Below are positions 1-64,000 of a DNA stretch of 64,000 nt, one piece after another (position 1 is the stretch's first letter; every line of letters begins with the position of its first letter). This DNA comes from Bacteroidaceae bacterium. Its GTDB lineage: Bacteria; Bacteroidota; Bacteroidia; Bacteroidales; Bacteroidaceae. Where the stretch lies: positions 62,001 to 126,000 of the forward strand of contig JAGCPY010000054.1 in assembly GCA_017965425.1 (NCBI GenBank), given 5' to 3'. A program made the translations under genes and the position numbers. The notes beneath the pieces were generated by a model that saw nothing but the letters and a program-made list of their open reading frames with translations, was not told the DNA's origin and searched no databases.

Positions 1-1
1 G

Positions 2-1255
2 GAAACCGTGGGCGAAGGGGACTACGGACGCGCCAGCCAAATCATGGATGGAAACACGTCCACCTATTACCGCAATCAGTATCGTTCTTCCTATGTGGGC
101 TTCCCCCACACCTTCGTGTTCGATGCCCAGAAGCCCTACACCATTACCAGCATCGGCCTCTACCAGAGTCAGGACTTGAACCACCGGGCTAAGTTGATGC
201 AGCTCTTTATCTCCGACGACGGTGACTCATGGACATCGGTGGGGCGTTTCACATTTGAAGAGGACGAAGCTCCTACCATTACGCTGCCCAAGCCGGTGAC
301 GGCCCGTTACTACCGTTGCCGTTTCCTGACTGGACATGGCGATGGCCACAATCTGGCCATCAATGAAATCTACTTCAAGAACGAGTATCGTCTTAACGAC
401 ATGAAGCAATTGGCCGCTCAGCTGTTGGCACAAGAAGATTGCTTCAGTGGATATGTGCCTGAAGCACTTGCAGACCTGCGCAGCGTCTATGACGAGGGAC
501 GTGTGGCTGACATTGAGGCTTTGCGAGGAGCCATAGCCCGTTTGGGTGAGACGGCTCAGCCATTGACATGGGGCCTTGTTGACAAAAACAGTCATATCAC
601 ATCGTTCTCGGCCTATCAGTTGCACAACAAGGCAGGATGGGGAGACCTTGTGGCCGACGAAAACGGACAGCTCACAATCTCAGGGGCAGTGGCGGAAACA
701 TCGCTGGATGCCTATCAACAGCCGACGCGTGTGTCTGAAGCAAACAACAACTGGCTGATACTTCGCTCAGAAACCTATTCTGAATACTATTTCTATAATC
801 TGGGCGCCAAGAAGTTTCTGAACCTGCAGGATGCCGTCCCGACATTGTCAGACAAACCTCAACACATAGCTCTCTTGCAACGGACGGGCGGTTATTTCCT
901 CGGTGAGCGAACGGCACATATTCAGCTTGAACCGTCTGCCGAGGATGCCGTCACACGTTCTGCGAAGGTGAACGATGGCAGTATCTTTGAACTGCGTAAC
1001 AACTATGCAGTCTCACCCGTTGACCAGGAAGTGCGCCAATTATTGAAAGCCAGTGAGGAGGCTTTGCATGGACAAGTCGATGGCATCGGACAGCCATGTG
1101 TCTCACAACCTTCTCTCCTTCGCACGAATGTCACCATTCACAACCTTCAGGGCGTCCAGGTCTATCGTGGACGGTATGAGTCCATTCCACTCTTGCCCGC
1201 CGGAGTCTATGTCATGCAGTCGGGTTCCTTCGTGAAGAAAATGGTGCTTAGATAA
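2..1255 (+). CDS. Secreted discoidin (F5/8 type C) protein, 5'-truncated by the window edge
   Basis: The reading frame is open to the window edge, so the true start lies upstream; the first GTG at position 8 is not a believable start. The first 125 or so visible residues look like a F5/8 type C (discoidin) carbohydrate-binding module, with a DGNTSTYY motif and a run of short beta-strand-like segments. A helical stretch with Leu/Ala heptads follows, then a region around residues 190-300 that resembles lectin-like folds (YFYNLGAKKFLNL). The tail (TIHNLQGVQVYRGRY, then LPAGVY, ending in basic residues) matches Por-type C-terminal sorting domains of type IX secretion. The missing N-terminus probably carries a catalytic domain, which cannot be named from here. 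It ends 10 bp before the aldose dehydrogenase gene, so it is probably part of the same pectin locus. Confidence 0.75.
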   Translation, partial: ETVGEGDYGRASQIMDGNTSTYYRNQYRSSYVGFPHTFVFDAQKPYTITSIGLYQSQDLNHRAKLMQLFISDDGDSWTSVGRFTFEEDEAPTITLPKPVTARYYRCRFLTGHGDGHNLAINEIYFKNEYRLNDMKQLAAQLLAQEDCFSGYVPEALADLRSVYDEGRVADIEALRGAIARLGETAQPLTWGLVDKNSHITSFSAYQLHNKAGWGDLVADENGQLTISGAVAETSLDAYQQPTRVSEANNNWLILRSETYSEYYFYNLGAKKFLNLQDAVPTLSDKPQHIALLQRTGGYFLGERTAHIQLEPSAEDAVTRSAKVNDGSIFELRNNYAVSPVDQEVRQLLKASEEALHGQVDGIGQPCVSQPSLLRTNVTIHNLQGVQVYRGRYESIPLLPAGVYVMQSGSFVKKMVLR

Positions 1256-1265
1256 GTTATTACCT

Positions 1266-2213
1266 ATGGAATATTTTCCTCTTGGCCGTACAGGCTTGCA
1301 AGTGTCGCGACTTAGTTTTGGTGCGTCCTCTCTTGGCGGTGTCTTCCATGATATTGACGAAGGACGTGCCGTAGAAACCGTTTTCGTAGCCCTCGACGGG
1401 GGCATGAATCTGATTGACGTGTCGCCCTATTACGGACATTATCGTGCCGAGACCGTCCTGGGACGGGCCCTGCGCCAGATTCCACGTGACCGCTACATCC
1501 TTTCTACAAAGGTGGGCCGATATGGCAAGGATGGAATTAATACGTGGGACTATAGTGGCAAGCGTGCACAGGAGAGCGTCTATGAGAGCATGGAACGCCT
1601 TGGCGTGGAGCATATCGACTTGATTCATGTCCACGATATTGAGTTTCAGGCTTCGCTGCCTGGAGGACTACAGAAAGTGGTGGACGAGACTCTGCCGGCA
1701 CTCCTGGAACTCAAGGAAAAAGGGCTTGTCAGTCATGTCGGCATCACAGACCTTCAGATTCCAAATCTCCGGTGGGTTATTGACCACAGCCAGGAAGGTA
1801 CGGTGGAGACGGTGTTGAACTTCTGTCACTATTGTCTTTGCGACGATGCGCTGGCCGATCATCTCGACTACTTTGAGGCTCACGGCATAGGCCTCATCAA
1901 CGCTTCACCATTGTCGATGGGGCTGCTTTCAGAACGTGGCGTGCCTGCTTGGCATCCAGCGCCGAAACCATTGGTGCAGGCCTGCCAGCGTGCCGCACAA
2001 TACTGCAAGTCTAAAGGCTATCCTATTGAGAAACTGGCCATGCAGTTCTCGGTCAGCAATCCCCGCATTCCCTCCACACTCTTCTCTTCTGCCAATCCCG
2101 ATAACGTCCGCCGTAACCTTCAGTTCATTGAGGAACCCATCGACTGGCAGCTGGTCAAAGAAGTGAAGGAGATAATCGGAGAACAGCAACGTGTCACGTG
2201 GGCGAACTCATAA
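1266..2213 (+). CDS. Aldo/keto reductase, L-fucose / L-galactose dehydrogenase type
   Basis: This 315-residue protein is a full-length single-domain aldo/keto reductase (TIM barrel). It starts with the usual N-terminal pattern (LGRTGLQVSRLSFGAS). The catalytic tetrad is visible as Asp51, Tyr56, Lys82 and His123. The family oxidises sugars such as L-fucose, L-galactose or D-arabinose to lactones with NAD(P)+. It is cytosolic, as there is no signal peptide. The next gene encodes a lactonase-type amidohydrolase, so the pair can carry out the first two steps of a non-phosphorylating sugar oxidation. In this pectin locus the sugar could be L-rhamnose, L-fucose or L-galactose; the sequence alone does not decide. 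The start is well placed after the preceding stop. Confidence 0.85.
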   Translation: MEYFPLGRTGLQVSRLSFGASSLGGVFHDIDEGRAVETVFVALDGGMNLIDVSPYYGHYRAETVLGRALRQIPRDRYILSTKVGRYGKDGINTWDYSGKRAQESVYESMERLGVEHIDLIHVHDIEFQASLPGGLQKVVDETLPALLELKEKGLVSHVGITDLQIPNLRWVIDHSQEGTVETVLNFCHYCLCDDALADHLDYFEAHGIGLINASPLSMGLLSERGVPAWHPAPKPLVQACQRAAQYCKSKGYPIEKLAMQFSVSNPRIPSTLFSSANPDNVRRNLQFIEEPIDWQLVKEVKEIIGEQQRVTWANS

Positions 2214-2229
2214 CTTTTCATCATTCATA

Positions 2230-3168
2230 ATGATTATCATCGATGCACATAGCCATTTGTGGCTTCGTCAGGACACTACTTGGAATGGACTGCGTATACG
2301 GACGAAGGACGGGAATGGAAGCCGATCGGAGTTCCTCGGTGAGGAACGGCAGATGTTGCCGCCATTCATGATAGATGGCCGGAATACAGCCGAAGTGTTT
2401 CTTTCCAACATGGACTATGCCCAAGTCTGTGCAGCCGTGGTGGTGCAGGAATTCATTGACGGCGTACAAAATGACTATCTCAAGACCGTGCTGCAAAGCC
2501 ATCCCGATCGCTTTTTCTGCTTTGCGATGGCCGATTATTTCCAAGATGGCTTCTATGATCAAGTGCTTCGCCTACTTGACGAAGACGGCTTCCGTGGCAT
2601 CGCCATTCCTGCTCATCGTCTGTTGGGACGCCGTCTGACAGAACCGCAGATGATGAACATGTTCAAGGCGATGGAAGAGCGTTCCTGCTATCTGAGCATC
2701 ACATTGGCAGATGGAGACCGACAAGTGGTAGAGCTGCGCGAAGTCGTTGAGGAGTGTCCCCGATTGCGCATTGCCATCGGGCATCTCGCTATGGCAGACC
2801 AGCCCCAAACTCCCCCGTGGCTGAACGAGAGCTGGCGAAAGCAAATTGCTTTGGCACGGCATGACAATGTCATGATCGAGAGTGGAGGCATCACCTGGCT
2901 CTACAACACCGAGTTCTATCCCTTCCCCTCTGCCGTGCGTGCCATCCGCGAAGCTGCCGACATCGTGGGATGGAACAAACTCATGTGGGGCAGCGATTAT
3001 CCCAGAACCATCACTGCCATCACCTATCGCATGTCCTACGACTTCATCATAAAATCTGCGGAACTCACCGATACGCAGAAAGCCGCTTTCCTTGGCAATA
3101 ATGCCTGTGACTTCTACGCTTTCAGGAATCTTCCCGAATTGCCATACATTAAAAATATGAGCGAATAA
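2230..3168 (+). CDS. Amidohydrolase, L-fucono/L-rhamnonolactonase-like
   Basis: This is a 312-residue amidohydrolase_2 (TIM-barrel metal hydrolase) protein. The metal-binding DAHSHLW motif is at residues 5-11, and a late GSDYP motif supplies the conserved acidic residue. Relatives next to sugar dehydrogenases hydrolyse sugar lactones to aldonic acids. A longer frame opens at GTG 2191, but it would overlap the dehydrogenase gene. The ATG at 2230 lies 16 bp after that stop and begins directly at the conserved strand, so it is preferred. There is no signal peptide. Together with the upstream reductase it suggests oxidation of a pectin-derived 6-deoxy or other sugar. The substrate is inferred from context only. 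Confidence 0.8.
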   Translation: MIIIDAHSHLWLRQDTTWNGLRIRTKDGNGSRSEFLGEERQMLPPFMIDGRNTAEVFLSNMDYAQVCAAVVVQEFIDGVQNDYLKTVLQSHPDRFFCFAMADYFQDGFYDQVLRLLDEDGFRGIAIPAHRLLGRRLTEPQMMNMFKAMEERSCYLSITLADGDRQVVELREVVEECPRLRIAIGHLAMADQPQTPPWLNESWRKQIALARHDNVMIESGGITWLYNTEFYPFPSAVRAIREAADIVGWNKLMWGSDYPRTITAITYRMSYDFIIKSAELTDTQKAAFLGNNACDFYAFRNLPELPYIKNMSE

Positions 3169-3197
3169 GACAAACATCAAAATAAAACTCGAATAAT

Positions 3198-4448
3198 ATG
3201 TTACATCCCCTTCCTCCCTCTCCCGCCATCGCCTTTGTTGGTGTTCGACGGCTTCCCCGTCGGAAATTTCCCTTCTTTCATCCCTCTCTCCCCCTTTATT
3301 CCCTCTTTCCTCGCTTTCTGCCCTTTTTGCTGATGGCTTTTTGGGGCTTGTCCGTATCGGCTCAGGATAGAATGATTCGTTCAGGCAAGCTATGGCCAGA
3401 TGAGAGCGGCCAACACATTAACGCTCACGGTGGCGGCGTCATGAAACATGGCGACACCTACTATTGGTTCGGTGAACACAAGTCTGAACGTACCAGCGAT
3501 GCGCTGGTTGGCGTGATGTGCTATGCCTCCAAGGATTTGGTGAACTGGCGAAACTGTGGTGTCGCCCTCAGCGTGAGTGACCAACGTGGACATGACATCG
3601 AGCGTGGCTGCATACTGGAACGTCCCAAGGTCATTTATAATCGGGTTACAGGAAAGTTTTGCATGTGGTTCCATCTGGAACTGAAGGGCCGTGGCTATGA
3701 CGCTGCACGCTATGGTGTTGCAGTGGCCGACCATCCCGAAGGTCCGTATAAGTTCCTCTATTCACAGCGTGCCGATGCAGGCACGTGGCCTATGGAGTTC
3801 AACGCTTCCGCACTCGCCGTCCTCGATACCCTCAACGAGGCGAACTTCAATGAATGGTGGACACCCTCTTGGTTCAAGGCTGTGGATGAAGGTCTCATCG
3901 TAAAACGCGACTTCCGCACGGGGCAGATGTCAAGGGATATGACTCTTTTTGTCGATGATGACGGCAAGGCATATCATATCTTCTCCTCTGAAGAGAACCT
4001 GACCCTTCATATTGCCGAGCTGACTGGCGATTACCTCCATCACACAGGTCGCTATACACGTGTGGCACCAGCTGGCCACAACGAGGCTCCCTCCATTTTC
4101 AAGCACGAAGGTACTTATTGGATGATCACTTCGGGTTGTACTGGCTGGGAACCCAACGAGGCACGCATGTTCTCGGCTCCCAGCATTTGGGGACCTTGGA
4201 CACAACATCCTAACCCTTGCCGAGGCCCAAAAGCCGAAATCACCTTTGGCGGCCAAAGCACGTTTATCTTAACCCTCAACTCTCAACTATCATCTCCCGA
4301 CTCCCGATGGATTTTCATGGCCGACATCTGGCGTCCTAGACGTCCCATCGATGCACGATACATCTGGCTACCTATTGAGTTTGAGAACGGTATGCCGGTG
4401 ATACGTTGGCGCGATGAGTGGAAAATAGAAACCCTGCATAACAATTAG
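3198..4448 (+). CDS. Secreted glycoside hydrolase family 43 (galactanase/galactosidase-like subfamily)
   Basis: The 416-residue protein has a five-bladed propeller signature of GH43. The HINAHGGGV...YYWFGEH segment near residues 73-94 resembles GH43 subfamilies 24 and 34, which include exo-beta-1,3-galactanases and beta-galactosidase-like enzymes. Glu93 matches the acidic residue after YYWFG, and the later FGGQST segment fits the subfamily in which Gln serves in place of the usual base; this assignment is an inference. The N-terminus is unusual: the hydrophobic segment followed by VSAQ near residues 40-57 looks like the signal peptide, so the true start could be an internal Met at codon 46 (3333) rather than 3198. 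A loop at 4273-4287 carries a repeat shared with a distant MFS gene. It lies 5 bp before the PL11 gene. Confidence 0.8.
   Translation: MLHPLPPSPAIAFVGVRRLPRRKFPFFHPSLPLYSLFPRFLPFLLMAFWGLSVSAQDRMIRSGKLWPDESGQHINAHGGGVMKHGDTYYWFGEHKSERTSDALVGVMCYASKDLVNWRNCGVALSVSDQRGHDIERGCILERPKVIYNRVTGKFCMWFHLELKGRGYDAARYGVAVADHPEGPYKFLYSQRADAGTWPMEFNASALAVLDTLNEANFNEWWTPSWFKAVDEGLIVKRDFRTGQMSRDMTLFVDDDGKAYHIFSSEENLTLHIAELTGDYLHHTGRYTRVAPAGHNEAPSIFKHEGTYWMITSGCTGWEPNEARMFSAPSIWGPWTQHPNPCRGPKAEITFGGQSTFILTLNSQLSSPDSRWIFMADIWRPRRPIDARYIWLPIEFENGMPVIRWRDEWKIETLHNN
3246..3266 (+). repeat. Hairpin-family element in the GH43 leader/signal region
   Basis: CGACGG-CTTCC-CCGTCG is a perfect 6-bp stem with a pyrimidine-rich loop. 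It falls in the long N-terminus of the GH43 frame, upstream of the likely signal peptide. Confidence 0.7.
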
Positions 4449-4453
4449 AAAAC

Positions 4454-7400
4454 ATGACAAGACAATCCTCCTTCTGCTTTTTCTGCTTTTACCTTATCTT
4501 TTCCTATGCACCCAGTTTTGCACAGAGCCATTTTCCTCCTGCCGAGCACCTCGAACGCGGTGTGGTGGCTTTGCCTGCCAGCGACGGCCGTGGGCAGTTC
4601 ATTAGCTGGCGACTGCTGGCGACCGATGCTGCCGCCACCACCTTCGACGTGTTGCGTGACAACACGGTTATCGCCACCGACCTGAGCTCAGTCACTTGCT
4701 ATACTGATACAGTAAAAAATGCCACAAGTCGATATAAGGTCAGGACGAAGGTCAACGGACAGATTGTTGAGGTGACGGATGCTGTGACACCTTGGGCTAA
4801 CATCTTCTGCACTCTGAAGCTTGAACGTCCAGGTGATATCTATACGCCTAATGATTGTTCCGTCGGAGACGTTGATGGAGACGGCGAATACGAATTGTTT
4901 GTCAAGTGGGATCCTTCCACTGCAAAGGACAATTCTCAGAGTGGCAAGACAGACAAGGTCTTTATCGACTGCTATAAGTTTACCTACGGACAACCGACTT
5001 CGTGTCAGTTGCTTTGGCGCATTGACCTTGGCTATAATATACGTGCTGGAGCCCACTACACACAGTTCCTCGTCTATGACTTCGACGACGACGGGAAGGC
5101 CGAACTCATCTGCAAAACAGCTCCAGGCAGTCGAGACGGACAGAACCGCTATGTCACTGCTGCCGCCACTGATGCTGACATTGCTGCTGCCACGGATAAC
5201 ACTACCAGCTACCGTAATGGCGATGGTTACGTCCTCTCAGGACCTGAGTACCTGACCGTGTTCGATGGACAGACGGGTGCTGCACGCCACACCATCTACT
5301 ATAGCCCCAATCGTGCCGGTGAAACGGGCGGTGCTCCTTCTGGCTCGAACAAGAGTTTTTGGGGAGACGACTATGGAAACCGCTGTGACCGCTTTCTGGC
5401 CTGTGTGGCCTATCTGGATGGACCCACCAGCCGCCCGGCGGCTGTCATGTGTCGCGGTTACTATACCAAGGCCTACGTCTGGGCCGTCGATTTCGATGGA
5501 CAGCACCTTTCTACAAAATGGTTGCACGCTTCAACGTCCACCTCCAGTGTCACAGTGACCGACGCAGCTGGCAACAGCAAAACCTATACCCACAAGAATC
5601 CAACCAGCGGCAGTGGTTCGGGCACACTCCACGGTAACGGCAACCATAACCTTTCCGTGGCCGATGTGGATGGCGATGGCCGCGACGAAATCATCTACGG
5701 TTCTGCTGCGCTTGATCACAACGGCCAGTTGCTCTATGCCACAGGCTTCGGTCACGGCGATGCCATACATCTCTCAGACCTTATTCCCGACCGTCCAGGG
5801 CTGGAGGTCTTTCAGGTGCATGAGAATAAAGGCACCTATTCTTGGGACGTCCATGATGCGGCCACGGGTGAGATTCTGCATAAGGGCGGCAATTCAGGTG
5901 TCGATAATGGACGTGGTCTCTCTGCCGACCTGTTGGCAGACAATCGAGGCTTCGAGTTTTGTTCTACCGACGACCGCAGCCTCCGTAGTGCCACGTCTGG
6001 CGATTATGTTTCCAGTGTCAACACGAGTGTCAACTTTCGCATTTATTGGGATGGTGACCTCCAGGACGAACTGCTCGACGACAAAAAGCTGGAGAAAGTC
6101 ATCGGTAATGGTGTCAACCGACTCGTCACACTCTACAATTACGGCGGCTCCACAGACTGCAACTCCACCAAGCACACACCATGTCTTATGGCAGACCTTT
6201 TCGGTGACTGGCGTGAGGAAATCATCTACTTCGACTACAACGACGGCTGCACGCTCAATATCTTTTCTTCCAACCAACCGACCATCTATCGTGTACCTAC
6301 CCTCATGCACGACCACGTCTATCGTCTCGGCGTTGCTTGGCAGAACGTGGCATATAACCAACCGCCACATCTCGGCTACTACCTGCCCGATCTCTTCGCC
6401 CAGAAAGAAGGGGACGACGAAGCCGTGCTGATACCTGTCTATACGCAGGACTATGAGCAAGCTACAGATGCCTCATCCTGGCAGTCGCCCAATGCCTACG
6501 ACCGCCTCGCCTTGATGACCGACGACTCTCGCTATATTCAATATTCAGGAACTTCCAGCACTAACTCACGTTCCAATTTTACATTATTCAGTTCCAATGA
6601 ATTGGAGAACTACGTACTGGAATTCGATTTCGCCCTTACCGCCGGTTCAAAGGATGCCTCTGAGGTGGCCGTCATGGCAGAAGGTGGCCGGCGCGAGAAT
6701 AACAAGTACTACAGAGACACCAATGCCGGTGCACACTGTCTGCTGGATCTCATGAGCACGGGAGCCTATAGCAATACCTTCATCATCAATGGCAACGATG
6801 CACAAAGCGTGGATCTTCCGTCAGGTATATGGTGCCATGTGCGTCTCGATGTGAATGCTGCCCGCAGCAAGGTCTCTTACACCATCACTCAACGGGCTTG
6901 GGGCAACGTCCTCGCCTCGGGAACATACAGCCTGCCAGAAGGCACGTCTCATGCAGCCGCCGGTCTCTACTATCTCAGCGGACGCTACAACGCCACCGCC
7001 AAGTTCGACAACATCGTCATCAGCAAACGTCCTGCTCAGCAGACGGATTTCTTGTTCTTCCAACAGGACTACGAAAAAGCCACAGATGCCTCTTCCTGGC
7101 AGTCGCCCAACGCCTATGACCATCTCTCGTTGATGACCGACGACACCAAGTATATCCAATATACAGGAAACGCTTCGACAAATTCGCGCTCCAATTTCAC
7201 CCTCTTTGCCACCAACCAGCATGAACGCTTCTCAACCTATACATTGGAAATGGATTTTGCCATCACGGCTGGTAACAAAGATGCCTCCGAAATCACCATC
7301 ATGGATAATACCGGACAGCGCGAGAACAACAGGTATTATAAAGACACCAACGGTGGCCAACACTACTTGTTGGACCTTACCAGCACGGGAGCTAACAGCA

Positions 7401-7846
7401 ATACATACGTCATCAATGGCGATGCGTCGCAAACCGTGGAACTGCCTTCTGGAGTATGGTGTACGCTCCAACTGACCGTCGATGCCATGAAGCGCACTAC
7501 ACAATACACCATCTTCCGACGTGACACCCAAGCACAACTTGCCAAGGGATCATATAACCTTCCTGACGCCACCAGCCCCGTCGCTTCTGGCATCTATTAT
7601 CTGAGCGGTCGCTATGGAGGACAAGCACGCTTCGACAACATTTTCCTCTACAGGTTCATAACCGAAGGTGATGTCAATGACGACGGCATCGTGAGCATAG
7701 CTGATGTGACCGCACTCGTTAACATTATCCTGCAAAAAGGAACTCAACCGTCGGAATATACCAAAAAGGTCGCTGATATCAATGGAGATAATCAGTGTAC
7801 TGTTGCTGACGTAACCAAGTTGGTTAATTTGATTTTAGGCCGATAA
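4454..7846 (+). CDS. Rhamnogalacturonan lyase (PL11) with duplicated C-terminal module and dockerin-like tail
   Basis: At 1130 residues this is a large secreted enzyme. The order is: signal peptide (1-24); a PL11-type N-terminal domain and eight-bladed propeller (about 25-645) with many DVDGDG-like calcium loops; two tandem copies of a beta-sandwich-like module (about 665-857 and 871-1065); and a C-terminal dockerin-like pair of calcium loops (about 1070-1130, GDVNDDGIVSIADV and ADINGDNQCTVADV). PL11 enzymes cut the rhamnose-galacturonic acid backbone of rhamnogalacturonan I by beta-elimination. Classic PL11 proteins are roughly 600-650 residues, so nearly half of this one is accessory. The gene starts 5 bp after the GH43 stop and is followed by an arabinanase, which fits debranching and cutting of RG-I together. 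Confidence 0.92.
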   Translation: MTRQSSFCFFCFYLIFSYAPSFAQSHFPPAEHLERGVVALPASDGRGQFISWRLLATDAAATTFDVLRDNTVIATDLSSVTCYTDTVKNATSRYKVRTKVNGQIVEVTDAVTPWANIFCTLKLERPGDIYTPNDCSVGDVDGDGEYELFVKWDPSTAKDNSQSGKTDKVFIDCYKFTYGQPTSCQLLWRIDLGYNIRAGAHYTQFLVYDFDDDGKAELICKTAPGSRDGQNRYVTAAATDADIAAATDNTTSYRNGDGYVLSGPEYLTVFDGQTGAARHTIYYSPNRAGETGGAPSGSNKSFWGDDYGNRCDRFLACVAYLDGPTSRPAAVMCRGYYTKAYVWAVDFDGQHLSTKWLHASTSTSSVTVTDAAGNSKTYTHKNPTSGSGSGTLHGNGNHNLSVADVDGDGRDEIIYGSAALDHNGQLLYATGFGHGDAIHLSDLIPDRPGLEVFQVHENKGTYSWDVHDAATGEILHKGGNSGVDNGRGLSADLLADNRGFEFCSTDDRSLRSATSGDYVSSVNTSVNFRIYWDGDLQDELLDDKKLEKVIGNGVNRLVTLYNYGGSTDCNSTKHTPCLMADLFGDWREEIIYFDYNDGCTLNIFSSNQPTIYRVPTLMHDHVYRLGVAWQNVAYNQPPHLGYYLPDLFAQKEGDDEAVLIPVYTQDYEQATDASSWQSPNAYDRLALMTDDSRYIQYSGTSSTNSRSNFTLFSSNELENYVLEFDFALTAGSKDASEVAVMAEGGRRENNKYYRDTNAGAHCLLDLMSTGAYSNTFIINGNDAQSVDLPSGIWCHVRLDVNAARSKVSYTITQRAWGNVLASGTYSLPEGTSHAAAGLYYLSGRYNATAKFDNIVISKRPAQQTDFLFFQQDYEKATDASSWQSPNAYDHLSLMTDDTKYIQYTGNASTNSRSNFTLFATNQHERFSTYTLEMDFAITAGNKDASEITIMDNTGQRENNRYYKDTNGGQHYLLDLTSTGANSNTYVINGDASQTVELPSGVWCTLQLTVDAMKRTTQYTIFRRDTQAQLAKGSYNLPDATSPVASGIYYLSGRYGGQARFDNIFLYRFITEGDVNDDGIVSIADVTALVNIILQKGTQPSEYTKKVADINGDNQCTVADVTKLVNLILGR
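6446..7651 (+). repeat. Tandem 618-bp duplication inside the PL11 gene
   Basis: Two copies of a roughly 195-residue module start at 6446 and 7064, an offset of 618 bp or 206 codons. Shared landmarks are TDASSWQSPNAYD, NSRSNFTLF, LPSG(I/V)WC and YYLSGRY. The copies differ at many positions, so the duplication is not recent. The module probably adopts a jelly-roll fold and may bind sugar, but no family was recognised with certainty. Confidence 0.9.
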
Positions 7847-7864
7847 AAGGACATACAAACACAA

Positions 7865-8917
7865 ATGCTTGTTTCTATGAATAAGACCATTTTTTTTGCG
7901 ATGTCCTTCGCAGTCATTCTCTCAACCGTCTCAGCACAAGGCCCGCGAAGGCCACATTTCCCACGCGAACCTTTTCAGACTGACACTCCGATGGTTCATG
8001 ACCCCGTGATGGCCAAGGAAGGCGACACATACTACATCTTTTCCACGGGCATGGGAATCCAGCAAATGACATCCAAGGATCGCAAGACCTGGACGGTGCT
8101 GCCACAACCAGTGATGACCGTCATTCCTGGATGGACCACCGACTCCGTGCAGGGTTTCAGCAGTCATGTATGGGCACCCGATGTCATTCAGTGGCACGGA
8201 CGTTGGTGGATGGCCTACAGCTGTTCCACGTTCGGCAAGAACACCTCTGCCATCGGCCTACTAAGCTGTCGCCACCTCCATGACAATCTTTGGAAAGACG
8301 AGGGATGCATTGTCGCTTCTCATGACTGGAAGAAAGGTGATGATGGCCAGATGATGGGCGACAATTGGAATGCCATAGACCCCAACTTCGTCATCGACGA
8401 CAACGACACCCCCTGGCTCGTGTGGGGATCCTTTTGGGATGGTATTCAGTTGGCACGCCTCGACACTACCATGCACTTGGCCATGCGACCCGTAACCATT
8501 GCCCGACGCCACCGACCTGGCGATCCGAATGCCGCCGAGAACCCCACCTCGCGGTTCGCGGGTCCTAATGCCATCGAGGCTCCGTTCATTTTTAAGCATG
8601 ATGGCTACTACTACCTCTTCGTCTCTTGGGATTACTGCTGCCGTGGTGCCAAGAGCAACTATCGCGTCGCTGTTGGGAGAAGCAACAATGTCACGGGACC
8701 CTATCTTGACCGAGAGGGCAAGGATATGGCCGACGGCGGAGGCACTCTCTTCCTCGAAGGAGACAAACTGGAATGGGAGGCTGCTGGACACTGTGCAGCC
8801 TATCACTTCGACGGCGAAGACATCTTTATCTGCCACGGCTACAGCGTCAAACAGAATGGAGCGGCCTTGCTCGTCCAACGTCCTATCAGCTGGACAAACG
8901 ACGGATGGCCACAATGA
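7865..8917 (+). CDS. Secreted endo-1,5-alpha-L-arabinanase (GH43)
   Basis: The protein has 350 residues, normal for a single-domain GH43 arabinanase. The catalytic triad is visible: Asp46 in the HDP motif, Asp172 in IDPNF and Glu238 in IEAPF. The SSHVWAPDV and WDGIQLA segments are also typical. Enzymes of this group hydrolyse alpha-1,5-linked arabinan side chains of RG-I. A signal peptide (hydrophobic stretch ending in VSAQ at about residue 25) directs it to the periplasm or surface. The start may be 7865 or the Met at 7877; the second gives a shorter n-region. It follows the PL11 gene by 18 bp and is the last gene of the plus-strand run. Confidence 0.9.
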   Translation: MLVSMNKTIFFAMSFAVILSTVSAQGPRRPHFPREPFQTDTPMVHDPVMAKEGDTYYIFSTGMGIQQMTSKDRKTWTVLPQPVMTVIPGWTTDSVQGFSSHVWAPDVIQWHGRWWMAYSCSTFGKNTSAIGLLSCRHLHDNLWKDEGCIVASHDWKKGDDGQMMGDNWNAIDPNFVIDDNDTPWLVWGSFWDGIQLARLDTTMHLAMRPVTIARRHRPGDPNAAENPTSRFAGPNAIEAPFIFKHDGYYYLFVSWDYCCRGAKSNYRVAVGRSNNVTGPYLDREGKDMADGGGTLFLEGDKLEWEAAGHCAAYHFDGEDIFICHGYSVKQNGAALLVQRPISWTNDGWPQ

Positions 8918-8931
8918 ATAACCCCATCCAC

Positions 8932-9606
8932 CTACAGCTGTGTCTTCTCCACCACCATACCATCGAGCAAGTTGATGATGCGGGTGGCGTAGGCGGCATC
9001 GCGCTGGGAGTGTGTCACCATGACGACGGTGGTGCCCTCAGCATTCAACTGCGTGAGCAGATCCATCACCTCCTTGCCGTTCTTCGTGTCGAGGTTTCCC
9101 GTGGGTTCATCGGCGAGGACGAGTTTGGGCTTCACCACCACGGCACGTGCAATGGCCACGCGTTGCTGCTGACCGCCAGAGAGTTGCTGCGGATAATGGT
9201 TGGCGCGATGACTGATGGCCATGCGGCGCATGATTTCGGTGACACGTTCCTTACGTTCGGCTGCAGGCACGCCGAGATACTTCAACGGCAGTTCGATGTT
9301 CTGTTCCACGGTGAGCTCGTCAATGAGGTTAAAGCTCTGGAACACGAAGCCTATTTGCCCGCGGCGCGTCAGTGTGCGCTGACGTTCCCGCAAGCCACCG
9401 ACCTCCACACCGTCGAGCCAGTAGTGCCCCTCCGTGGGATTGTCCAAGAGACCGAGGATGTTCAGTAACGTGGATTTGCCGCAACCAGACGGCCCCATGA
9501 TGGCGACGAACTCGCCGTCCTTCACTTCCATGTTGATGCCCCCGAGGGCAGTGGTCTCCACCATATCTGTGCGGAAGACCTTCTTGATGTTCTTGAGTTT
9601 AATCAT
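8932..9606 (-). CDS. ABC transporter ATP-binding protein (MacB/LolD type)
   Basis: A complete 224-residue ATPase subunit. The Walker A motif GPSGCGKST lies at residues 38-46, the signature LSGGQQQR near residue 141, and Walker B (LVLADEP) just after. The sequence groups with the MacB/LolD/FtsE class that powers mechanotransmission by FtsX-type permeases rather than transport through the membrane. It is the last gene of a minus-strand run that begins with the permease at 14655, and it is separated from the upstream permease by a 184-bp spacer that holds an inverted repeat. Its partners are most likely the two large permeases upstream. Confidence 0.95.
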   Translation of the reverse strand: MIKLKNIKKVFRTDMVETTALGGINMEVKDGEFVAIMGPSGCGKSTLLNILGLLDNPTEGHYWLDGVEVGGLRERQRTLTRRGQIGFVFQSFNLIDELTVEQNIELPLKYLGVPAAERKERVTEIMRRMAISHRANHYPQQLSGGQQQRVAIARAVVVKPKLVLADEPTGNLDTKNGKEVMDLLTQLNAEGTTVVMVTHSQRDAAYATRIINLLDGMVVEKTQL

Positions 9607-9614
9607 AATAAAGG

Positions 9615-9778
9615 AAGACCCCCTCCCCGCTCCCCCTGTAGGGGGAGAGTAGAATGTATTCGAGCGGCAGAGGATACAGGGTCATTGTTTATGGGGTTAA
9701 AGTGATAATAATTTATTGGATTGCAATTCTTGAAAGGTGACCACTCTCCCCCTTTAGGGGGAGCGGGGAGGGGGTCTT
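9615..9778. repeat. Inverted repeat pair, 36-bp arms, between ATPase and permease genes
   Basis: The arm at 9615-9650 and the arm at 9743-9778 are reverse complements at 34 of 36 positions. Each arm is itself a hairpin (CTCCCCC...GGGGGAG). A short extra piece, gagggggtctt, follows at 9780. Between the arms lie 92 bp without any gene. The pair could form a long stem in the transcript and thereby lower expression of the downstream ATPase gene, or act as a transcript-stabilising or repetitive extragenic element. Confidence 0.9.
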
Positions 9779-9790
9779 TGAGGGGGTCTT

Positions 9791-12148
9791 TTATTCCTTC
9801 TTCAAATACTCCACCGGATTATCATTGGCCACACGCCTTGTCTGGATGAAGACGACGGCAGCGATGATGAGGATGACAGCGAGGGCATCGGCGGCGAAGA
9901 CGTACCACAGAAGCGGCACCTTGTAGGCGAACTGCTGCATCAGCAGCGTGCTGAGGTACCATCCCAAGGCTACGCCAATGACGATGGACGGCAGGGCGAT
10001 GACGGCGATGCTGCGGGCAAACAGCAACTGCACCTCACCTTCAGTAGCGCCTACCACCTTGCGGATAGCCAGCTCGCGGGAGCGGCGCTGCACCTCGTCG
10101 CGGACATAGCCGATGAGTCCGATGAGAGTGATGAGCAACGAGGCCAGGCAACCTATCATGACGAGGTCGCGTGTGCGCTGGGTCTCCTGATATTGGTCGG
10201 CCATCTCATTGGAATAGAGTTTCACGTTCAGCTCGGCATCGGGGTAGAGGCGGTCGCAGAGTTGCTGCACGGTCGCGAGGTTTTCGGGCGTGATGCGTTG
10301 AAGCTTCATCATGATATAATGCGTAAAGACATTGCCGTTGACAACCATGATGGGGCGCTCCTCGCGAGACACCAGTGACCCAAGGGTGAAGTCTTTCACC
10401 ACGCCCACGACGGTCAAGGGGTACTGTTCCCCTAACGAACAGTTGACAAATTGCTGGCCTATGACATCATCTATGCCCGCCACTTCTTTCATCTTCCGCG
10501 CGAAATGTTCGTCCACCAGCATCTCCGGTTGCCAACCCTGATGGTTCACACGTTCGAAGTCGCGGCCGCGTACAATCTGAAGCCCCATCGTTTCCACTAA
10601 TCCGCCCTCGGCAAAGAACAGATTGGCACAGTTGAACAGCTCCTGCGGATTGCCCGGCACGAGTACGTTGTCGCCGCTCTGCCGCTCACAGAAGAGCGAG
10701 TAGGCTGCAGCGGTCCTCGTGACACAGGGCAGGTTCTCGATCTCACGGGCCAGCGAATAGATGGAATCGCCGTGGAGGACGGACACGTTGACATACGCCA
10801 CCTCGTCATATTGATACCCCATATCCGTGGAGAGCATATAGTGGTACTGACGATAGATGGTGGTGAGCACGCAGAGCAACATCGTTGAGAGCACAAACTG
10901 AAAGGCCAGCAGCGACAGCTTCCACGCACGCTTGCTCTCGCTGTAGAGGCGGTAGGCGTAGGTCAGCGGGATGTGCGAATAGATGGCGCCCGGCAAGATG
11001 CCGCAGCTCACCAGCACGATGAGGCAGACCGCGAGCAGTGTGCCCGTCGGTTTTCCCGACGGGAAAAGCGTCGAGACACTGACACCTAACAAGTCGCGCG
11101 TCACGTCCTGCCCGACATAGAGCAGCAACGCCATCAGGGCAAAGGCCACCACCAGATGCAGGGCAGCTTCGCCGATAGAGCCGAAGTAAAACTCCCGACT
11201 GGGAGCACCGAGCACCTTGCGCACGGCCACCTGTCGGGCACGCCCCACCAGCGAACTTATGACGACGAGGATATAGTTCATCACCGCCGTGAAGAGCATC
11301 ACCAGTGCCACCACGGCAAGGATGATGCAGGTGGTGCGCACCGTAGCGTCCTTCATGCGGCTGCCTTCAACACTTACCAGTACGCAGCCGGCATCCGTAT
11401 AGCCGCTTTGCTTGAGGTCTTCCCACGGAAGAATGCGCTGCAGCAACTGCTTGACCTCGCTGCGCACCTTGTCCATGTCGGCATCGGGACGCAGGCGCAC
11501 ATACGAATGGTAGCGGTCGTTGCCAATCAGATTCTCTGTACCGTCCCACGCGTAAGTGCCGACAGAGGGCATCGACATCAGAATGTCGAAACGCGCAAAC
11601 GTGGAGTTCTCGGGATAGTCCTCATAGACACCGCAGATGGTCATCGGCTTCTTTGGAGCCGAGGCAAAACAGAACGTCTGACCTATCACCTCGCCGCCCA
11701 TCTTCTCGCTCAGCCTACGGCTGATCATGCATTGTCCGGCTGTTGAGAGTATCTGTTTGGCTTCGCCCACCAGCGTCCTTGTGACGAAGATGTCGAAGAA
11801 GCAGGAATCGGCAAACACCGCTTGTTCAAAGTAGTGCCGACTGCCGTCCTCCAGCGTCAGCTTCTCTTCGCCGAACTGTGCGGTATAGCGTGTGGCCGTC
11901 ACCACCTCGGGGATCTCCTGTGCCAGCACAGGTGCGATGCCGCCCGACGTGCAACCGTGCTGCTCCAACTCTTCGCCTGCACGCTGCATCGTCTCTTGCA
12001 GTTCATACACATGCTCCTTGTCCACGATGCAGCGGTCGTAGTTGCGTTCCAACTGCACCTTGGCCAGCAACACCAACCCCACGGTCAGTCCTACCGTCAG
12101 CGATGTGATTTTGATAAAGGCTCCTTGGCCTTTGGAAAATGGATTCAT
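9791..12148 (-). CDS. ABC transporter permease, two FtsX / MacB_PCD units
   Basis: This is a 785-residue permease of the large Bacteroidota type. It has an N-terminal membrane segment (about 10-27), a periplasmic MacB_PCD domain, three membrane helices around 275-395, then a second membrane helix near 410-430, a second periplasmic domain and three final helices near 680-775 (ending PVEYLKKE). The SRELAIRKVVGATEGEV segment is the typical cytoplasmic FtsX motif. Such proteins work as mechanotransmitters with a LolD/MacB-type ATPase and, often, an HlyD-type adaptor and TolC channel. All of these occur in this window. A short hairpin element lies in frame at 11044-11063 in one periplasmic or loop region. 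Confidence 0.9.
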   Translation of the reverse strand: MNPFSKGQGAFIKITSLTVGLTVGLVLLAKVQLERNYDRCIVDKEHVYELQETMQRAGEELEQHGCTSGGIAPVLAQEIPEVVTATRYTAQFGEEKLTLEDGSRHYFEQAVFADSCFFDIFVTRTLVGEAKQILSTAGQCMISRRLSEKMGGEVIGQTFCFASAPKKPMTICGVYEDYPENSTFARFDILMSMPSVGTYAWDGTENLIGNDRYHSYVRLRPDADMDKVRSEVKQLLQRILPWEDLKQSGYTDAGCVLVSVEGSRMKDATVRTTCIILAVVALVMLFTAVMNYILVVISSLVGRARQVAVRKVLGAPSREFYFGSIGEAALHLVVAFALMALLLYVGQDVTRDLLGVSVSTLFPSGKPTGTLLAVCLIVLVSCGILPGAIYSHIPLTYAYRLYSESKRAWKLSLLAFQFVLSTMLLCVLTTIYRQYHYMLSTDMGYQYDEVAYVNVSVLHGDSIYSLAREIENLPCVTRTAAAYSLFCERQSGDNVLVPGNPQELFNCANLFFAEGGLVETMGLQIVRGRDFERVNHQGWQPEMLVDEHFARKMKEVAGIDDVIGQQFVNCSLGEQYPLTVVGVVKDFTLGSLVSREERPIMVVNGNVFTHYIMMKLQRITPENLATVQQLCDRLYPDAELNVKLYSNEMADQYQETQRTRDLVMIGCLASLLITLIGLIGYVRDEVQRRSRELAIRKVVGATEGEVQLLFARSIAVIALPSIVIGVALGWYLSTLLMQQFAYKVPLLWYVFAADALAVILIIAAVVFIQTRRVANDNPVEYLKKE
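11044..11063. repeat. Hairpin-family element inside the permease gene
   Basis: CCGTCGG-TTTTC-CCGACGG is a perfect 7-bp stem. It lies in frame within the coding sequence and encodes part of a loop (FPSGKPTG). Confidence 0.75.
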
Positions 12149-12276
12149 TTTATGAGTGAAAAATGAAAAGTGAAAAATATGAGTTACTCTTGTGGGGGAG
12201 AGCCTCGCTTCGCTCGAAAGCTGCGAGCCAGCCTTCTCCCCTCCCCAGGGAGGGACAGGGGGTGGGCTGTTGGTCT
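12149..12276. other. 128-bp spacer between the permease genes with low-complexity repeats
   Basis: The spacer begins with repeated gtgaaaaatgaaaag units (12153-12180). It continues with a C/G-rich inverted segment (gggggagag at 12195 and cttctcccctcccc at 12233) related in composition to the repeat at 9615-9778. No gene was seen. Confidence 0.6.
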
Positions 12277-14655
12277 TTATTCCGTCTTGATACTATTCAC
12301 CGGGTTCTCCGTGGCTGCCCGCCAGCCTTGGATGCAGACGGTGGCGAGGGTGATGGTAGAGACGGCGGAGAGGGCGAGGGGGAAGAGCCACCAGTGGATG
12401 GGTGTGCGCTCGGCAAAGGATTGGAGCCACTGGGTGCCGAGGTAGTAGGCTGCGGGAGCGGCGAGGATGAAACTGAGGAGGATGATGGCGACGTAGCGGC
12501 GGGAGAGCAACAGGAGGATGGCCTCCTCGGTGGAGCCGAAGACCTTGCGGATGCCGATTTCCTTGCGGCGGTATTCGGTCTCGAAGAGCGTCAGGCAGAA
12601 GACACCGATGAGGGTGATGATGAGGCAGATGACCGAGAAGAGCAGCACCTGACGAATGAACCGCAGTTCCTCCTGATAGGTGATTTCCAAGTCTTGGTCG
12701 ATGAAGCGCACTTCGGGCTGCTCTTCAAGGCCAAGTCCTGTCAGGCTCTCAGTAATCATGCGGCGCAGTTGCACCTTATCGGTGCCTGCGGTAGTACGAA
12801 TAAACATATAATTATATGCCCCGAAATCCTGATCATTCTCGTCATAGGCGATGAAGGCCATGGGCTTCTGCGTGCGGTCGGCACGGGCGGTACTGAAACG
12901 GAGGTCGGTGCACACACCCACGACATTACCCATGTCGCTGAGCAGCGGCTTGTCCATCTCCACCCAGTTCCAGGCGCGGCGGCCCGCTTCGTTGATGATG
13001 AACACTTGGTGGTCATGCTGGTTGAAGTCGCGTCCCTCGACGATACGGATGCCCATTGTACGCAGAAACTGCCACGAAACGGGGAAGACAGCCATGGTCT
13101 CTATCTGGTGATCGTCGTCGCCGCGGCCCCAACTCATGAAGCCGTTGCCCACGCCGAGGAGGAACTGCGAGTAGGCCACGTCCTCCACGCCCGACAACCT
13201 GAGCAGCTCGCCTTGCGCGGCATCTTTCTTCGCCCGGAGCTCATTGTTCAGCCTCACATAGAGTACTTCGTCCTTGTCGAAGCCGTAGTCAGAGGTGAAG
13301 AGGTAGTGGCTTTGCAGGTAGAGGATGGCGATATAAACGACCATGATGCAGGAGATGAAGAGTTGCAAGGCAATGAGTGCGGTGCGCAGCTGGCGGCCAC
13401 GGGGCGTGAGGCCTGCGCTGCCTTTCAGTGCCAAGGCGGGCTGGAACGAGGTGACGTAGAAAGCGGGATAGAGTCCGGCCACGATGCCAACGACTATGGC
13501 TAGCAGGACCGTCCACGCCAGCAGCGGGAGGTGGTTGTCGAGGTTGATATTGCCCACGGTGAGTTCGCCGATGAGCGGCCATTGTGTCAGCAGATAAGCC
13601 ACACCGACGGCGAGGACGTAGGCAGCAAGTGCCGTCGCCACCGTCTCGGCAATGAGCGAGCCGCGGATGCTGCCCAGCGTGCTACCGAGGACGCGCCGTG
13701 TGTTCACACCTTTGACGCGCATCGGTGCCTCGGCCAGGGTGAAGTTCAGGAAGTTGATGGCAGCCACGATGAGCAGTATCATGCAGGCTACGATGAGCAC
13801 GCCATCGACCAAGCGGTTGCCCTTGTCCACGCGGTCGTCCACGCCGGAGAAATAGGTCTCCGTCACAGGTGTGAGGCGGAACTGCATGGCACCGTAGGAG
13901 CCGCTGATTTTGTCCCAACTGTCCGCTCCCCACTGCGCGAGGACAGCATCGCGGAGCTTGCTGAAGTACGCCTTGCGAAACGCAGCAAGCACGGCTGCCG
14001 TGTCGGCCTCGGCGGTCAGGCGGACGTAGCAGTCGAAATTATAGTTGTTGAATGCCCCCAGGTCCCTGTCGCCAAAGTTCTCCACCACGGCGTTCTTGAA
14101 GCCGCAGGCCTCTGGGAAGTCGGCATAGACGCCGCGCACCGTGATGCTGTCCTGCCCATCCCATAGGGCGCGGCCTGCCACCTGCGTCTCATTATTAAAA
14201 TAGGTACGCGCGATGGACTCGGCGATGAGCACGCCACCCGTGTCGCCCTCGTCCCAATCCAATCGGCCGTCGAGGCAGCGGGGGTGCAAGGTGGTGAGGC
14301 CGTGGCTGTCCGTGGTGAGGAAGTCGAAGTGGAACTCCGAATCGCCACGCAGATAGCGGCGCTCATACCAGCCCGACTGTGCCAGCATCACGCTCTCCAC
14401 TTGCGGTACCGTGGCCAACTCTTCGCCAGCGAAGCGCGATGTATTGCTGCTCCAGCGGCCTTCGTTGTCCCCCCATAAAGAGGTGAGCTCAAAGCGGTAC
14501 AGCCGGTCGGCATCAGTAAGCTCGCGGTTGAAGCTGTGGTTGTACAGCACCTGTGTCATGAACAGGTAGAAGGCGGCGAAGGCTATGGTCAAGCCAAGGA
14601 GGTTCAGCGCGGTGGCGGTCTTGAAGCGGCGCGCCAGGTAGAAGAGAGAAGACAT
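12277..14655 (-). CDS. ABC transporter permease, two FtsX / MacB_PCD units (paralogue)
   Basis: A 792-residue paralogue of the neighbouring permease with the same plan: an N-terminal helix (about 15-35), a periplasmic domain, three helices (about 290-400), a fourth near 430-450, a second periplasmic domain, and three C-terminal helices. The FtsX motif YRRKEIGIRKVFGSTEEAI lies near residue 695. It is the first gene of the minus-strand export operon. A good -7/-33 pair lies at 14720-14751, and a palindrome shared with the tolC/response-regulator intergenic region lies at 14791-14809, which suggests control by the response regulator at 24854. The transported substrate is unknown; cell-envelope lipids, lipoproteins or antimicrobial compounds are possible. 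Confidence 0.9.
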   Translation of the reverse strand: MSSLFYLARRFKTATALNLLGLTIAFAAFYLFMTQVLYNHSFNRELTDADRLYRFELTSLWGDNEGRWSSNTSRFAGEELATVPQVESVMLAQSGWYERRYLRGDSEFHFDFLTTDSHGLTTLHPRCLDGRLDWDEGDTGGVLIAESIARTYFNNETQVAGRALWDGQDSITVRGVYADFPEACGFKNAVVENFGDRDLGAFNNYNFDCYVRLTAEADTAAVLAAFRKAYFSKLRDAVLAQWGADSWDKISGSYGAMQFRLTPVTETYFSGVDDRVDKGNRLVDGVLIVACMILLIVAAINFLNFTLAEAPMRVKGVNTRRVLGSTLGSIRGSLIAETVATALAAYVLAVGVAYLLTQWPLIGELTVGNINLDNHLPLLAWTVLLAIVVGIVAGLYPAFYVTSFQPALALKGSAGLTPRGRQLRTALIALQLFISCIMVVYIAILYLQSHYLFTSDYGFDKDEVLYVRLNNELRAKKDAAQGELLRLSGVEDVAYSQFLLGVGNGFMSWGRGDDDHQIETMAVFPVSWQFLRTMGIRIVEGRDFNQHDHQVFIINEAGRRAWNWVEMDKPLLSDMGNVVGVCTDLRFSTARADRTQKPMAFIAYDENDQDFGAYNYMFIRTTAGTDKVQLRRMITESLTGLGLEEQPEVRFIDQDLEITYQEELRFIRQVLLFSVICLIITLIGVFCLTLFETEYRRKEIGIRKVFGSTEEAILLLLSRRYVAIILLSFILAAPAAYYLGTQWLQSFAERTPIHWWLFPLALSAVSTITLATVCIQGWRAATENPVNSIKTE

Positions 14656-14719
14656 GATGATTTACGATTTGACGAATTACGAATTTGCGATTGCTTAGGC
14701 TAATGCCCGTTTGCGAGTG

Positions 14720-14751
14720 CAAAGGTACGTACAAATTCCCTTTACCTGCAA
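14720..14751 (-). promoter_or_regulatory. Promoter of the ABC permease operon
   Basis: On the minus strand TACCTTTG (14727-14720) matches the Bacteroidetes -7 element. A TTG (14751-14749, in CTTGCA) lies 21 bp upstream as the -33 element. Transcription would start near 14714, giving a leader of about 60 nt. Confidence 0.7.
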
Positions 14752-14790
14752 GACCTCCGTCCCACTTTCTGCTTCCGCAGATATAAAAAC

Positions 14791-14809
14791 GTCTAAAAAA
14801 TGGACACTC
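14791..14809. promoter_or_regulatory. Palindromic operator candidate, copy 1
   Basis: GTCTAAAAAATGGACACTC is identical at 18 of 19 positions to the site at 24751-24769. It is an imperfect palindrome (GTCTA, A-rich centre, TGGAC). It lies 63 bp upstream of the -7 element of the ABC permease operon. The spacing matches that of the second copy to its two promoters. Confidence 0.7.
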
Positions 14810-14854
14810 CTCCCTACACGCCGCCCATCAAAAAAACATTTTTTAACTTGAAAA

Positions 14855-14893
14855 AGAGCGCACCTGTCACCAATCCGTGACGGGTGCGCTCTT
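14855..14893 (-). terminator. Terminator of the GH53-esterase gene
   Basis: AGAGCGCACCTGTCAC and GTGACGGGTGCGCTCT form a 16-bp stem with one mismatch and a short loop. Read on the minus strand it is followed by a T-run (TTTTTC). It lies just after the stop of the minus-strand gene at 14913. Confidence 0.8.
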
Positions 14894-14912
14894 GCAGATC
14901 CTGGAGCCCTGA

Positions 14913-17501
14913 TTACTTGAAGTTCTTGTGCTTGATGGTCCACTGGTCATAGCCCGTCAGGTCACCTCGGAGGAAGAGGGCTTCCGGCTCGCTCCTGCCC
15001 TTCAGTTGCCAGTCCAGCCAGGCGCGTACCATGCGTGCGTTGGCGCCGCCGAGGGGTTGTTCGTAGGTACCGCCATGGCCGCTCTGGGTGTTGTCGGCCA
15101 GAACCACAGGCACCTTCTTGATGGCATCATAGTCCATCTGTGCGTTCTGCCAGGCTACGTCCGTGGTGCCTCCGACGAGGTAGAGGATGGGGCCGTGAAG
15201 TTGCTTCAGGGACTGGGCACTCGCATCCGCCATCGTCATCTTGCCCATGCCGGCGTTGAGGATGAGGTAGGTCTTCAGACGCGGGTCAGCGGCATTGGCC
15301 AGCACCTGTGCACCGCCGCATGAATGACCCGCAGCGGCCATACGCGTCGTGTCCACCTTATTATAATATGGTGAGGCGGGGTCGGCAGCACGCTGGCAGA
15401 TCCAGTCGAGCGCCTTCTGCACCATCGACGACGGCGTGTGCTGATCCTTCTCATGCTGTGCCATCATCTGCAGTTCGCCGATGGCGACGACCACGTAGCC
15501 GTAGGAAGCCACCTCGGTGAGCATATTCTCATAACCGATGCTGGTGTCCATGCAGCCCCCGTTGCAGAAGATGAGCACGGGCAGCTGTTCACGCTTCACC
15601 TCGCCGCGTCCAAACATACCTCGCTGGCCAATATTCATGGCGGCATCCAGGTTCATAGGCCTATAGACCACGAAGTCCGGCAGCGTCTTCTCCCGCACGG
15701 CCACTGCCTTGAAGGGTCCGCTGCCGCCATACTCAGGCACCTTCATCTGCTCGAAGCTGACGCTGGGGTCGTCGTGCCGGAGGTGGCGTGCGAAGAAGGC
15801 ATCCAGCGCCGGACGGGTGAACTCCAGTTGCTGGTCGAAGGCTACGCTGTGCTGCCCGTGAACCTTCACATAATCCACCTGTGCACCAGCCCGCTGCATC
15901 TTCGTAACCCAGTCCTCGGTCAGATTGGGTCGCACGATGGGATCCTCGCCTCCTTGCAGCACGAGGAAGGGCGTCTCCGATGCTCCGATGTAGCCTATGG
16001 GCCACCACTCGGTGTGGTCAGCCCACTCGCCGGCGCGGCCGATCTCCGTAGGAGGAGCACCGCCTGCCGAGCAGGCGATGTCAGCCGTCAGACCCGCCAT
16101 GAGCGAGAGGTGTCCGCCGGCAGAGTGACCATAGGTGCCGATGCGGTTGGGGTCGATGCCCAGTTCTTCGGCATGCGACTTCATCCAGCGAATGGCGGTC
16201 TGCACGTCCTCGATGCATGCAGGCATGGGAGCTTCTTGCACCAGGCGGTAGTTCATGTTGCAGACGACATAGCCCTTCAGGGCATAGTCCACCATGAGGC
16301 TGCGGTACACCAGGTCGTTCTTCGACCCCGCGCTCCATCCGCCGCCGTGGATGATGAGGATGGCAGGGCGGTTCTTCTGCGGACCGAAGAGGGGTTGCGC
16401 CAGGTCGAGGACGCAGGACGGCTCCTGTTTATAATGGATATTCTCCGTGATGGTGATCTGCTGCTGGCTGGCCTCCACGAAGCCCTCCATGATGGCCGTC
16501 GGGGCGGCGTTGTGGTCGAAGGCTCCCAGCTTGTAGCCTCCGGGCAGGCATTGCGGTTCCCAGTAGAAGACACCGCGGCAGTGGCCGTTGGTGGCCGTGC
16601 GAGCCTCACGGATGACACGAGCCAACTGGCGGCGTCCCTCCTCCATCTTCTCCGGGTGCTGCTCGTCGACCTCAAAGCCGGTCTCCACAATCATCACGTC
16701 GCACCCATATTTCTCGCTGCAGTGGCGGATGTTTGCCATGCAGTCGGTGATGATTTGGTTGTCTTGTTCGGGTGTGCCTCCCTTGGTGGCCCAGTAGGGA
16801 TAGAGTGACATGCCTATCATATCCCACTTGCCTCCGTACTTCTTGATGATGTCGAGGTTCCAGTCATAGAGGCTCTGCTTGTGGCCCCGGTCAAGGTGTA
16901 CCAGGACCGTAGCCTGAGGGAACACCTCCTTCACGGCATCGTAGCCGGCACGTATGAACCCCGCATACTGCTTGGGATTCTTCTCGATATGTCCCATGGG
17001 CCACAGCAGGCCGTTGGCAGTCTCGTTGCCCACCTGCACCCAGCGCGGCGCGAGGTCGTTCTGCTTCAGCAGTGAGAGGACGTCGAGCGTGTGCTCACGG
17101 ACATCCTGCTGCATCTGTTTATACGAGTGTCCCTGCCAGGCAGCGGGGATGGGTTGTTTGCCGGGGTCGGCCCACGAGTCGGCATAGTGGAAGTCCACCA
17201 TGAGGTCCATGTCCAGCGCCTTCACGCGGCGTGCCATTGCCAGCAGTGTGTTCTTGTCGCAGTCTCCGCCCCGGGGATTGACCCAGACGCGCATGCGGAT
17301 GGCGGACATCTGGTAGTCGTTCTTCAGGAGCTCCAGGCACTCCCGTTCCTGTCCGTTGCGGTCGTGGAACTTCACTCCACGGCGTTCCTGCCCCGTGAGG
17401 AATCCCACGTCGGCTCCCTTCACAAAATCTTTTGTGGTACTCTGTGCGCCCGCCATCAGCGATAGCGCCAACAGCAATAGGGAAATCCATGTCTTTTTCA
17501 T
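14913..17501 (-). CDS. Three-domain enzyme: GH53 endo-galactanase fused to two alpha/beta-hydrolase esterase domains
   Basis: The 862-residue protein has a signal peptide (1-20). Residues about 24-345 form a GH53 endo-beta-1,4-galactanase: acid/base Glu160 in VGNE and nucleophile Glu273 in VETG. Residues about 360-575 form an alpha/beta-hydrolase with an HGGGW oxyanion motif (385-389) and nucleophile Ser460 in GHSAG, like acetyl- or feruloyl-esterases. Residues about 590-862 form a second alpha/beta-hydrolase with Ser727 in GHSCG, closer to the dienelactone hydrolase/chlorophyllase-like group. This suggests combined cutting and deacylation of (acetylated or feruloylated) pectic galactan. The full joint of three catalytic domains is unusual. 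A stem-loop terminator follows. The neighbours are a sensor-regulator and a second GH53. Confidence 0.9.
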   Translation of the reverse strand: MKKTWISLLLLALSLMAGAQSTTKDFVKGADVGFLTGQERRGVKFHDRNGQERECLELLKNDYQMSAIRMRVWVNPRGGDCDKNTLLAMARRVKALDMDLMVDFHYADSWADPGKQPIPAAWQGHSYKQMQQDVREHTLDVLSLLKQNDLAPRWVQVGNETANGLLWPMGHIEKNPKQYAGFIRAGYDAVKEVFPQATVLVHLDRGHKQSLYDWNLDIIKKYGGKWDMIGMSLYPYWATKGGTPEQDNQIITDCMANIRHCSEKYGCDVMIVETGFEVDEQHPEKMEEGRRQLARVIREARTATNGHCRGVFYWEPQCLPGGYKLGAFDHNAAPTAIMEGFVEASQQQITITENIHYKQEPSCVLDLAQPLFGPQKNRPAILIIHGGGWSAGSKNDLVYRSLMVDYALKGYVVCNMNYRLVQEAPMPACIEDVQTAIRWMKSHAEELGIDPNRIGTYGHSAGGHLSLMAGLTADIACSAGGAPPTEIGRAGEWADHTEWWPIGYIGASETPFLVLQGGEDPIVRPNLTEDWVTKMQRAGAQVDYVKVHGQHSVAFDQQLEFTRPALDAFFARHLRHDDPSVSFEQMKVPEYGGSGPFKAVAVREKTLPDFVVYRPMNLDAAMNIGQRGMFGRGEVKREQLPVLIFCNGGCMDTSIGYENMLTEVASYGYVVVAIGELQMMAQHEKDQHTPSSMVQKALDWICQRAADPASPYYNKVDTTRMAAAGHSCGGAQVLANAADPRLKTYLILNAGMGKMTMADASAQSLKQLHGPILYLVGGTTDVAWQNAQMDYDAIKKVPVVLADNTQSGHGGTYEQPLGGANARMVRAWLDWQLKGRSEPEALFLRGDLTGYDQWTIKHKNFK

Positions 17502-17744
17502 ACTTTCAGAGAGTTTTTTATGTGATATATGTCAGTTCTTGATGAGATAGCGGCGTCCGTTCCTGATTGAGACGCCTCCTTTCAGTGGCGTGAATGGGTT
17601 TGAAGCGTATTCGTGCTGCAAAGGTCGCAAAAAATACCCGATTAAGGTTGCACTATCCTAACAATCCATAGCAAAAATGTAACAAAATGCACCATCATCT
17701 CTCTTTTTATGACCATTCATGTCGCTCGCCCCTTATTTTTTTGC

Positions 17745-17752
17745 TACTTTTG
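17745..17752 (+). promoter_or_regulatory. -7 promoter element of the galactan regulator
   Basis: TACTTTTG fits the TAnnTTTG consensus. Transcription would start near 17758, so the micro-ORF and duplicated start region would be in the leader. A -33 match was not clear. Confidence 0.55.
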
Positions 17753-17764
17753 TCCCCTATTCGC

Positions 17765-17862
17765 CCATCAAGCATCCTCTCATGAAACCCAAATACAGCG
17801 GTGACTGTGCTCAGCGGTTTCCCCGCTGACCTATCAAGCATCCTCTTATGAAACCCAAATAC
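17765..17862 (+). repeat. 32-bp direct repeat covering the regulator start codon
   Basis: Copies at 17765-17796 and 17831-17862 match at 30 of 32 positions and each contains ATGAAACCCAAATAC. They are 66 bp apart and frame a 34-bp insert that contains a perfect 7-bp-stem hairpin (TCAGCGG...CCGCTGA). Confidence 0.9.
17782..17829 (+). CDS. Possible 15-codon leader micro-ORF
   Basis: ATG at 17782 lies in the first copy of the duplicated start region and reads MKPKYSGDCAQRFPR before TGA at 17827-17829. It is in frame with the regulator start at 17848, 18 bp downstream. The first five codons equal those of the regulator. It might couple or dampen translation of the regulator, but it may also be only a relic of the duplication. 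Confidence 0.35.
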   Translation: MKPKYSGDCAQRFPR

Positions 17863-19767
17863 TGCTTCATCCTGCTCATCACCATCGTTCTCTTGCTTCA
17901 ATCCCTCTGTGCTCAAACGACCCAACGGCTGCAACTGCCCAATCTGGAGCAGTTGCCCTCACCGCGAGTGCTCTGCGTCGTCCAGGACGAAGAAGGATTC
18001 CTATGGTATGCCACGGAGGGCGGAGGTGTCTGTTGCGACGACGGGCGCCAGATGACAGTCTTCCGCAATGATGCCCGCCACCCCGACCTCCTTGGCAGCA
18101 ACAACATCGCCAGCTTGGCTGCGGCAGGAAGACACATCATTATCGGTTCCTTCCACGGAGCCTACGTTCTTGACAAGAGTGATTACAACATTCGACGGCT
18201 CAACGAGGTGGACGACAAACGAGTCGATGATGTCATGGTCACAAAGGATGGGCATTGGTGGATCACGGCCAATAAGAAAGTCTTTGAGTTCTCCTCCGAC
18301 GGACATCTCCTCAACACCTATCCCGCCGGCGACAAATACGTCTTCCGGCTCCACCAAGACTGCAACGGACGTATTTGGGCGTCCCAGTGGCAAGGCGGGC
18401 TACTGCAACTCACCAACGGACGCCTGCAACCTGCTCCATGGCCCCTCGAGGTCGCGCCTACGAACATGGCCGACAATCCCTCTGGAGAAGGACTGTTCAT
18501 CAGCACATTCGGCATGGGCACCGTTCTCTATCAACCCGACCAGACCACCGACTCAATTCTCACCCCGGCCTCCATGCCTTTCCACCAGGCCTTCTCCTTG
18601 GGTCACGAACGTTTCGACAACAACGGACGACTGCTCGTGGCCGACGGCATGGGGGACTGCTTCGTCCTTACGACCGCACCCCAGCAGCTCTGGTACCAGA
18701 CACCTTCCTTATCACCCTTTCTCGCGGATTCCCTGAGAGCTGCCAGAGGACTCTCTCAGCGTCCTGCCGCCTACACCTTCGATACCACAGGACGACTCTG
18801 GTTCAGCACAGGAAAAGATATACGCCGCCAGCAGCAACCCCTCGCGCTCGAAGAAGTCGTACTTCCAGATCTTGCCGACATCGCTGCAATGACCTTTGCT
18901 GCAGACGGTACTCTCTGGCTCGGAAGCATCTACGGAGTCATACACACCTTCAAGGAAGGCATCCTCAGCACCGACGATTACGCCTCCAACGAATACGGCG
19001 ACGCCATACTCGCCCTACAGACCGACAGCCTCCTGCGAATGCTTCTCGTTTTCGAGCACTACGTCCGACTCTATGACCCCCAGCAGCACACCCTACGCCA
19101 GCAGAGCCGCGAGGCTCCAGGTACCTACGTCATAGAACTCGCAGAGACTCGACCCTATCAGCGATGGAGCCAACCCGAGAGTAACATGGTTGTCGAGCGC
19201 CTGCCACGATGGCTCACGGCCTGGTGGATGTGCCTCATCTACCTAATCATCGTCGCATCGTTGCTGGCGCTGATGATACATTATTATATATTAAGAAAGC
19301 AACGCCGCAGGTTCCTCGAATCCATCCGGGAGGGTGTTCGGGAGGAACCTCTATCTCCACAAACGTCTGACCCTTCGACGCAAGACGAGGCAACCCCTCC
19401 CCTTAGCACCGAAGAGCAGTGGCTACAGAAGGCCATAGCCCTTGTCATGAATCATATCGACAAAGACGAATACGGATTGGAACAGCTCTGCAACGACCTC
19501 GCCATGAGTCGAATGACCTTCTATCGCAAAATACAGTCTGCCACAGGACAAAAGCCCTCGGAGTTCATACGCACCATACGCCTGCGCCGTGCTGCAGAGC
19601 TCCTGCGTGAAGGACGACTGTCCGTCACCGAAGTCAGCTATGACACGGGCTTCTCCTCCGTCAGCTACTTCAGCCGGTGTTTCCGAACGATGTATGGCGT
19701 GCCACCCACACAGTTTGGCAAAACGACCACCGCCGACGACCGTCGTCCCAAAGATATTCCTAACTGA
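17848..19767 (+). CDS. Membrane-bound sensor-regulator: beta-propeller sensor plus AraC-type DNA-binding domain
   Basis: The 639-residue protein begins with a signal peptide (1-23). Residues about 30-440 have repeated LWxATxGGGV-like and WxS(T/Q) motifs of two-component-regulator propellers. One membrane helix lies near 452-476, and the C-terminus (about 530-625) is an AraC-type helix-turn-helix ending in the family motif GVPPTQF. Hybrid two-component systems of Bacteroidota usually have about 1,300 residues with kinase and receiver domains; both are missing here, and so is a clear Y_Y_Y domain. It probably senses galactan oligosaccharides in the periplasm and controls the two flanking GH53 genes; this is inferred from position. 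The 3' end overlaps the convergent GH53 gene by 103 bp. Confidence 0.85.
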   Translation: MKPKYCFILLITIVLLLQSLCAQTTQRLQLPNLEQLPSPRVLCVVQDEEGFLWYATEGGGVCCDDGRQMTVFRNDARHPDLLGSNNIASLAAAGRHIIIGSFHGAYVLDKSDYNIRRLNEVDDKRVDDVMVTKDGHWWITANKKVFEFSSDGHLLNTYPAGDKYVFRLHQDCNGRIWASQWQGGLLQLTNGRLQPAPWPLEVAPTNMADNPSGEGLFISTFGMGTVLYQPDQTTDSILTPASMPFHQAFSLGHERFDNNGRLLVADGMGDCFVLTTAPQQLWYQTPSLSPFLADSLRAARGLSQRPAAYTFDTTGRLWFSTGKDIRRQQQPLALEEVVLPDLADIAAMTFAADGTLWLGSIYGVIHTFKEGILSTDDYASNEYGDAILALQTDSLLRMLLVFEHYVRLYDPQQHTLRQQSREAPGTYVIELAETRPYQRWSQPESNMVVERLPRWLTAWWMCLIYLIIVASLLALMIHYYILRKQRRRFLESIREGVREEPLSPQTSDPSTQDEATPPLSTEEQWLQKAIALVMNHIDKDEYGLEQLCNDLAMSRMTFYRKIQSATGQKPSEFIRTIRLRRAAELLREGRLSVTEVSYDTGFSSVSYFSRCFRTMYGVPPTQFGKTTTADDRRPKDIPN

Positions 19768-21542
19768 GACGGAGGAACCTGCCTCACTAACACTCCTCCC
19801 AACGTATAGACATCTATCATCACATCCTCGTCTTCTCCGAACCGCGAACCAACACCTGTTACATCGGTACCCGTGGGCAGGGCCTGACCTTCCAATGGAA
19901 AGACACGCAACGAGGATATTACCGGCAGACCCGCGGTGCTCGTGGCGACAAGTTCCAGCAGATGACTGCCGGGTTCTGGGATGGCGATGTCGAAGGACTG
20001 GTAAGCATCGGCATTCTTCAGGAAAAAGGCCTTGGAGATGCTGTCGCCGTCCAATCTCAACTCACCACCTCGCAGAGCCGGACAGCCATATTGGAATACC
20101 AGACGATAGGCGCCAGCCTCTGCCACGGCCAAGCCCCAACGTTCTATTCCACCCTTCTGGTCCCCGTTTTCCACGACACCTTCGTCCAGTAGCGCTGAAC
20201 GCCCTACAAAGAACGTCACCGTGTCACTCACCTGGGTGTACTTTGAGGTGTCTGTGGCTTTAGCCCAAGCCGTGTGAACGCCTAATGAAACGTCCTCCAG
20301 GACAAAGGGAATGGTGACCGTGCTTCCTATAGCACTCATATCTTCTGCCTTAAACGTTCCGGCTTTCTTCTTGTCCAGATGGAATTCCACCGATTGAATA
20401 CGGTTCTTACGCTGATGTTGCACGCGCGTCTGGAGTTCCACTTCTCCCTCATCTACACTCTGCCCCGCCGTCGGTGAGAGCATACGCACCTTCATCATCC
20501 AACTTACTTCCGTGTGCTTCACGCCCAAGAACGCATCCATCATCACCGTGGGTCGCCTCGTCGACTCGTCCCAGGCACCCATATCATAGCCGCCCATGGA
20601 TTCTGGTTCCCAGTAGAAGCAGCCCAGGTCCCCGTTCTTGATCATCCGGTTCATCACACCCGCTAAATACTGATTCCCCACTACAGCCTCCTTCGGATAG
20701 TGACCGGTCTCCACGACCATACAGGGGGTCTTGTAGCGGGACTTCAGGTCGTTGATGTTTGCCATCACCTTCGTGATCATCGTTGGTCCGTCCAGGTGGG
20801 ACCATCGGGGGTAGGCAGACAGTCCGATGATGTCCCACTTGGCACCATTCTTCTTCAAACCGTCGAAGATGTTTCGATAGAGCGAATTATCATGACCATC
20901 CGGCAGATGGACGATCACCTGCATCGTGGAGTCCACAGCCTTCACGGCATCGTAGCCCGCCTGAACGAACTTCGCGAAAGCTTCCGAGCCGCCCTGGTTG
21001 GTCTGCCCCACGGGGTACAGCATACCCCGCTTCGTCTCGTTGCCCACCTGCACCCACTTCGGCACCACCCCGGCTACCTTGATGGCGGTGAGCACATCCT
21101 TCGTGTGGTCGTAAACGTGCTGCGCCAGCGCCTCCACGGAATGGTCTGTCCATAACGACGGGATGGTCTGGTTCCCTGGGTCAGCCCACGTGTCGCTGTA
21201 GTGGAAGTCAATCATCACGCTCATCCCTTTCGCCTTCGCACGCTTGCACATGCCGACGACCTCTGCCTTGCTGCTGGCGCCGCTACCCACCGTCCACACG
21301 CGCAACCGCACACTATTGATGCCCTGTTCTTTCAGTATCTGAAGGATGTCTTTCTGCCGACCATTCTTGTCCAGCCACTTCGTGCCCCAGCCTTCCATCT
21401 GCGGAACGAAACTAATGTCTGCACCAAAGGCGAAGTCCAGCTCATGTGTCGAGCGGTTGAATAGCGTGTCTGTCACTGTGATGGCACGTACACCGAACGT
21501 CATCGCCATCAGAAGAATTAAAAGAGTAGCTCGTTTTGCCAT
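19665..21542 (-). CDS. Secreted GH53 endo-beta-1,4-galactanase with C-terminal accessory domains
   Basis: The protein has 625 residues from the chosen start. A signal peptide (1-20) precedes a GH53 barrel (about 33-345) with acid/base Glu169 (VGNE) and nucleophile Glu279 (VETG). An Ig-like domain (about 350-440) and a jelly-roll, CBM-like domain (about 445-560) follow. The tail contains VYTLGGVLVRQ and PYIVRK, as in Por-type secretion tails. A longer frame starts at 21584, but the -7 element at 21582-21589 excludes it; ATG 21542 starts a good signal peptide. The enzyme would cut pectic galactan. The last 103 bp overlap the 3' end of the regulator gene on the other strand, and both tails look authentic. 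Confidence 0.9.
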   Translation of the reverse strand: MAKRATLLILLMAMTFGVRAITVTDTLFNRSTHELDFAFGADISFVPQMEGWGTKWLDKNGRQKDILQILKEQGINSVRLRVWTVGSGASSKAEVVGMCKRAKAKGMSVMIDFHYSDTWADPGNQTIPSLWTDHSVEALAQHVYDHTKDVLTAIKVAGVVPKWVQVGNETKRGMLYPVGQTNQGGSEAFAKFVQAGYDAVKAVDSTMQVIVHLPDGHDNSLYRNIFDGLKKNGAKWDIIGLSAYPRWSHLDGPTMITKVMANINDLKSRYKTPCMVVETGHYPKEAVVGNQYLAGVMNRMIKNGDLGCFYWEPESMGGYDMGAWDESTRRPTVMMDAFLGVKHTEVSWMMKVRMLSPTAGQSVDEGEVELQTRVQHQRKNRIQSVEFHLDKKKAGTFKAEDMSAIGSTVTIPFVLEDVSLGVHTAWAKATDTSKYTQVSDTVTFFVGRSALLDEGVVENGDQKGGIERWGLAVAEAGAYRLVFQYGCPALRGGELRLDGDSISKAFFLKNADAYQSFDIAIPEPGSHLLELVATSTAGLPVISSLRVFPLEGQALPTGTDVTGVGSRFGEDEDVMIDVYTLGGVLVRQVPPSQLGISLGRRSSAVVVLPNCVGGTPYIVRKHRLK

Positions 21543-21581
21543 ACTTTCATGTCTTTTTGTTGGGTTATATAAAATCTGCGG

Positions 21582-21589
21582 CAAAGGTA
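21582..21589 (-). promoter_or_regulatory. -7 promoter element of the second GH53 gene
   Basis: On the minus strand TACCTTTG. Transcription would begin near 21577, about 35 nt before ATG 21542. No good -33 match at the usual distance was seen. Confidence 0.5.
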
Positions 21590-21801
21590 CGTCTTTTCTT
21601 GCTTCTGTCCTTTCACAAACATAACAAACTTATGTCCTTATGTAACATTTGGCTATTATGCAGCTTCATTCCAGTACCTTCCTTCGCGATAACCGGGTGA
21701 TGTGACTCCGTTTGTATACTTAAAGAATAGCCCTGCCACATCTCACGACGGAGCAGGGTTGATGTTAGAATTTACTAACTTATGTTGATGAAGTAGGTTG
21801 C

Positions 21802-23052
21802 TTATTTTATCTCTAATCGCTCGTTGTCGCCGAAGGCTTCGTAGCCGCTGGTGATGACGCGTTCGCCGGGTTCCAGACCTTCGGTGACTTCGTAGTACTG
21901 CGGATTCTGGCGGCCGATGCGGATGGTGCGTCGGAAGGCGGTGTGTCCGTCTCTGCTGAGGACGTAAATCCAGGTGCCACCCGTCTTCTGGAAGAAAGCT
22001 CCTCGCGGGATGAGCACAGCTTGCTCGGGCTGACCCAGTTCCAGATTGAGGTAATAGGTCTGCCCGCTGCGGATATTCGCTGGCCGCGTGCCGCGAAAGA
22101 CGAAGTCTGTGCGGAACTTGCCTTGTCGCACTTCGGGATAGACCTTGCGTACTGTCAATGAGAAGTTGGCCTCGCCACGGACGATATTGGCAGTGAGCCC
22201 GGCGCGCACACGGTCGATATAGTGCTCATCGACTTGTGCCTCTATCTTGAAATTACTTAGGTCGTTGATCTGCCCGATTTTCTGTCCGGCGGCTATGCTC
22301 TGACCCAGTTCCACGTCTAAGAGTCCCAGTTCACCGTCGATGGCAGCTCGCACCTCCAATTTATTCTTGCGTTCTCTCACGAGGACAACGTTCGTCCGCA
22401 TATTGGCCAGGTTGTCCTCCATCTGGTCCATCTGCACGCTGCGGTAGATGCTGTCCTGCTCGAGGCGCTGAGCGATGAGTCCCTGCTTGCGGGCGGCCAA
22501 GCGGTAGTCCTCCTGGCTCTGCACGAAGACCTCGCGGCTGATGAGTTTCTCGTTGTAGAGGCGTTCGTTCTGGCGGTAGGTGCGCAGCTTGCGCTCGGTG
22601 TCCATGGCCAACTGTGCTTGTTCGAGTTGGTTGTTGAGGCGGTCCTGCTGCATGGCCACCTGTGTGTTGCGCAGGAGGTTCTGCTTTTCGGCCAGCTCAG
22701 CTTCGGCGTTGAGGATCTGCAGGTCGAGGTTGCTGTTTCGCAGGCGGATGATGACATCGCCCTTGTGAACCATGCAGCCTTCCTCGGCCACGCGTTCAGT
22801 GACGATGCCGCCTTCCTCGGGCGAGAGCTGCACCACCTGAATGGGCACCACCTGTCCGCTCAGTCGCACATAGTCCTTAAATTCAGCAATGCGGACTTCG
22901 CTGAAGGTGAGTTCGTCGGTTTTGACGCGCAGTGTGGTGTCGTGGTTGCCGAAGACCAGCCATAGCGCAATGAGGATAACTGCCATGCCAGCGGCGAGGT
23001 AGGGGATGTGCTTGCGTTGCAAGCCATTGTGTGGAGTGATAGGTTTATCCAT
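21802..23052 (-). CDS. HlyD/MacA-type periplasmic adaptor (membrane fusion protein)
   Basis: This 416-residue protein has a single N-terminal membrane helix (about 18-34), a biotinyl-lipoyl-like half (GxVxxxxVxEGxxVxKGDVI, about 77-100), a long coiled-coil hairpin (about 110-235) rich in Gln, Glu, Arg and Leu, the second lipoyl half, and beta-barrel and membrane-proximal domains. Adaptors of this kind connect inner-membrane ABC or RND pumps with a TolC channel. The upstream gene encodes a TolC-type protein and the nearby ABC genes supply the pump parts. The gene lies 112 bp after the TolC gene, in a spacer of AT-rich repeated words. Confidence 0.92.
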   Translation of the reverse strand: MDKPITPHNGLQRKHIPYLAAGMAVILIALWLVFGNHDTTLRVKTDELTFSEVRIAEFKDYVRLSGQVVPIQVVQLSPEEGGIVTERVAEEGCMVHKGDVIIRLRNSNLDLQILNAEAELAEKQNLLRNTQVAMQQDRLNNQLEQAQLAMDTERKLRTYRQNERLYNEKLISREVFVQSQEDYRLAARKQGLIAQRLEQDSIYRSVQMDQMEDNLANMRTNVVLVRERKNKLEVRAAIDGELGLLDVELGQSIAAGQKIGQINDLSNFKIEAQVDEHYIDRVRAGLTANIVRGEANFSLTVRKVYPEVRQGKFRTDFVFRGTRPANIRSGQTYYLNLELGQPEQAVLIPRGAFFQKTGGTWIYVLSRDGHTAFRRTIRIGRQNPQYYEVTEGLEPGERVITSGYEAFGDNERLEIK

Positions 23053-23164
23053 AGGGGGGTGGAGTTTAAAGTATAAAGTATAAAGTTTAAGGTTTAAGGG
23101 CTTAATAGGTTAATAGTTTAATAGGTTAATAGTTTAATAGGTTAATGGGTTAATGGGTTAAAGG
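23053..23164. repeat. AT-rich repeated words (ttaatagg / ttaatggg)
   Basis: The spacer between tolC-like and adaptor genes has repeated agtttaa, aagtataa, ttaatagg and ttaatggg words in tandem. Similar words fill the short spacers at 25378-25432 and 30905-30957. No gene is present. Confidence 0.8.
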
Positions 23165-24550
23165 TCAAGGGTTAAGGCTCTTCCACAAGTTTTTTCCTTC
23201 GTAGTAGCGTCTTTGCATTTCCTTGATGCCAATCATCAGACGGGATTGCAGGAGGGCGGCGCGGGATTGCAGGAGGGTGGCAGAGGCTGTTTGCAGGTCG
23301 ATGGGCGATGCCAGTCCTTCGGAGAATTGCTGGCGGACAAGTTCGTAGGCAAGACTGTCGGCAGCTACTTTCAGCTTTCCCTGTAGGCTTTCCTTGCGGT
23401 AGGCCATGACGTCGAGTTGTGCTTGTCTGCGCAGGACTTCCAATTCAGTCTGTTTGGCGTCATACTGTTCCTTTGCGATGCGCAGGTTATTCTTGGCACG
23501 CCGTAAGCTCATCAACGAGCCAAGACGGTTAAAGAGCGGGATGGAGAGATTCAGGGAAACATACTCGCCCAGGTTGTTCTTCAGTTGCTGTCCAAATGGC
23601 GTTGTGCTGGGCATGTTGAGGTTTCGGAAGTAGGAAGAATTGATGCCGGCAGAGAGAGATAGGGTGGGGAAGAGTGAGGCACGAGAGGCACGCAGGTTGT
23701 GGCGGGCGGACTGCATGTTATAGAATGCTTGCGCAATCAGGGCGGACTCAGCATCACCCGTGGCAGCCTCACACTCCATAAAAGAGGTGGGGAAGAGGCT
23801 GGAAGTGAGAAAAAGGCTGTCGCTAGTCTTCCAATTCATTACTTCTTTCAGCTTCAGCATACAATTTTCCAACAGGTTCTGTTGTCTGGTTAACGTGAGC
23901 GCATCGGAGGCCTCTTGTGCTTTCATTAAAGCCACGTCAGCTGGACTTTTCATCCCCTCTTCCTCCATCACCTGTGTTCTGCGCCTCATCATCTGACTCT
24001 CGTGCAGTTTCTCGGCGGCCAGAAGTATGGCTTCCTGAGCATAGACGACATCGACAAAAGCCTGATACGTCTGCAAGGCCACCTGGTCGCGCTCGGCTTG
24101 CAGGGTCTTTTTCTGCATCAATACATCGGCGCGGGCGGCACGAAGCGCATGGAGGCGGTAGAGCCCATCGAAGACGGGCAACGATGCTGACAGCCCATAA
24201 CCATTATTAAAGGTACTCACGCTCGTGAACGTGTTCGTTTCCGGGTCAATGGCCCGACCAAAATTCCATTGCACGCCGGCAGAGGCTCCAAAACTGGGGA
24301 GGAAAGACCCAGCGGCCTGCATACGCGTTGCCTCTGCATTATCCAACGTAAGTTCTCGTTGCCGCAAACCATGACTGTGCTTCACTGCATACCGCATACA
24401 ATCTTCCACTGTCATGGAGTGTGCTTCCGTGAGGTCAGTCGTCTGGCCTTGCATATCGGCGACCATCACCATGCACATCCAGATGTAACAGCTCACCCTC
24501 TTAGGTGTTTTTATTGTTCTATCATGATGGAATGATTGTTCGATAGTCAT
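23165..24550 (-). CDS. TolC-family outer-membrane efflux protein
   Basis: The protein is about 461 residues from ATG 24550. It has two outer-membrane-efflux repeats with long Ala/Gln/Leu-rich helices and short beta-barrel strands, as in TolC. The start is uncertain. The long open frame begins at 24727, but a predicted promoter with -7 at 24681-24688 places the start downstream. ATG 24626 and ATG 24550 both remain possible; the latter puts a basic segment and a hydrophobic core (KRVSCYIWMCMVMVA) near the N-terminus as a signal peptide. The neighbourhood (adaptor, two-component genes, ABC permeases) marks it as the outer-membrane exit of the export system. It shares a 227-bp regulatory region with the divergent response regulator. 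Confidence 0.88.
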   Translation of the reverse strand: MTIEQSFHHDRTIKTPKRVSCYIWMCMVMVADMQGQTTDLTEAHSMTVEDCMRYAVKHSHGLRQRELTLDNAEATRMQAAGSFLPSFGASAGVQWNFGRAIDPETNTFTSVSTFNNGYGLSASLPVFDGLYRLHALRAARADVLMQKKTLQAERDQVALQTYQAFVDVVYAQEAILLAAEKLHESQMMRRRTQVMEEEGMKSPADVALMKAQEASDALTLTRQQNLLENCMLKLKEVMNWKTSDSLFLTSSLFPTSFMECEAATGDAESALIAQAFYNMQSARHNLRASRASLFPTLSLSAGINSSYFRNLNMPSTTPFGQQLKNNLGEYVSLNLSIPLFNRLGSLMSLRRAKNNLRIAKEQYDAKQTELEVLRRQAQLDVMAYRKESLQGKLKVAADSLAYELVRQQFSEGLASPIDLQTASATLLQSRAALLQSRLMIGIKEMQRRYYEGKNLWKSLNP

Positions 24551-24600
24551 GGAATGATGATTCCATGATGATGGAATGATGAATGCAGCTATGCGTTCCA
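24534..24600. repeat. Short repeats (catgatggaatgat) at the TolC gene 5' end
   Basis: The words catgatggaatgat, catggaatgatga and catgatgatggaatgatga follow each other between 24532 and 24583. They encode or lead into the first codons of the TolC-type gene and blur the choice of its start. They can fold into short hairpins. Confidence 0.7.
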
Positions 24601-24680
24601 AGCAAGAGGAATAGGTGTGAGACATGATGAAACTATTTTTAGTATGTAATCTGTTTAGGGGAACGTCTTGGTTTTTGCTG

Positions 24681-24711
24681 CAAAGGAAGAGTTTTCCTCT
24701 TATTCTTGCAA
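24681..24711 (-). promoter_or_regulatory. Probable promoter of the TolC-HlyD operon
   Basis: On the minus strand TTCCTTTG (24688-24681) is a one-mismatch -7 element and TTG (24711-24709, in CTTGCA) is at 20-bp spacing. It lies 61 bp from the palindrome at 24751. Confidence 0.55.
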
Positions 24712-24749
24712 GCCTCTTGAACGACAAAAGCGAATCTCAAGTAGCAAAA

Positions 24750-24769
24750 TGTCTAAAAAATAGACACTC
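24750..24769. promoter_or_regulatory. Palindromic operator candidate, copy 2
   Basis: TGTCTAAAAAATAGACA (24750-24766) is a perfect 6-5-6 palindrome followed by CTC. It lies in the divergent region of the TolC-type and response-regulator genes, about 60 bp from each -7 element. The nearly identical site at 14791 lies before the ABC permease operon. Confidence 0.75.
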
Positions 24770-24802
24770 TTTTACTCGAAGACGCACTTTTCCGTGGTGA
24801 AA

Positions 24803-24834
24803 TTTGGCCGTATGTGTCCTTGTGCCTACCTTTG
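24803..24834 (+). promoter_or_regulatory. Promoter of the response-regulator/kinase operon
   Basis: TTTG at 24803-24806 and TACCTTTG at 24827-24834 are separated by 20 bp, a full match to the Bacteroidetes consensus. Transcription would start near 24840, which leaves ATG 24854 as the first start. Confidence 0.85.
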
Positions 24835-24853
24835 CAACAAAAAGGAAAAAGAT

Positions 24854-25390
24854 ATGCAACACGGTACGATTCTTGTTTGTGACGATAACACCGACATCCT
24901 GACAGCACTTCAATATGCATTGGAAGATACGTTCCAACGCATCATTCAGCTCACACACCCCGAACAGTTGCTTTCGACCATGGCAGCAGAGACCGTAGAT
25001 ATAGTGTTGTTGGATATGAATTTCTCAATGGGCAGAAACAGTGGCTCTGAGGGCATCCAATGGTTGAAGACGTTGCGAGAAAGGCATCCGGATGTGCCTG
25101 TAGTGCTGCTTACTGCTTATGGTGACGTGCCTTTGGCGGTGCGTGCGTTGAAGAGCGGTGCCGCCGACTTCATCACTAAACCCTGGGATAATGACGACCT
25201 CATCCGCAAACTCACAGAAGTCTTGACAGCACAGCGGGAAGTGGCACCGTTGAACGAAGTGGAGCTGGCACATATTCGGAAGGCTGTTGACCGAGCCGAT
25301 GGCAATCTCTCGGTGGCAGCACGCATGTTGGGTGTTACGCGCCAAACACTTTATAATAAGCTCAACCGGGGGGTGAAGTTTAATGTTTAA
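24854..25390 (+). CDS. Response regulator: receiver plus Fis-type helix-turn-helix, no AAA+ domain
   Basis: From ATG 24854 the product has 178 residues. The receiver domain (about 5-125) shows the acidic pair Asp10/Asp11, phospho-acceptor Asp54 (LLDMNF) and the KPW lysine. A Fis-type helix-turn-helix (HTH_8) occupies about 135-172 (LSVAARMLGVTRQTLYNKL). The sequence is NtrC-like but without the sigma-54-activating ATPase domain, so it should regulate ordinary promoters. The histidine kinase follows 45 bp later. Likely targets are the three promoters with the shared palindrome at 24750 and 14791. Confidence 0.9.
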   Translation: MQHGTILVCDDNTDILTALQYALEDTFQRIIQLTHPEQLLSTMAAETVDIVLLDMNFSMGRNSGSEGIQWLKTLRERHPDVPVVLLTAYGDVPLAVRALKSGAADFITKPWDNDDLIRKLTEVLTAQREVAPLNEVELAHIRKAVDRADGNLSVAARMLGVTRQTLYNKLNRGVKFNV

Positions 25391-25435
25391 AGTTTAAGGT
25401 TTAATGGGTTAATAGGTTAATGGCTTAAAAAAGAT

Positions 25436-26317
25436 ATGATATCCCTCTATTTATTTGTAATCTTTTCCCTCCTCTTTCTCATTTTCTTTCTTTTTCTTTT
25501 CTTTCGCCACCAGCGCGGTCTTCGCCAGCGGGCTCATCTGATGCGTGAGGCCATTCGCAACCATGATTGGACATTCAATCTTAGTACGCGGGGTTTGACG
25601 AGCGGCGAACGTGCCATGCAGGATGCTCTGAACGATTTGGGACAGGTGATTCGACAGCAAGTCAGCCAAAGCGAGGTTGAGTCATGGGAACGGCTCATGC
25701 GCGTGCTGACACATGAAATCATGAATTCAACAGCACCCATCGCCAGCATCAGTCAGAGCCTCCTCCGTCGTGTTGATGTGCAGGGGACAGCTCTCGAGGC
25801 TGGCATCAGAAGCATTCACTCTACAGCCTCTCGCCTGACAACCTTCGTGGACAGTTACCGCAAACTTTCGCAACTTCAGCAACCTGTTCCACAAAACATA
25901 CGCCTCGCTACCTTCATTGGGGAAATCCAAAACCTGTTTCCAAACCTCACATGGGACATCTCTGGCTTTGACGAACAAACCATTTACGCTGACCCAGCCC
26001 TCCTGCAGCAAGTTGTCGTGAATCTGGTGAAAAATGCCGTGGAAGCTGGAAGCACAAAAATAAAAGTAGAAACTTCACCTGTCCATGTCTTTCCTACAGC
26101 CCTTTTCTTCTCTAACAACGGGGCACCCATTCCCGCTGAAGTGCGTGACACCATCTTCGTTCCCTTCTTTACCACTAAAAACAACGGAACAGGAATCGGC
26201 CTCTCGCTGAGTCGTCAGATCTTAGCACGCCAAGGTGGAATGCTGGAACTGATGGAACAACCACGAACAGGCTACACCACTTCCTTCTGCCTCTCCTTAC
26301 CCAACGGCTTGAAGTAA
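25436..26317 (+). CDS. Sensor histidine kinase with short N-terminus
   Basis: This is a 293-residue kinase. A single N-terminal membrane helix (about 3-23) is followed directly by a short linker and the dimerisation domain with phospho-accepting His93 (LTHEIMNS). The ATPase domain carries the N box (NLVKNAVEAG) and the G boxes (GTGIGLSLSRQI). No periplasmic sensor domain exists, so the signal probably comes from within the membrane or from a partner protein such as the ABC permeases. It forms a pair with the response regulator upstream. The gene ends 3 bp from the convergent DMT transporter gene. Confidence 0.92.
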   Translation: MISLYLFVIFSLLFLIFFLFLFFRHQRGLRQRAHLMREAIRNHDWTFNLSTRGLTSGERAMQDALNDLGQVIRQQVSQSEVESWERLMRVLTHEIMNSTAPIASISQSLLRRVDVQGTALEAGIRSIHSTASRLTTFVDSYRKLSQLQQPVPQNIRLATFIGEIQNLFPNLTWDISGFDEQTIYADPALLQQVVVNLVKNAVEAGSTKIKVETSPVHVFPTALFFSNNGAPIPAEVRDTIFVPFFTTKNNGTGIGLSLSRQILARQGGMLELMEQPRTGYTTSFCLSLPNGLK

Positions 26318-26320
26318 CGA

Positions 26321-27241
26321 TTATCCGAGGAAGAAGAGGCTGACGCCGACAACGGAAATCATGGCACCGAGGACAGCACGCCATGTGAGCTTCTCATGGA
26401 AAAACCAGCGGGAGGGCAACAGGATGATGATGGGAGTCATGGCCATTAACGTCGAAGCAATGCCTGCTGCTGTGTATTGCACGGCCATCAACGAGAAGCC
26501 CACACCGACGAAGGGACCGAAGATGGTCGTGGCGATGGCAACCGAAAGACCTCTGCCGTCGTGAAGGGCTTTGCGCATGGGGGTGAAGCCGTCGCGAAAC
26601 CAATGCAGAAGGCCAAAGCCGATGAGACCCGCAATGCAGCGGTAAAAGTTGGCATTGAAAGGGAGAAACCATTCAGGCATTCCTGCGACCACCTCGAAAT
26701 GGTTCATGCCAATCTTGCTCAGAACCAGGCCGATACCTTGACACATGGCAGCGCCGATGGCAAAAAGGACACCATTGAGTGGCAGACGCAACGACACTTT
26801 GTGATGATTGCCACGTCCGAGAACGGAAATGCCGATGCCAAAGAGCGTCACCACCATCGCCACAATGCTCATCAGCGTCAAATGCTGTCCCAGTGTCACC
26901 CATGCCATCAGCGCCGCTGCCAAGGGAGCCAACGTCATGAAAAGCTGACCAAAGCGTGAGCCAATGATGATGTAACATTGAAACAAGCAGAAGTCACCAA
27001 TCACATAACCTACCAGTCCCGACAGCAACATCCATCCACAGGCCTCACGTGTCGCTCCTACAGGCAGGAGATCCCCGGTCGTCACAATAAACAGCACCAA
27101 TGAAAACAATATGGCCAAAGCCATCCGCAGCACGTTCAGCGTCAGGTTGCCCAGTCTTTTGCTTCCGAACTCACTCAACAAGGCCGTCGCTGTCCATGAG
27201 AAAGCAACGCCAATGGAAATAAGTTCACCTAAATAGCTCAT
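26321..27241 (-). CDS. DMT-superfamily transporter (EamA type)
   Basis: The 306-residue protein has ten hydrophobic segments arranged as two EamA repeats (about 1-140 and 155-305). It is an inner-membrane permease of the drug/metabolite family. The substrate cannot be told from sequence. It lies 20 bp downstream of the GH115 gene on the same strand and may be cotranscribed, but such permeases are found in many contexts. Confidence 0.88.
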   Translation of the reverse strand: MSYLGELISIGVAFSWTATALLSEFGSKRLGNLTLNVLRMALAILFSLVLFIVTTGDLLPVGATREACGWMLLSGLVGYVIGDFCLFQCYIIIGSRFGQLFMTLAPLAAALMAWVTLGQHLTLMSIVAMVVTLFGIGISVLGRGNHHKVSLRLPLNGVLFAIGAAMCQGIGLVLSKIGMNHFEVVAGMPEWFLPFNANFYRCIAGLIGFGLLHWFRDGFTPMRKALHDGRGLSVAIATTIFGPFVGVGFSLMAVQYTAAGIASTLMAMTPIIILLPSRWFFHEKLTWRAVLGAMISVVGVSLFFLG

Positions 27242-27261
27242 CTTCTCTCAAGTATTTTCTC

Positions 27262-30200
27262 CTAACGAACCACCACCTTTTGACCACCCATCAGATATAG
27301 GCCCTGTGATAGGCTGTTGTGTGAGCTATGGACAAAATGTTTTCCATCTATTCCATAAATAGCGTGATCGGGATGACGTCGCTGTCTGGTGCTGAAAGAC
27401 TGAACAGCAGTCGGGCCCGCATTCGCGATGCGCTGAATGCGGAAGTAGTCCACCTTGAACCAACCCGCATTGTCGGTGGCATGTTGGCCGTTGTTGAGGC
27501 GGTTGCTGGTCTTGATACCGAAGGTCAGGTCTTGACCCTTGACCACATCCACATAAACTTCCATGTCTTTCAGCACCATGTTAGAGGTGTTTCCACCTGC
27601 ATAGCCTGCATAGCTGTTCACTTCGCCGTCGGTGAGTAGGTTGGTGTAGTCGCTGGCGTAGCCGTAGTACTGTACGTTTTCATTGGCAAACAGCCGGCAG
27701 TTTGTTTTCTTGTTTACTTCTACCCATAGCTTGCATGAGATGCGGTAGGTGCCAGCTTCCAGTTTTGTGGCAGGAATGGTCTGATAGAGCCAGAAGTCAT
27801 CTGGCATGGGTGTTGAATTGATCCAGCAAACGTTGTTCCCGTGGTAGTTGGCTGCGTCTTGATTGACTCCGTATGACTCTTTTCCATTGCTGCCCAACTT
27901 CAGCTCTCCTTTCGCTTGCCATCCACAGGGGATGCCCCGCCCGATGTTGCCGACAGGGTTCAGCTGGCAGTCGTGGTTGTACTCGAAGTCGTGGTTCTCG
28001 ATAAGTCGCGTGGTGAGCGTGAGGTCACCGTCTGACGTGTTCCGAATCTCACTGACAACGAGTCCAGGGTCAAGGAAACAGATGCGGAGAGTGGCCAAGC
28101 CGTCCTGTGGGCAAGCGTAGTCAAGGGTGGCATCGGCATAACCTTGGACAACGGTGGAATTCCATTTGCCTTCCATTGCTATGGTTTTGATGGAGCTGAT
28201 GACGGCTTTCTCGCCGTTCATCGAAAGTGCTACCCGCAAATCATAGTTGGTGTTGATAGGGAAGTTGGGAAGGCAACGTACCTCAATGTGATTGTAACCT
28301 GTTCGCACAGGTATCTCGTATTCTGCGTATGGAGCCTGTTCAATATCGTTGGCGGTGTAGGACGTCATGTCAAGTGGCCAGACGGTCACACTGGCCTGAT
28401 TGATGCCGAGACCTTCGATTGTCTTGATACGCCTGTTCGCCGTTTTGTAGTCGGTGGCGGGTATGATGACGACGGAATCTTCTTGGCGCGGCAATTCACG
28501 CTCCCTCACGTCTGTCGCTGTCGCTGTCGGCGGCACATTGAACTGTTCCAGGTCGCGAGGCTTGAAGTTCATCATTCCTTTCCATTTTCCACCTGCGATT
28601 TGGTTGTTGTATCGGTTCGTCAGTTGTCCAATCATACGGTAAGCTGCACGGGCATCGGTCGCATATTGCAAAGCTTGTTCTCGTTGTCCAAGAGCAGCCA
28701 GCTCCAGACTCTGCGAGGCTCGTAAGGTCTTTATGTTCATGTAATAAGCCCCCTTTACTGGGTATTCGATGAGTTGGAAGAACGCATCTTGCAGGTTGGT
28801 GGGGATGCGTGCTTGCAAAGCATCTACCATCTGTGCCAGTGCTTCGTAATCATTGATGCGTCGGTCTTTGTCCTCGTATGTGTACTGAACCAAGTGTATG
28901 TGTTCTGGCTTTCCACCCGCAGCCAGGCGGTAGTATTCGCGTTTGATGGCGGCTACATGGTCAGCCACCTCCTCACCAAAGGTCTGTGCCGCCCAGAAAC
29001 GGTTGTAGTCAATGGCATGTTCGGGTGTCCAACTGTTGATGTCCCATGCTAAGTCCATGCAGAATTGTAGTTCCATCTCTGCAGGCTTGATGTCACCGAC
29101 ATTGACAACCCAAAGTGTGCGGACACCTTGGTCGTATGCACGTGACAGTTCATAGCTGATGAGTGAGGGGGAGTGTGAGCAAAGCCAAAGATAATCAGCA
29201 GGCGTGCCCCAGTAGGAAACATGATAATAGACCCCGTTTCCGCCCGAACGTACTTGTTCGGCAGGCCGAGGCAGTTGGCGGATATAGCCGTGGTTATCGT
29301 CAACCCAGCAGAGGGTGACATCCTCTGGCACTTGCAGCCCTGCATTGTAAGCGTCCAGGACCTCTTTGTAAGGGATGAAAAGTTGTGGCACGCGTGTCAC
29401 ATCGTTAAAATAATTCGAAAGCAAGTTGCGTTGGAAACCGATGATGTCCGTGAGTCCGCGCACCTTGTCTTCTGTCGAAGGGTAGCCAGAGATGCCCCAG
29501 TCGTGCACACCACGCATTCCCAGTGTGTACATGGCATCATAGCCAACACTTTCTTTCACACGCTCTTCCCAATAGGTCTGGATCTTTGATTTGTTGGTCA
29601 CGTAGTTCCAATCTTCGTTGGTGCCGTTCCAAGGTTCGTGACGCCATTCCCATTCATTGTCGCGAAGCATCTGCTCACAATGGCTGGAACCCAGCACGAT
29701 GTCATATTTTCTTGCGACTGGCAGGTTGTCCTTGTTGGCCCAGAATGCTTGAGAACAGAGGTGCATGGCAGGCCAAAGTGTATTAGCGCGCAGACGCAGC
29801 AGCAGTTCCATCACGCGAGCGTAGGTGTTAGGGCCTATGTTGTTGTATTTCTTGTCGATGCCTTTGCTGGCCCAAGGGAATAGAGCGAAGTCCTCGTCAT
29901 TGATGAAGATGCCGCGGTATTTGACGGACGGCTCTTTGGACACGGTTCTGTCACCCTTCACATAGAGTGCTTCTTTCTTGGAGGGGAGCACATCGGCCCA
30001 CCAAACAAGAGGAGAGACACCCATTTGGCGAGACAATTCCAACAGACCGTATGCTGTGCCGCGTGGGGTGGATCCGGCAACGATGAGTGCTTGGGAAGTT
30101 CTTCCTGGCAGGTTGACTACTTGAAGAATGTACGTCTCCCATTTACCTGCTATCTCGCTGAGGTCGATAGCATGTTGGCTGACCAATTGGTCGATGAGGG

Positions 30201-30555
30201 CCGACTGTCCTATTGTGCCAGCAATGATGCAGGGACTTTGTTTGTCGGCAGAAGAGTCGGAAATGACAAGTGGACGCACTCCTGTGACCCGTTCGATATC
30301 ATCGGCCAGACAATCGGCTGCCGTCCTGACGACTTCTGCATCAGCAGCATCCACCATAATCGTTGTTGCTGTCGTTCCTTCAACAATGGTCATGCATCCT
30401 GTGGTGCGCTGTTCGCAGACGGAGATAGGGTTGTATGCGGCATCTTGAGCTTTAAGCTTTTGTTTGATTTGTCTTGCAGGTAAAACGGAGGATGCTGTAA
30501 AGGCAATCATTATTGCCAGTCCGAAGATTCTGTGTTTGCGTAAGTTCGTTTTCAT
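27262..30555 (-). CDS. Secreted GH115 xylan alpha-1,2-glucuronidase
   Basis: The 1,097-residue protein has a signal peptide (about 1-28) and the GH115 core (about 50-660) with typical segments: KYRGIFINDEDFALFPWA, RANTLWPAMH, TLGMRGVHDWG, LCWVDDNHGY and VVNVGDIKPAEMELQF. GH115 enzymes remove (4-O-methyl-)glucuronic acid from glucuronoxylan. A long beta-rich C-terminal part follows, including a jelly-roll-like region near 860-1040, and the tail (YGIDGKHFVHSS...GLYLMGGQKVVVR) resembles Por-type sorting tails. The -7 element at 30585-30592 fits the start at 30555. It sits beside a transporter rather than a complete xylan locus, and its role might include glucuronic acid residues on arabinogalactan. 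Confidence 0.93.
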   Translation of the reverse strand: MKTNLRKHRIFGLAIMIAFTASSVLPARQIKQKLKAQDAAYNPISVCEQRTTGCMTIVEGTTATTIMVDAADAEVVRTAADCLADDIERVTGVRPLVISDSSADKQSPCIIAGTIGQSALIDQLVSQHAIDLSEIAGKWETYILQVVNLPGRTSQALIVAGSTPRGTAYGLLELSRQMGVSPLVWWADVLPSKKEALYVKGDRTVSKEPSVKYRGIFINDEDFALFPWASKGIDKKYNNIGPNTYARVMELLLRLRANTLWPAMHLCSQAFWANKDNLPVARKYDIVLGSSHCEQMLRDNEWEWRHEPWNGTNEDWNYVTNKSKIQTYWEERVKESVGYDAMYTLGMRGVHDWGISGYPSTEDKVRGLTDIIGFQRNLLSNYFNDVTRVPQLFIPYKEVLDAYNAGLQVPEDVTLCWVDDNHGYIRQLPRPAEQVRSGGNGVYYHVSYWGTPADYLWLCSHSPSLISYELSRAYDQGVRTLWVVNVGDIKPAEMELQFCMDLAWDINSWTPEHAIDYNRFWAAQTFGEEVADHVAAIKREYYRLAAGGKPEHIHLVQYTYEDKDRRINDYEALAQMVDALQARIPTNLQDAFFQLIEYPVKGAYYMNIKTLRASQSLELAALGQREQALQYATDARAAYRMIGQLTNRYNNQIAGGKWKGMMNFKPRDLEQFNVPPTATATDVRERELPRQEDSVVIIPATDYKTANRRIKTIEGLGINQASVTVWPLDMTSYTANDIEQAPYAEYEIPVRTGYNHIEVRCLPNFPINTNYDLRVALSMNGEKAVISSIKTIAMEGKWNSTVVQGYADATLDYACPQDGLATLRICFLDPGLVVSEIRNTSDGDLTLTTRLIENHDFEYNHDCQLNPVGNIGRGIPCGWQAKGELKLGSNGKESYGVNQDAANYHGNNVCWINSTPMPDDFWLYQTIPATKLEAGTYRISCKLWVEVNKKTNCRLFANENVQYYGYASDYTNLLTDGEVNSYAGYAGGNTSNMVLKDMEVYVDVVKGQDLTFGIKTSNRLNNGQHATDNAGWFKVDYFRIQRIANAGPTAVQSFSTRQRRHPDHAIYGIDGKHFVHSSHNSLSQGLYLMGGQKVVVR

Positions 30556-30584
30556 ATTGCTCTTATGCCTTATGGATTTGGCGG

Positions 30585-30592
30585 CAAAGATA
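30585..30592 (-). promoter_or_regulatory. -7 promoter element of GH115
   Basis: On the minus strand TATCTTTG. Transcription would begin about 25 nt before the start codon. Confidence 0.55.
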
Positions 30593-30861
30593 CAACAATC
30601 TTGTGATACTAACCTTGTCTATACCCTAAAAACAATGATGAAAGTTGCACAAAGAACAACCTGTTTCCTATCGTGACGACTTTTTGTCATGAGAAGGATT
30701 GTATTCTTGAGCAAAAAACAATAGAAACCTTACTGACGGTTATGTTCAAAAGAATGTAAAAATGTCAGTTTGCGGTTTTAAGTGCTGTTAAGTGGATAGC
30801 TTATCGTGTTAATGAATTGGAAAAATGCACGACAAAACGTCAGCGAGATAAACTTTTGCAC

Positions 30862-30869
30862 TACTTTTG
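30862..30869 (+). promoter_or_regulatory. -7 promoter element of htrA
   Basis: TACTTTTG fits TAnnTTTG. The leader would be about 80 nt, made largely of the AT-rich repeats. No obvious -33 at 19-21 bp. Confidence 0.5.
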
Positions 30870-30957
30870 TGACCGAAACAGCAGAATGACCGAAACTTTA
30901 GTCTTAGGACATTTAACATTTAACATTAAACACTAAACTTTAAACTTTAAACCAAAT

Positions 30958-32508
30958 ATGACACAGACGACAAAGACTTGGCTCGGCGCCGCAGCGTTGG
31001 TACTGAGCAGTAGTGTACTCACAGGCGCGGTGATGCGCCGGGGGATGAACGTGAATAATGACGATGCGTCGGGAACCACTTTCTTTGGTGCCCAACCCGC
31101 TTCTATGCAGATGCCTAATGCCGCAACGGCATCATTGGCAGCTCCTGCGGGGCTGGTGGATTTGACGACTGCCGCCGAACGGTCGGTGAACTCGGTCGTA
31201 TATATTAAGGTAACGCAGAATGCGAAACGACAGACAGTGACTGTGCGTGATCCGTTCGAGGAGTTCTTCGGCGATTTCTTTGGTTATGGAAACCGTGGAC
31301 GCGGTCAGGGACGTCAGCAGGAAATAGAGACACAACCTAAGCGACAGGGTGCAGGCAGTGGTGTGATAATCTCTGCCGATGGCTACATCGTGACGAACAA
31401 TCATGTCGTGGCGGGCGCCGATGAGATTCTTGTGAAATTGAATGACAATACAGAATACAAGGGACGTATTATCGGCTTGGACGAGACGACAGATTTGGCA
31501 TTGGTGAAAGTGGAGGCGAAGAACCTGCCTGCCATTGTTATCGGCAACTCTGATAATCTGAAAATTGGCGAGTGGGTGCTGGCCGTGGGCAATCCGTTCA
31601 ACCTGACTTCAACCGTCACGGCTGGAATCGTCTCAGCCAAAGCACGTTCCTTGGGTGCCAATGGCGTGGAAAGTTTCATACAGACAGATGCCGCCATCAA
31701 CGCCGGTAACTCAGGTGGTGCTTTGGTGAACGAACGTGGTGAACTGGTAGGCATCAACGCGATGCTCTACAGCCAGACGGGTAGCTACAGTGGCTATGGT
31801 TTTGCCATCCCGACGACCATCATGAACAAGGTCGTGGCCGACCTAAAAGACTTCGGAATCGTGCAACGTGCCATCCTTGGAGTAAGGGGCATGGACGTAA
31901 CCAACTATATAGATGTGGAAAAAGAGAAAGGCAACGAAGTGGAACTCGGCACAACGACAGGTATCTATGTGAGTGACGTCGAACCCAAGTCAACCGCAGA
32001 AGAGCTGGGCTTGCAGAAGGGAGACGTTGTCACGGCCATCGACGGCAAGGAGGTCACAAAGATGGCCGAGTTGCAAGAAGCCTTGAGCCAACGCCGCCCA
32101 GGCGATAAGGTGAAGGTGACTTTCATCCGTTCTAAGAAAACCCGAAACGAGACCGCCATCTTGCGTAATGCCCAGGGTGGAACTGAGGTGATGGAAGAAG
32201 TAGATATCGACCTCTTTGGCGCTCAGTTGAAACCGCTCAGCGACGAGAACAAACGCGAGCTGGCTCTGCGATATGGCTTGGAAGTCGTGGCCTTGAAGAA
32301 AGGCAAGATGCAGGATGCCGGTATCACGAAGGGCATGATTCTGCTGCAAGTCAATGATCAGGAGATGAATACCGTCGAAGACTTCGAGAATGCCGTGAAG
32401 GCAGCCAACCAGAGCAGCGACCGCACCTTGTGGATTCGTGCCATTACTCCGAGTGGTCGTCGTGTGGCTACTGCCATCGACCTCAGCGACGAAAAGAAAA
32501 AGAAATAA
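30958..32508 (+). CDS. htrA: Periplasmic serine protease Do/HtrA
   Basis: The 516-residue protein is a typical HtrA/DegP-type protease and chaperone. A signal peptide or N-terminal anchor (about 7-26) is followed by the trypsin-like domain with the catalytic triad His149 (NNHVV), Asp179 (TTDLALV) and Ser252 (NAGNSGG). Two PDZ domains follow (about 300-395 and 425-510). It degrades or refolds damaged envelope proteins. The -7 element at 30862 and the AT-rich leader precede it. It is followed by the sigma factor gene with a separate promoter. Confidence 0.95.
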   Translation: MTQTTKTWLGAAALVLSSSVLTGAVMRRGMNVNNDDASGTTFFGAQPASMQMPNAATASLAAPAGLVDLTTAAERSVNSVVYIKVTQNAKRQTVTVRDPFEEFFGDFFGYGNRGRGQGRQQEIETQPKRQGAGSGVIISADGYIVTNNHVVAGADEILVKLNDNTEYKGRIIGLDETTDLALVKVEAKNLPAIVIGNSDNLKIGEWVLAVGNPFNLTSTVTAGIVSAKARSLGANGVESFIQTDAAINAGNSGGALVNERGELVGINAMLYSQTGSYSGYGFAIPTTIMNKVVADLKDFGIVQRAILGVRGMDVTNYIDVEKEKGNEVELGTTTGIYVSDVEPKSTAEELGLQKGDVVTAIDGKEVTKMAELQEALSQRRPGDKVKVTFIRSKKTRNETAILRNAQGGTEVMEEVDIDLFGAQLKPLSDENKRELALRYGLEVVALKKGKMQDAGITKGMILLQVNDQEMNTVEDFENAVKAANQSSDRTLWIRAITPSGRRVATAIDLSDEKKKK

Positions 32509-32642
32509 GCGGGTCTCAAGGGACTCATGGCCGTTGTGCTTGCAAAAAGCAGGCCAAAGCTTTTAACTTGGCGAAAGGGAGCAAAGAAAACAAATTCTTT
32601 GCACCTTTCGCACTTTTTTAGGAAAGATTCTTTGAATTTTTC

Positions 32643-32673
32643 TTGTGTGTGAACTATATATAATGTAATTTTG
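32643..32673 (+). promoter_or_regulatory. Promoter of the primary sigma factor gene
   Basis: TTG (32643-32645, preceded by TTTTC) and TAATTTTG (32666-32673) with a 20-bp spacer. Transcription would start near 32679, about 20 nt before ATG 32698. Confidence 0.75.
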
Positions 32674-32697
32674 CACGCTAAAAAATGAATTAGTGGA

Positions 32698-33558
32698 ATG
32701 AGACAACTAAAGATTACCAAAAGCATCACCAATCGTGAGAGTGCTTCGCTGGACAAATACCTGCAGGAAATCGGGCGTGAAGACCTGATTACCGTGGAGG
32801 AAGAAGTGGAGCTGGCACAGCGCATCCGCAAGGGCGACCGTGCTGCGCTGGAGAAGCTGACACGGGCCAACCTTCGTTTCGTGGTCAGTGTAGCCAAGCA
32901 GTACCAGAATCAGGGTCTGAGTCTTCCCGACCTCATCAACGAGGGCAATTTGGGTTTGATTAAGGCGGCAGAGAAGTTCGACGAAACTCGCGGTTTCAAA
33001 TTCATCTCATACGCCGTTTGGTGGATTCGCCAGAGCATCCTTCAGGCATTGGCCGAGCAGAGCCGTATCGTCCGACTCCCACTGAATCAGGTAGGCTCAC
33101 TCAACAAAATCAGCAAAGCCTTCTCGAAGTTTGAGCAGGAGAACGAGCGTCGCCCCAGTCCCGATGAGCTGGCTGAGGAATTGGACATCCCTGTGGATAA
33201 GATTTCTGACACGCTGAAGGTCAGCGGACGTCACATTTCAGTGGACGCACCTTTCGTGGAAGGCGAGGACAACACACTGCTGGACGTCATTGTGAACGAC
33301 GACAGCCCCATGGCAGACAAGAGCCTTGTCAACGAGAGCCTCAGCAGGGAAATTGACCGTGCCCTGTCCACACTCAGCGACCGCGAGAAACAGATTGTGG
33401 AAATGTTCTTTGGTATCAATCATCAAGAGATGACGCTCGAGGAAATCGGCGACAAGTTCAACCTTACCCGTGAACGTGTCCGCCAAATCAAAGAGAAGGC
33501 CATCCGTCGTTTGCGCAACAACTCCAAGAGCAAGCTCCTGAAATCCTACCTCGGTTGA
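32698..33558 (+). CDS. rpoD: Primary RNA polymerase sigma factor (sigma-70, Bacteroidetes type)
   Basis: The 286-residue protein contains region 1.2 ([12 protein letters not shown]), region 2 (about 45-120, including the -10-recognition helix [14 protein letters not shown]), region 3 and region 4 (helix-turn-helix [29 protein letters not shown], about 235-275). Region 1.1 is absent. This short form is the housekeeping sigma factor of Bacteroidota and recognises TTTG/TAnnTTTG promoters like those found throughout this window. The gene has its own promoter and is followed closely by a small secreted-protein gene. Confidence 0.95.
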
Positions 33559-33571
33559 GAAGTTATTTTTT

Positions 33572-34048
33572 ATGAAGGACAAAATCATCATTTGTCTGTT
33601 GGGGCTCTTGTTCGCATTGCCCTCTTTGGCACAGAAGAAACCAGAGAAGAAGACCATTTATCTGTTCGGCTTTGCGACATCGTTCACGGACTCCTTGGCT
33701 TATCTGACATCCATACAAAAATTGGATGAAGGCTGGATCGATGAACATAAATTCCTGGTGGACCGTTCACTTTATAGTTTGCAGCTTCAGATTAACTTAG
33801 AGCAGATCGAAGGGGTGAAGAATCCAATCTGCACCATCTTATTCGATACGAAACAGCGCCGTCTGCAACGCAAGTGGGCGAAAATCAAGAAACGTCATGA
33901 AGCCGCTCAGGATTTGATTTATAAAGAGCTGGGCGAAGAACATTTCAAATTCCATCCAGAGGAATACCGGGAAGTTGTCATTGGCGACGAACAGCCGACA
34001 GCCCAACCGCCTCAATCCAAAGGCACCAAGAAGAAGAAAAAGAAATAA
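33572..34048 (+). CDS. Small secreted hypothetical protein with Lys-rich tail
   Basis: The protein has 158 residues. Residues 1-20 look like a signal peptide ending in SLAQ. The mature part is charged and helical and contains FGFATSFTDS and a region rich in Arg and Lys (RRLQRKWAKIKKRHEAA). It ends in seven lysines with one Thr/Gly (KGTKKKKKK). No family was recognised; similar small proteins next to rpoD-type genes occur in related Bacteroidota. It lies 13 bp after rpoD and 6 bp before the HprK-like gene, so it may belong to that cassette's transcript. Confidence 0.75.
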   Translation: MKDKIIICLLGLLFALPSLAQKKPEKKTIYLFGFATSFTDSLAYLTSIQKLDEGWIDEHKFLVDRSLYSLQLQINLEQIEGVKNPICTILFDTKQRRLQRKWAKIKKRHEAAQDLIYKELGEEHFKFHPEEYREVVIGDEQPTAQPPQSKGTKKKKKK

Positions 34049-34054
34049 AAGATC

Positions 34055-34945
34055 ATGAATATATCTCGCTTCAAAGTGGCGCTTCATCGCTTGCAGGTGA
34101 ACCTGCCAGACTTCATGGAAGCCTCACAGGTTATACCCTCTTTTTCGCCCTTTGTGTGTGAGGATGAGGGCGATGTGCTTTTCACGATGGACGTGTCAGT
34201 GGGCTCAGCACCTGATTTCAGCCAGCTGGACGAAATCGGACAGTTTGACTGTGGCGGTGCCAATCACGGAGTCTATCGGGATGCCGACGGAGGATATGCT
34301 TTCGAAATCAGTCTTCCTGCCTGCGACACAGGGACGCTCAGTTGCTGCATGACAGCCAGTGCAGACTTCGCCCATTGTCGTGCCATCCTGACAGAAGGAC
34401 TGCTGCGCCAGCATCAGTTTGGACTCAACAACGCCCTGATGATGGCATACGCCTTTGCAGCTGCCACGCAGGACACGTTGCTCGTCCACGCATCGGTCAT
34501 CCGAAACAGCGGCTACGGCTATCTCTTCACCGCACCCAGCGGAACCGGAAAGAGCACCCACACTCACTTGTGGTACAAATACATACCGGGCAGCGACTTG
34601 ATGAACGATGACAACCCTGTTGTCCGCATCGTTGACGGTGAGACACGCATCTACGGTTCGCCGTGGAGCGGCAAGACACCATGCTACAGGAACATTTGGG
34701 CACCGGTCGGTGCCATTACCCGCATCGAACAGAAGCCGGAGAACACCATCCGCCGCATGGCACCCGTGGAGGCTTTCGCCACCTTGTTGCCGGCTGTCAG
34801 TTCCATGAAGTGGGACAAGCGCGTTTATGAAGGCATCTGTCGGTGCATCTCGCGTCTGTTGAGGACCACGCCTGTCTATCTCCTCGGTTGTCGTCCCGAC
34901 GAGGAGGCCGCACATGTCAGTCACGATGCCATCGCCGTGAAGTAA
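34055..34945 (+). CDS. HPr-kinase-like ATP-binding protein of a PqqD-associated cassette
   Basis: The 296-residue protein has a P-loop (APSGTGKSTH, residues 160-169) in a fold like the C-terminal domain of HPr kinase/phosphorylase. The segment MNDDNPVVRIV supplies the acidic metal ligands, and YGSPWSGKT follows. The N-terminal 140 residues are beta-rich and of unknown role. True HprK proteins lack this N-terminal domain and act in phosphotransferase systems, which are not evident here. The next two genes encode an S24/S26-like peptidase and a PqqD-like protein. This set occurs in RiPP-like modification contexts, but no precursor or radical SAM enzyme is visible. Confidence 0.8.
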   Translation: MNISRFKVALHRLQVNLPDFMEASQVIPSFSPFVCEDEGDVLFTMDVSVGSAPDFSQLDEIGQFDCGGANHGVYRDADGGYAFEISLPACDTGTLSCCMTASADFAHCRAILTEGLLRQHQFGLNNALMMAYAFAAATQDTLLVHASVIRNSGYGYLFTAPSGTGKSTHTHLWYKYIPGSDLMNDDNPVVRIVDGETRIYGSPWSGKTPCYRNIWAPVGAITRIEQKPENTIRRMAPVEAFATLLPAVSSMKWDKRVYEGICRCISRLLRTTPVYLLGCRPDEEAAHVSHDAIAVK

Positions 34946-34973
34946 CGCGTCAATCCTCAAAGTGTGAATCGTC

Positions 34974-35519
34974 ATGATGTTCCTGAAACGACTCATCTTC
35001 AAGGTCGGACGCCTGCTGGCCACTCCTTGGCGAAAATCCAAGCAGAGACGCTATGCAGACCCCTCGGCAGCGGGCATTCCCCGGATGGAATTTCCGAATG
35101 CCAAGTATCTGCCGTTGGTGCGGAAGGCCATTGCTGGTGGCGAGAAGGCCATCATCTCGGTGAAGGGATTCAGTATGCGTCCGTTTCTGGAGCATGAGCG
35201 CGACCGTGTGGAACTGGCTCCGTGGACCAACCTGTGTGTGGGTGATGCCGTTTTGGCCGAAATCCAACCCGGCCAATTCGTGTTGCACCGCATCATTGAC
35301 ATCCAGGGCCGGGAACTCACCTTGATGGGCGACGGCAACATTCGCGGTACCGAGTATTGCACGACGGCCGACGTCTGCGGAGTCGTCACCAAATATCTAC
35401 GCCCTGGAGGCCACGAGTTGTTGGCCAGCGATCCTTCCTTAATACGTAAAATCAACATCTGGCGCAGGCTGCTTCCCATACGCCGTCTGCTCCTTTTCTT
35501 CTATAAATTGACTGTATGA
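34974..35519 (+). CDS. S24/S26-family (signal-peptidase-like) protein
   Basis: The protein has 181 residues. The core (about 58-155) has the serine motif GFSMRPFL (Ser67) and a second motif FVLHRII with His105 at the place where Lys is found in bacterial signal peptidase I. This Ser-His form is known from SipW-like and archaeal signal peptidases. There is no N-terminal membrane anchor; a hydrophobic/basic C-terminus may tether it. It could mature a small peptide or a regulator. Its stop overlaps the PqqD-like gene by four bases (ATGA), which suggests coupled translation. Confidence 0.8.
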   Translation: MMFLKRLIFKVGRLLATPWRKSKQRRYADPSAAGIPRMEFPNAKYLPLVRKAIAGGEKAIISVKGFSMRPFLEHERDRVELAPWTNLCVGDAVLAEIQPGQFVLHRIIDIQGRELTLMGDGNIRGTEYCTTADVCGVVTKYLRPGGHELLASDPSLIRKINIWRRLLPIRRLLLFFYKLTV

Positions 35520-35782
35520 AAATCAAGAACGGATTTGAACTGATGGATGTCTGCGGCGAAGCCGTCGTAGTTGCCCACGGTAAAGAAAACATAGATTTCT
35601 CCAAGGTCATCAGCCTTAATGAGAGTGCTTCATATCTTTGGAAAAAGGTGGAAGGCCGTGATTTCGATGCCGCCGAACTGGCTCGCCTGCTCACCGAAGA
35701 ATATGAGGTGGACGAAGCCACTGCCCTTCGCGATGCCGAGAAGATGATGACAGATTGGCGCGAGGCAGGGCTGGCGGAGTGA
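35516..35782 (+). CDS. PqqD-family small protein (peptide-recognition fold)
   Basis: The 88-residue protein shows the PqqD pattern: an N-terminal beta-hairpin region, the motif ISLNESASYLWKKVEG (residues 32-47) and C-terminal helices (LARLLTEEYEVDEATA...AEKMMTDW). PqqD-fold proteins bind leader peptides of ribosomally made peptides and deliver them to modifying enzymes. Here its partners would be the HprK-like and S26-like proteins. It is the last gene of the cassette and is followed by a composite palindromic repeat. Confidence 0.85.
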   Translation: MKIKNGFELMDVCGEAVVVAHGKENIDFSKVISLNESASYLWKKVEGRDFDAAELARLLTEEYEVDEATALRDAEKMMTDWREAGLAE

Positions 35783-35827
35783 TTGACGGAAACGCCATTC
35801 ATCGCCCTCTTCCTATTGTTTTTCTCC

Positions 35828-36020
35828 AAAAAGTCTCAATCCCTCACCTTTTGCTTCAATTGGATGTCATTCAGGCAGTTATGGGTGAGGGATAGGTGAG
35901 GAATAGGTGAGGGATGGTGAGGAAAACTCACCATCCCTCACCTATTCCTCACCTATTCCTCACCTCCAATCGTTTGTCGGACAGCTATTTAGGTGGAAAG
36001 GTGAGGGATTGAGACTTTTT
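35828..36020. repeat. Nested composite palindrome, copy A
   Basis: Outer arms at 35828-35852 and 35997-36020 are inverted repeats of about 24 bp (AAAAAGTCTCAATCCCTCAC and its complement). Inner arms at 35884-35922 and 35927-35964 are 38-bp inverted repeats built of tandem GGTGAGGRAT units. Non-repeated spacers of 30-32 bp lie between outer and inner arms on each side. Confidence 0.95.
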
Positions 36021-36068
36021 GAAGGAAAAACACATAGTAGTAGGAGTGGAGATGCTGTCATGTGACAG

Positions 36069-36130
36069 GAAGGTGTGTACGTTCTATGAAGAAGGTGTAC
36101 ATATTCCATTCGGAACGTGTACACCTTCCA
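36069..36130. repeat. gtgtacacc-family repeat, member 1
   Basis: The units aggtgtgtacgttc, aggtgtacatattcc and ggaacgtgtacacctt stand together, two of them in opposite direction. The array is 49 bp to the right of composite palindrome copy A. Confidence 0.85.
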
Positions 36131-36146
36131 GTCTTTTTGTTCGTTG

Positions 36147-36854
36147 CTACTCGTGCTGGCGGTCTTTTGTGAAGCCTTCAAATTGAATGTGTTTCATTTG
36201 CCGCATAATCCATGTTTGACGTTTCAGCATGTATGGCGATGGTTCTTTGCTGTTGAATCGCAGCGGATTGGGCAGTGTGGCGGCGATGAGGGCGCAGTTG
36301 GCCCGTGTCAGTTTAGCAGCTGGCCGGCCAAAGTGCAGTTGTGCCACGGCCTCGGTGCCATAGATGCCGTCGCCCATTTCGATGGAGTTCAGATAGACTT
36401 CCATGATGCGTTGTTTTCCCCAGATGAGCTCGATGAGGGCGGTGAAATAGACTTCCAGCCCTTTTCGCGCCCATGAATGTCCCGGCCAGAGGAAGACGTT
36501 CTTGGCCGTTTGTTGGCTGATGGTGCTGCCGCCACGTTGGCGTTTTCCTTCTTTGCTTTCCTTGATGGCTAATCCGATGGCGTTGAAGTCGAAGCCATGA
36601 TGTTCCAGAAACAGTTGGTCTTCGGAGGCCATGACGGCCACAGGCATGTAAACCGACATGGAGTCTAACGGTATCCAATGGTGGCGCAGGCGGATGTGCT
36701 CGCCCTGCTTCATTTGTTGCACACAACGGATGGCCATCAACGGTGTGGCCGGCACGGGCAACCACCGATAGGCAACGACTGTGAGTATGGTGGAGGCGAA
36801 GAAAAAGATCACCAGCCATTGCAGCACCTTCTGCACTTTCTTGAAGAAGCTCAT
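36147..36854 (-). CDS. mtgA: Monofunctional peptidoglycan transglycosylase
   Basis: From ATG 36854 the protein has 235 residues, the usual length of MtgA. An N-terminal membrane helix (about 11-30) precedes the GT51 domain with motifs EDQLFLEHHGFD (catalytic Glu), RGGSTISQQTAKN, KRIMEVYLNSIEMGDGIYG-like and AALIAATLPNP-like. It polymerises lipid II into glycan strands outside the inner membrane. A longer frame starts at 36920, but its first 22 codons are low-complexity basic sequence, and ATG 36854 gives the family's N-terminus. It lies 55 bp downstream of the DUF1460 gene on the same strand. Confidence 0.93.
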   Translation of the reverse strand: MSFFKKVQKVLQWLVIFFFASTILTVVAYRWLPVPATPLMAIRCVQQMKQGEHIRLRHHWIPLDSMSVYMPVAVMASEDQLFLEHHGFDFNAIGLAIKESKEGKRQRGGSTISQQTAKNVFLWPGHSWARKGLEVYFTALIELIWGKQRIMEVYLNSIEMGDGIYGTEAVAQLHFGRPAAKLTRANCALIAATLPNPLRFNSKEPSPYMLKRQTWIMRQMKHIQFEGFTKDRQHE

Positions 36855-36909
36855 GGTGCCTTTCTCGCTTTTCACTTCATTTTTCTTCACTCTTTCTCGC
36901 TTTATCTTT

Positions 36910-37809
36910 TCACTTCTCACTGTTCACTCTCACGACTCTGATGCCCAACTGTGTGGGATGCTTTTTCATGTATTCTGCCAACGTCATGGGTTCCAGCACC
37001 ACTTTGTGGTGGATTTGGCTGGCATTCAGCAAGTGCAGCTGGCCGTCCTTGCCCCAGACGGCAATGCCGACGTGTGAGATGTCAAGCCCTGCTTTCTTGG
37101 TGACGATGGCCAGGATGTCGCCATCTTGCACGGCACGCAGCTCTTTGTGTGGACGCGACAGCAGGCGGCGGGGGATGTAGCGCACGGTGTGTCCGTTGAT
37201 GCGTCGCTCATTTTCACGAATGAGCAGGAGGGCTGCCTTGTCGTCTTTCAGCATCGGATAGCGGTCTGGGTGGGTGCTCATGTAGGTGCAATCGAGCGTC
37301 TGTTGTTCCACGAACGGATAGAACGCCCCGCGGCTGTCTTTTGCCTTGCCTTCCACTTCATGAACGATGCCCTGTTTCGTGTTGCTCTGAATCCATTCGC
37401 TGAAATAGTGGTTACGCGAGGCGTAACCATTGAGCATGCCGTTGCGATAGCGGATGCACATCAGGTTCTTGCAGAAGTCGGCAAAATGTGTGCTGCCCTG
37501 TCTCGTTGTCAGCACGAGTGCGACCACGTTCTCCACCAGCGTCGTGCAATCCAGCTCGCGCAGGTTCACGGCCAGTTCTTCCTTGGGGTTGACCTCCAGC
37601 GTCTTTCCCACATAAGGCTTGTTGAGCAGCTTGTTGGCAAAGAAGAGCATCAGGTTCTCGCCCTTCGGCTGTTGAGCCCCTTTCTTCAAAAGGGCAACGA
37701 CGGCGAGGCTGTCCGCCTGCTCGTAGGTGAGGGCAGAGGCACTTTCTGGAAGAGAAAGGGAGGCTGCGAGGAGCAGCATGAATAAGTTCAAAAAATGTTT
37801 CATGGACAC
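36910..37809 (-). CDS. DUF1460 protein (NlpC/P60-like amidase)
   Basis: The 299-residue protein has a signal peptide (about 1-26). The DUF1460 domain belongs to the NlpC/P60 fold: the likely nucleophile is the Cys of LDCTTLVENV, and the likely His is in DISHVGIAVWG. Structurally known relatives in Bacteroides cleave N-acetylmuramoyl-L-alanine bonds in cell-wall fragments. The start may be Met 37809 or Met 37803. It is transcribed with mtgA, which fits a cell-wall function. Its promoter forms part of a symmetrical divergent region with the T9SS plug gene. Confidence 0.88.
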   Translation of the reverse strand: MSMKHFLNLFMLLLAASLSLPESASALTYEQADSLAVVALLKKGAQQPKGENLMLFFANKLLNKPYVGKTLEVNPKEELAVNLRELDCTTLVENVVALVLTTRQGSTHFADFCKNLMCIRYRNGMLNGYASRNHYFSEWIQSNTKQGIVHEVEGKAKDSRGAFYPFVEQQTLDCTYMSTHPDRYPMLKDDKAALLLIRENERRINGHTVRYIPRRLLSRPHKELRAVQDGDILAIVTKKAGLDISHVGIAVWGKDGQLHLLNASQIHHKVVLEPMTLAEYMKKHPTQLGIRVVRVNSEK

Positions 37810-37825
37810 AACTACTTCGTTTCTG

Positions 37826-37914
37826 GCGGCAAAGTTAAGTTAAATTTATGGATAAAAAGCTTCAAAAGCGAAAAAAGTAAACGGCATATCCATAAATTTA
37901 ACTTACCTTTGCGC
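37826..37914. promoter_or_regulatory. Mirror-image divergent promoter with inverted repeat
   Basis: The arm at 37826-37855 and the arm at 37885-37914 are reverse complements over about 25 bp (TATCCATAAATTTAACTTA followed by MCTTTG). Each contains its own -7 element: TAACTTTG on the minus strand (37837-37830) and TACCTTTG on the plus strand (37904-37911). Confidence 0.8.
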
Positions 37915-37915
37915 C

Positions 37916-39166
37916 ATGAAACGTTGCTTCTTTTTGTTGACGCTCTTTGTCGTGGCTGTCCTGACGGTTTCGGGACAACAGACCTGTAGCTTTTCGGAAC
38001 AAATCAAGACCGTTCGTGTGGTCGTGAACGACGATCCTTTGCAGCCACCCGTGGTGAGGTTGGGGGGACGGGTGGAAATCAGTTTCGATGAACTCTCTCA
38101 TGACTACACGCGTTATATATATAAGGTGGAGTTCTGCAATGCCGACTGGACACCAGCCACCGAGGTGTTCGAGAGCGACTACCTCGCAGGCTTCAACAAT
38201 CGCCCCATCGAGGAGTATGAGACGAGCTTCAACACGACCGTCCTTTATACCCACTACCGTTTTGGCTTTCCTAATGAGGACGCTCGCCTGTTGCTTCCAG
38301 GAAATTACCGAGTGAGCGTCTATGCCGACGAACGCGACAGCGATGACGAGCCAGTGCTTGAAGCCTGTTTCTCTCTGTTGAAACCAGATATGAACGTCTC
38401 TGCCCAGGTCAGCACCAATACGGATGTCGATCTCAACCAGCATCACCAACAAGTCAGTTACGCCATCAGCTTTGGTGGTAGCCGGGTTGTGGATCCACAG
38501 CGGGAGTTGAAGACCGTGGTGATGCAGAACCGCCGTTGGGACAATGCAGTCGTTAATCTGCCGCCCAATATCCAGAAAGCGATGGGGGTAGAGTGGAATC
38601 ATCGTCCTCAGCTCATCTTCCCCGCAGGGGCAGAGTTCCATAAGTTTGAGATCTTGGACATACACCTCAATGGCATGGGCGTTGACCGTATGGAATGGCA
38701 GGAACCGCATTACCACGCCACGTTGTTTGCCACCAGCCCCCAACACAACTATACGTATGACCAGGACGTGAACGGCAATTACGTCGTCCGGCATTCCGAT
38801 GATGAGGATAACGAAACCCAGAGCGAATACCTCTTCGTGCATTTCCTGTTGCAAACACCCCGGCTGCCAGGCGGCGACGTCTATGTCTGCGGACAATGGA
38901 ACAATGGCTTCCCCGATCCTTCGTGCCGCATGACATACGATGAGAAGCAGAAAGCGTACGAATGTGGACTGCTCCTGAAGCAAGGCTACTACAATTATCA
39001 GTTCCGCCAGTTGACGGAAGATGGGGTAGGGCAGACGACACGCACCGAGGGCGACTTCTATCAGACAGAAAACGAATATATTATACTTGTTTACCACCGT
39101 CCGCAGGGAGCGCGTTATGATGCCCTTGTGGGATATGCCAAATTAAATTCCTATGGAAATCATTAA
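37916..39166 (+). CDS. Type IX secretion system plug protein (DUF5103)
   Basis: The 416-residue protein has a signal peptide (about 1-20, ending in VSG-QQ). It consists of two parts typical of DUF5103: an N-terminal beta-rich domain (about 30-130, with IYKVEFCNADW) and a larger domain (about 130-410) with HYHATLFA and GQWNNGFPDPSCRMTYD. In Flavobacterium the homologue (Plug) closes the SprA channel of type IX secretion in the absence of cargo. Several proteins in the window carry Por-type tails that would use this machinery. The -7 element TACCTTTG ends only four bases before the start codon, so the transcript may be leaderless. The gene overlaps the next by 14 bp. Confidence 0.88.
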   Translation: MKRCFFLLTLFVVAVLTVSGQQTCSFSEQIKTVRVVVNDDPLQPPVVRLGGRVEISFDELSHDYTRYIYKVEFCNADWTPATEVFESDYLAGFNNRPIEEYETSFNTTVLYTHYRFGFPNEDARLLLPGNYRVSVYADERDSDDEPVLEACFSLLKPDMNVSAQVSTNTDVDLNQHHQQVSYAISFGGSRVVDPQRELKTVVMQNRRWDNAVVNLPPNIQKAMGVEWNHRPQLIFPAGAEFHKFEILDIHLNGMGVDRMEWQEPHYHATLFATSPQHNYTYDQDVNGNYVVRHSDDEDNETQSEYLFVHFLLQTPRLPGGDVYVCGQWNNGFPDPSCRMTYDEKQKAYECGLLLKQGYYNYQFRQLTEDGVGQTTRTEGDFYQTENEYIILVYHRPQGARYDALVGYAKLNSYGNH

Positions 39167-39815
39167 ACATTTCTTTCAGGACATGGGTACGATGCTCAGC
39201 ATCCCCTGGTCGTTTGTCATCCTCGAACTGATTGGTACGCTCGCCGGGGCTGTCTCGGGTGCCCGTCTGTCTGCCGCCAAGCAATTCGACCTCTTCGGCG
39301 CGTTCATCGTCGGCACGGCTACGGCATGTGGCGGTGGTACGATTCGTGATCTCCTCATTGGCAAGACACCTTTCTGGCTCGAAGACCCCATCTTCCTACT
39401 CACCTGCCTCTTCGGCCTCTTCTGGGTTATCCTTTGCCGCAAATGGTTGGTGCGGCAGAACAACACTTGGTTCATCTTCGACTGCATCGGTTTTTCGCTT
39501 TTCAATGTCATCGGCATAGAAAAGGCATTGGGGCTCGGTATGCCAACATGGGCAGCCATCTGTCTGGGTGTCATTACGGGTGCTGGCGGCGGTGTCCTTC
39601 GAGACATTCTCATCAATGAGGTGCCGCTCATCTTCCGAAAGGAAATCTACGCCACCTGCTGTCTGGCTGGCGGTCTCGTCTATATCGGCTGTCTTCATGG
39701 CCTCGGATGGACAGCGGAAGGCAGTGCCGTACTTTCCTGCACCGTCGCCATCGCCATCCGTATGTTGGCCGTGAAGTACGGATGGGGATTGCCGACGCTG
39801 AAGGCTGAACCATAG
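39153..39815 (+). CDS. TRIC-type cation channel family protein (UPF0126)
   Basis: The 220-residue membrane protein has about seven hydrophobic segments and two related halves, each with the family motif: GGGTIRDLLIGKTPFW (about 54-69) and GAGGGVLRDILINEVP (about 147-162). Family members are trimeric cation channels. It begins 14 bp inside the 3' end of the plug gene, in another frame, so translation is probably coupled. A strong stem-loop follows at 39818. Confidence 0.9.
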   Translation: MEIIKHFFQDMGTMLSIPWSFVILELIGTLAGAVSGARLSAAKQFDLFGAFIVGTATACGGGTIRDLLIGKTPFWLEDPIFLLTCLFGLFWVILCRKWLVRQNNTWFIFDCIGFSLFNVIGIEKALGLGMPTWAAICLGVITGAGGGVLRDILINEVPLIFRKEIYATCCLAGGLVYIGCLHGLGWTAEGSAVLSCTVAIAIRMLAVKYGWGLPTLKAEP

Positions 39816-39817
39816 AA

Positions 39818-39859
39818 AAAAGAACGGAGGCAGCGTGACGACGCTGCCTCCGTTCTTTT
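39818..39859. terminator. Bidirectional terminator
   Basis: A perfect 19-bp stem (AAAAGAACGGAGGCAGCGT and complement) with a 4-base loop, A-rich before and T-rich after. It lies between the convergent TRIC-type and OmpA-type genes and can serve both. Confidence 0.95.
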
Positions 39860-39876
39860 AGTTCTGTGGTTGCTGC

Positions 39877-40599
39877 TTATTGCAGAGTGCCAGCCTGAGC
39901 CTGCTTGATCATTTCATCGCTGGCATAGAGGAAGACCTCCACGCGGCGGTTCTGCTTCTTGCCGGCTGCTGTGCTGTTGTCAGCCACGGGGTTGCTCTCG
40001 CCGAGGCCAGCCACGTCCTTGATCTGAGCCGTGCTCACGCCTTGCTTCTGCAAGAAGCTGCTAACGGCCTGAGCGCGTTGGAGAGAGAGTTGCTGGTTCA
40101 TGGCTACGCTCTGTTCCGCTGTCTTGCCCTTCCAAGGGTCGTTGTCGGTGTAGCCGACGATACCCACGTTCATGTCTGTGTTGGGCTTCAGCACATTGTT
40201 AGCGAACTGCATCAGAGAGCTCTGGGCGGTAGTGCTCAGGGCAGACTTGCCGCTCTGGAACAGGATGCCGCTGTCGAAAGTCACCATCACAGCCTGATAG
40301 CCATTGGCATCTGTCACGGTAGATACTTGAGCGGCAGCCACTTGTTCTGCAGCCTTCTTGGCCTTGTCCATCTTCTTGCCGATGAGGATGCCGGCTGCCG
40401 TACCGACCACAGCACCTGCTGCACCGCCGATGGCAGCACCCTTGCCACTGTTGTGAGCGATGAGCGCACCCAGGGCTGCACCCAGAGCTGCACCACCACC
40501 GCCACCAATCATACCACCTTTAGCGGTATTGCTCATTCCGCATGAGTTCAAAAGCAATGCGGCGCAAAGGCCACAAGCATAAAACTTCAATCCTTTCAT
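39877..40599 (-). CDS. OmpA-family lipoprotein with glycine zipper (YiaD-like)
   Basis: From ATG 40599 the product has 240 residues. A lipoprotein signal with lipobox LLNSC places the acylated Cys at residue 20. A glycine-zipper region (about 28-77; GGMIGGGGGAALGAALG and AAIGGAAGAVVGTAAG) follows. The C-terminal OmpA domain (about 110-230) has the peptidoglycan-binding pattern (VGIVGYTDNDPW... and NRRVEVFL). It anchors the outer membrane to peptidoglycan. The longer frame from 40716 is rejected because the -7 element (TATTTTTG, 40662-40655 on the minus strand) lies inside it. Confidence 0.92.
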   Translation of the reverse strand: MKGLKFYACGLCAALLLNSCGMSNTAKGGMIGGGGGAALGAALGALIAHNSGKGAAIGGAAGAVVGTAAGILIGKKMDKAKKAAEQVAAAQVSTVTDANGYQAVMVTFDSGILFQSGKSALSTTAQSSLMQFANNVLKPNTDMNVGIVGYTDNDPWKGKTAEQSVAMNQQLSLQRAQAVSSFLQKQGVSTAQIKDVAGLGESNPVADNSTAAGKKQNRRVEVFLYASDEMIKQAQAGTLQ

Positions 40600-40726
40600 A
40601 GTTGTTGGAATTGTTTTAATGAATAATGAATGTTTATTAAGCACTTTCTGGCTGCAAAAATATACAAATTCTGCCGAACCACATTCAAAACAGGCAAAAA
40701 TGTTCTCTCCTTTCACGATATTTCAC

Positions 40727-40734
40727 TAACTTTG
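40727..40734 (+). promoter_or_regulatory. -7 promoter element of the proS operon
   Basis: TAACTTTG matches the consensus. Transcription would start about 25 nt before the proS start codon. No other promoter is evident for the following five genes, which overlap or nearly touch. Confidence 0.6.
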
Positions 40735-40765
40735 CAGCCAAAACAAGCAAATAGACAACTATATT

Positions 40766-42247
40766 ATGGCAAAAGAACTCAAGAATCTGACAAAACGTAG
40801 CGAGAACTACTCGCAATGGTATAACGAACTGGTCGTGAAAGCTGATCTGGCGGAGCAGAGTGATGTGCGCGGATGCATGGTCATCAAGCCATACGGTTAC
40901 GCCATCTGGGAGAAGATGCAACGCATATTGGACGACATGTTCAAGCAAACAGGCGTGCAGAATGCCTATTTCCCCCTGCTCATTCCCAAGAGCTTCCTCA
41001 GCCGTGAGGCAGAGCATGTGGAGGGCTTTGCCAAGGAATGTGCCGTGGTCACGCACTACCGTTTGAAGACGAACGAGACACATGATGGCGTCGTCGTGGA
41101 TCCAGAGGCAAAGTTAGAGGAAGAACTCATAATCCGACCCACCTCAGAGACAATCATTTGGAACACCTATAAGAATTGGATTCATTCATGGCGCGATCTG
41201 CCCCTGCTCATCAATCAGTGGGCCAACGTGATGCGCTGGGAGATGCGTACACGCCTCTTCCTCCGTACTTCAGAATTCCTTTGGCAAGAGGGACACACGG
41301 CTCATGCCACCCGCGAAGAAGCTGAGGAACGTGCTCGGCAGATGTTGGGTGTCTATGCCGAATTTGCAGAAAAAGTGATGGCGGTTCCCGTGATGCAAGG
41401 CGTGAAGAGCGAGACGGAACGTTTCGCAGGTGCACTTGACACTTATACCATCGAAGCCATGATGCAGGATGGAAAGGCGTTGCAGAGCGGCACCAGCCAT
41501 TTCCTTGGACAGAACTTTGGAAAGGCATTCGACGTACAGTTCCTGAACAAGGATAACCAGCCCGAATACGCTTGGGCTACTTCGTGGGGCGTCTCTACTC
41601 GATTGATGGGTGCTCTCATCATGACGCACTCCGACGACAACGGTCTCGTCCTGCCGCCCGCTTTGGCTCCTGTTCAGGTTGTTCTTATACCTATTTATAA
41701 GACGGATGAACAGCTCAAAGCCATCCGCGAGAAACTGGCCTCTATCGCTGACGAACTGAAGGCTTTGGGAATCAGCGTTAAGCTCGATGATAACGACCAG
41801 AAACGTCCAGGCTTCAAGTTTGCCGATTACGAACTAAAGGGTGTGCCTGTCCGCCTTGCCATGGGTGGCCGTGATCTGGAGAATGGCACCATTGAGTTGA
41901 TGCGTCGAGACACGCTGGAGAAGGAAGAACTTTCCGTTGATGGCATTGCAGCCCATGTCAAGGCTGTCCTCGATGATATGCAGACCGCCATCTTCGAGAA
42001 AGCTCGCAAGTTCCGCGACGAGCATATCTTCGAGTGCGAGGACTATGAGGAGTTCAAGGAGCGTGTCAAGGAAGGCGGTTTCTTCCTTTGCCATTGGGAC
42101 GGCACAGCGGAGACCGAGGCTCGCATCAAGGAGGATACGCAGGCCACCATCCGCTGCGTGCCTTTTGCATTCGAGCAAACCCCAGGTACCGACATGGTCA
42201 GCGGCAAACCTGCTAAGTACCGTGTCCTAATCGCACGTTCTTACTAA
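40766..42247 (+). CDS. proS: Prolyl-tRNA synthetase, archaeal/eukaryotic-like form
   Basis: The 493-residue enzyme charges tRNA(Pro). It starts with [23 protein letters not shown] and has class II motif segments: [56 protein letters not shown], and [17 protein letters not shown]. The bacterial editing insertion is absent, so it is the shorter archaeal-like type with an anticodon-binding domain and C-terminal zinc-like domain (about 300-493). This type is normal for Bacteroidota. It is the first gene of a six-gene run; its stop codon overlaps the first MFS gene (TAATG), which is uncommon for a synthetase gene. Confidence 0.95.
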
Positions 42248-43632
42248 TGACGCCCCCTGTCCCTTTCCGTGGGGACGTTTACGCCTTTCTCAAGGAGATT
42301 ATGAACGCAACTCATTCGAGTGACATCCAGAAAAAGTACCTACAGACCTCTCTTGATGGGGAAGGCGTGGGGGTGAGTCTTTGGCTTCCTTCTTTATTTT
42401 CGGCTGAAGCCATCCCCAGTGCCATCATTACTTTCGTGGCGCTGCTGATGTTTCTTCAGCTGGGAGTAAAGTGGGAAGTGAGCACTTTGTTGTGTGGCCT
42501 CTTGACCTTGCCGTGGATGATGAAATCTTGGTTGCGTGAGCCTTTGCAGCATTGGGGGCATTATCTGGCTCAGCTTCGTTTCGTGGAAGCCGTCTCTTTC
42601 CTTTTGCTGGTGGCTTTGGCGTTTTCTTTCACGGCCAGGACAGATTCTCAATTGTGGGTACTCCTTTGCCTCCTTCTTCTTTGCCTCTTTTCTGCGTGGC
42701 ACGAGTTAGTGTCACACATGTACTACGACAGCCGTCTGCGTGGTCCTCAACAGAGGTTCTATAATGTGGCAAGGATGTCTTTCTCACAGGCGGCCGTCAT
42801 TCTTACATACGGAGTCATGATTGTGGCCGTCGGTTCGTTGGAAGTCTTCTACCACAATCGTCGTCAGGTGATTGCCGAGTCTTGGAGCACCGCCGTCTAT
42901 TTGCTGGCTGGGGTTTATCTGCTTCTCCTATTGTGGAACCTGTGTTGTCTTCCACAAAACGACCCCTCTCCCGTGGGGGAGAGGAGGCAAGTCGTTAAGG
43001 AATTGCTGCCAGCGGCTTCCCTCTCACACGGGAGAGTGGTTTGTGGTGAGGCTTTTGCTCTCTTTCTTCTGTTGCTTCCCCAGGCGCTGATGTTCCACGC
43101 GCGCGTTCTTTATTTAATGGCTTCGCAGACAGAAGGCGGCCTTGGTTGTTCTTTGCAAGAAGTGGGGCTGGCTCAGGGCACTGTTGGTGTCATTGCTTTC
43201 TCCGTCGGATTGATCTTAGGACATCGCCTGATTGACAAAAACGGCAAACGTGCACGTTTACTCTTTTCCATGTTAATTCCGTTAGGACTTTCGCCGTCTG
43301 TCTATTGGTTGATGACACAATATCCACCAGCCAATCTCCTTTGGCTTTGTGTCGCCACGGCCACAGCGCAATTCTGTTTCGGCTATGGTCTCAACCTCTG
43401 TTCCTTGGTGCTTCGTCACCTGTTTGGACATCGTTACGAGAGCACCATCAATTACCTTTACGTACCTCTGATATCCTTCGTCATGCTGCCCGCGATGGCG
43501 GCATCTGGCTGGCTTGTCGCACGGCTCGGCTTCGAACACTTCTTTACCTTGGATGCCTTGCTTGCAATATTCGCATGGATGGCTGGATGGTGCATTATTT
43601 ATCAATATCAAGATTCCAATAACTGCTCATGA
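42247..43632 (+). CDS. MFS permease (AmpG-like paralogue 1)
   Basis: The 461-residue protein has about 12 hydrophobic segments and resembles the next gene's product in fold and length. The N-terminal 40 residues are an extra hydrophilic extension. The central cytoplasmic loop (about residues 240-262) is formed by a small palindromic DNA element (ctctcccgtgggggagagg at 42965). The substrate is unknown; similarity of the pair to AmpG-type transporters suggests cell-wall fragments or oligosaccharides. It is coupled to proS by TAATG and to the next gene by ATGA. Confidence 0.8.
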   Translation: MTPPVPFRGDVYAFLKEIMNATHSSDIQKKYLQTSLDGEGVGVSLWLPSLFSAEAIPSAIITFVALLMFLQLGVKWEVSTLLCGLLTLPWMMKSWLREPLQHWGHYLAQLRFVEAVSFLLLVALAFSFTARTDSQLWVLLCLLLLCLFSAWHELVSHMYYDSRLRGPQQRFYNVARMSFSQAAVILTYGVMIVAVGSLEVFYHNRRQVIAESWSTAVYLLAGVYLLLLLWNLCCLPQNDPSPVGERRQVVKELLPAASLSHGRVVCGEAFALFLLLLPQALMFHARVLYLMASQTEGGLGCSLQEVGLAQGTVGVIAFSVGLILGHRLIDKNGKRARLLFSMLIPLGLSPSVYWLMTQYPPANLLWLCVATATAQFCFGYGLNLCSLVLRHLFGHRYESTINYLYVPLISFVMLPAMAASGWLVARLGFEHFFTLDALLAIFAWMAGWCIIYQYQDSNNCS

Positions 43633-44924
43633 ATACTTCTCTCTCTTCCAAACCTTACGCTTGGGTGCCTTCTCTTTATTTGGCAGAGTCTCTGCCGTAC
43701 GTGGCTGTCATGGTCATCGCCACCACCATGTACAAGCGTCTGGGACTTTCCAACACAGAGCTTGCTCTCTACACGTCCTGGCTCTATTTGCCTTGGGTGA
43801 TCAAGCCCCTTTGGAGTCCGTTCATTGCCGCAATCAAAACCGAACGTTGGTGGGTGCTGACCATGCAGTTGCTCATCGGCGTGGGCTTTGCTGGCATTGC
43901 TTTCACCTTGCCGATGTCCTTCTGGTTACAAGGCTCTTTGGCGTTCTTCTGGCTTCTGGCTTTTGCCAGTGCCACCCATGACATCGCCGCCGACGGACTC
44001 TACATCATCGCCCTTTCCACTCACGATCAAAGCCTCTACGTCGGCATCCGTAGCACTTTCTATCGCATCGGCAACATTCTTGGCCAGGGGCTGCTTGTCA
44101 TGCTGGCGGGCTGGCTCGAGAAAACACAAACTGTTCCTGTTGCTTGGAGCATCACCTTCTTCGTCCTCGCCGGCCTCTTCCTCGCCCTGTGGGGATGGCA
44201 TCATCTGGCATTGCCAAAACCCGCCCCCGACCTCTCCCGTCAGCGTGAGGACGGGAGTGGATCGGCTTTCTTCCTCGCCCTCAAGACCTTCTTCACCAAG
44301 CCCCACATCTTCTCCGCCCTCCTCTTCATGCTCCTTTTCCGCTTTCCTGAAGGGCAACTCGTCAAGATTGCCAACCCCTTCCTTCTTGATAGTGCAGAGG
44401 CTGGCGGTCTGGCCATGCCCACCGAGGCCGTCGGCTTTGTCTATGGAACCATCGGCATTCTCGGTCTTACCATTGGAGGCCTGCTCGGAGGTTGGTGTGT
44501 TTCCCGTCATGGCTTGAAGCGTTGGCTCTGGCCGATGGTGCTCAGCATCTCACTTCCCGACATTGTCTATGTCTATCTCGCCTCTGCCGCTTCCGACCTC
44601 TCAACGCTCAGCCCTCAACTCTCAACACTCATCGTATCTCTTTGCGTGTGTGTCGAGCAGTTTGGATATGGCTTTGGCTTCACTGCTTATATGCTATACC
44701 TCGTCTATTTCTCTCAGGGCGAACGCTCAACAGCTGTTTTCAGCATCTGCACAGCCCTGCAGGCTTTGGGCATGATGCTTCCTGGCATGATTGCCGGCTG
44801 GATGGCAGACCATCTCGGCTATCTCCACTTCTTCTGGTGGGTTGTCGCCTGTTGCCTCGTTACATTTGCAGTCTCTGCAGCCATCAAGATAGACCCCGAA
44901 TACGGTCGTAAGAAAAAACAATGA
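43629..44924 (+). CDS. MFS permease (AmpG-like paralogue 2)
   Basis: The 431-residue protein has 12 hydrophobic segments. The start (WVPSLYLAESLPYVAVMVIATTMYKRLG) and segment ASATHDIAADGLYI resemble AmpG muropeptide permeases. A hydrophilic central loop (about 198-220) contains a further G/C-rich palindromic DNA element, and a loop near 320-335 (DLSTLSPQLSTL) contains a 15-bp word also found in the GH43 gene at 4273. It overlaps both neighbours by four bases. The pair may import cell-wall fragments that feed the partner-switching proteins downstream; this is speculation from order only. Confidence 0.85.
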   Translation: MNTSLSSKPYAWVPSLYLAESLPYVAVMVIATTMYKRLGLSNTELALYTSWLYLPWVIKPLWSPFIAAIKTERWWVLTMQLLIGVGFAGIAFTLPMSFWLQGSLAFFWLLAFASATHDIAADGLYIIALSTHDQSLYVGIRSTFYRIGNILGQGLLVMLAGWLEKTQTVPVAWSITFFVLAGLFLALWGWHHLALPKPAPDLSRQREDGSGSAFFLALKTFFTKPHIFSALLFMLLFRFPEGQLVKIANPFLLDSAEAGGLAMPTEAVGFVYGTIGILGLTIGGLLGGWCVSRHGLKRWLWPMVLSISLPDIVYVYLASAASDLSTLSPQLSTLIVSLCVCVEQFGYGFGFTAYMLYLVYFSQGERSTAVFSICTALQALGMMLPGMIAGWMADHLGYLHFFWWVVACCLVTFAVSAAIKIDPEYGRKKKQ

Positions 44925-45361
44925 CACCATCCTCCCACAACAGTCTTGCCTCGCGCAGCATCGTCTTGACCAATGACATTCGGGAAATACATCGCCTGGA
45001 TGTCTTCATCGACGATGTCTGTCGCACCTTGCATTTGGATGGTGCCACGACCTTCCGTCTTCATCTTGCCCTTGAGGAAGCTGTTGCCAATGTCATCAAC
45101 TATGCTTATCCTGAAGGAACCCGTGGCGAGATTCATCTTCGAGTTTCTTCAGATGCAGGCAAACTCGTCTTCGTCATCACCGACCAAGGAATCCCTTTCG
45201 ATCCTACGTCTGTCGATGAGCCTGACATTACCGCCGATGCCGACCAGCGAACCATTGGAGGATTGGGCGTTTTCCTCATGCGGCAATATATGGACAAACT
45301 CCAATATGAAAACCGCGATGGACTAAACATCCTTACACTCACCAAGAAATTAACCGCCTAA
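44921..45361 (+). CDS. RsbW-like anti-sigma-type serine kinase (HATPase)
   Basis: The 146-residue protein is a GHKL ATPase domain. The N box is LALEEAVANVINYAY, the G1 region DQGIPFDP and the G2 region RTIGGLGVFLMRQYMD. Such proteins phosphorylate STAS antagonists and bind a sigma factor or other target. No alternative sigma factor gene lies nearby. It overlaps the second MFS gene by four bases and lies 12 bp before the STAS gene. Confidence 0.92.
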   Translation: MTPSSHNSLASRSIVLTNDIREIHRLDVFIDDVCRTLHLDGATTFRLHLALEEAVANVINYAYPEGTRGEIHLRVSSDAGKLVFVITDQGIPFDPTSVDEPDITADADQRTIGGLGVFLMRQYMDKLQYENRDGLNILTLTKKLTA

Positions 45362-45373
45362 ATATCAAACACG

Positions 45374-46588
45374 ATGGAAATTACCGTAAGAAACAATGCA
45401 AACGAAGTCGTCGTTAGCCTCATCGGACGTCTTGACACTGCCACGTCCCCAGAAGCCAGTGCCGAAATTACTCGACTCCTGACTCCTTTCACAAACATTC
45501 CACTGCTCACGCTTGATGCTTCCCGCTTGGACTACATCTCCAGCTCTGGACTTCGCATTCTCCTTTCTCTTTCCAAACGCTATCGTCCCTTCCGTGTTGT
45601 CGATGCCCAGACACAGGTCTATGAAGTGCTCGACACCACCGGCTTCACCAAAATCATGACCGTTGAGCGCGCCATCCGAGAGATAAGCGTGCAAGGTTGT
45701 CAGGTCATTGGCATTGGTGGCGTTGGAACCGTCTATAGACTTGATGGTGACACCATCATCAAGGTCTTTCGTCAGGGAACCACCATCGAAGAGGTTCGTC
45801 GCGAAATCAACATGTCCAAGGAAGCTTTTGTCCTCGGAATGCCCACCGCCATTTCCTTCGATGTCGTCAAGGTGCCGGCACAAGACGAAGGGGGAGAACC
45901 CTGTTTCGGACTCGTCTATGAACTCCTCAAGGCCGAAACACTCAGCGCTGTCATCAAACAGAATCCCGAGCGATTGGAACACTATGCACACCTCTATGCC
46001 GACCTCTTCCACCAGATGCACGACATTGAAGTTCCCGCTGGAGCTAACGTCTCTTCAGCCATCGAACGCGAACGGCGGCAGGTGCAGCACATCCGACGCT
46101 ATTTCCCACAAGAGAGCATCGACATGATGCTCAGCATCATTGACAGCATACCACCTGCTCAGCGGCTTCTCCACCTCGACTTGCAAACCAAGAACGCCAT
46201 GGTACAAAACGGCGAACTCATGCTCATCGACATGGGTGAGGTGGGCTACGGACATCCTCTCCTCGACCTCGCCCATGCCTATTCTGCGATGGTCGGACTC
46301 GTCGGAGACTACGAGAAGATCATCGGAATGCCGCGTGAACTTGGAACGCGCTTGTGGAATCTCGCCATCGACCATTACTTCCGCGACCTCCCTGCCGACC
46401 TTGTCGCCATCAGGAAACAACAAATTGAGGTTGTATCCTGTGTCAGGAACTTCAGCTGGCTCGCCCTTTCCGACTCCTTCCCGCAGGAGGTTATCAAGCA
46501 ATGCCAAGACCTCTTCCAACAACGTGTCACCAACCGCTACGATGAAATCATGCGTATTTGCAAGACCTTCGACAACTGGACACTATGA
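45374..46588 (+). CDS. STAS domain fused to an aminoglycoside-phosphotransferase-like kinase
   Basis: The 404-residue protein has an N-terminal STAS domain (about 1-100) with the phosphorylation-site region YISSSGLRIL; Ser57 corresponds to the phospho-Ser of SpoIIAA/RsbV. The remainder (about 115-390) is a protein-kinase-like phosphotransferase fold, with a Gly-rich start (GIGGVGTVYRL), the motif LLHLDLQTKNAMV (HxDxxxxN) and LIDMGEVGYG as the metal-binding part. It resembles the TIGR02172 family. The domain order suggests that phosphorylation of the STAS domain controls the kinase, or that the kinase is the output of the switch. The phosphotransferase substrate is unknown. It overlaps the phosphatase gene (ATGA). 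Confidence 0.9.
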   Translation: MEITVRNNANEVVVSLIGRLDTATSPEASAEITRLLTPFTNIPLLTLDASRLDYISSSGLRILLSLSKRYRPFRVVDAQTQVYEVLDTTGFTKIMTVERAIREISVQGCQVIGIGGVGTVYRLDGDTIIKVFRQGTTIEEVRREINMSKEAFVLGMPTAISFDVVKVPAQDEGGEPCFGLVYELLKAETLSAVIKQNPERLEHYAHLYADLFHQMHDIEVPAGANVSSAIERERRQVQHIRRYFPQESIDMMLSIIDSIPPAQRLLHLDLQTKNAMVQNGELMLIDMGEVGYGHPLLDLAHAYSAMVGLVGDYEKIIGMPRELGTRLWNLAIDHYFRDLPADLVAIRKQQIEVVSCVRNFSWLALSDSFPQEVIKQCQDLFQQRVTNRYDEIMRICKTFDNWTL

Positions 46589-48480
46589 CATTCTTCAAGA
46601 AGTCCTCACGGCCAACACAGCAAAACGCTCCCTCCAAAACGGATAGCGGGCCCGACGGTTTTCCCGCCGAGTCCCTCTTTGCCTTCATTTCCTTCAGGTC
46701 AAAGAAGTCCAGCGTCGCCATCGTCGTCATCGTTGCCCTCCTCCTCCAAGTCATTTCCGCTATCCAGTACTGGTTCGCACGGGAGGGCATCCGTGACGAG
46801 GTGCAGCATCGGGCACAAACAGAACTCAACGTCAAGAACCTTGAGATTCAGAAAGTCATGGTGGCCGTTGAGACCGCTGTCAACAACACCGTCTGGGCTG
46901 CAGAGCGGCTCTTGCCCACACCCGATTCTCTCTACTTAGTCCTGCGTCGACTCGTCCTCCAAAACTCCACCATTGTCGGTGCAGGATTGTTGTTCCAAGC
47001 CGACTACTATCCCCAGAAAGGACGCTGGTTCGAACCTTACGTCCTTCTCCAACCAAATGGCGTTCTCGAAGAAAGCCAGATTGGCGGGCCCACTCACGAT
47101 TATCTTCAGGCTGAATTCTTCCAGAACGGCATTCAGGCCGACAGCGGATATTGGAGCGAACCCTACTTCGACAATGCCGGAGCAAAGATGATGCTCTGCA
47201 CCTACACTCAACCCATACACGATTCCTCTGGACGAACCGTCGCTTTGGTCGGGGCAGACGTTTCCCTCGATTGGCTCTCATCGGTCATCAATGCCAGCCA
47301 CATCTATCCCTCCAGCTATAATGTCATTCTCTCCCGCACCGGACAGATCATGGCCTGTCCCGTCGAGAGCCTCGTCATGCAGCGAACCATCCAAGACATC
47401 ACCGCCGATGCACGTGACACCAACATCCAACACATCAACAACCAAATGATGCGGGGACACAGCGGACAAGCCGCTGTACGCGACAACGACGGAAACAAGA
47501 ACTACGTCTTCTATGCGCCCGTACAAGGAAACACGGGATGGTCGATGGCCGTCGTGTGCACCGACCGGGAAATCTACCGAGGACTGCGGCAGGTTTCCTT
47601 CAACCTCTTCCTGCTCATGCTTCTCGGAATGGCACTCCTTGCCTACATCATCTACCGAGTTGCACGCAATGCACGTTCTCTCAACAAAGCCCATGCCGCC
47701 AAACAACGCATCGACAGCGAACTCCGCATCGCACGAGGCATTCAAGAGAGCATGGTGCCAAAGACCTTTCCTCCATTCCCACAACGTCAAGACCTTGACA
47801 TCTTTGCCGCACTCACACCTGCCAAGGAAATCGGCGGAGACCTCTACGACTACTTCATCCGAGACGAAAAACTCTTCTTCTGCATAGGAGACGTGTCGGG
47901 CAAAGGCGTTCCTGCCGCTCTCGTCATGGCCGTCACACGCAGCCTCTTCCGAAGCGTCGCAGCACACAACGAACACCCCGCCGACATCGTCGCCGCCATC
48001 AACGATTCCATGGCAGAGATGAACGAGTCTGACATGTTTGTCACCCTCTTTGTCGCCGTCCTGAATCTCAGCAATGGTCACATGCACTACTGCAATGCAG
48101 GGCACGAAGCTCCCCTTCTCATCGGGCGTGGCATAGGGCTTCTCCCCACTGAAAACAACATCCCCGTGGGGCTCATGGTGGGATGGAACTACGTCGGGCA
48201 GGAAACAGACGTCTATTCCCTCACCACCATCTTCCTCTATACCGACGGGTTATCAGAAGCCGAGAACAGCGAACATGTTCAGTTCACCAAGCAACGCCTT
48301 GTCGAAGTGGCACGACAAACGCTGGCGCATCACTCCCATGCAAACTCCGAGGCATCTTTCCCAGAAAAACTCGTCACCGACATGACCGCAGCCCTGCATC
48401 AGTTTGTCGGCGAAGCAGAACAAAGCGACGACTTGACCATGCTCGCCATCCGCTTCTGTCCGACTGGCAGTTGCTCTTGA
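46585..48480 (+). CDS. Membrane SpoIIE/RsbU-type PP2C phosphatase with Cache sensor
   Basis: From ATG 46585 the protein has 631 residues. A short cytoplasmic N-terminus leads to a membrane helix (about 43-62). A periplasmic double-Cache-like sensor (about 65-325) follows, with YYPQKGRWFEPY and YSEPYFDNAGAKMMLCTYTQP-like motifs. After a second helix (about 340-360) and a short linker come about 230 residues of SpoIIE phosphatase (GGDLYDYF, GDVSGKGVPAALVMA, NAGHEAPLL, YTDGLSEA, QSDDLTMLAIR). It should remove the phosphate of the STAS protein in answer to an outside ligand. A hairpin-family element lies in frame at 46651. The gene abuts the next convergent gene with no gap. Confidence 0.93.
   Translation: MTFFKKSSRPTQQNAPSKTDSGPDGFPAESLFAFISFRSKKSSVAIVVIVALLLQVISAIQYWFAREGIRDEVQHRAQTELNVKNLEIQKVMVAVETAVNNTVWAAERLLPTPDSLYLVLRRLVLQNSTIVGAGLLFQADYYPQKGRWFEPYVLLQPNGVLEESQIGGPTHDYLQAEFFQNGIQADSGYWSEPYFDNAGAKMMLCTYTQPIHDSSGRTVALVGADVSLDWLSSVINASHIYPSSYNVILSRTGQIMACPVESLVMQRTIQDITADARDTNIQHINNQMMRGHSGQAAVRDNDGNKNYVFYAPVQGNTGWSMAVVCTDREIYRGLRQVSFNLFLLMLLGMALLAYIIYRVARNARSLNKAHAAKQRIDSELRIARGIQESMVPKTFPPFPQRQDLDIFAALTPAKEIGGDLYDYFIRDEKLFFCIGDVSGKGVPAALVMAVTRSLFRSVAAHNEHPADIVAAINDSMAEMNESDMFVTLFVAVLNLSNGHMHYCNAGHEAPLLIGRGIGLLPTENNIPVGLMVGWNYVGQETDVYSLTTIFLYTDGLSEAENSEHVQFTKQRLVEVARQTLAHHSHANSEASFPEKLVTDMTAALHQFVGEAEQSDDLTMLAIRFCPTGSCS
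46651..46671 (+). repeat. Hairpin-family element inside the phosphatase gene
   Basis: CCCGACGGTTTTCCCGCCGAG has the same loop but an imperfect stem. It lies in frame in the N-terminal cytoplasmic segment (SGPDGFPAE). Confidence 0.6.
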
Positions 48481-49575
48481 TTACTTCACCAACACTTTCT
48501 TTCCGTTCACAATGTTCACGCCCCGTTGCATCTTCTGCAACCGCTGACCAGACAGGTTGAAGAGCGTTGCGGTTTTCTCGGCTGACACGTGCTCAATGGT
48601 GCGCACACCCGTGGCACTGTCGAAGATGAAAGTGAAGCCTTTCACCTCCCCTGTAACAACCTCTGCGGGCAACAGAGCTTTGCCTGCGGCAACCATACCG
48701 GCATTGACCTTTACGAATTGACGCCCACTCAGGCCATAGTACTCGTTATCACTGACCTCTGTGTCGGCAGTAATGCCTTCAAGAAGGTTGCCGTCCAACG
48801 CTGTCGCACCCGTGGCACTGTTAAGAGAGATCGTTGCACCAGGCACTCCTTTCAGTAACATGCCCGTACCCTCGGTCACTTTCGATGTTATCTGGCTGAA
48901 AGTGATGCTCGTACCATCGACGTCTGTGATCTGCCATGCACTGTAGTCAGCTGTTGCGTAATCCGTGAAGTCGAGTGCGTTCTCGCTGCAATAGGTAGCA
49001 TAGCCAGAGGCATTCAGCGTTTTGGTTTCCTCTTCTACCAATTGATAGACGTTGATGGCATGAGGATAAGAAGAACTGTTAAGATTAGATTTTGCGTAAG
49101 ATTTGTACGCATGTGAAGTGGCTGAAGTGTAGCCTAAGAAACGATCTTTGTTTTGAGAATCTGTTTCACCTGTATTCTGAATGATACAAGTGCCATCGTC
49201 TTGGAATTTGAAAGTCCATACATGGTTGGTGTTTCCCTTAGTCAAATTTGAATTGTTATTAGTATTTCCTAAATAAAAGTTTTTAGAGATATTCAACAAG
49301 TTATATCCAGGAGAGTCTGAAACTAACTGCCATACATAGCTCTCGGTTCCTGTTAATCCCTCCGTCTTATATGAGTTGGTGCATTGAAGGGCGCCCGACT
49401 CAATCGTATTTTTCATTACATATCCGTCTTGCTCAAACACATATAATTTACTGGAAGCAACCGAAGTGACTTTCTGCAACTTATAGGTCTGTGCCCAGGT
49501 TTCCGTGACGGCGGTTGCACATAATACCATGAGCATCATGGCGCGTAGCATTATAGAGTGAAAGCTTTGTGTCAT
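48481..49575 (-). CDS. Secreted Prevotella-type protein of unknown function
   Basis: From ATG 49575 the product has 364 residues; an earlier ATG at 49653 is excluded by the consensus promoter at 49651-49682. A signal peptide (about 8-29) ends in ETWAQ. Residues 30-190 are AT-rich in codon use and resemble ricin-like or extracellular recognition modules. Residues about 195-330 form the often repeated domain with LNASGYATYCSENALDFT and GTGMLLKGVPG. The tail (LFNLSGQRLQKMQRGVNIVNGKKVLVK without the last residues counted) is a Por-type tail. The low GC of the 49080-49400 part differs from its neighbours. Function unknown. Confidence 0.85.
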   Translation of the reverse strand: MTQSFHSIMLRAMMLMVLCATAVTETWAQTYKLQKVTSVASSKLYVFEQDGYVMKNTIESGALQCTNSYKTEGLTGTESYVWQLVSDSPGYNLLNISKNFYLGNTNNNSNLTKGNTNHVWTFKFQDDGTCIIQNTGETDSQNKDRFLGYTSATSHAYKSYAKSNLNSSSYPHAINVYQLVEEETKTLNASGYATYCSENALDFTDYATADYSAWQITDVDGTSITFSQITSKVTEGTGMLLKGVPGATISLNSATGATALDGNLLEGITADTEVSDNEYYGLSGRQFVKVNAGMVAAGKALLPAEVVTGEVKGFTFIFDSATGVRTIEHVSAEKTATLFNLSGQRLQKMQRGVNIVNGKKVLVK

Positions 49576-49650
49576 TGTTCGATTGATGATGTTGATGAAC
49601 TTGTGAGTGTAAAAGGACTTCGTAAAATGACCTTTTCGCAAAAGCGGCTG

Positions 49651-49682
49651 CAAAATTAGGAAATCCTGAAAGGATATGCAAA
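49651..49682 (-). promoter_or_regulatory. Consensus promoter of the gene at 48481-49575
   Basis: On the minus strand TTTG (49682-49679), a 20-bp spacer, and TAATTTTG (49658-49651). It matches the Bacteroidetes consensus in full and would start transcription near 49645. Confidence 0.85.
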
Positions 49683-49828
49683 CAAATAAAGAAAAATGTG
49701 AAGCCGTTTCTCAAAATTATTGACAACCATCATCCAATGAAAAGCCGTCTCACCCGTGTTTGAACGCAATAAATGGCTGCATTATCGGCCATACAGGCGG
49801 CTATGGCTCTGCTAAGATACGCCTGGGG

Positions 49829-49914
49829 CGGTGTAAAAACGTGAACAGGCATACACGTTTTGCCTTGAACGTATAGACCTTCTACGCAGAAGGTAAACAC
49901 CTTCCGGGAAAAAT
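49829..49914. repeat. gtgtacacc/cgtatatac-family repeat, member 2
   Basis: It contains acgtgaacaggcatacacg, cacgttttgccttgaacgta and agaaggtaaacaccttcc. The middle word is the reverse complement of tacgttcaaggcaacacgt in member 3 except for one base. The array is 52 bp to the left of composite palindrome copy B. Confidence 0.8.
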
Positions 49915-49966
49915 GTCAAGAATCTGCTCGGAACACCTCCTCTACATGTCTTTTTGGCCAAAATTC

Positions 49967-50245
49967 CCTCAATCCCTCACCTTTTCGTTTATTGCATTGT
50001 CATACAGTCGTTTACAGGTGAGGGAATGGTGAGGGAATGGTGAGGGATGGTGAGGGATTTGGAAAATGTCACGCAAAAAGCATGGAAAACGCAGAAATGT
50101 GGGCAGCAGGGCCGGGAAGATCACTCTGTCATGTTTTCTCTTTCGCAATCCCTCACCATCCCTCACCTATTCCTCACCAATCCCTCACCTGCAAGCGGTT
50201 TTCTTTCAAGCGATTATCGCAAAAGGTGAGGGATTGAGGCTTTTT
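49967..50245. repeat. Nested composite palindrome, copy B
   Basis: Outer arms at 49967-49985 and 50221-50245 are inverted (TCAATCCCTCACCTTTT and complement). Inner arms at 50016-50061 and 50147-50190 are built from tandem GGTGAGGGAWT units in inverted directions. The two 30-bp spacers between outer and inner arms match those of copy A in length. The centre is about 85 bp, against 4 bp in copy A. Confidence 0.93.
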
Positions 50246-50326
50246 CATAAAAAAACAGAGGGTAGGGGCGCATTGGCTGAGGTTGCAACGTGCTAACTGC
50301 TTGTTTTCCTTTGTGGTAGCTCTCTG

Positions 50327-50992
50327 TCAGAACTCGATGAGCTGCCCACCGTCGCTGGTGGCATAACGTCGAAGAAGGTCTTGAATGAACGTCGCGCAGG
50401 CAGTGACGTGGGTGCGGTTGCCGTCGTAGCCGTTGACGATGGCAAGAAGGTGGGTGGTTTCAATGGAAAGTTTTGTGCGCTCGTGGTCGCTGGTGGGGGT
50501 GCCGATGCCGCCGAGCGCATCGCGATAGACGGGCAGACCTGCGATGTTCAGCGCACCGCGACCGATGCCTTCGTAGGCTTCGCCTTCCAGCCCGATGCCG
50601 AGGTTCAGTGTGCAGCCTTGGATTTTGTCGGCATCGAAGCCGCCGATGCTGTAGCCGTATGCGATGGAGGCAAGGTTGATCAGGTCCACGAGGGTGTTGA
50701 CGTGGTAGAGGTCTTTGCCTTGGAGGGTGCGGCGCACGAGTGCTTCTGCGGAAGGCCGATAGCGGCTCGGGTCTTTGCCACAGCGGCGGTAGGCGGTGCG
50801 CGTGGCTTCGATGGGTGGCATGAGCTTCAGGCTGTCAATGGTGTAGCGCTGGCGGTAATCGGCGATGAAATGTCCGATTTCTTGCCAGAGCGTCGGGCTG
50901 TCTGCCGTGTTGCTGACGGCGGCAAAGACAGCGGCGCCCACAAATTCGGGGCACCGCTGGCGGATTTCGTCGGAAAGGTGGATGTGTATCAT
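50327..50992 (-). CDS. B3/4-domain protein (COG3382 type)
   Basis: The 221-residue protein is a free-standing B3/4 domain, as found in the beta chain of phenylalanyl-tRNA synthetase. Motifs include FVGAAVFAAVSN, EATRTAYRRCGKDPSRYRPSAEALVRR and NTLVDLINLASIAYGYSIGGFD. Free B3/4 proteins are thought to act on tRNA or on mischarged amino acids; the actual role is unknown. It lies 2 bp downstream of the lipoprotein gene on the same strand, so the pair is likely cotranscribed from the promoter at 51599-51629. Confidence 0.88.
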   Translation of the reverse strand: MIHIHLSDEIRQRCPEFVGAAVFAAVSNTADSPTLWQEIGHFIADYRQRYTIDSLKLMPPIEATRTAYRRCGKDPSRYRPSAEALVRRTLQGKDLYHVNTLVDLINLASIAYGYSIGGFDADKIQGCTLNLGIGLEGEAYEGIGRGALNIAGLPVYRDALGGIGTPTSDHERTKLSIETTHLLAIVNGYDGNRTHVTACATFIQDLLRRYATSDGGQLIEF

Positions 50993-50994
50993 GC

Positions 50995-51570
50995 TTATTC
51001 CTTCACGTAGATGCCGCGGATGCTGCGGCCTGATATGCTGTCCTCGGAGACGGTGTCGGCGGCGTCGGAGCGAGTTTGAGGCTTGACGTAGTAGTCATAG
51101 TAGTCGCTGTAGCCCGCGTAGCCGTAGTTGTCCCAGTAGCGGTCGTAGTTGCGGAGGTTGAAATAGGTCAGGTTCTCCAGCGAGTAGTAGTCGGCGACGT
51201 AGCCGCGGAAGTAGTCGTAGGTGAGGGTGTAGTCAACGATGGCGCAGTCCATCCCGGGATCGTCGAAGGTGAGATAGAGAATGCGGTTGCTGACATGCCA
51301 GTTGAAGTAGCTCGTCACAGCGTGGCGGCTGTAGTAGTCGATCTGCACGCCCGTTCCCTTGTCGTAGCTCCAACTGCGGTGGAACTCTATCTCGGTTCCG
51401 ATGGCCCGTTCACGTCCGTTGTTGTATTCGTAGTACATGTCCATGTCGCCGAACCAGTGCCCCGTGACTTGATAGCCGATGGATTCGTCTTCATCCAAGC
51501 AGCTGCTGAATCCCACGATGACGAAGAGGGCGAAAGAGAAGAACCAGATGTTTTTGTAGAGAGTCTTCAT
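50995..51570 (-). CDS. Tyr-rich lipoprotein of unknown function
   Basis: The 191-residue protein has a lipoprotein signal (about 1-24) with lipobox GFSSC. The mature part begins with an acidic segment (LDEDESIG) and has a lipocalin-like or small beta-barrel pattern (VTGHWFGDMDMYYEY, IEFHRSW, VTSYFNWHVSNRILYLTFDD), with an unusual Tyr-rich end (YAGYSDYYDYYV). The family is not recognised. It is cotranscribed with the B3/4 gene. Confidence 0.82.
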   Translation of the reverse strand: MKTLYKNIWFFSFALFVIVGFSSCLDEDESIGYQVTGHWFGDMDMYYEYNNGRERAIGTEIEFHRSWSYDKGTGVQIDYYSRHAVTSYFNWHVSNRILYLTFDDPGMDCAIVDYTLTYDYFRGYVADYYSLENLTYFNLRNYDRYWDNYGYAGYSDYYDYYVKPQTRSDAADTVSEDSISGRSIRGIYVKE

Positions 51571-51598
51571 AGTGGTAATGTTTTTTGATTGGATGCTG

Positions 51599-51629
51599 CA
51601 AAGGTAGGGCGATCAACTGAACTGAGCAA
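51599..51629 (-). promoter_or_regulatory. Promoter of the lipoprotein-B3/4 pair
   Basis: On the minus strand TTG (51629-51627), 20-bp spacer, TACCTTTG (51606-51599). Transcription would start about 25 nt before ATG 51570. Confidence 0.7.
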
Positions 51630-51660
51630 CCGAAGTTCCCTAAAGGTTCAGGGGTTTTCC

Positions 51661-53211
51661 CTATCGTTGCAGGTGTTTCACCACGCGTCCGTCTGGCGTG
51701 CGGCTGATGGTCAGGCCTTTATGCTGTGGGCCGACGCGCCGTCCAGTGAGGTCGTAGGAGGACGGAGTCACGGATTGAGCCCCGGCCAAAGGTGCTTGGA
51801 CGTGGTTGCCCGTGAGGTCGTAGTAGCCGATGGCCGAACGGCGTTCCTCGCCATCGCCACGATAGATGGTCTGTACGCCGATGCGGTCGAAACCTGTCTG
51901 GAAGAGGTAGATGGCGTAGGCACGCTCATAGATATAGGAACGTGAGTAGGCTTCTACGATGTCGTCGGAGAAGATGTATGGCACTTCGTCGATGGCTTCT
52001 TGCAGGCCTTTGTACTCGTCGGGGTAGAGCGTATAAGGTATGTCGTCATCGAAGTAGAGGCGGTATGACACTTTAGCGGGGTTGAGGAAGTTGCCTTCGG
52101 TGTCGAGAAGCGGTATGTCGGGTACGAGGATGGTGAAAGGTCCCCTTTCCTGATAGAGTTTCACACCTGGGGTGGCGGGCGTCGCAGCCACTTCGGTGAA
52201 CGGGCGGAAGCGGGGTTGCAGGAAGGCTTCGATGCGGTCGATGTGGTCGGGTGCGCTGTTCGTGGCCAGCATTCCGTCCGAAGAGAAGCTCATGGTGCGC
52301 TGGTTGAAGTCGAAGGTGGCGTCGCCCAGAACATACTTCCAGTTGCCGTCTGCGGAATCAAAGTAGCCTTCGCTGCCGCAGAAGTAGAGCATGAAACTGG
52401 TCTTGTTGCCGGCGTACTGGATGGGGAAGACAATCTTGTTGCCCTGGACGTTGCCGCGCATCCACGCCTCGGGAAGGTTATCGTGGGCGGCTCCTTGCAC
52501 ATAGACATAACGACCGCTGAATCCAACCTTGACGAGGTCGCCGGTCTTGAGGCCGGTCGTGCTCATGTATTCCATCGAGTAGAGTTCGGTTTCGAGGTCG
52601 GCGGGTGGAACCACGGTGGCGACATCCTTGAATTGCAGGACGCTGGCGTAGTCGAGGTAGTAGCTCCACTCGTTGGTGATGCGCTGTCCCGCGTCGTTTA
52701 TATAGTCGGTATAGACCAGGCCGATGCCGTCATAGACGGTGGCATCCGCGTCGCCGTTGGTGTCTTGCAGTATGAGGTTGTCGCCCTCGATGGTGAAGGT
52801 GATGTGGCCGTTGAGGGTGGCGGTGTAGTTCTTGATGGTGCCATCGACCTTAATGCGGGCGAGCCTCATGCCATAGTCATACTGGTCGAACCAATAGACC
52901 ATCTGTCCGAGGGGGATGGTGATGGTGTTGCCGTCGATGTCGCCCTCGACCCACGTGCCCGTGGCCGCATGGGAGATGATGTTCTTGAAGTAGGCTTTCT
53001 GGCCATCTGTGGAGAAGGTGACTTCTGCGAGGATGCCGTCCTGTGGGTCGTCGAGGAAATAGAGAGGGGCGTAGGTGGCACCGCCGGAACGAATATAGTT
53101 CCGGGTGATGCCTTCGGGTTGCTGGCTGATGATGCCGTGGCTGTCGCGCGTCTGAGCAAAAGTGGTTGCGCCAAGAACCAATGTCATGACGAATAGGGTG
53201 AGGCGTTTCAT
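51661..53211 (-). CDS. Large secreted protein of unknown function with Por-like tail
   Basis: The 516-residue protein has a signal peptide (1-20, TTFAQ). The mature chain is beta-rich with repeated blocks (VTFSTDGQKAYFKNI, GTWVEGDIDGNTITIPLGQ and VKVGFSGRYVYVQG, AWMRGNVQGNKIVFPIQ), which suggests two copies of a roughly 150-residue module near residues 60-200 and 215-330. The tail (YDLTGRRVGPQHKGLTISR) resembles sorting tails. It lies 39 bp downstream of the Omp28-like gene. No enzymatic motif was seen. Confidence 0.82.
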   Translation of the reverse strand: MKRLTLFVMTLVLGATTFAQTRDSHGIISQQPEGITRNYIRSGGATYAPLYFLDDPQDGILAEVTFSTDGQKAYFKNIISHAATGTWVEGDIDGNTITIPLGQMVYWFDQYDYGMRLARIKVDGTIKNYTATLNGHITFTIEGDNLILQDTNGDADATVYDGIGLVYTDYINDAGQRITNEWSYYLDYASVLQFKDVATVVPPADLETELYSMEYMSTTGLKTGDLVKVGFSGRYVYVQGAAHDNLPEAWMRGNVQGNKIVFPIQYAGNKTSFMLYFCGSEGYFDSADGNWKYVLGDATFDFNQRTMSFSSDGMLATNSAPDHIDRIEAFLQPRFRPFTEVAATPATPGVKLYQERGPFTILVPDIPLLDTEGNFLNPAKVSYRLYFDDDIPYTLYPDEYKGLQEAIDEVPYIFSDDIVEAYSRSYIYERAYAIYLFQTGFDRIGVQTIYRGDGEERRSAIGYYDLTGNHVQAPLAGAQSVTPSSYDLTGRRVGPQHKGLTISRTPDGRVVKHLQR

Positions 53212-53250
53212 AGTAGAATGGGTATAAGTGAAGGGGTGTTCTGGTGAATG

Positions 53251-55104
53251 TTATTTGCTGGATTTCAAGCTTCTCTGCTTGCCATCTGAATAGGTGATGG
53301 TCTGGATGTATATGCCTTCTCGGAGGTTTGCAACGGGTCTTCCCATGAGGTCGGTGTAGCGGATGCCGACAACGTTGGCACCTGTCTCATGCCCTGCAAT
53401 GGCGTTGCTGATGCCGACGTAGGCTTTCTCTGCATTGACCACTTCGCCCGAGAGCGTATTGACCAGAGCCGCGACGACGCGCAGCTTGGTCTTGTCCTGA
53501 ACGAGTTCATTGTTTGCGATGTCGAATACATAGGTGTGCTCGTAGGGGACTGCCTCTTGCACGGCGGTGGGCAGGCTCTCTGCAAGGGCTTGTGAACCGG
53601 CGCAGGAGAACTGGATTACTACGTCGTTGTAGTGCATGTTGACGATGGTGCCGGCAAGTTTTGCCAACGGCCCCAGATAGGGATCACTGCTGTAGCTGGT
53701 GTTGCCAGCGAAATTGTTCGATTGTGCCCAGCTCTTGCCTTTGCCTTGCAGGTCGTTGGCCACGAGGAGGTAGGTGAGGCGGTAGGGGCTCTTGGCGAAG
53801 TCGCGGACGAAGGAGGTGCGTGAGGTGACGCTCACCTTGGTTTGTGCCTCGTCAGCCCAATCGGCGGAGAGTTCCAAGGCTGCCGGTGCGATGACGGCGG
53901 CACGTTTCTCCAGGTCTTTCTTGATGCCGAGGCTGCCGCCGGCGGTTCCGCCGAAGGGGTCTTGTCCGCTGACGCGGTCGATGAAGGAGTTGGGGAATCC
54001 GTTGACGTCATTAGGGAAGGAGGTCGTAATCTGCATGGGGTCGCCTTCGTGCCAGGCTACGCCAACGAAGTCGTCGCCAAGCTGTGTGGCGAGGGCCTCC
54101 ATAGCTGCCATGCCACGCGGACACCAGCCACACCACGTGCCGGTGTATTCTTCCATGAGCGGCTTGTGCTTCGGCGGCTTGGACAGGAAGCCCATTGTGA
54201 TGGTGGCGGCTGGCACAGGATCTTGGTTGTCAACGCCGTTGACCTTCGTGAGGCGGAGGGTGATGGGGCGGGTGCCACCCGTCTTCATGGCAGGGATGGT
54301 TACTTTCTGATCTTTCTGATAGCCGTAGTAGCTGCCGTTGATGGACGGGTTGATGCGTTTCCTAATAATGGTGTCGTTGCCCACTTCCAGTTCATAGTCG
54401 AGGCTCTTGACGGCTGCCGTGCCGTGGTTGATGAGGGTGTAGGTGAGGGACAGAGACTTGCCGACGAGGGTGTAGGCAGAGAGGTCGTCGGGTGCGATGA
54501 GGGTGACCGCGTTCTCATAGATGCGGTCGCCACCGAGGCGGACGACCAAGGCGGGAGCGTTTTTAGGGAACGATGGGGCTTTTGTGGCTTCGGAGAACGA
54601 GACCCATTTGTGGAAGGTGCGTGACGAGTGGACGAAAGCCTCTTGATTGTCCGTGCTTGGAATGGTCATAAGTGGTGTGCGGTTCTGGTCGGAGGCATCG
54701 GCGGTGTTGACTTCATCGACGGTAAAGGAGTAGCCTGCATAGACGCCTGCATCCGTGATGACATACGGAGTCGCGAAGGTCACGGTGACCCACTTCCCGT
54801 CTGGAGTGAAGTCCATGCTGGCGACGTTGGAGTCGTCGGTCACGCTCAGTTCTTTGGTCAGCCACGCCTTATAGCCGGAGGTCTTCTTGGCACTGGTGTT
54901 GACGGGGACGTTAATACCCCTGATTTCCATGCCAACCAAATAAGGGTCGTTCAGGTGTATGGCCACGTCATAGGTTTCTGCCTTTTCGGTGCCGATGGCC
55001 GTAAGTGTGCCGCTGCCTCGGTAGATGCCATAGAGCAGTTCGTTGTCGGCACTGGCCAGCATCGATGTCAGCAGGGCGAGGGTGAGGAGTAAGTTTTTTT
55101 TCAT
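53251..55104 (-). CDS. Secreted Omp28-like protein with thioredoxin-fold CGWC motif
   Basis: The 617-residue protein has a signal peptide (about 1-19). The N-terminal half (about 20-310) is beta-rich. The Omp28-like thioredoxin-fold domain begins with EEYTGTWCGWCPRG (Cys325 and Cys328). The chain ends in a Por-type tail (VGIRYTDLMGRPVANLREGIYIQTI). Omp28-like proteins of Bacteroidota are surface or periplasmic; the CxxC pair suggests thiol-disulfide or redox activity outside the cell. It precedes the protein of unknown function at 51661 in the same direction. Confidence 0.88.
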   Translation of the reverse strand: MKKNLLLTLALLTSMLASADNELLYGIYRGSGTLTAIGTEKAETYDVAIHLNDPYLVGMEIRGINVPVNTSAKKTSGYKAWLTKELSVTDDSNVASMDFTPDGKWVTVTFATPYVITDAGVYAGYSFTVDEVNTADASDQNRTPLMTIPSTDNQEAFVHSSRTFHKWVSFSEATKAPSFPKNAPALVVRLGGDRIYENAVTLIAPDDLSAYTLVGKSLSLTYTLINHGTAAVKSLDYELEVGNDTIIRKRINPSINGSYYGYQKDQKVTIPAMKTGGTRPITLRLTKVNGVDNQDPVPAATITMGFLSKPPKHKPLMEEYTGTWCGWCPRGMAAMEALATQLGDDFVGVAWHEGDPMQITTSFPNDVNGFPNSFIDRVSGQDPFGGTAGGSLGIKKDLEKRAAVIAPAALELSADWADEAQTKVSVTSRTSFVRDFAKSPYRLTYLLVANDLQGKGKSWAQSNNFAGNTSYSSDPYLGPLAKLAGTIVNMHYNDVVIQFSCAGSQALAESLPTAVQEAVPYEHTYVFDIANNELVQDKTKLRVVAALVNTLSGEVVNAEKAYVGISNAIAGHETGANVVGIRYTDLMGRPVANLREGIYIQTITYSDGKQRSLKSSK

Positions 55105-55167
55105 TATGGTAATAAGTTATTTAGTAGTTGCAAAGTCGCAGGCGTGGAGACGTGTCTGTCAGAAGGG

Positions 55168-55953
55168 TCAGAGGCCTCTGGCCTTGTAGATGAGTTCTTT
55201 GGCCTCGTTGATCTCGCGCATTTTCTTTTCTGCTGCCGCGCGAACATCTTCGCCCAGCGAGGCCACACGGTCGGGGTGGTGCTTGACAACCATTCGCTTG
55301 TAAGCTGCACGCACTTCGTCGTCGGTGGCTGTCTCGTCGATTTCAAGGACTGCGTATGCGTCCTTGAGCGTAGTGGAGCCCAGGTTCAACATTGAATTCA
55401 GTTCTGCCTCCGAGAGTCCCAGTTCACGGCTGATCAGGCGCAGGGCAGTGATCTCCTCTGTGGCCACGTGGCCGTCGGCTTTTGACAGAGCGACGAGCAG
55501 CGAGAGCAGTTGCAGGCGCTGAGGTTCGTTGAGGATGGCACGAAGCTGGTGGCAGCAGGCCAGGATGGTCTGTTCGTAGGAGCCGGGACGTTCGGCGTCC
55601 ATCTTCTTCTGCTGTTCAAACAGGCGGCGCATCACCTGTTCGCCTTCGCTCACGGCCACGTCGCCGAAGTTCGTGCGCAGGAATTGTCGCATGGCTTCCA
55701 TCTCGCTGTGCATGATGCGTCCGTCGGCCTTGATGATGTAGCTGGCCAGCGTCAGCAGCGAGAAGAGGAATCCGTTGCGGGTTCCTTCTTCGACGCGTTG
55801 TTGGGGTTCAGAGGCATATACGCCTTCTGTCGTCGAGAGGCCGTCTTCGTTGATGGTGTCGAACATCGCGCCCAGGACAAAACCAGCCAAGGCTCCGATG
55901 GGGCCGCCAGAGAGCAGTCCCAAAAAGCCACCAATCCATTTCGCTCTTGCCAT
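55168..55953 (-). CDS. DjlA-like protein: TerB domain plus C-terminal J domain
   Basis: The 261-residue protein begins with a glycine-rich membrane segment (about 7-30, GGFLGLLSGGPIGALAGFVLG). A TerB-like helical domain (about 60-185) follows, and a J domain at the C-terminus (about 195-258) has the HPD motif (KHHPDR) needed to stimulate DnaK. This is the architecture of DjlA co-chaperones. A -7 element TATCTTTG on the minus strand at 56065-56058 may drive it with a leader of about 100 nt. Confidence 0.92.
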   Translation of the reverse strand: MARAKWIGGFLGLLSGGPIGALAGFVLGAMFDTINEDGLSTTEGVYASEPQQRVEEGTRNGFLFSLLTLASYIIKADGRIMHSEMEAMRQFLRTNFGDVAVSEGEQVMRRLFEQQKKMDAERPGSYEQTILACCHQLRAILNEPQRLQLLSLLVALSKADGHVATEEITALRLISRELGLSEAELNSMLNLGSTTLKDAYAVLEIDETATDDEVRAAYKRMVVKHHPDRVASLGEDVRAAAEKKMREINEAKELIYKARGL

Positions 55954-56193
55954 AATATCTTATCTAAAGAAAGAGTTTACAATGAGTTAATACTGTTTTA
56001 CATCCGCTATTTCATGGCCATGCCTCAGCGTTTGGCCGTTCATCGCCTTTTCGGGGGCAAAGATAATGAAAAGCTGTGAACATCGTGCGAAGAAGATGTA
56101 ACTTTTCTTCACTCAGCGGCTTTTTTTGCGGGTTTTGTCGTCTATGTGTTCAAAAAGTTTGCAATTCGTCGTTCCCTGTTCGGCTGTTTTCAT

Positions 56194-56201
56194 TATCTTT
56201 G
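56194..56201 (+). promoter_or_regulatory. -7 promoter element of GH29, very close to its start codon
   Basis: TATCTTTG ends four bases before ATG 56206. With the usual distance from -7 to the start of transcription, the transcript would be leaderless or nearly so. It also excludes the earlier ATG at 56146. Confidence 0.55.
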
Positions 56202-56205
56202 CCGC

Positions 56206-57507
56206 ATGAAACATTTCTTTCTTTCTCTTCTATGCGTCGTGGCGGCTTCCTTTTCTGCCCGGGCGCAGTATGTTCCCACGGAAGATAACCTGCGCGCACG
56301 CCGCGAGTTCGAAGGCTTCCGATTCGGCATTTTCCTCCACTGGGGCATCTACAGTGAATTTGCACAGGGCGAATGGTATTTGAACAGCGGCCTCACCCAT
56401 GAGGAGTACAGCAAGGCGGCTTCCTGTTTCTACCCCATCCGCTTTGACGCCACTGCCTGGGTGCGTGCCATCAAGGCGTCCGGGGCCCGGTATATTACCT
56501 TCACCAGCCGCCACCACGACGGATTCTCCATGTTCCATACGCGCACGGGTGACTATAACATCTTCGATGCCACGCCTTTCCGGCGTGATGTCCTGAAGGA
56601 ACTTTCAGACGCTTGCGCTGCCGAGGGTGTCCGTCTGCACCTCTACTATTCTATCCTCGACTGGATGCGCGAAGACTATCCCATCGGACGAACTGGACAG
56701 AAGACCGGAAGACATTCACATCCAAACTACGACGCCTACTTCGAATTCATGAAGACACAGGTGGCGGAGTTGCTGACGACTTACGGAGACATCGGAGCGC
56801 TTTGGCTCGACGGCTACTGGGATCATGACGCTGACAGCGTGCCTTTTGACTGGCGGATGCCAGAGTTTTACCGCTATGTCCATCAGTTGAAGCCGTCGTG
56901 CCTGATTGGCAATAACCACCACATCACTCCCATTGAGGGCGAAGACTTCCAGATGTTCGAGCGCGACCTGCCAGGTGAAAACAAAGCGGGCCTCTCGGGT
57001 CAGGAAATCAGCCATCTGCCTTTGGAGATGTGCGAGACGATGAACGGGATGTGGGGCTATAAAGTGGCCGACCAGAACTATAAGTCAACACCTGAGCTCG
57101 TCAGGCTCATAGCCCGAGCCGCTGCCAAAGGTTCGAACCTGCTCCTGAATATTGGCCCTCAGCCGAATGGTGAACTGCCGGCGACGGCTTTGGACAGACT
57201 CGAAGGCATCGGGCAGTGGATGCGGATGAATGGCGAGAGCATCTACGGCACGAAGGCCGTTCACGAAATGGAGGAACCGTCCTGGGGCGTGTTGACTCGC
57301 AAGGATGGACGCCTCTTCCTGCATGTGCTCGACGAGAAAGCCACGTCCATTCAGTTGTCGTGGGAGGGACGCAAGCCCCGTGCCGTCACGGCATTGGACA
57401 CGGGACGACGAATCGCCTTCACGCAGGACAAGAAAAAGACCCGCCTGACCCTGCAGCTGCCCGCAGACCGAGATGCCGCCGATTTCGTGATTCAGGTGGA
57501 ACGTTGA
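56206..57507 (+). CDS. Secreted alpha-L-fucosidase (GH29)
   Basis: From ATG 56206 the protein has 433 residues. A signal peptide (1-21, SARAQ) is followed by the GH29 barrel: FGIFLHWGIYS, TSRHHDGFSMF, and the nucleophile Asp in GALWLDGYWD. GH29 enzymes remove alpha-linked fucose from glycans. A short beta-sandwich follows (about 345-433). The gene lies 15 bp before cutC. The enzyme could act on fucosylated side chains of plant or host glycans. The dehydrogenase/lactonase pair at the left of the window could process L-fucose, but the genes are 53 kb apart. Confidence 0.92.
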   Translation: MKHFFLSLLCVVAASFSARAQYVPTEDNLRARREFEGFRFGIFLHWGIYSEFAQGEWYLNSGLTHEEYSKAASCFYPIRFDATAWVRAIKASGARYITFTSRHHDGFSMFHTRTGDYNIFDATPFRRDVLKELSDACAAEGVRLHLYYSILDWMREDYPIGRTGQKTGRHSHPNYDAYFEFMKTQVAELLTTYGDIGALWLDGYWDHDADSVPFDWRMPEFYRYVHQLKPSCLIGNNHHITPIEGEDFQMFERDLPGENKAGLSGQEISHLPLEMCETMNGMWGYKVADQNYKSTPELVRLIARAAAKGSNLLLNIGPQPNGELPATALDRLEGIGQWMRMNGESIYGTKAVHEMEEPSWGVLTRKDGRLFLHVLDEKATSIQLSWEGRKPRAVTALDTGRRIAFTQDKKKTRLTLQLPADRDAADFVIQVER

Positions 57508-57522
57508 AAACAGAGAGCTTCC

Positions 57523-58227
57523 ATGAACCCATTGCTTGAAGTGTGTTGCGGCAGCCTCACCAACGCATTGACCGCACATGAGGCTGGTGCACAGCGTATT
57601 GAATTGTGCACAGCCCTCTCAATCGACGGCCTTACGCCCTCGATGTCTGTCTTGCATCGATTGCGCCAGCGGTTTCCGGATTGGACGATCCACGTGCTCA
57701 TCCGTTGCCGCGAGGGCGGGTTTGTCTATTCGACAGAAGAGGTGGAGGTGATGGCCGACGAGATCAGGTCGGCGGTCGCCATCGGGTGCGACGGCATCGT
57801 CTGCGGTGCACTCACTCCGAACCGAGACATCGACCTTGCCGCCTTGCAGCTGTGGATGGAAGCTGCCGAAGGTCTGCCCGTGACCTTCCACCGCGCTTTC
57901 GATGAAGTGCGAGAGCCCAATCATGCGCTCGAACAGCTGATTACCTTCGGTGTCCGTCGTGTGCTCACGTCGGGCGGCTGTCTGTCTGACGGAAGCCCCA
58001 TGACTGCCGAACAGGGCATTCCCCAATTGCGGAAGCTCATTCAGCAGGCAGACGGGCGCATCATCATCCTTCCCGGAGGGGGCGTCAACAGCCAGAATGC
58101 CCGTCGAATCCTTCAAGAGACCGGAGCCTCGGAGATTCACGGTTCCTGCTCTCGCCTGCATCCCAACGGACTTCGGGAAACAGACCTCGAAACGGTCAGG
58201 GACGTGCTCGAAGCCATCCGAGGCTAA
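57523..58227 (+). CDS. cutC: CutC-family protein
   Basis: The 234-residue protein is a TIM barrel of the CutC family, with LLEVCCGSLTNALTAHEAGAQRIELC at the start, VLIRCREGGFVYS, VTFHRAFDE and RRVLTSGG. CutC was linked to copper handling in Escherichia coli, but its biochemical role is unresolved. It is probably cotranscribed with the GH29 gene 15 bp upstream. The stop is followed by a repeat-family member. Confidence 0.93.
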   Translation: MNPLLEVCCGSLTNALTAHEAGAQRIELCTALSIDGLTPSMSVLHRLRQRFPDWTIHVLIRCREGGFVYSTEEVEVMADEIRSAVAIGCDGIVCGALTPNRDIDLAALQLWMEAAEGLPVTFHRAFDEVREPNHALEQLITFGVRRVLTSGGCLSDGSPMTAEQGIPQLRKLIQQADGRIIILPGGGVNSQNARRILQETGASEIHGSCSRLHPNGLRETDLETVRDVLEAIRG

Positions 58228-58238
58228 ACGTCTTTCCA

Positions 58239-58324
58239 GACACGTATATACAAGATGCCCCGCACGTATATACGTTCAAGGCAACACGTATATACGAGAA
58301 GGCGGGAAGGTGTGCACGTTCTCC
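58239..58324. repeat. cgtatatac-family repeat, member 3
   Basis: Three acgtatatac words (cacgtatatacaag, cacgtatatacgttc, cacgtatatacgag) and one aggtgtgcacgttctcc word lie between the convergent cutC and transglutaminase genes. They fill nearly the whole 97-bp gap. Confidence 0.9.
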
Positions 58325-60805
58325 TTACAGCTGACGGATGACCTTCAGCATCTGTTCGCCCAAACCGATGGTGTAGCCTTGTTGTACGAACACGACGCGA
58401 TTGAAGCTGTCGCAGATGAGGAAGATGGGGAGTGAGCGCGCGTCAAGATGCATCTGTTCCACGACCTCGCGGTGGATGGCTCCGTCGATGTCTGTACCCC
58501 ACGCTGTGGTTGCCGGAAGACCGTCGAACTCCTTGAAATTGAAACGGCTGGCAGCGTCTGCATCGGCAAAGAGCAGCACAAGCCGACGCCCCCATTTCTC
58601 GAAGTCTGAACCGACGAGGGCAATGTCTCGCAGGGCATGGTTTGTTGGTTCTTGGTTGGGGGCGATGAGGCCAAGGGCGTAGTAGCCGCGTCCGCAGGTG
58701 GAGAGCAACGATGTCGCCGTGGTCGTGGCCAAGTCGTTTGGTGTGACGGGTAAATACAGGTCTTCGGCATTGAGCGAACCAATGACGGCCACGGCATCGG
58801 AAGATGTCCGCAAGGTGAAGGGAACAGAGGTGGCCTGCCCGCTCGTGATGCAGAAGCGCTGCATCTGTGAGAGCATGCTGCCGTTGGCCATACGGGTGCC
58901 GGTGGTGAGGATGTAGGTGCCGGGGTCAAGCGTCACGCCTTGGGCGAACGTACTTTGGAAGGTAGCGTCTTCGGGGTAGGTGAGCAGTTGCAGGCGGTTG
59001 TCGTCGGTCAGGCGTGAAAGGGTGAAGTGGATGTAGTATTTGGCATCGGGGATGTGGCTGGTGGGGGCGTAGGAGAGAAGCAGTGTTCCTTCGGGGCTCG
59101 TAGGATGCTTCTCTGTTTCGGCGGCAGAAGATTCGAAAGCCACGTCAATCCATTGGCCGTCAGATATGTACTGTACCTTCCCGTTGATTTCGTTGATGCG
59201 GGCAGGTATGCCTATGGAACGAGCGGCAGCCACGAAGAAGATATCGCGGCCAAGGCGGTCGGCGGTGCGGCTGTTGAAGACACCGAGGGGTGTCATGCGC
59301 AGCTGTTGCGGGTTTTGGTCGTCGATGAGGGTGAGGCTGTCGCGCGTCCAGCGGATGAGGCGGGCGATGTCGAATCCGTTGAAGGCTTCGTGGAGGGGAC
59401 GTTTGTAGGGTGTCAGCCGTTCGCGTTCGATGCGTGGCGAGAAGAGGTAATGGGCGTTCGCGAGCGATGGTGAGGATGTCGTGGACTGGTGGACGAGGTT
59501 GTCGTAGAGCACGTCGAAGGTGACGTCCTGGAGGTCTTTGTCTGGCAGAAAATGGATGAGCGTGTCGGCCAGAGGCAGGAGGCCGAGAGCCGTGGCGCTG
59601 TCGCGGAATGCCGCGATGACGCCGTGGTTGCCTCGGCTGCGCTGGTCGGGCATGGTCGCTTCGTAGGCGGCCCGAATGCTGTCCTCGATGGCGAGGCGGC
59701 GGTTGTTCTCGGAACGTTGGTCGGCGGTGACGGTGGGGAGCGTGGCCGAGACGGCTGGCGGCGTGATGTCGAGGTTCCAACCTTTATGCAGGCCGACGCT
59801 GTCGCCAAAGGACTGTGGGGAGGAGAGACGCAGCGTGACGAGGCTGTCGCGGGCGAAACTGACCTGACGGAAAGCCATGCCGTCGGGCGTGGATGCCCAC
59901 ACGAGCATATCGCCCAGACCAGCCGTGAGCCAGGCATGGCCGTCGGCATCGGTACGCTTGGTGGCTACGGTGTAGAATTCGGCGTAGTTATAGACCTTGA
60001 ATTCAACAGTGGCTTCGGACACGGGTCGGTTCAGCGAATCGACGACACAGACGGTCAGCCGACGGGCTGGAGCATAGTTCCCGATGACATTGATCTCGGT
60101 GAGGGCATGTGTGCGGCTGACGACCTCTTCGGGTCCGTCGTAGTCGCCGAACACCTTGGTGTGCATCAGCATTCCCCGAGACGCGCTCTCGTTGAACCAA
60201 CCCATATCGAGGATAGGCTCTGGCTCACAGGCACCGAGGAACCACCAGCGTCCGTCGGCCCAGGCTTCCACCCAGGCGTGATTGTCATCAGTGTGCGCCC
60301 AGCGCGGCGTATAGACTTGGCGGGCAGGTATGCCCACTGTGCGCAAAGCGGCAACCGTCAGCACCGACTCTTCTCCACATCGGCCGTATGCCGTGCGGAC
60401 GGTGGAGACCGGACCCAAGGTGCGGGCGCTCGTAGGGCGATAAGTCACGTGCTCGTGGCACCAATGGTTCACTTCGAGGATGGCTTCCGTCATCGTGAGT
60501 CCCTGAACACGCTGGCGCAGTTCGGTGTAATAGAGGTCACGGAAATCGTCCATGTCTTCGTTGTTCACGCGTGGAGGCAGCACGAAGTGACGGAACTCGC
60601 GCTCCGGAACCTGCTTGCCCCACGGCAGTTCGCGGCGTGCCTGCAACGAGAGCCGCACCTGGCGGGCATAGAAGTCACGTGTATAGTCAACGCGGTCGGG
60701 CAGCGAGAGATTGGCGTAGAGGAAGTTGAGATAGGTCTCTTCTGAATTGGGCTGACAGGCGAAAAGCGTGAGGATGGCCAGCACCACGAATACTGTTTTT
60801 TTCAT
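58325..60805 (-). CDS. Transglutaminase-like lipoprotein with degenerate second domain and thioredoxin-like end
   Basis: From ATG 60805 the product has 826 residues. The N-terminus is a lipoprotein signal (LFAC, Cys17). Residues about 100-200 form a transglutaminase-like domain with Cys143 (YGRCGEESV) and His176 (DDNHAWVEAW); the third residue may be Glu194. A beta-sandwich (about 245-340, AWLTAGLGDMLVWAS) follows. A second, degenerate transglutaminase-like segment (about 520-570, ADRLGRDIFFVAAARSIGIPARI) has Asp where the first has Cys. The end (about 690-826) looks thioredoxin-like without CxxC. The enzyme may act as a protease or peptide modifier at the envelope; this is inferred from the fold. 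An earlier in-frame ATG at 60898 is less likely. Confidence 0.85.
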   Translation of the reverse strand: MKKTVFVVLAILTLFACQPNSEETYLNFLYANLSLPDRVDYTRDFYARQVRLSLQARRELPWGKQVPEREFRHFVLPPRVNNEDMDDFRDLYYTELRQRVQGLTMTEAILEVNHWCHEHVTYRPTSARTLGPVSTVRTAYGRCGEESVLTVAALRTVGIPARQVYTPRWAHTDDNHAWVEAWADGRWWFLGACEPEPILDMGWFNESASRGMLMHTKVFGDYDGPEEVVSRTHALTEINVIGNYAPARRLTVCVVDSLNRPVSEATVEFKVYNYAEFYTVATKRTDADGHAWLTAGLGDMLVWASTPDGMAFRQVSFARDSLVTLRLSSPQSFGDSVGLHKGWNLDITPPAVSATLPTVTADQRSENNRRLAIEDSIRAAYEATMPDQRSRGNHGVIAAFRDSATALGLLPLADTLIHFLPDKDLQDVTFDVLYDNLVHQSTTSSPSLANAHYLFSPRIERERLTPYKRPLHEAFNGFDIARLIRWTRDSLTLIDDQNPQQLRMTPLGVFNSRTADRLGRDIFFVAAARSIGIPARINEINGKVQYISDGQWIDVAFESSAAETEKHPTSPEGTLLLSYAPTSHIPDAKYYIHFTLSRLTDDNRLQLLTYPEDATFQSTFAQGVTLDPGTYILTTGTRMANGSMLSQMQRFCITSGQATSVPFTLRTSSDAVAVIGSLNAEDLYLPVTPNDLATTTATSLLSTCGRGYYALGLIAPNQEPTNHALRDIALVGSDFEKWGRRLVLLFADADAASRFNFKEFDGLPATTAWGTDIDGAIHREVVEQMHLDARSLPIFLICDSFNRVVFVQQGYTIGLGEQMLKVIRQL

Positions 60806-60900
60806 AAGGAACAGACATTGGAACATTTTGCTGTGCAAAAATAGTGACTTTCGTACAATAAACGAGAACTTTTGGGCAGAACTTTCTCGGAAAAACATAC

Positions 60901-60908
60901 TAATTTTG
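60901..60908 (+). promoter_or_regulatory. -7 promoter element of the patatin-like gene
   Basis: TAATTTTG matches the consensus. The leader would be about 60 nt. No clear -33 at 19-21 bp. Confidence 0.5.
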
Positions 60909-60975
60909 CCGCAAGTTTCATTTCACGCGAATTATTTCGCATTTCGTCGTCACTTATTCGTCGTTCAGAAGAAAA

Positions 60976-61824
60976 ATGAAAAAAGGATTGGTCTTGGAAG
61001 GCGGTGCTTTACGAGGACTGTATTCCGCTGGCATTCAGGATGTCATGATGGCTGCCCGCATCGACGTTGACGGCCTCGTGGGCGTGTCGGCAGGAGCGGC
61101 TTTTGGTTGCAACATGAAAAGCTGTCAGATGGGACGCCCCTTGCGCTACAATAAGCGTTTCGCACATGATTGGCGCTATTGCAGCTTGCGTTCTCTTATC
61201 AAGACTGGCGATCTGTTCGGTGCGAAGTTCGCCTACCACACCGTGCCCAATGAGCTGGATATCTTCGACAACGATGCTTTTGAGAAGAACCCGATGGCCT
61301 TCTGGGTCGTGTGTACAGACGTGGAAACGGGAGAGCCTGTCTATCAGCGGTTAGACCGTGGAGGCGACTGGGCTTACGACTGGATTCGGGCGTCGGCTTC
61401 CATGCCGCTGTGTTCCAAGGTCGTCCATATCGACGGGCGGAAACTGCTGGACGGTGGCGTGGCGGACAGTATTCCCCTGCGCTTCATGCAACAGCAAGGA
61501 TTTGAGCGGAATGTGGTCGTGTTGACACAACCCCTTGGATATGTGAAACAGAAGAATCGCTTCTTGCCTCTGATGCGTCTGAGCGGGCTGAGGAAGTTCC
61601 CAAAATTCATCGAAGCAGTCGCACGGCGGCACGAGATGTATAATGAAGAGCTGGAATGGGTACAAAAAGAAGAGGCATCCGGACGTGCATTTGTCTTTCG
61701 TCCAGATGCCCCATTGCCTATCGGTCACACCTGTCATGATGTGAACACGATGCAATATGTCTATGAGTTGGGACGGCAACAAGCTCTGCAGCGTTTGCCA
61801 CAGCTTCGAGCCTTCCTCTCTTAA
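60976..61824 (+). CDS. Patatin-like phospholipase
   Basis: The 282-residue protein shows the patatin pattern: glycine-rich oxyanion loop LEGGALRGLYSAG (residues 7-19), the nucleophile Ser38 in GVSAG, and the catalytic Asp in DGGVADS. It lacks a signal peptide and should act in the cytoplasm or at the inner face of the membrane, on phospholipids or other acyl esters. It resembles the YjjU-like bacterial patatins. The last four bases overlap the stop of the convergent NTF2-like gene. Confidence 0.92.
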   Translation: MKKGLVLEGGALRGLYSAGIQDVMMAARIDVDGLVGVSAGAAFGCNMKSCQMGRPLRYNKRFAHDWRYCSLRSLIKTGDLFGAKFAYHTVPNELDIFDNDAFEKNPMAFWVVCTDVETGEPVYQRLDRGGDWAYDWIRASASMPLCSKVVHIDGRKLLDGGVADSIPLRFMQQQGFERNVVVLTQPLGYVKQKNRFLPLMRLSGLRKFPKFIEAVARRHEMYNEELEWVQKEEASGRAFVFRPDAPLPIGHTCHDVNTMQYVYELGRQQALQRLPQLRAFLS

Positions 61825-62318
61825 CCGTTCAGCAGCCAGTTATCTGCCTCTGCGTAGAGTTCCTTGATGTAGTCGGGGCGGTTTTTGCCGGGCAGCTCCT
61901 CAAGGATTGTGCGGCAATCATGGATGAACCATTCGCCATTGATGCGAAGTAAACGGTAGATGTACTGTGAGTCTGCCGTCTGGTTGAGGAGGTGACCGTC
62001 GATATCCACTTTCACTTGGAACGTGGTGTCCATGATGGCAACAGCACGATTGCTGAGCGTCCATACAAGAGTGGAATGGATGTGGTAGGGGATGTGGTCG
62101 GTTCTGGCCGCCAAAGCATTGGCGAACGCCTGTGCCGTGCCTTCGAACCAGGAAGCATGAACTTGGGCGTCAGCGGAATAGCAGGTCATCATTTCATCCC
62201 ATAGCTGATTGTCGCGGGCGAAACGCTCAAAGGTAAGTAACCGACGTACGGACTCTTTTTCACGGCGGGCTTCGTGCGCCAAATGGATAGGTCTCTTGAG
62301 AATAAGCTTAGTGTTCAT
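61821..62318 (-). CDS. NTF2-like / SnoaL-type protein
   Basis: From ATG 62318 the protein has 165 residues. A short basic N-terminus is followed by an NTF2-like cone fold (about 25-150; LLTFERFARDNQLWDEMMTCYSADAQVHASWFEGTA split across the first helices and strands). Such proteins are small enzymes or binding domains; residues for one definite activity are not obvious. The longer frame from 62423 is rejected because a -7 element (TATCTTTG, 62362-62355 on the minus strand) falls inside it. Confidence 0.85.
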   Translation of the reverse strand: MNTKLILKRPIHLAHEARREKESVRRLLTFERFARDNQLWDEMMTCYSADAQVHASWFEGTAQAFANALAARTDHIPYHIHSTLVWTLSNRAVAIMDTTFQVKVDIDGHLLNQTADSQYIYRLLRINGEWFIHDCRTILEELPGKNRPDYIKELYAEADNWLLNG

Positions 62319-62411
62319 AAGGTATGTTCTTTTGCTATCTTTACTTTGCAAATGCAAAGATACACGTAAATCCATTCCGTTGTATGCGCTTTTAAGTTTT
62401 TTAACAAAGAA

Positions 62412-62438
62412 AGCCCTCTGCAACGTTTGCAGAGGGCT
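62412..62438 (-). terminator. Terminator of the PpiD-like gene
   Basis: AGCCCTCTGCAA and its complement form a perfect 12-bp stem with a 3-base loop. On the minus strand it is followed by TTCTTTGTT. Confidence 0.8.
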
Positions 62439-62465
62439 CTTTTGGAAGTCGCATTTACACCTTAT

Positions 62466-62483
62466 TATATATACGCGCGCGCG
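62466..62483. repeat. Alternating (TA)n(CG)n tract
   Basis: Eighteen bases of strict pyrimidine-purine alternation (tatatatacgcgcgcgcg). Such tracts can take up Z-DNA under negative supercoiling. Confidence 0.9.
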
Positions 62484-62536
62484 AAACGGTGGTAAAATGT
62501 GGACTTGAATCTATATTCCGATGGATGCAAACCGAA

Positions 62537-64000
62537 TCAATAGAAGAGATAACGGTTGTCCTTGACGTCGGCTTTCTCGAACAGCTCTTGCATGAAGCGG
62601 GAAGTCGAGCGTATCTGCTGGCTTGTCACTTGAGACGCGGCGGTCTTCTTGGCTGCATCATCGAGCTTAGCGTCTGTCTTATTCTCGCCAATCACTTGGA
62701 AGGCATAGACGGCAGAGTGACCCTTGACGCCTTCGACGAACTGACCCTTCTGGGCTTTCGTGATGGCACCGCTCAGAGCGGGTTCACTGGCACTGATGGA
62801 GGAAACGAAGACAGGAGCGTTGAAGGTGACGTGCTTCACGGTGTCAATGGATGTTGCACCCTGCACCTTGGCAGCGGCGGCAAGGTCTTTCACGCCTGCC
62901 AATTTCTCCATCAACATTCCGGCCTTCTTGTCGCGACGTACTTCGGTTTCGATGTAGTCTTTAACAGATTCGAGCTTACGGAATCTGCCATCGTTCTTAT
63001 CCGTCACCGCGATAACAAGCAGATGGTCATTGTTTCCGCAGGTATATATTTCGGAAATCTCGCCTACCTTTGTATCTTCTTTAAATACCCAACGGAGTGC
63101 TTCGCGTGTGCTGCCAATGCCTGCGAGGTTATGTTCGCTGGCATAGAGTCCTTCGCGTTGTTGTACCATATATCCGCTCTTCATGGCGTTGGCCTCAATT
63201 TCCTCGATGGTCTTGTTGGAGGCCACGAATTGCGAGAAGTCGTTGTACGTCTTGTTGTAGGTATCGTTGGAGAAGTCGAGCGGACGCTTCACAACTGCGA
63301 CATCATACTTCTCTACGAGATTCTTGCGGGCAAGAACGCGGACGATGATGACGGCGTTCCCGAGCTTCACCTGCTGTGTCGTTCCGGCGGCCTGCGTGCT
63401 GATGGCATTGATGAACTTACGGTTGTTCTCGTCAAGGGCTGAACCCTCGTACTGTTGCGAGGTAATCCATGTCTCTTCACCCGTCTGGTTGTATTTGCGT
63501 GCGATGCTGTCGAAAGGCACTCCACTATTGAGCGCAGTCATGACGCTGTCTGCTGTCTTCTGGGCTGCTGCCTCGGTCTCACCGTTGATACCTATTTGGC
63601 GGAGCTGGATGCTGTCTGGCAGTGTGACCTTAGCTATCAGACGAACGATGTTCTGGGTGTTGTCCTGAGCATTGAGGAACGGACCCTTCTGGCTTCCGAC
63701 GCTTACAGAGTCGAGCTCTTTGGCGATGTCGCTGGGAAGGGCGGTACGACGCACGGGGACGGGGCTGTATGCCACTGTGCTGCCGCTCTTGCGGACGATG
63801 TTGGCCACGTCTGCACCCTCGGCACTGAGTTGGGCAGCCACTTCCTGCATTTCCTTCAGGATCTGGTCGCGGTCGGCTTGGCTGGCTTTGATGGCCACGT
63901 CAATATATTTGATGTCACGGGTTGGCTCGTCGAGACGGAAAGCGTCGTGCAGTTCGTTGTACTTTTCTTTGAGCTCGTTATCCTCGATTTTGACGTCTTC
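62537..64000 (-). CDS. PpiD/SurA-type periplasmic folding protein, truncated at the window edge
   Basis: The frame is open to position 64000; 487 codons plus stop are visible and the N-terminus with its membrane anchor is missing. The visible part contains coiled and helical segments, a parvulin-type PPIase-like segment (about residues 125-225; LRQIGINGETEAAAQKTADSVM then FDSIARKYNQTGEETWIT), and a C-terminal SurA/PpiD region. PpiD-type proteins help new outer-membrane and secreted proteins fold after export. The many secreted proteins in this window would be clients. A stem-loop follows the stop. The GTG at 63898 is not a real start. Confidence 0.9.
   Translation of the reverse strand, partial: EDVKIEDNELKEKYNELHDAFRLDEPTRDIKYIDVAIKASQADRDQILKEMQEVAAQLSAEGADVANIVRKSGSTVAYSPVPVRRTALPSDIAKELDSVSVGSQKGPFLNAQDNTQNIVRLIAKVTLPDSIQLRQIGINGETEAAAQKTADSVMTALNSGVPFDSIARKYNQTGEETWITSQQYEGSALDENNRKFINAISTQAAGTTQQVKLGNAVIIVRVLARKNLVEKYDVAVVKRPLDFSNDTYNKTYNDFSQFVASNKTIEEIEANAMKSGYMVQQREGLYASEHNLAGIGSTREALRWVFKEDTKVGEISEIYTCGNNDHLLVIAVTDKNDGRFRKLESVKDYIETEVRRDKKAGMLMEKLAGVKDLAAAAKVQGATSIDTVKHVTFNAPVFVSSISASEPALSGAITKAQKGQFVEGVKGHSAVYAFQVIGENKTDAKLDDAAKKTAASQVTSQQIRSTSRFMQELFEKADVKDNRYLFY

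Follow-up and report, generated by a model that had tools for sequence, protein, structure and literature searches.

A palindrome stands beside three promoters of a multi-part export pump, and a small response regulator of that pump very probably binds to it, as predicted from sequence. In the window, a 64,000-nucleotide stretch of a Bacteroidaceae genome, the pump genes sit in two separate blocks. One block, on the minus strand, encodes two permeases of the FtsX/MacB_PCD type, of 792 aa (12277..14655; Pfam FtsX and MacB_PCD) and 785 aa (9791..12148; also assigned by Pfam), together with an ABC ATPase of 224 aa (8932..9606; ABC_tran). The other, likewise on the minus strand, encodes a TolC-type outer membrane channel (23165..24727; OEP) and an HlyD-type periplasmic adaptor (21802..23052; HlyD_3 and HlyD_D23); since the TTG start listed for the channel lies upstream of its predicted −7 element, the true start is probably inside the listed ORF. 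Divergent from the channel, on the plus strand, are the response regulator (RR; 178 aa, 24854..25390), a receiver joined to a Fis-type HTH with Asn168 in the recognition helix, and a histidine kinase (293 aa, 25436..26317) with a short hydrophobic N-terminus and a HATPase_c domain. Pfam assigned only Response_reg and HTH_8 to the RR, with no AAA+ (Sigma54_activat) domain found between receiver and HTH; HATPase_c was the sole Pfam match in the kinase, and no Pfam sensor domain was found there. We hold it to be highly probable, judging from sequence, that the palindrome is the operator of this adjacent AAA+-less, NtrC-like RR, serving the permease, channel/adaptor and RR-kinase promoters.

The two 19-base copies noticed in the first-pass annotation are present and differ at one of 19 bases. 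Operator 1, CGTCTAAAAAATGGACA (14790..14806, no strand assigned), lies in the permease operon promoter, its palindrome arms matching at 10 of 12 positions, and operator 2, TGTCTAAAAAATAGACA (24750..24766, no strand assigned), between the divergent channel and RR promoters, is indeed the perfect 6-5-6 palindrome it had been called (TGTCTA-AAAAA-TAGACA). With up to three mismatches allowed, the 19-mer matched twice in the window and not once in any of 100 shuffles. Predicted −7 elements are found at 14720..14727 on the minus strand for the permease operon (TACCTTTG, also given as CAAAGGTA), at 24681..24688 on the minus strand for the channel/adaptor operon (TTCCTTTG, also CAAAGGAA, off consensus), and at 24827..24834 on the plus strand for the RR-kinase operon (TACCTTTG). 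Computed directly, they stand 62 bp from operator 1 and 61 and 60 bp from operator 2, respectively; the earlier count of 63, 61 and 60 bp thus holds for the channel and the RR and is corrected by one for the permease. At the channel/adaptor promoter, the closest relatives carry the consensus TAnnTTTG 61 bp from the operator. A predicted −33 region of the permease promoter reads CTTGCAGG on the minus strand (14745..14752), and a CTTGSAGG-like block recurring by eye in the permease promoters compared suggests this role for it.

Counting the bare palindrome was dropped as evidence. A whole-genome search for strict TGTCTAN5TAGACA, proposed in the first-pass annotation, gave one match against one in the control, placing the bare palindrome at background with no enrichment; the shorter GTCTAN5TRGAC gave seven matches per strand, as did its reversed control, and over 101 genus genomes the 27 strict copies were not clearly enriched over the 21 of the reversed control. 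A composite of palindrome, 57 to 68 bp and TWnnTTTG, on the other hand, matched three times in the 3.73-Mb genome (control, 0), exactly at the permease, channel and RR promoters. The same loose composite came close to control over the 101 genomes (39 versus 33, not clearly enriched), so the signal lies in the constant spacing, A/T spacer and position, not in the raw count. Of the 27 strict copies, the 16 with an A/T-rich spacer were followed up, and 15 of these lie next to an RR or permease gene, at 49 to 50, 60 to 61 or 72 to 73 bp from a TAnnTTTG.

Orthologous promoters retain this geometry. The permease set comprised 29 rows from 22 of the 101 genomes, with 450 bp upstream examined per row. 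A TAnnTTTG of their own was present in 12 rows (nine genomes, own genome included), and all 12 have a palindrome 61 to 63 bp upstream (arm scores of 11/12 in seven, 10/12 in four and 9/12 in one); the remaining 17 rows held no site of at least 10/12 within their 450 bp. Upstream of RR genes, sites of at least 10/12 were found in 24 of 46 de-duplicated regions (58 before de-duplication), compared with a mean of 0.35 and a maximum of 3 in 200 rounds of shuffling. In 58 of the 62 RR loci with a clear site, a divergent exporter-side TAnnTTTG lies within 110 bp. Across these 62 loci, 86 of 91 exporter-side gaps take one of three quantised values, namely 49/50 bp (39), 60/61 bp (5) or 72/73 bp (42), with 5 others. 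Tandem sites are the usual state in relatives, with 23 bp from one site to the next in 47 of 48 cases, the pairs giving the 49/50 and 72/73 gaps. On the RR side, the gap from site to −7 ranges from 9 to 105 bp, and the sign of self-regulation may therefore vary.

The single TGTCTA consensus missed 22 of the 46 RR upstream regions, of which eight had TGTATG or TGTATT palindromes, eight (L015-L022) a decayed TGTCTAATTATTTTAC-like site, and the others hybrids or neither. Over 139 genus genomes, TGTATGAN3TCATACA occurred at 34 places in 13 (control, 2), and 18 of the 22 sites of this class in ten inspected stretches stood 49 to 50 or 72 to 73 bp from TAnnTTTG. One clade with 70 to 77% identity has a degenerate RR-channel site (CGTCTAATTATTTTACG and similar) while its permease sites are still strong. 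In the incomplete assemblies of G048, G004 and G506, no AAA+-less RR was found although sites are present.

Covariation supports the view that the RR itself binds the palindrome. In all 62 scored loci the operator class, TGTC or TGTA, goes with residue 168 of the recognition helix, Asn or Ser pairing with TGTC (38/38) and Ala, Lys, Arg or Thr with TGTA (24/24). Removal of identical proteins took the RRs from 102 to 90, of which 28 had no clear site and were left out of the scoring; among those scored, L026 and L221 carry labels that are tied at base 4. Mutual information for column 168 was 0.963, equal to the label entropy, with the next column at 0.61. On a receiver-domain tree the operator label changes five times, and all four independent pairs agree with the rule (sign test, 0.125; n = 4 cannot reach 0.05). 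Three cases among the 28 unscored loci lean against it. Of the unscored loci, L051 and L055 combine Asn168 with weak sites whose halves are of the TGTATG type, and several Asn168 rows have hybrid sites of one TGTC and one TGTA half (e.g., L013). The 83%-complete genome G059, whose RR (L031) carries Asn168, has TGTATG sites near exporter genes, all of them more than 300 bp from the RR. Secondary tandem sites are of the TGTA type for some Asn168 RRs (L023 and L026).

The same class of palindrome also occurs at a different kind of promoter in other families of the order. A sigma54 pattern requiring TTGC at −12 found no match beside the palindromes of AAA+ loci; the elements read there were TTTGGCAC or TTTGGCAT, with other letters at −12, and a relaxed pattern was adopted thereafter. 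Palindrome plus TTGGCAN6TTG was then found at 20 places in 10 of 393 genomes (control, 1), in all 20 with the palindrome 52 to 55 bp upstream of the sigma54-type TTGGCA element and in 16 with exporter homologues downstream. We infer that AAA+ regulators are the proteins bound at these sites. The own genome gave no match to palindrome plus TTGGCA and has TAnnTTTG-like elements at the targets instead.

In the mechanism we propose, the linked kinase would phosphorylate the RR, which as a dimer would recognise TGTCTA-N5-TAGACA with its Fis-type HTH; Asn168 would contribute to the preference for TGTC. The centre of the site lies about 69 bp upstream of −7, and bound there the RR would most likely activate polymerase with the primary sigma factor. 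Its three predicted targets are the permeases with the ATPase, the channel with the adaptor, and the RR-kinase operon itself, with one shared site serving the divergent pair of channel and RR promoters. The earlier proposal that the Fis-type RR controls permeases, adaptor, channel and itself thus gains support from the near-fixed spacing in orthologous promoters and the covariation of residue 168. Absent from that proposal were the RR's lack of AAA+, the tandem sites of most relatives and the sigma54-type version seen in other families.

Three other explanations were weighed against activation by the RR. The RR might bind the palindrome as a repressor of exporter and self, relieved by phosphorylation; in eight cases the nearest RR-side site ends 9 bp from −7, where the −33 region would be covered. 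We nevertheless consider this improbable, since the exporter-side gaps are nearly all 49 to 73 bp, which is far for simple occlusion, and the palindrome elsewhere lies beside sigma54-type elements, a promoter kind in need of an activator. Ownership by another regulator, such as the AraC-type protein at 17848-19767 or a nucleoid protein, with hitch-hiking explaining the place by the RR gene, would fit the palindromes at promoters distant from that gene; it is very unlikely given that one recognition-helix residue, among the RR alignment columns compared, splits the operator classes fully. Finally, A/T-rich promoter DNA may be palindromic by accident, as the background level of the bare palindrome in the genome would allow, yet the shuffled controls for the 19-mer, the near-fixed spacing and the conservation make such a coincidence barely credible.

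The probable ancestors of the system are AAA+ regulators that act through this palindrome at sigma54-type promoters of like exporters. Our somewhat favored reconstruction is that an NtrC-type RR lost its AAA+ motor, perhaps twice, and kept its operator while target promoters went from sigma54 −24/−12 to primary-sigma −33/−7 elements at quantised distances; the operator class would then have switched between TGTC and TGTA several times in the motor-less clade, largely tracking one recognition-helix residue. The operator seems to have persisted while the promoters it serves changed in kind. Sigma54 promoters require an AAA+ activator, which makes how a regulon leaves sigma54 an interesting evolutionary question, and both states may be readable together here: the operator kept, the promoter type changed, the motor present or gone. 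The code linking residue 168 to base 4, with the fixed spacing, would allow regulon prediction from sequence in uncultured Bacteroidales and would tie exporter genes scattered in a genome to one two-component system.

Among known systems, RegA/PrrA/ActR-type regulators likewise join a receiver to a Fis HTH without AAA+. They pair with a RegB-like redox-sensing membrane kinase; the partner kinase here is short and without a detected Pfam sensor domain. Among solved structures, 2qr3 was the best receiver match, and 3rqi ("Response regulator protein") aligns over residues 5-171. The HTH gave a weak, not significant match (E 0.84) to 1umq, the PrrA effector domain according to a table in PMC11407668. 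On the receiver tree, which is without any RegA sequence, the RR group nests among AAA+ regulators of Bacteroidales. These NtrC-family proteins have receivers 40 to 53% identical to that of the RR and share RQTLYN in the recognition helix in 17 of 23 compared, and exporter genes of other families in the order carry the same palindrome class; the RR here differs in lacking AAA+, and its targets have −7-type, not TTGGCAC-type, promoters. PMC12316311 reports sigma54-type promoters enriched at FtsX-type permeases (COG0577) in Bacteroidia. Titles and abstracts of the open-access literature, a scope outside which most subscription journals fall, gave no description of this operator or of AAA+-less exporter regulators in Bacteroidales. 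The pump resembles MacAB-TolC-type exporters in its MacB_PCD/FtsX permeases, HlyD-type adaptor and TolC-type channel. In MacB the ATPase is fused to the permease, whereas here it is a separate 224-aa gene beside two permeases of about 790 aa.

The other MacB_PCD loci of the own genome (L266, L267, L268 and L271) have no site of at least 10/12 within about 3.6 kb each. The galactan genes between the exporter halves appear to be bystanders; their inclusion in the regulon is unsupported, with no site of at least 10/12 between 14807 and 24749. One of them, the GH53 gene (19665-21584), has its own TACCTTTG at about 21582-21589 on the minus strand.

The exporter under study lies in two parts. Two FtsX/MacB_PCD permeases and an ATPase occupy 14655-8932, and a TolC-type channel and an HlyD-type adaptor occupy 24727-21802. 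Divergent from the channel is a response regulator with a receiver and a Fis HTH, in which Pfam recognized no AAA+ domain, and after it comes a histidine kinase with no sensor domain by Pfam. Between the halves we found two GH53 genes and, between these, a 639-aa regulator (17848-19767) that matches Reg_prop and has an AraC HTH, without any kinase domain match.

The first-pass annotation had proposed that the Fis-type regulator binds a palindrome shared by the permease, channel and regulator promoters. Its two 19-mers are indeed present at 14791-14809 and 24751-24769 and differ by one base. The gaps that it gave to the predicted -7 elements hold for the channel (61 bp) and the regulator (60 bp), whereas the permease gap is 62 bp rather than 63. 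The Bacteroides -7 consensus is TAnnTTTG; the predicted channel element (24681-24688, minus strand), TTCCTTTG, departs from it. By itself, the degenerate palindrome is at background in the window's source genome (7 per strand; reversed control, 7). In a genome-wide search for the palindrome followed after 57-68 bp by TWnnTTTG, in contrast, three matches were obtained (control, 0), one at each of the permease, channel and regulator promoters. Across 101 genomes of the genus, this loose composite gave 39 matches versus 33 in the control, a count which by itself proves nothing beyond the source genome.

Among 46 upstream regions of AAA+-less regulators (58 before near-copies were removed), 24 carry a site matching at least 10 of 12 arm positions; 200 rounds of shuffling averaged 0.35 and never exceeded 3. 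In a larger set of 102 matches (90 different proteins), with palindromes of any class allowed, 62 loci have a clear site, that is, at least 5/6 arm positions paired and an A/T-rich spacer. At 58 of these 62, an exporter-side TAnnTTTG lies within 110 bp of the site, and 86 of 91 exporter-side gaps measure 49/50, 60/61 or 72/73 bp, with neighboring sites spaced by 23 bp in 47/48 cases. A single site, with its gap of 60-61 bp, falls midway between the two tandem positions (49 and 72 bp), so the center of the array keeps a constant distance from the promoter. The gap on the regulator's own side varies, frequent values being 9, 32, 59-62, 70-72, 82-84 and 93-95 bp. In one 70-77%-identical clade (L015-L022, L199), decay has left a hybrid operator, for example CGTCTAATTATTTTACG, between regulator and channel, while the permease-side sites are still strong.

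Searching the same 101 genomes with the N-terminal 250 residues of permease 1 yielded 29 places in 22 genomes. Within the 450 bp upstream, all 12 rows having a TAnnTTTG (nine genomes, including the source genome) show a palindrome 61-63 bp upstream of it, with 11/12 arm positions in seven, 10/12 in four and 9/12 in one. The remaining 17, one lacking upstream sequence and one having 98 bp only, show neither a TAnnTTTG nor a site of at least 10/12; by eye, several come after an adaptor or ATPase gene ends, as expected of inner operon genes. Between operator and -33, permease promoters also share, by eye, a further block in which GACGTTTT is followed by CAGAAAGTGGG or a close variant (14755-14789 and, for example, L108, L109, L111, L112, L118, L130, L133 and L134). 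The strict form TGTCTAN5TAGACA occurs 27 times in the 101 genomes (reversed control, 21). Its spacer is at least 4/5 A/T in 16 copies, the other 11 being G/C-richer, and for 15 of these 16 a TAnnTTTG lies 49-50, 60-61 or 72-73 bp away, next to a regulator or permease match (at L179 the permease match starts 1.2 kb further down). For the sixteenth, in genome G023, the sole such element is a TAnnTTCG at a distance of 32 bp.

Regulator and operator also covary. Residue 168, which aligns with Fis Lys90 and, in our own alignment by the IYRKL pattern, with LuxO Arg427, is N or S at 38/38 loci with TGTC operators and A, K, R or T at 24/24 with TGTA (62 scored loci, with 28 regulators lacking a clear site left out and two labels, L026 and L221, tied). 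Arg427 is among the LuxO residues named as critical in PMC11407668. Mutual information with operator class is 0.963 for residue 168 and 0.61 for the next best column. On the receiver tree, the operator label changes five times; the independent pairs agree in 4/4 cases, too few for significance (sign test, 0.125). Several Asn168 rows have hybrid sites, and two of the left-out regulators, L051 and L055, have Asn168 yet weak sites with TGTATG-type halves. TGTATGAN3TCATACA itself occurs at 34 places in 13/139 genus genomes (control, 2). In ten stretches examined, 18 of 22 TGTATG-type sites lie 49-50 or 72-73 bp from TAnnTTTG and one at 60, the remaining three, all in L291, being at none of these distances; no exporter homologue was recognized in L293, L294 and L297. 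Genome G059 (L031/L290), with an Asn168 regulator and four TGTATG-type sites near exporter genes, contradicts the residue-168 rule unless a second regulator is present. Taken together, the palindrome is very probably the operator of the adjacent AAA+-less regulator, a reading in which L051 and L055 slightly lowered our confidence. Judged by title and abstract, the open-access literature searched gave no description of this operator or of AAA+-less exporter regulators in Bacteroidales.

A sigma54-type version exists as well. Four of five AAA+ loci (L071-L075) have TGTC-type palindromes upstream of TTTGGCAC elements, three of the four having tandem copies 22 bp apart; L073 has none within the 4.9 kb examined, and most AAA+ loci sampled from the window's own genus (L167-L175) lack such a site. 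Of 393 genomes of the order, 10 carry the palindrome followed after 42-70 bp by TTGGCAN6TTG, at 20 places in total (control, 1), with a gap of 52-55 bp in all 20 and of 54 bp in 15. TolC, FtsX, ATPase or adaptor homologues lie downstream in 16, the others being L248, L250, L264 and L265; we infer that an AAA+ regulator binds these palindromes. On the receiver tree, AAA+-less regulators form two groups among the AAA+ ones, one of 86 rows (support, 100/97) and one of L067-L069 on a long branch, and in each group the exporter-side gaps of the palindromes are the usual ones (60-61 bp in L067-L069). Two losses of the AAA+ domain fit best, although the number of changes cannot by itself separate loss from gain and the second placement hangs on that long branch.

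As to mechanism, a regulator dimer phosphorylated by the linked kinase would sit on the palindrome, centered ∼69 bp upstream of the -7 element, and activate transcription, one site serving both divergent promoters. Gap steps of ∼11.5 bp make it probable that the dimer touches polymerase from a single face of the helix. Because the kinase has no Pfam sensor domain, signaling of the substrate might fall to the exporter, by analogy with BceAB-type systems, in which FtsX-type transporters take this role.

Separation of the exporter halves is lineage dependent, since the neighborhood between them is partly kept in L043, L044 and L182 whereas in L045 the kinase is followed directly by ATPase and permeases. 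Compared with L045, the ATPase and permeases (8932-14655) are 92-93% identical, the regulator 73% and the channel 63%, hinting at mosaic inheritance of the exporter. A rhamnogalacturonan lyase (RGL11) at 4454-7846 has a dockerin type I match at its C terminus.
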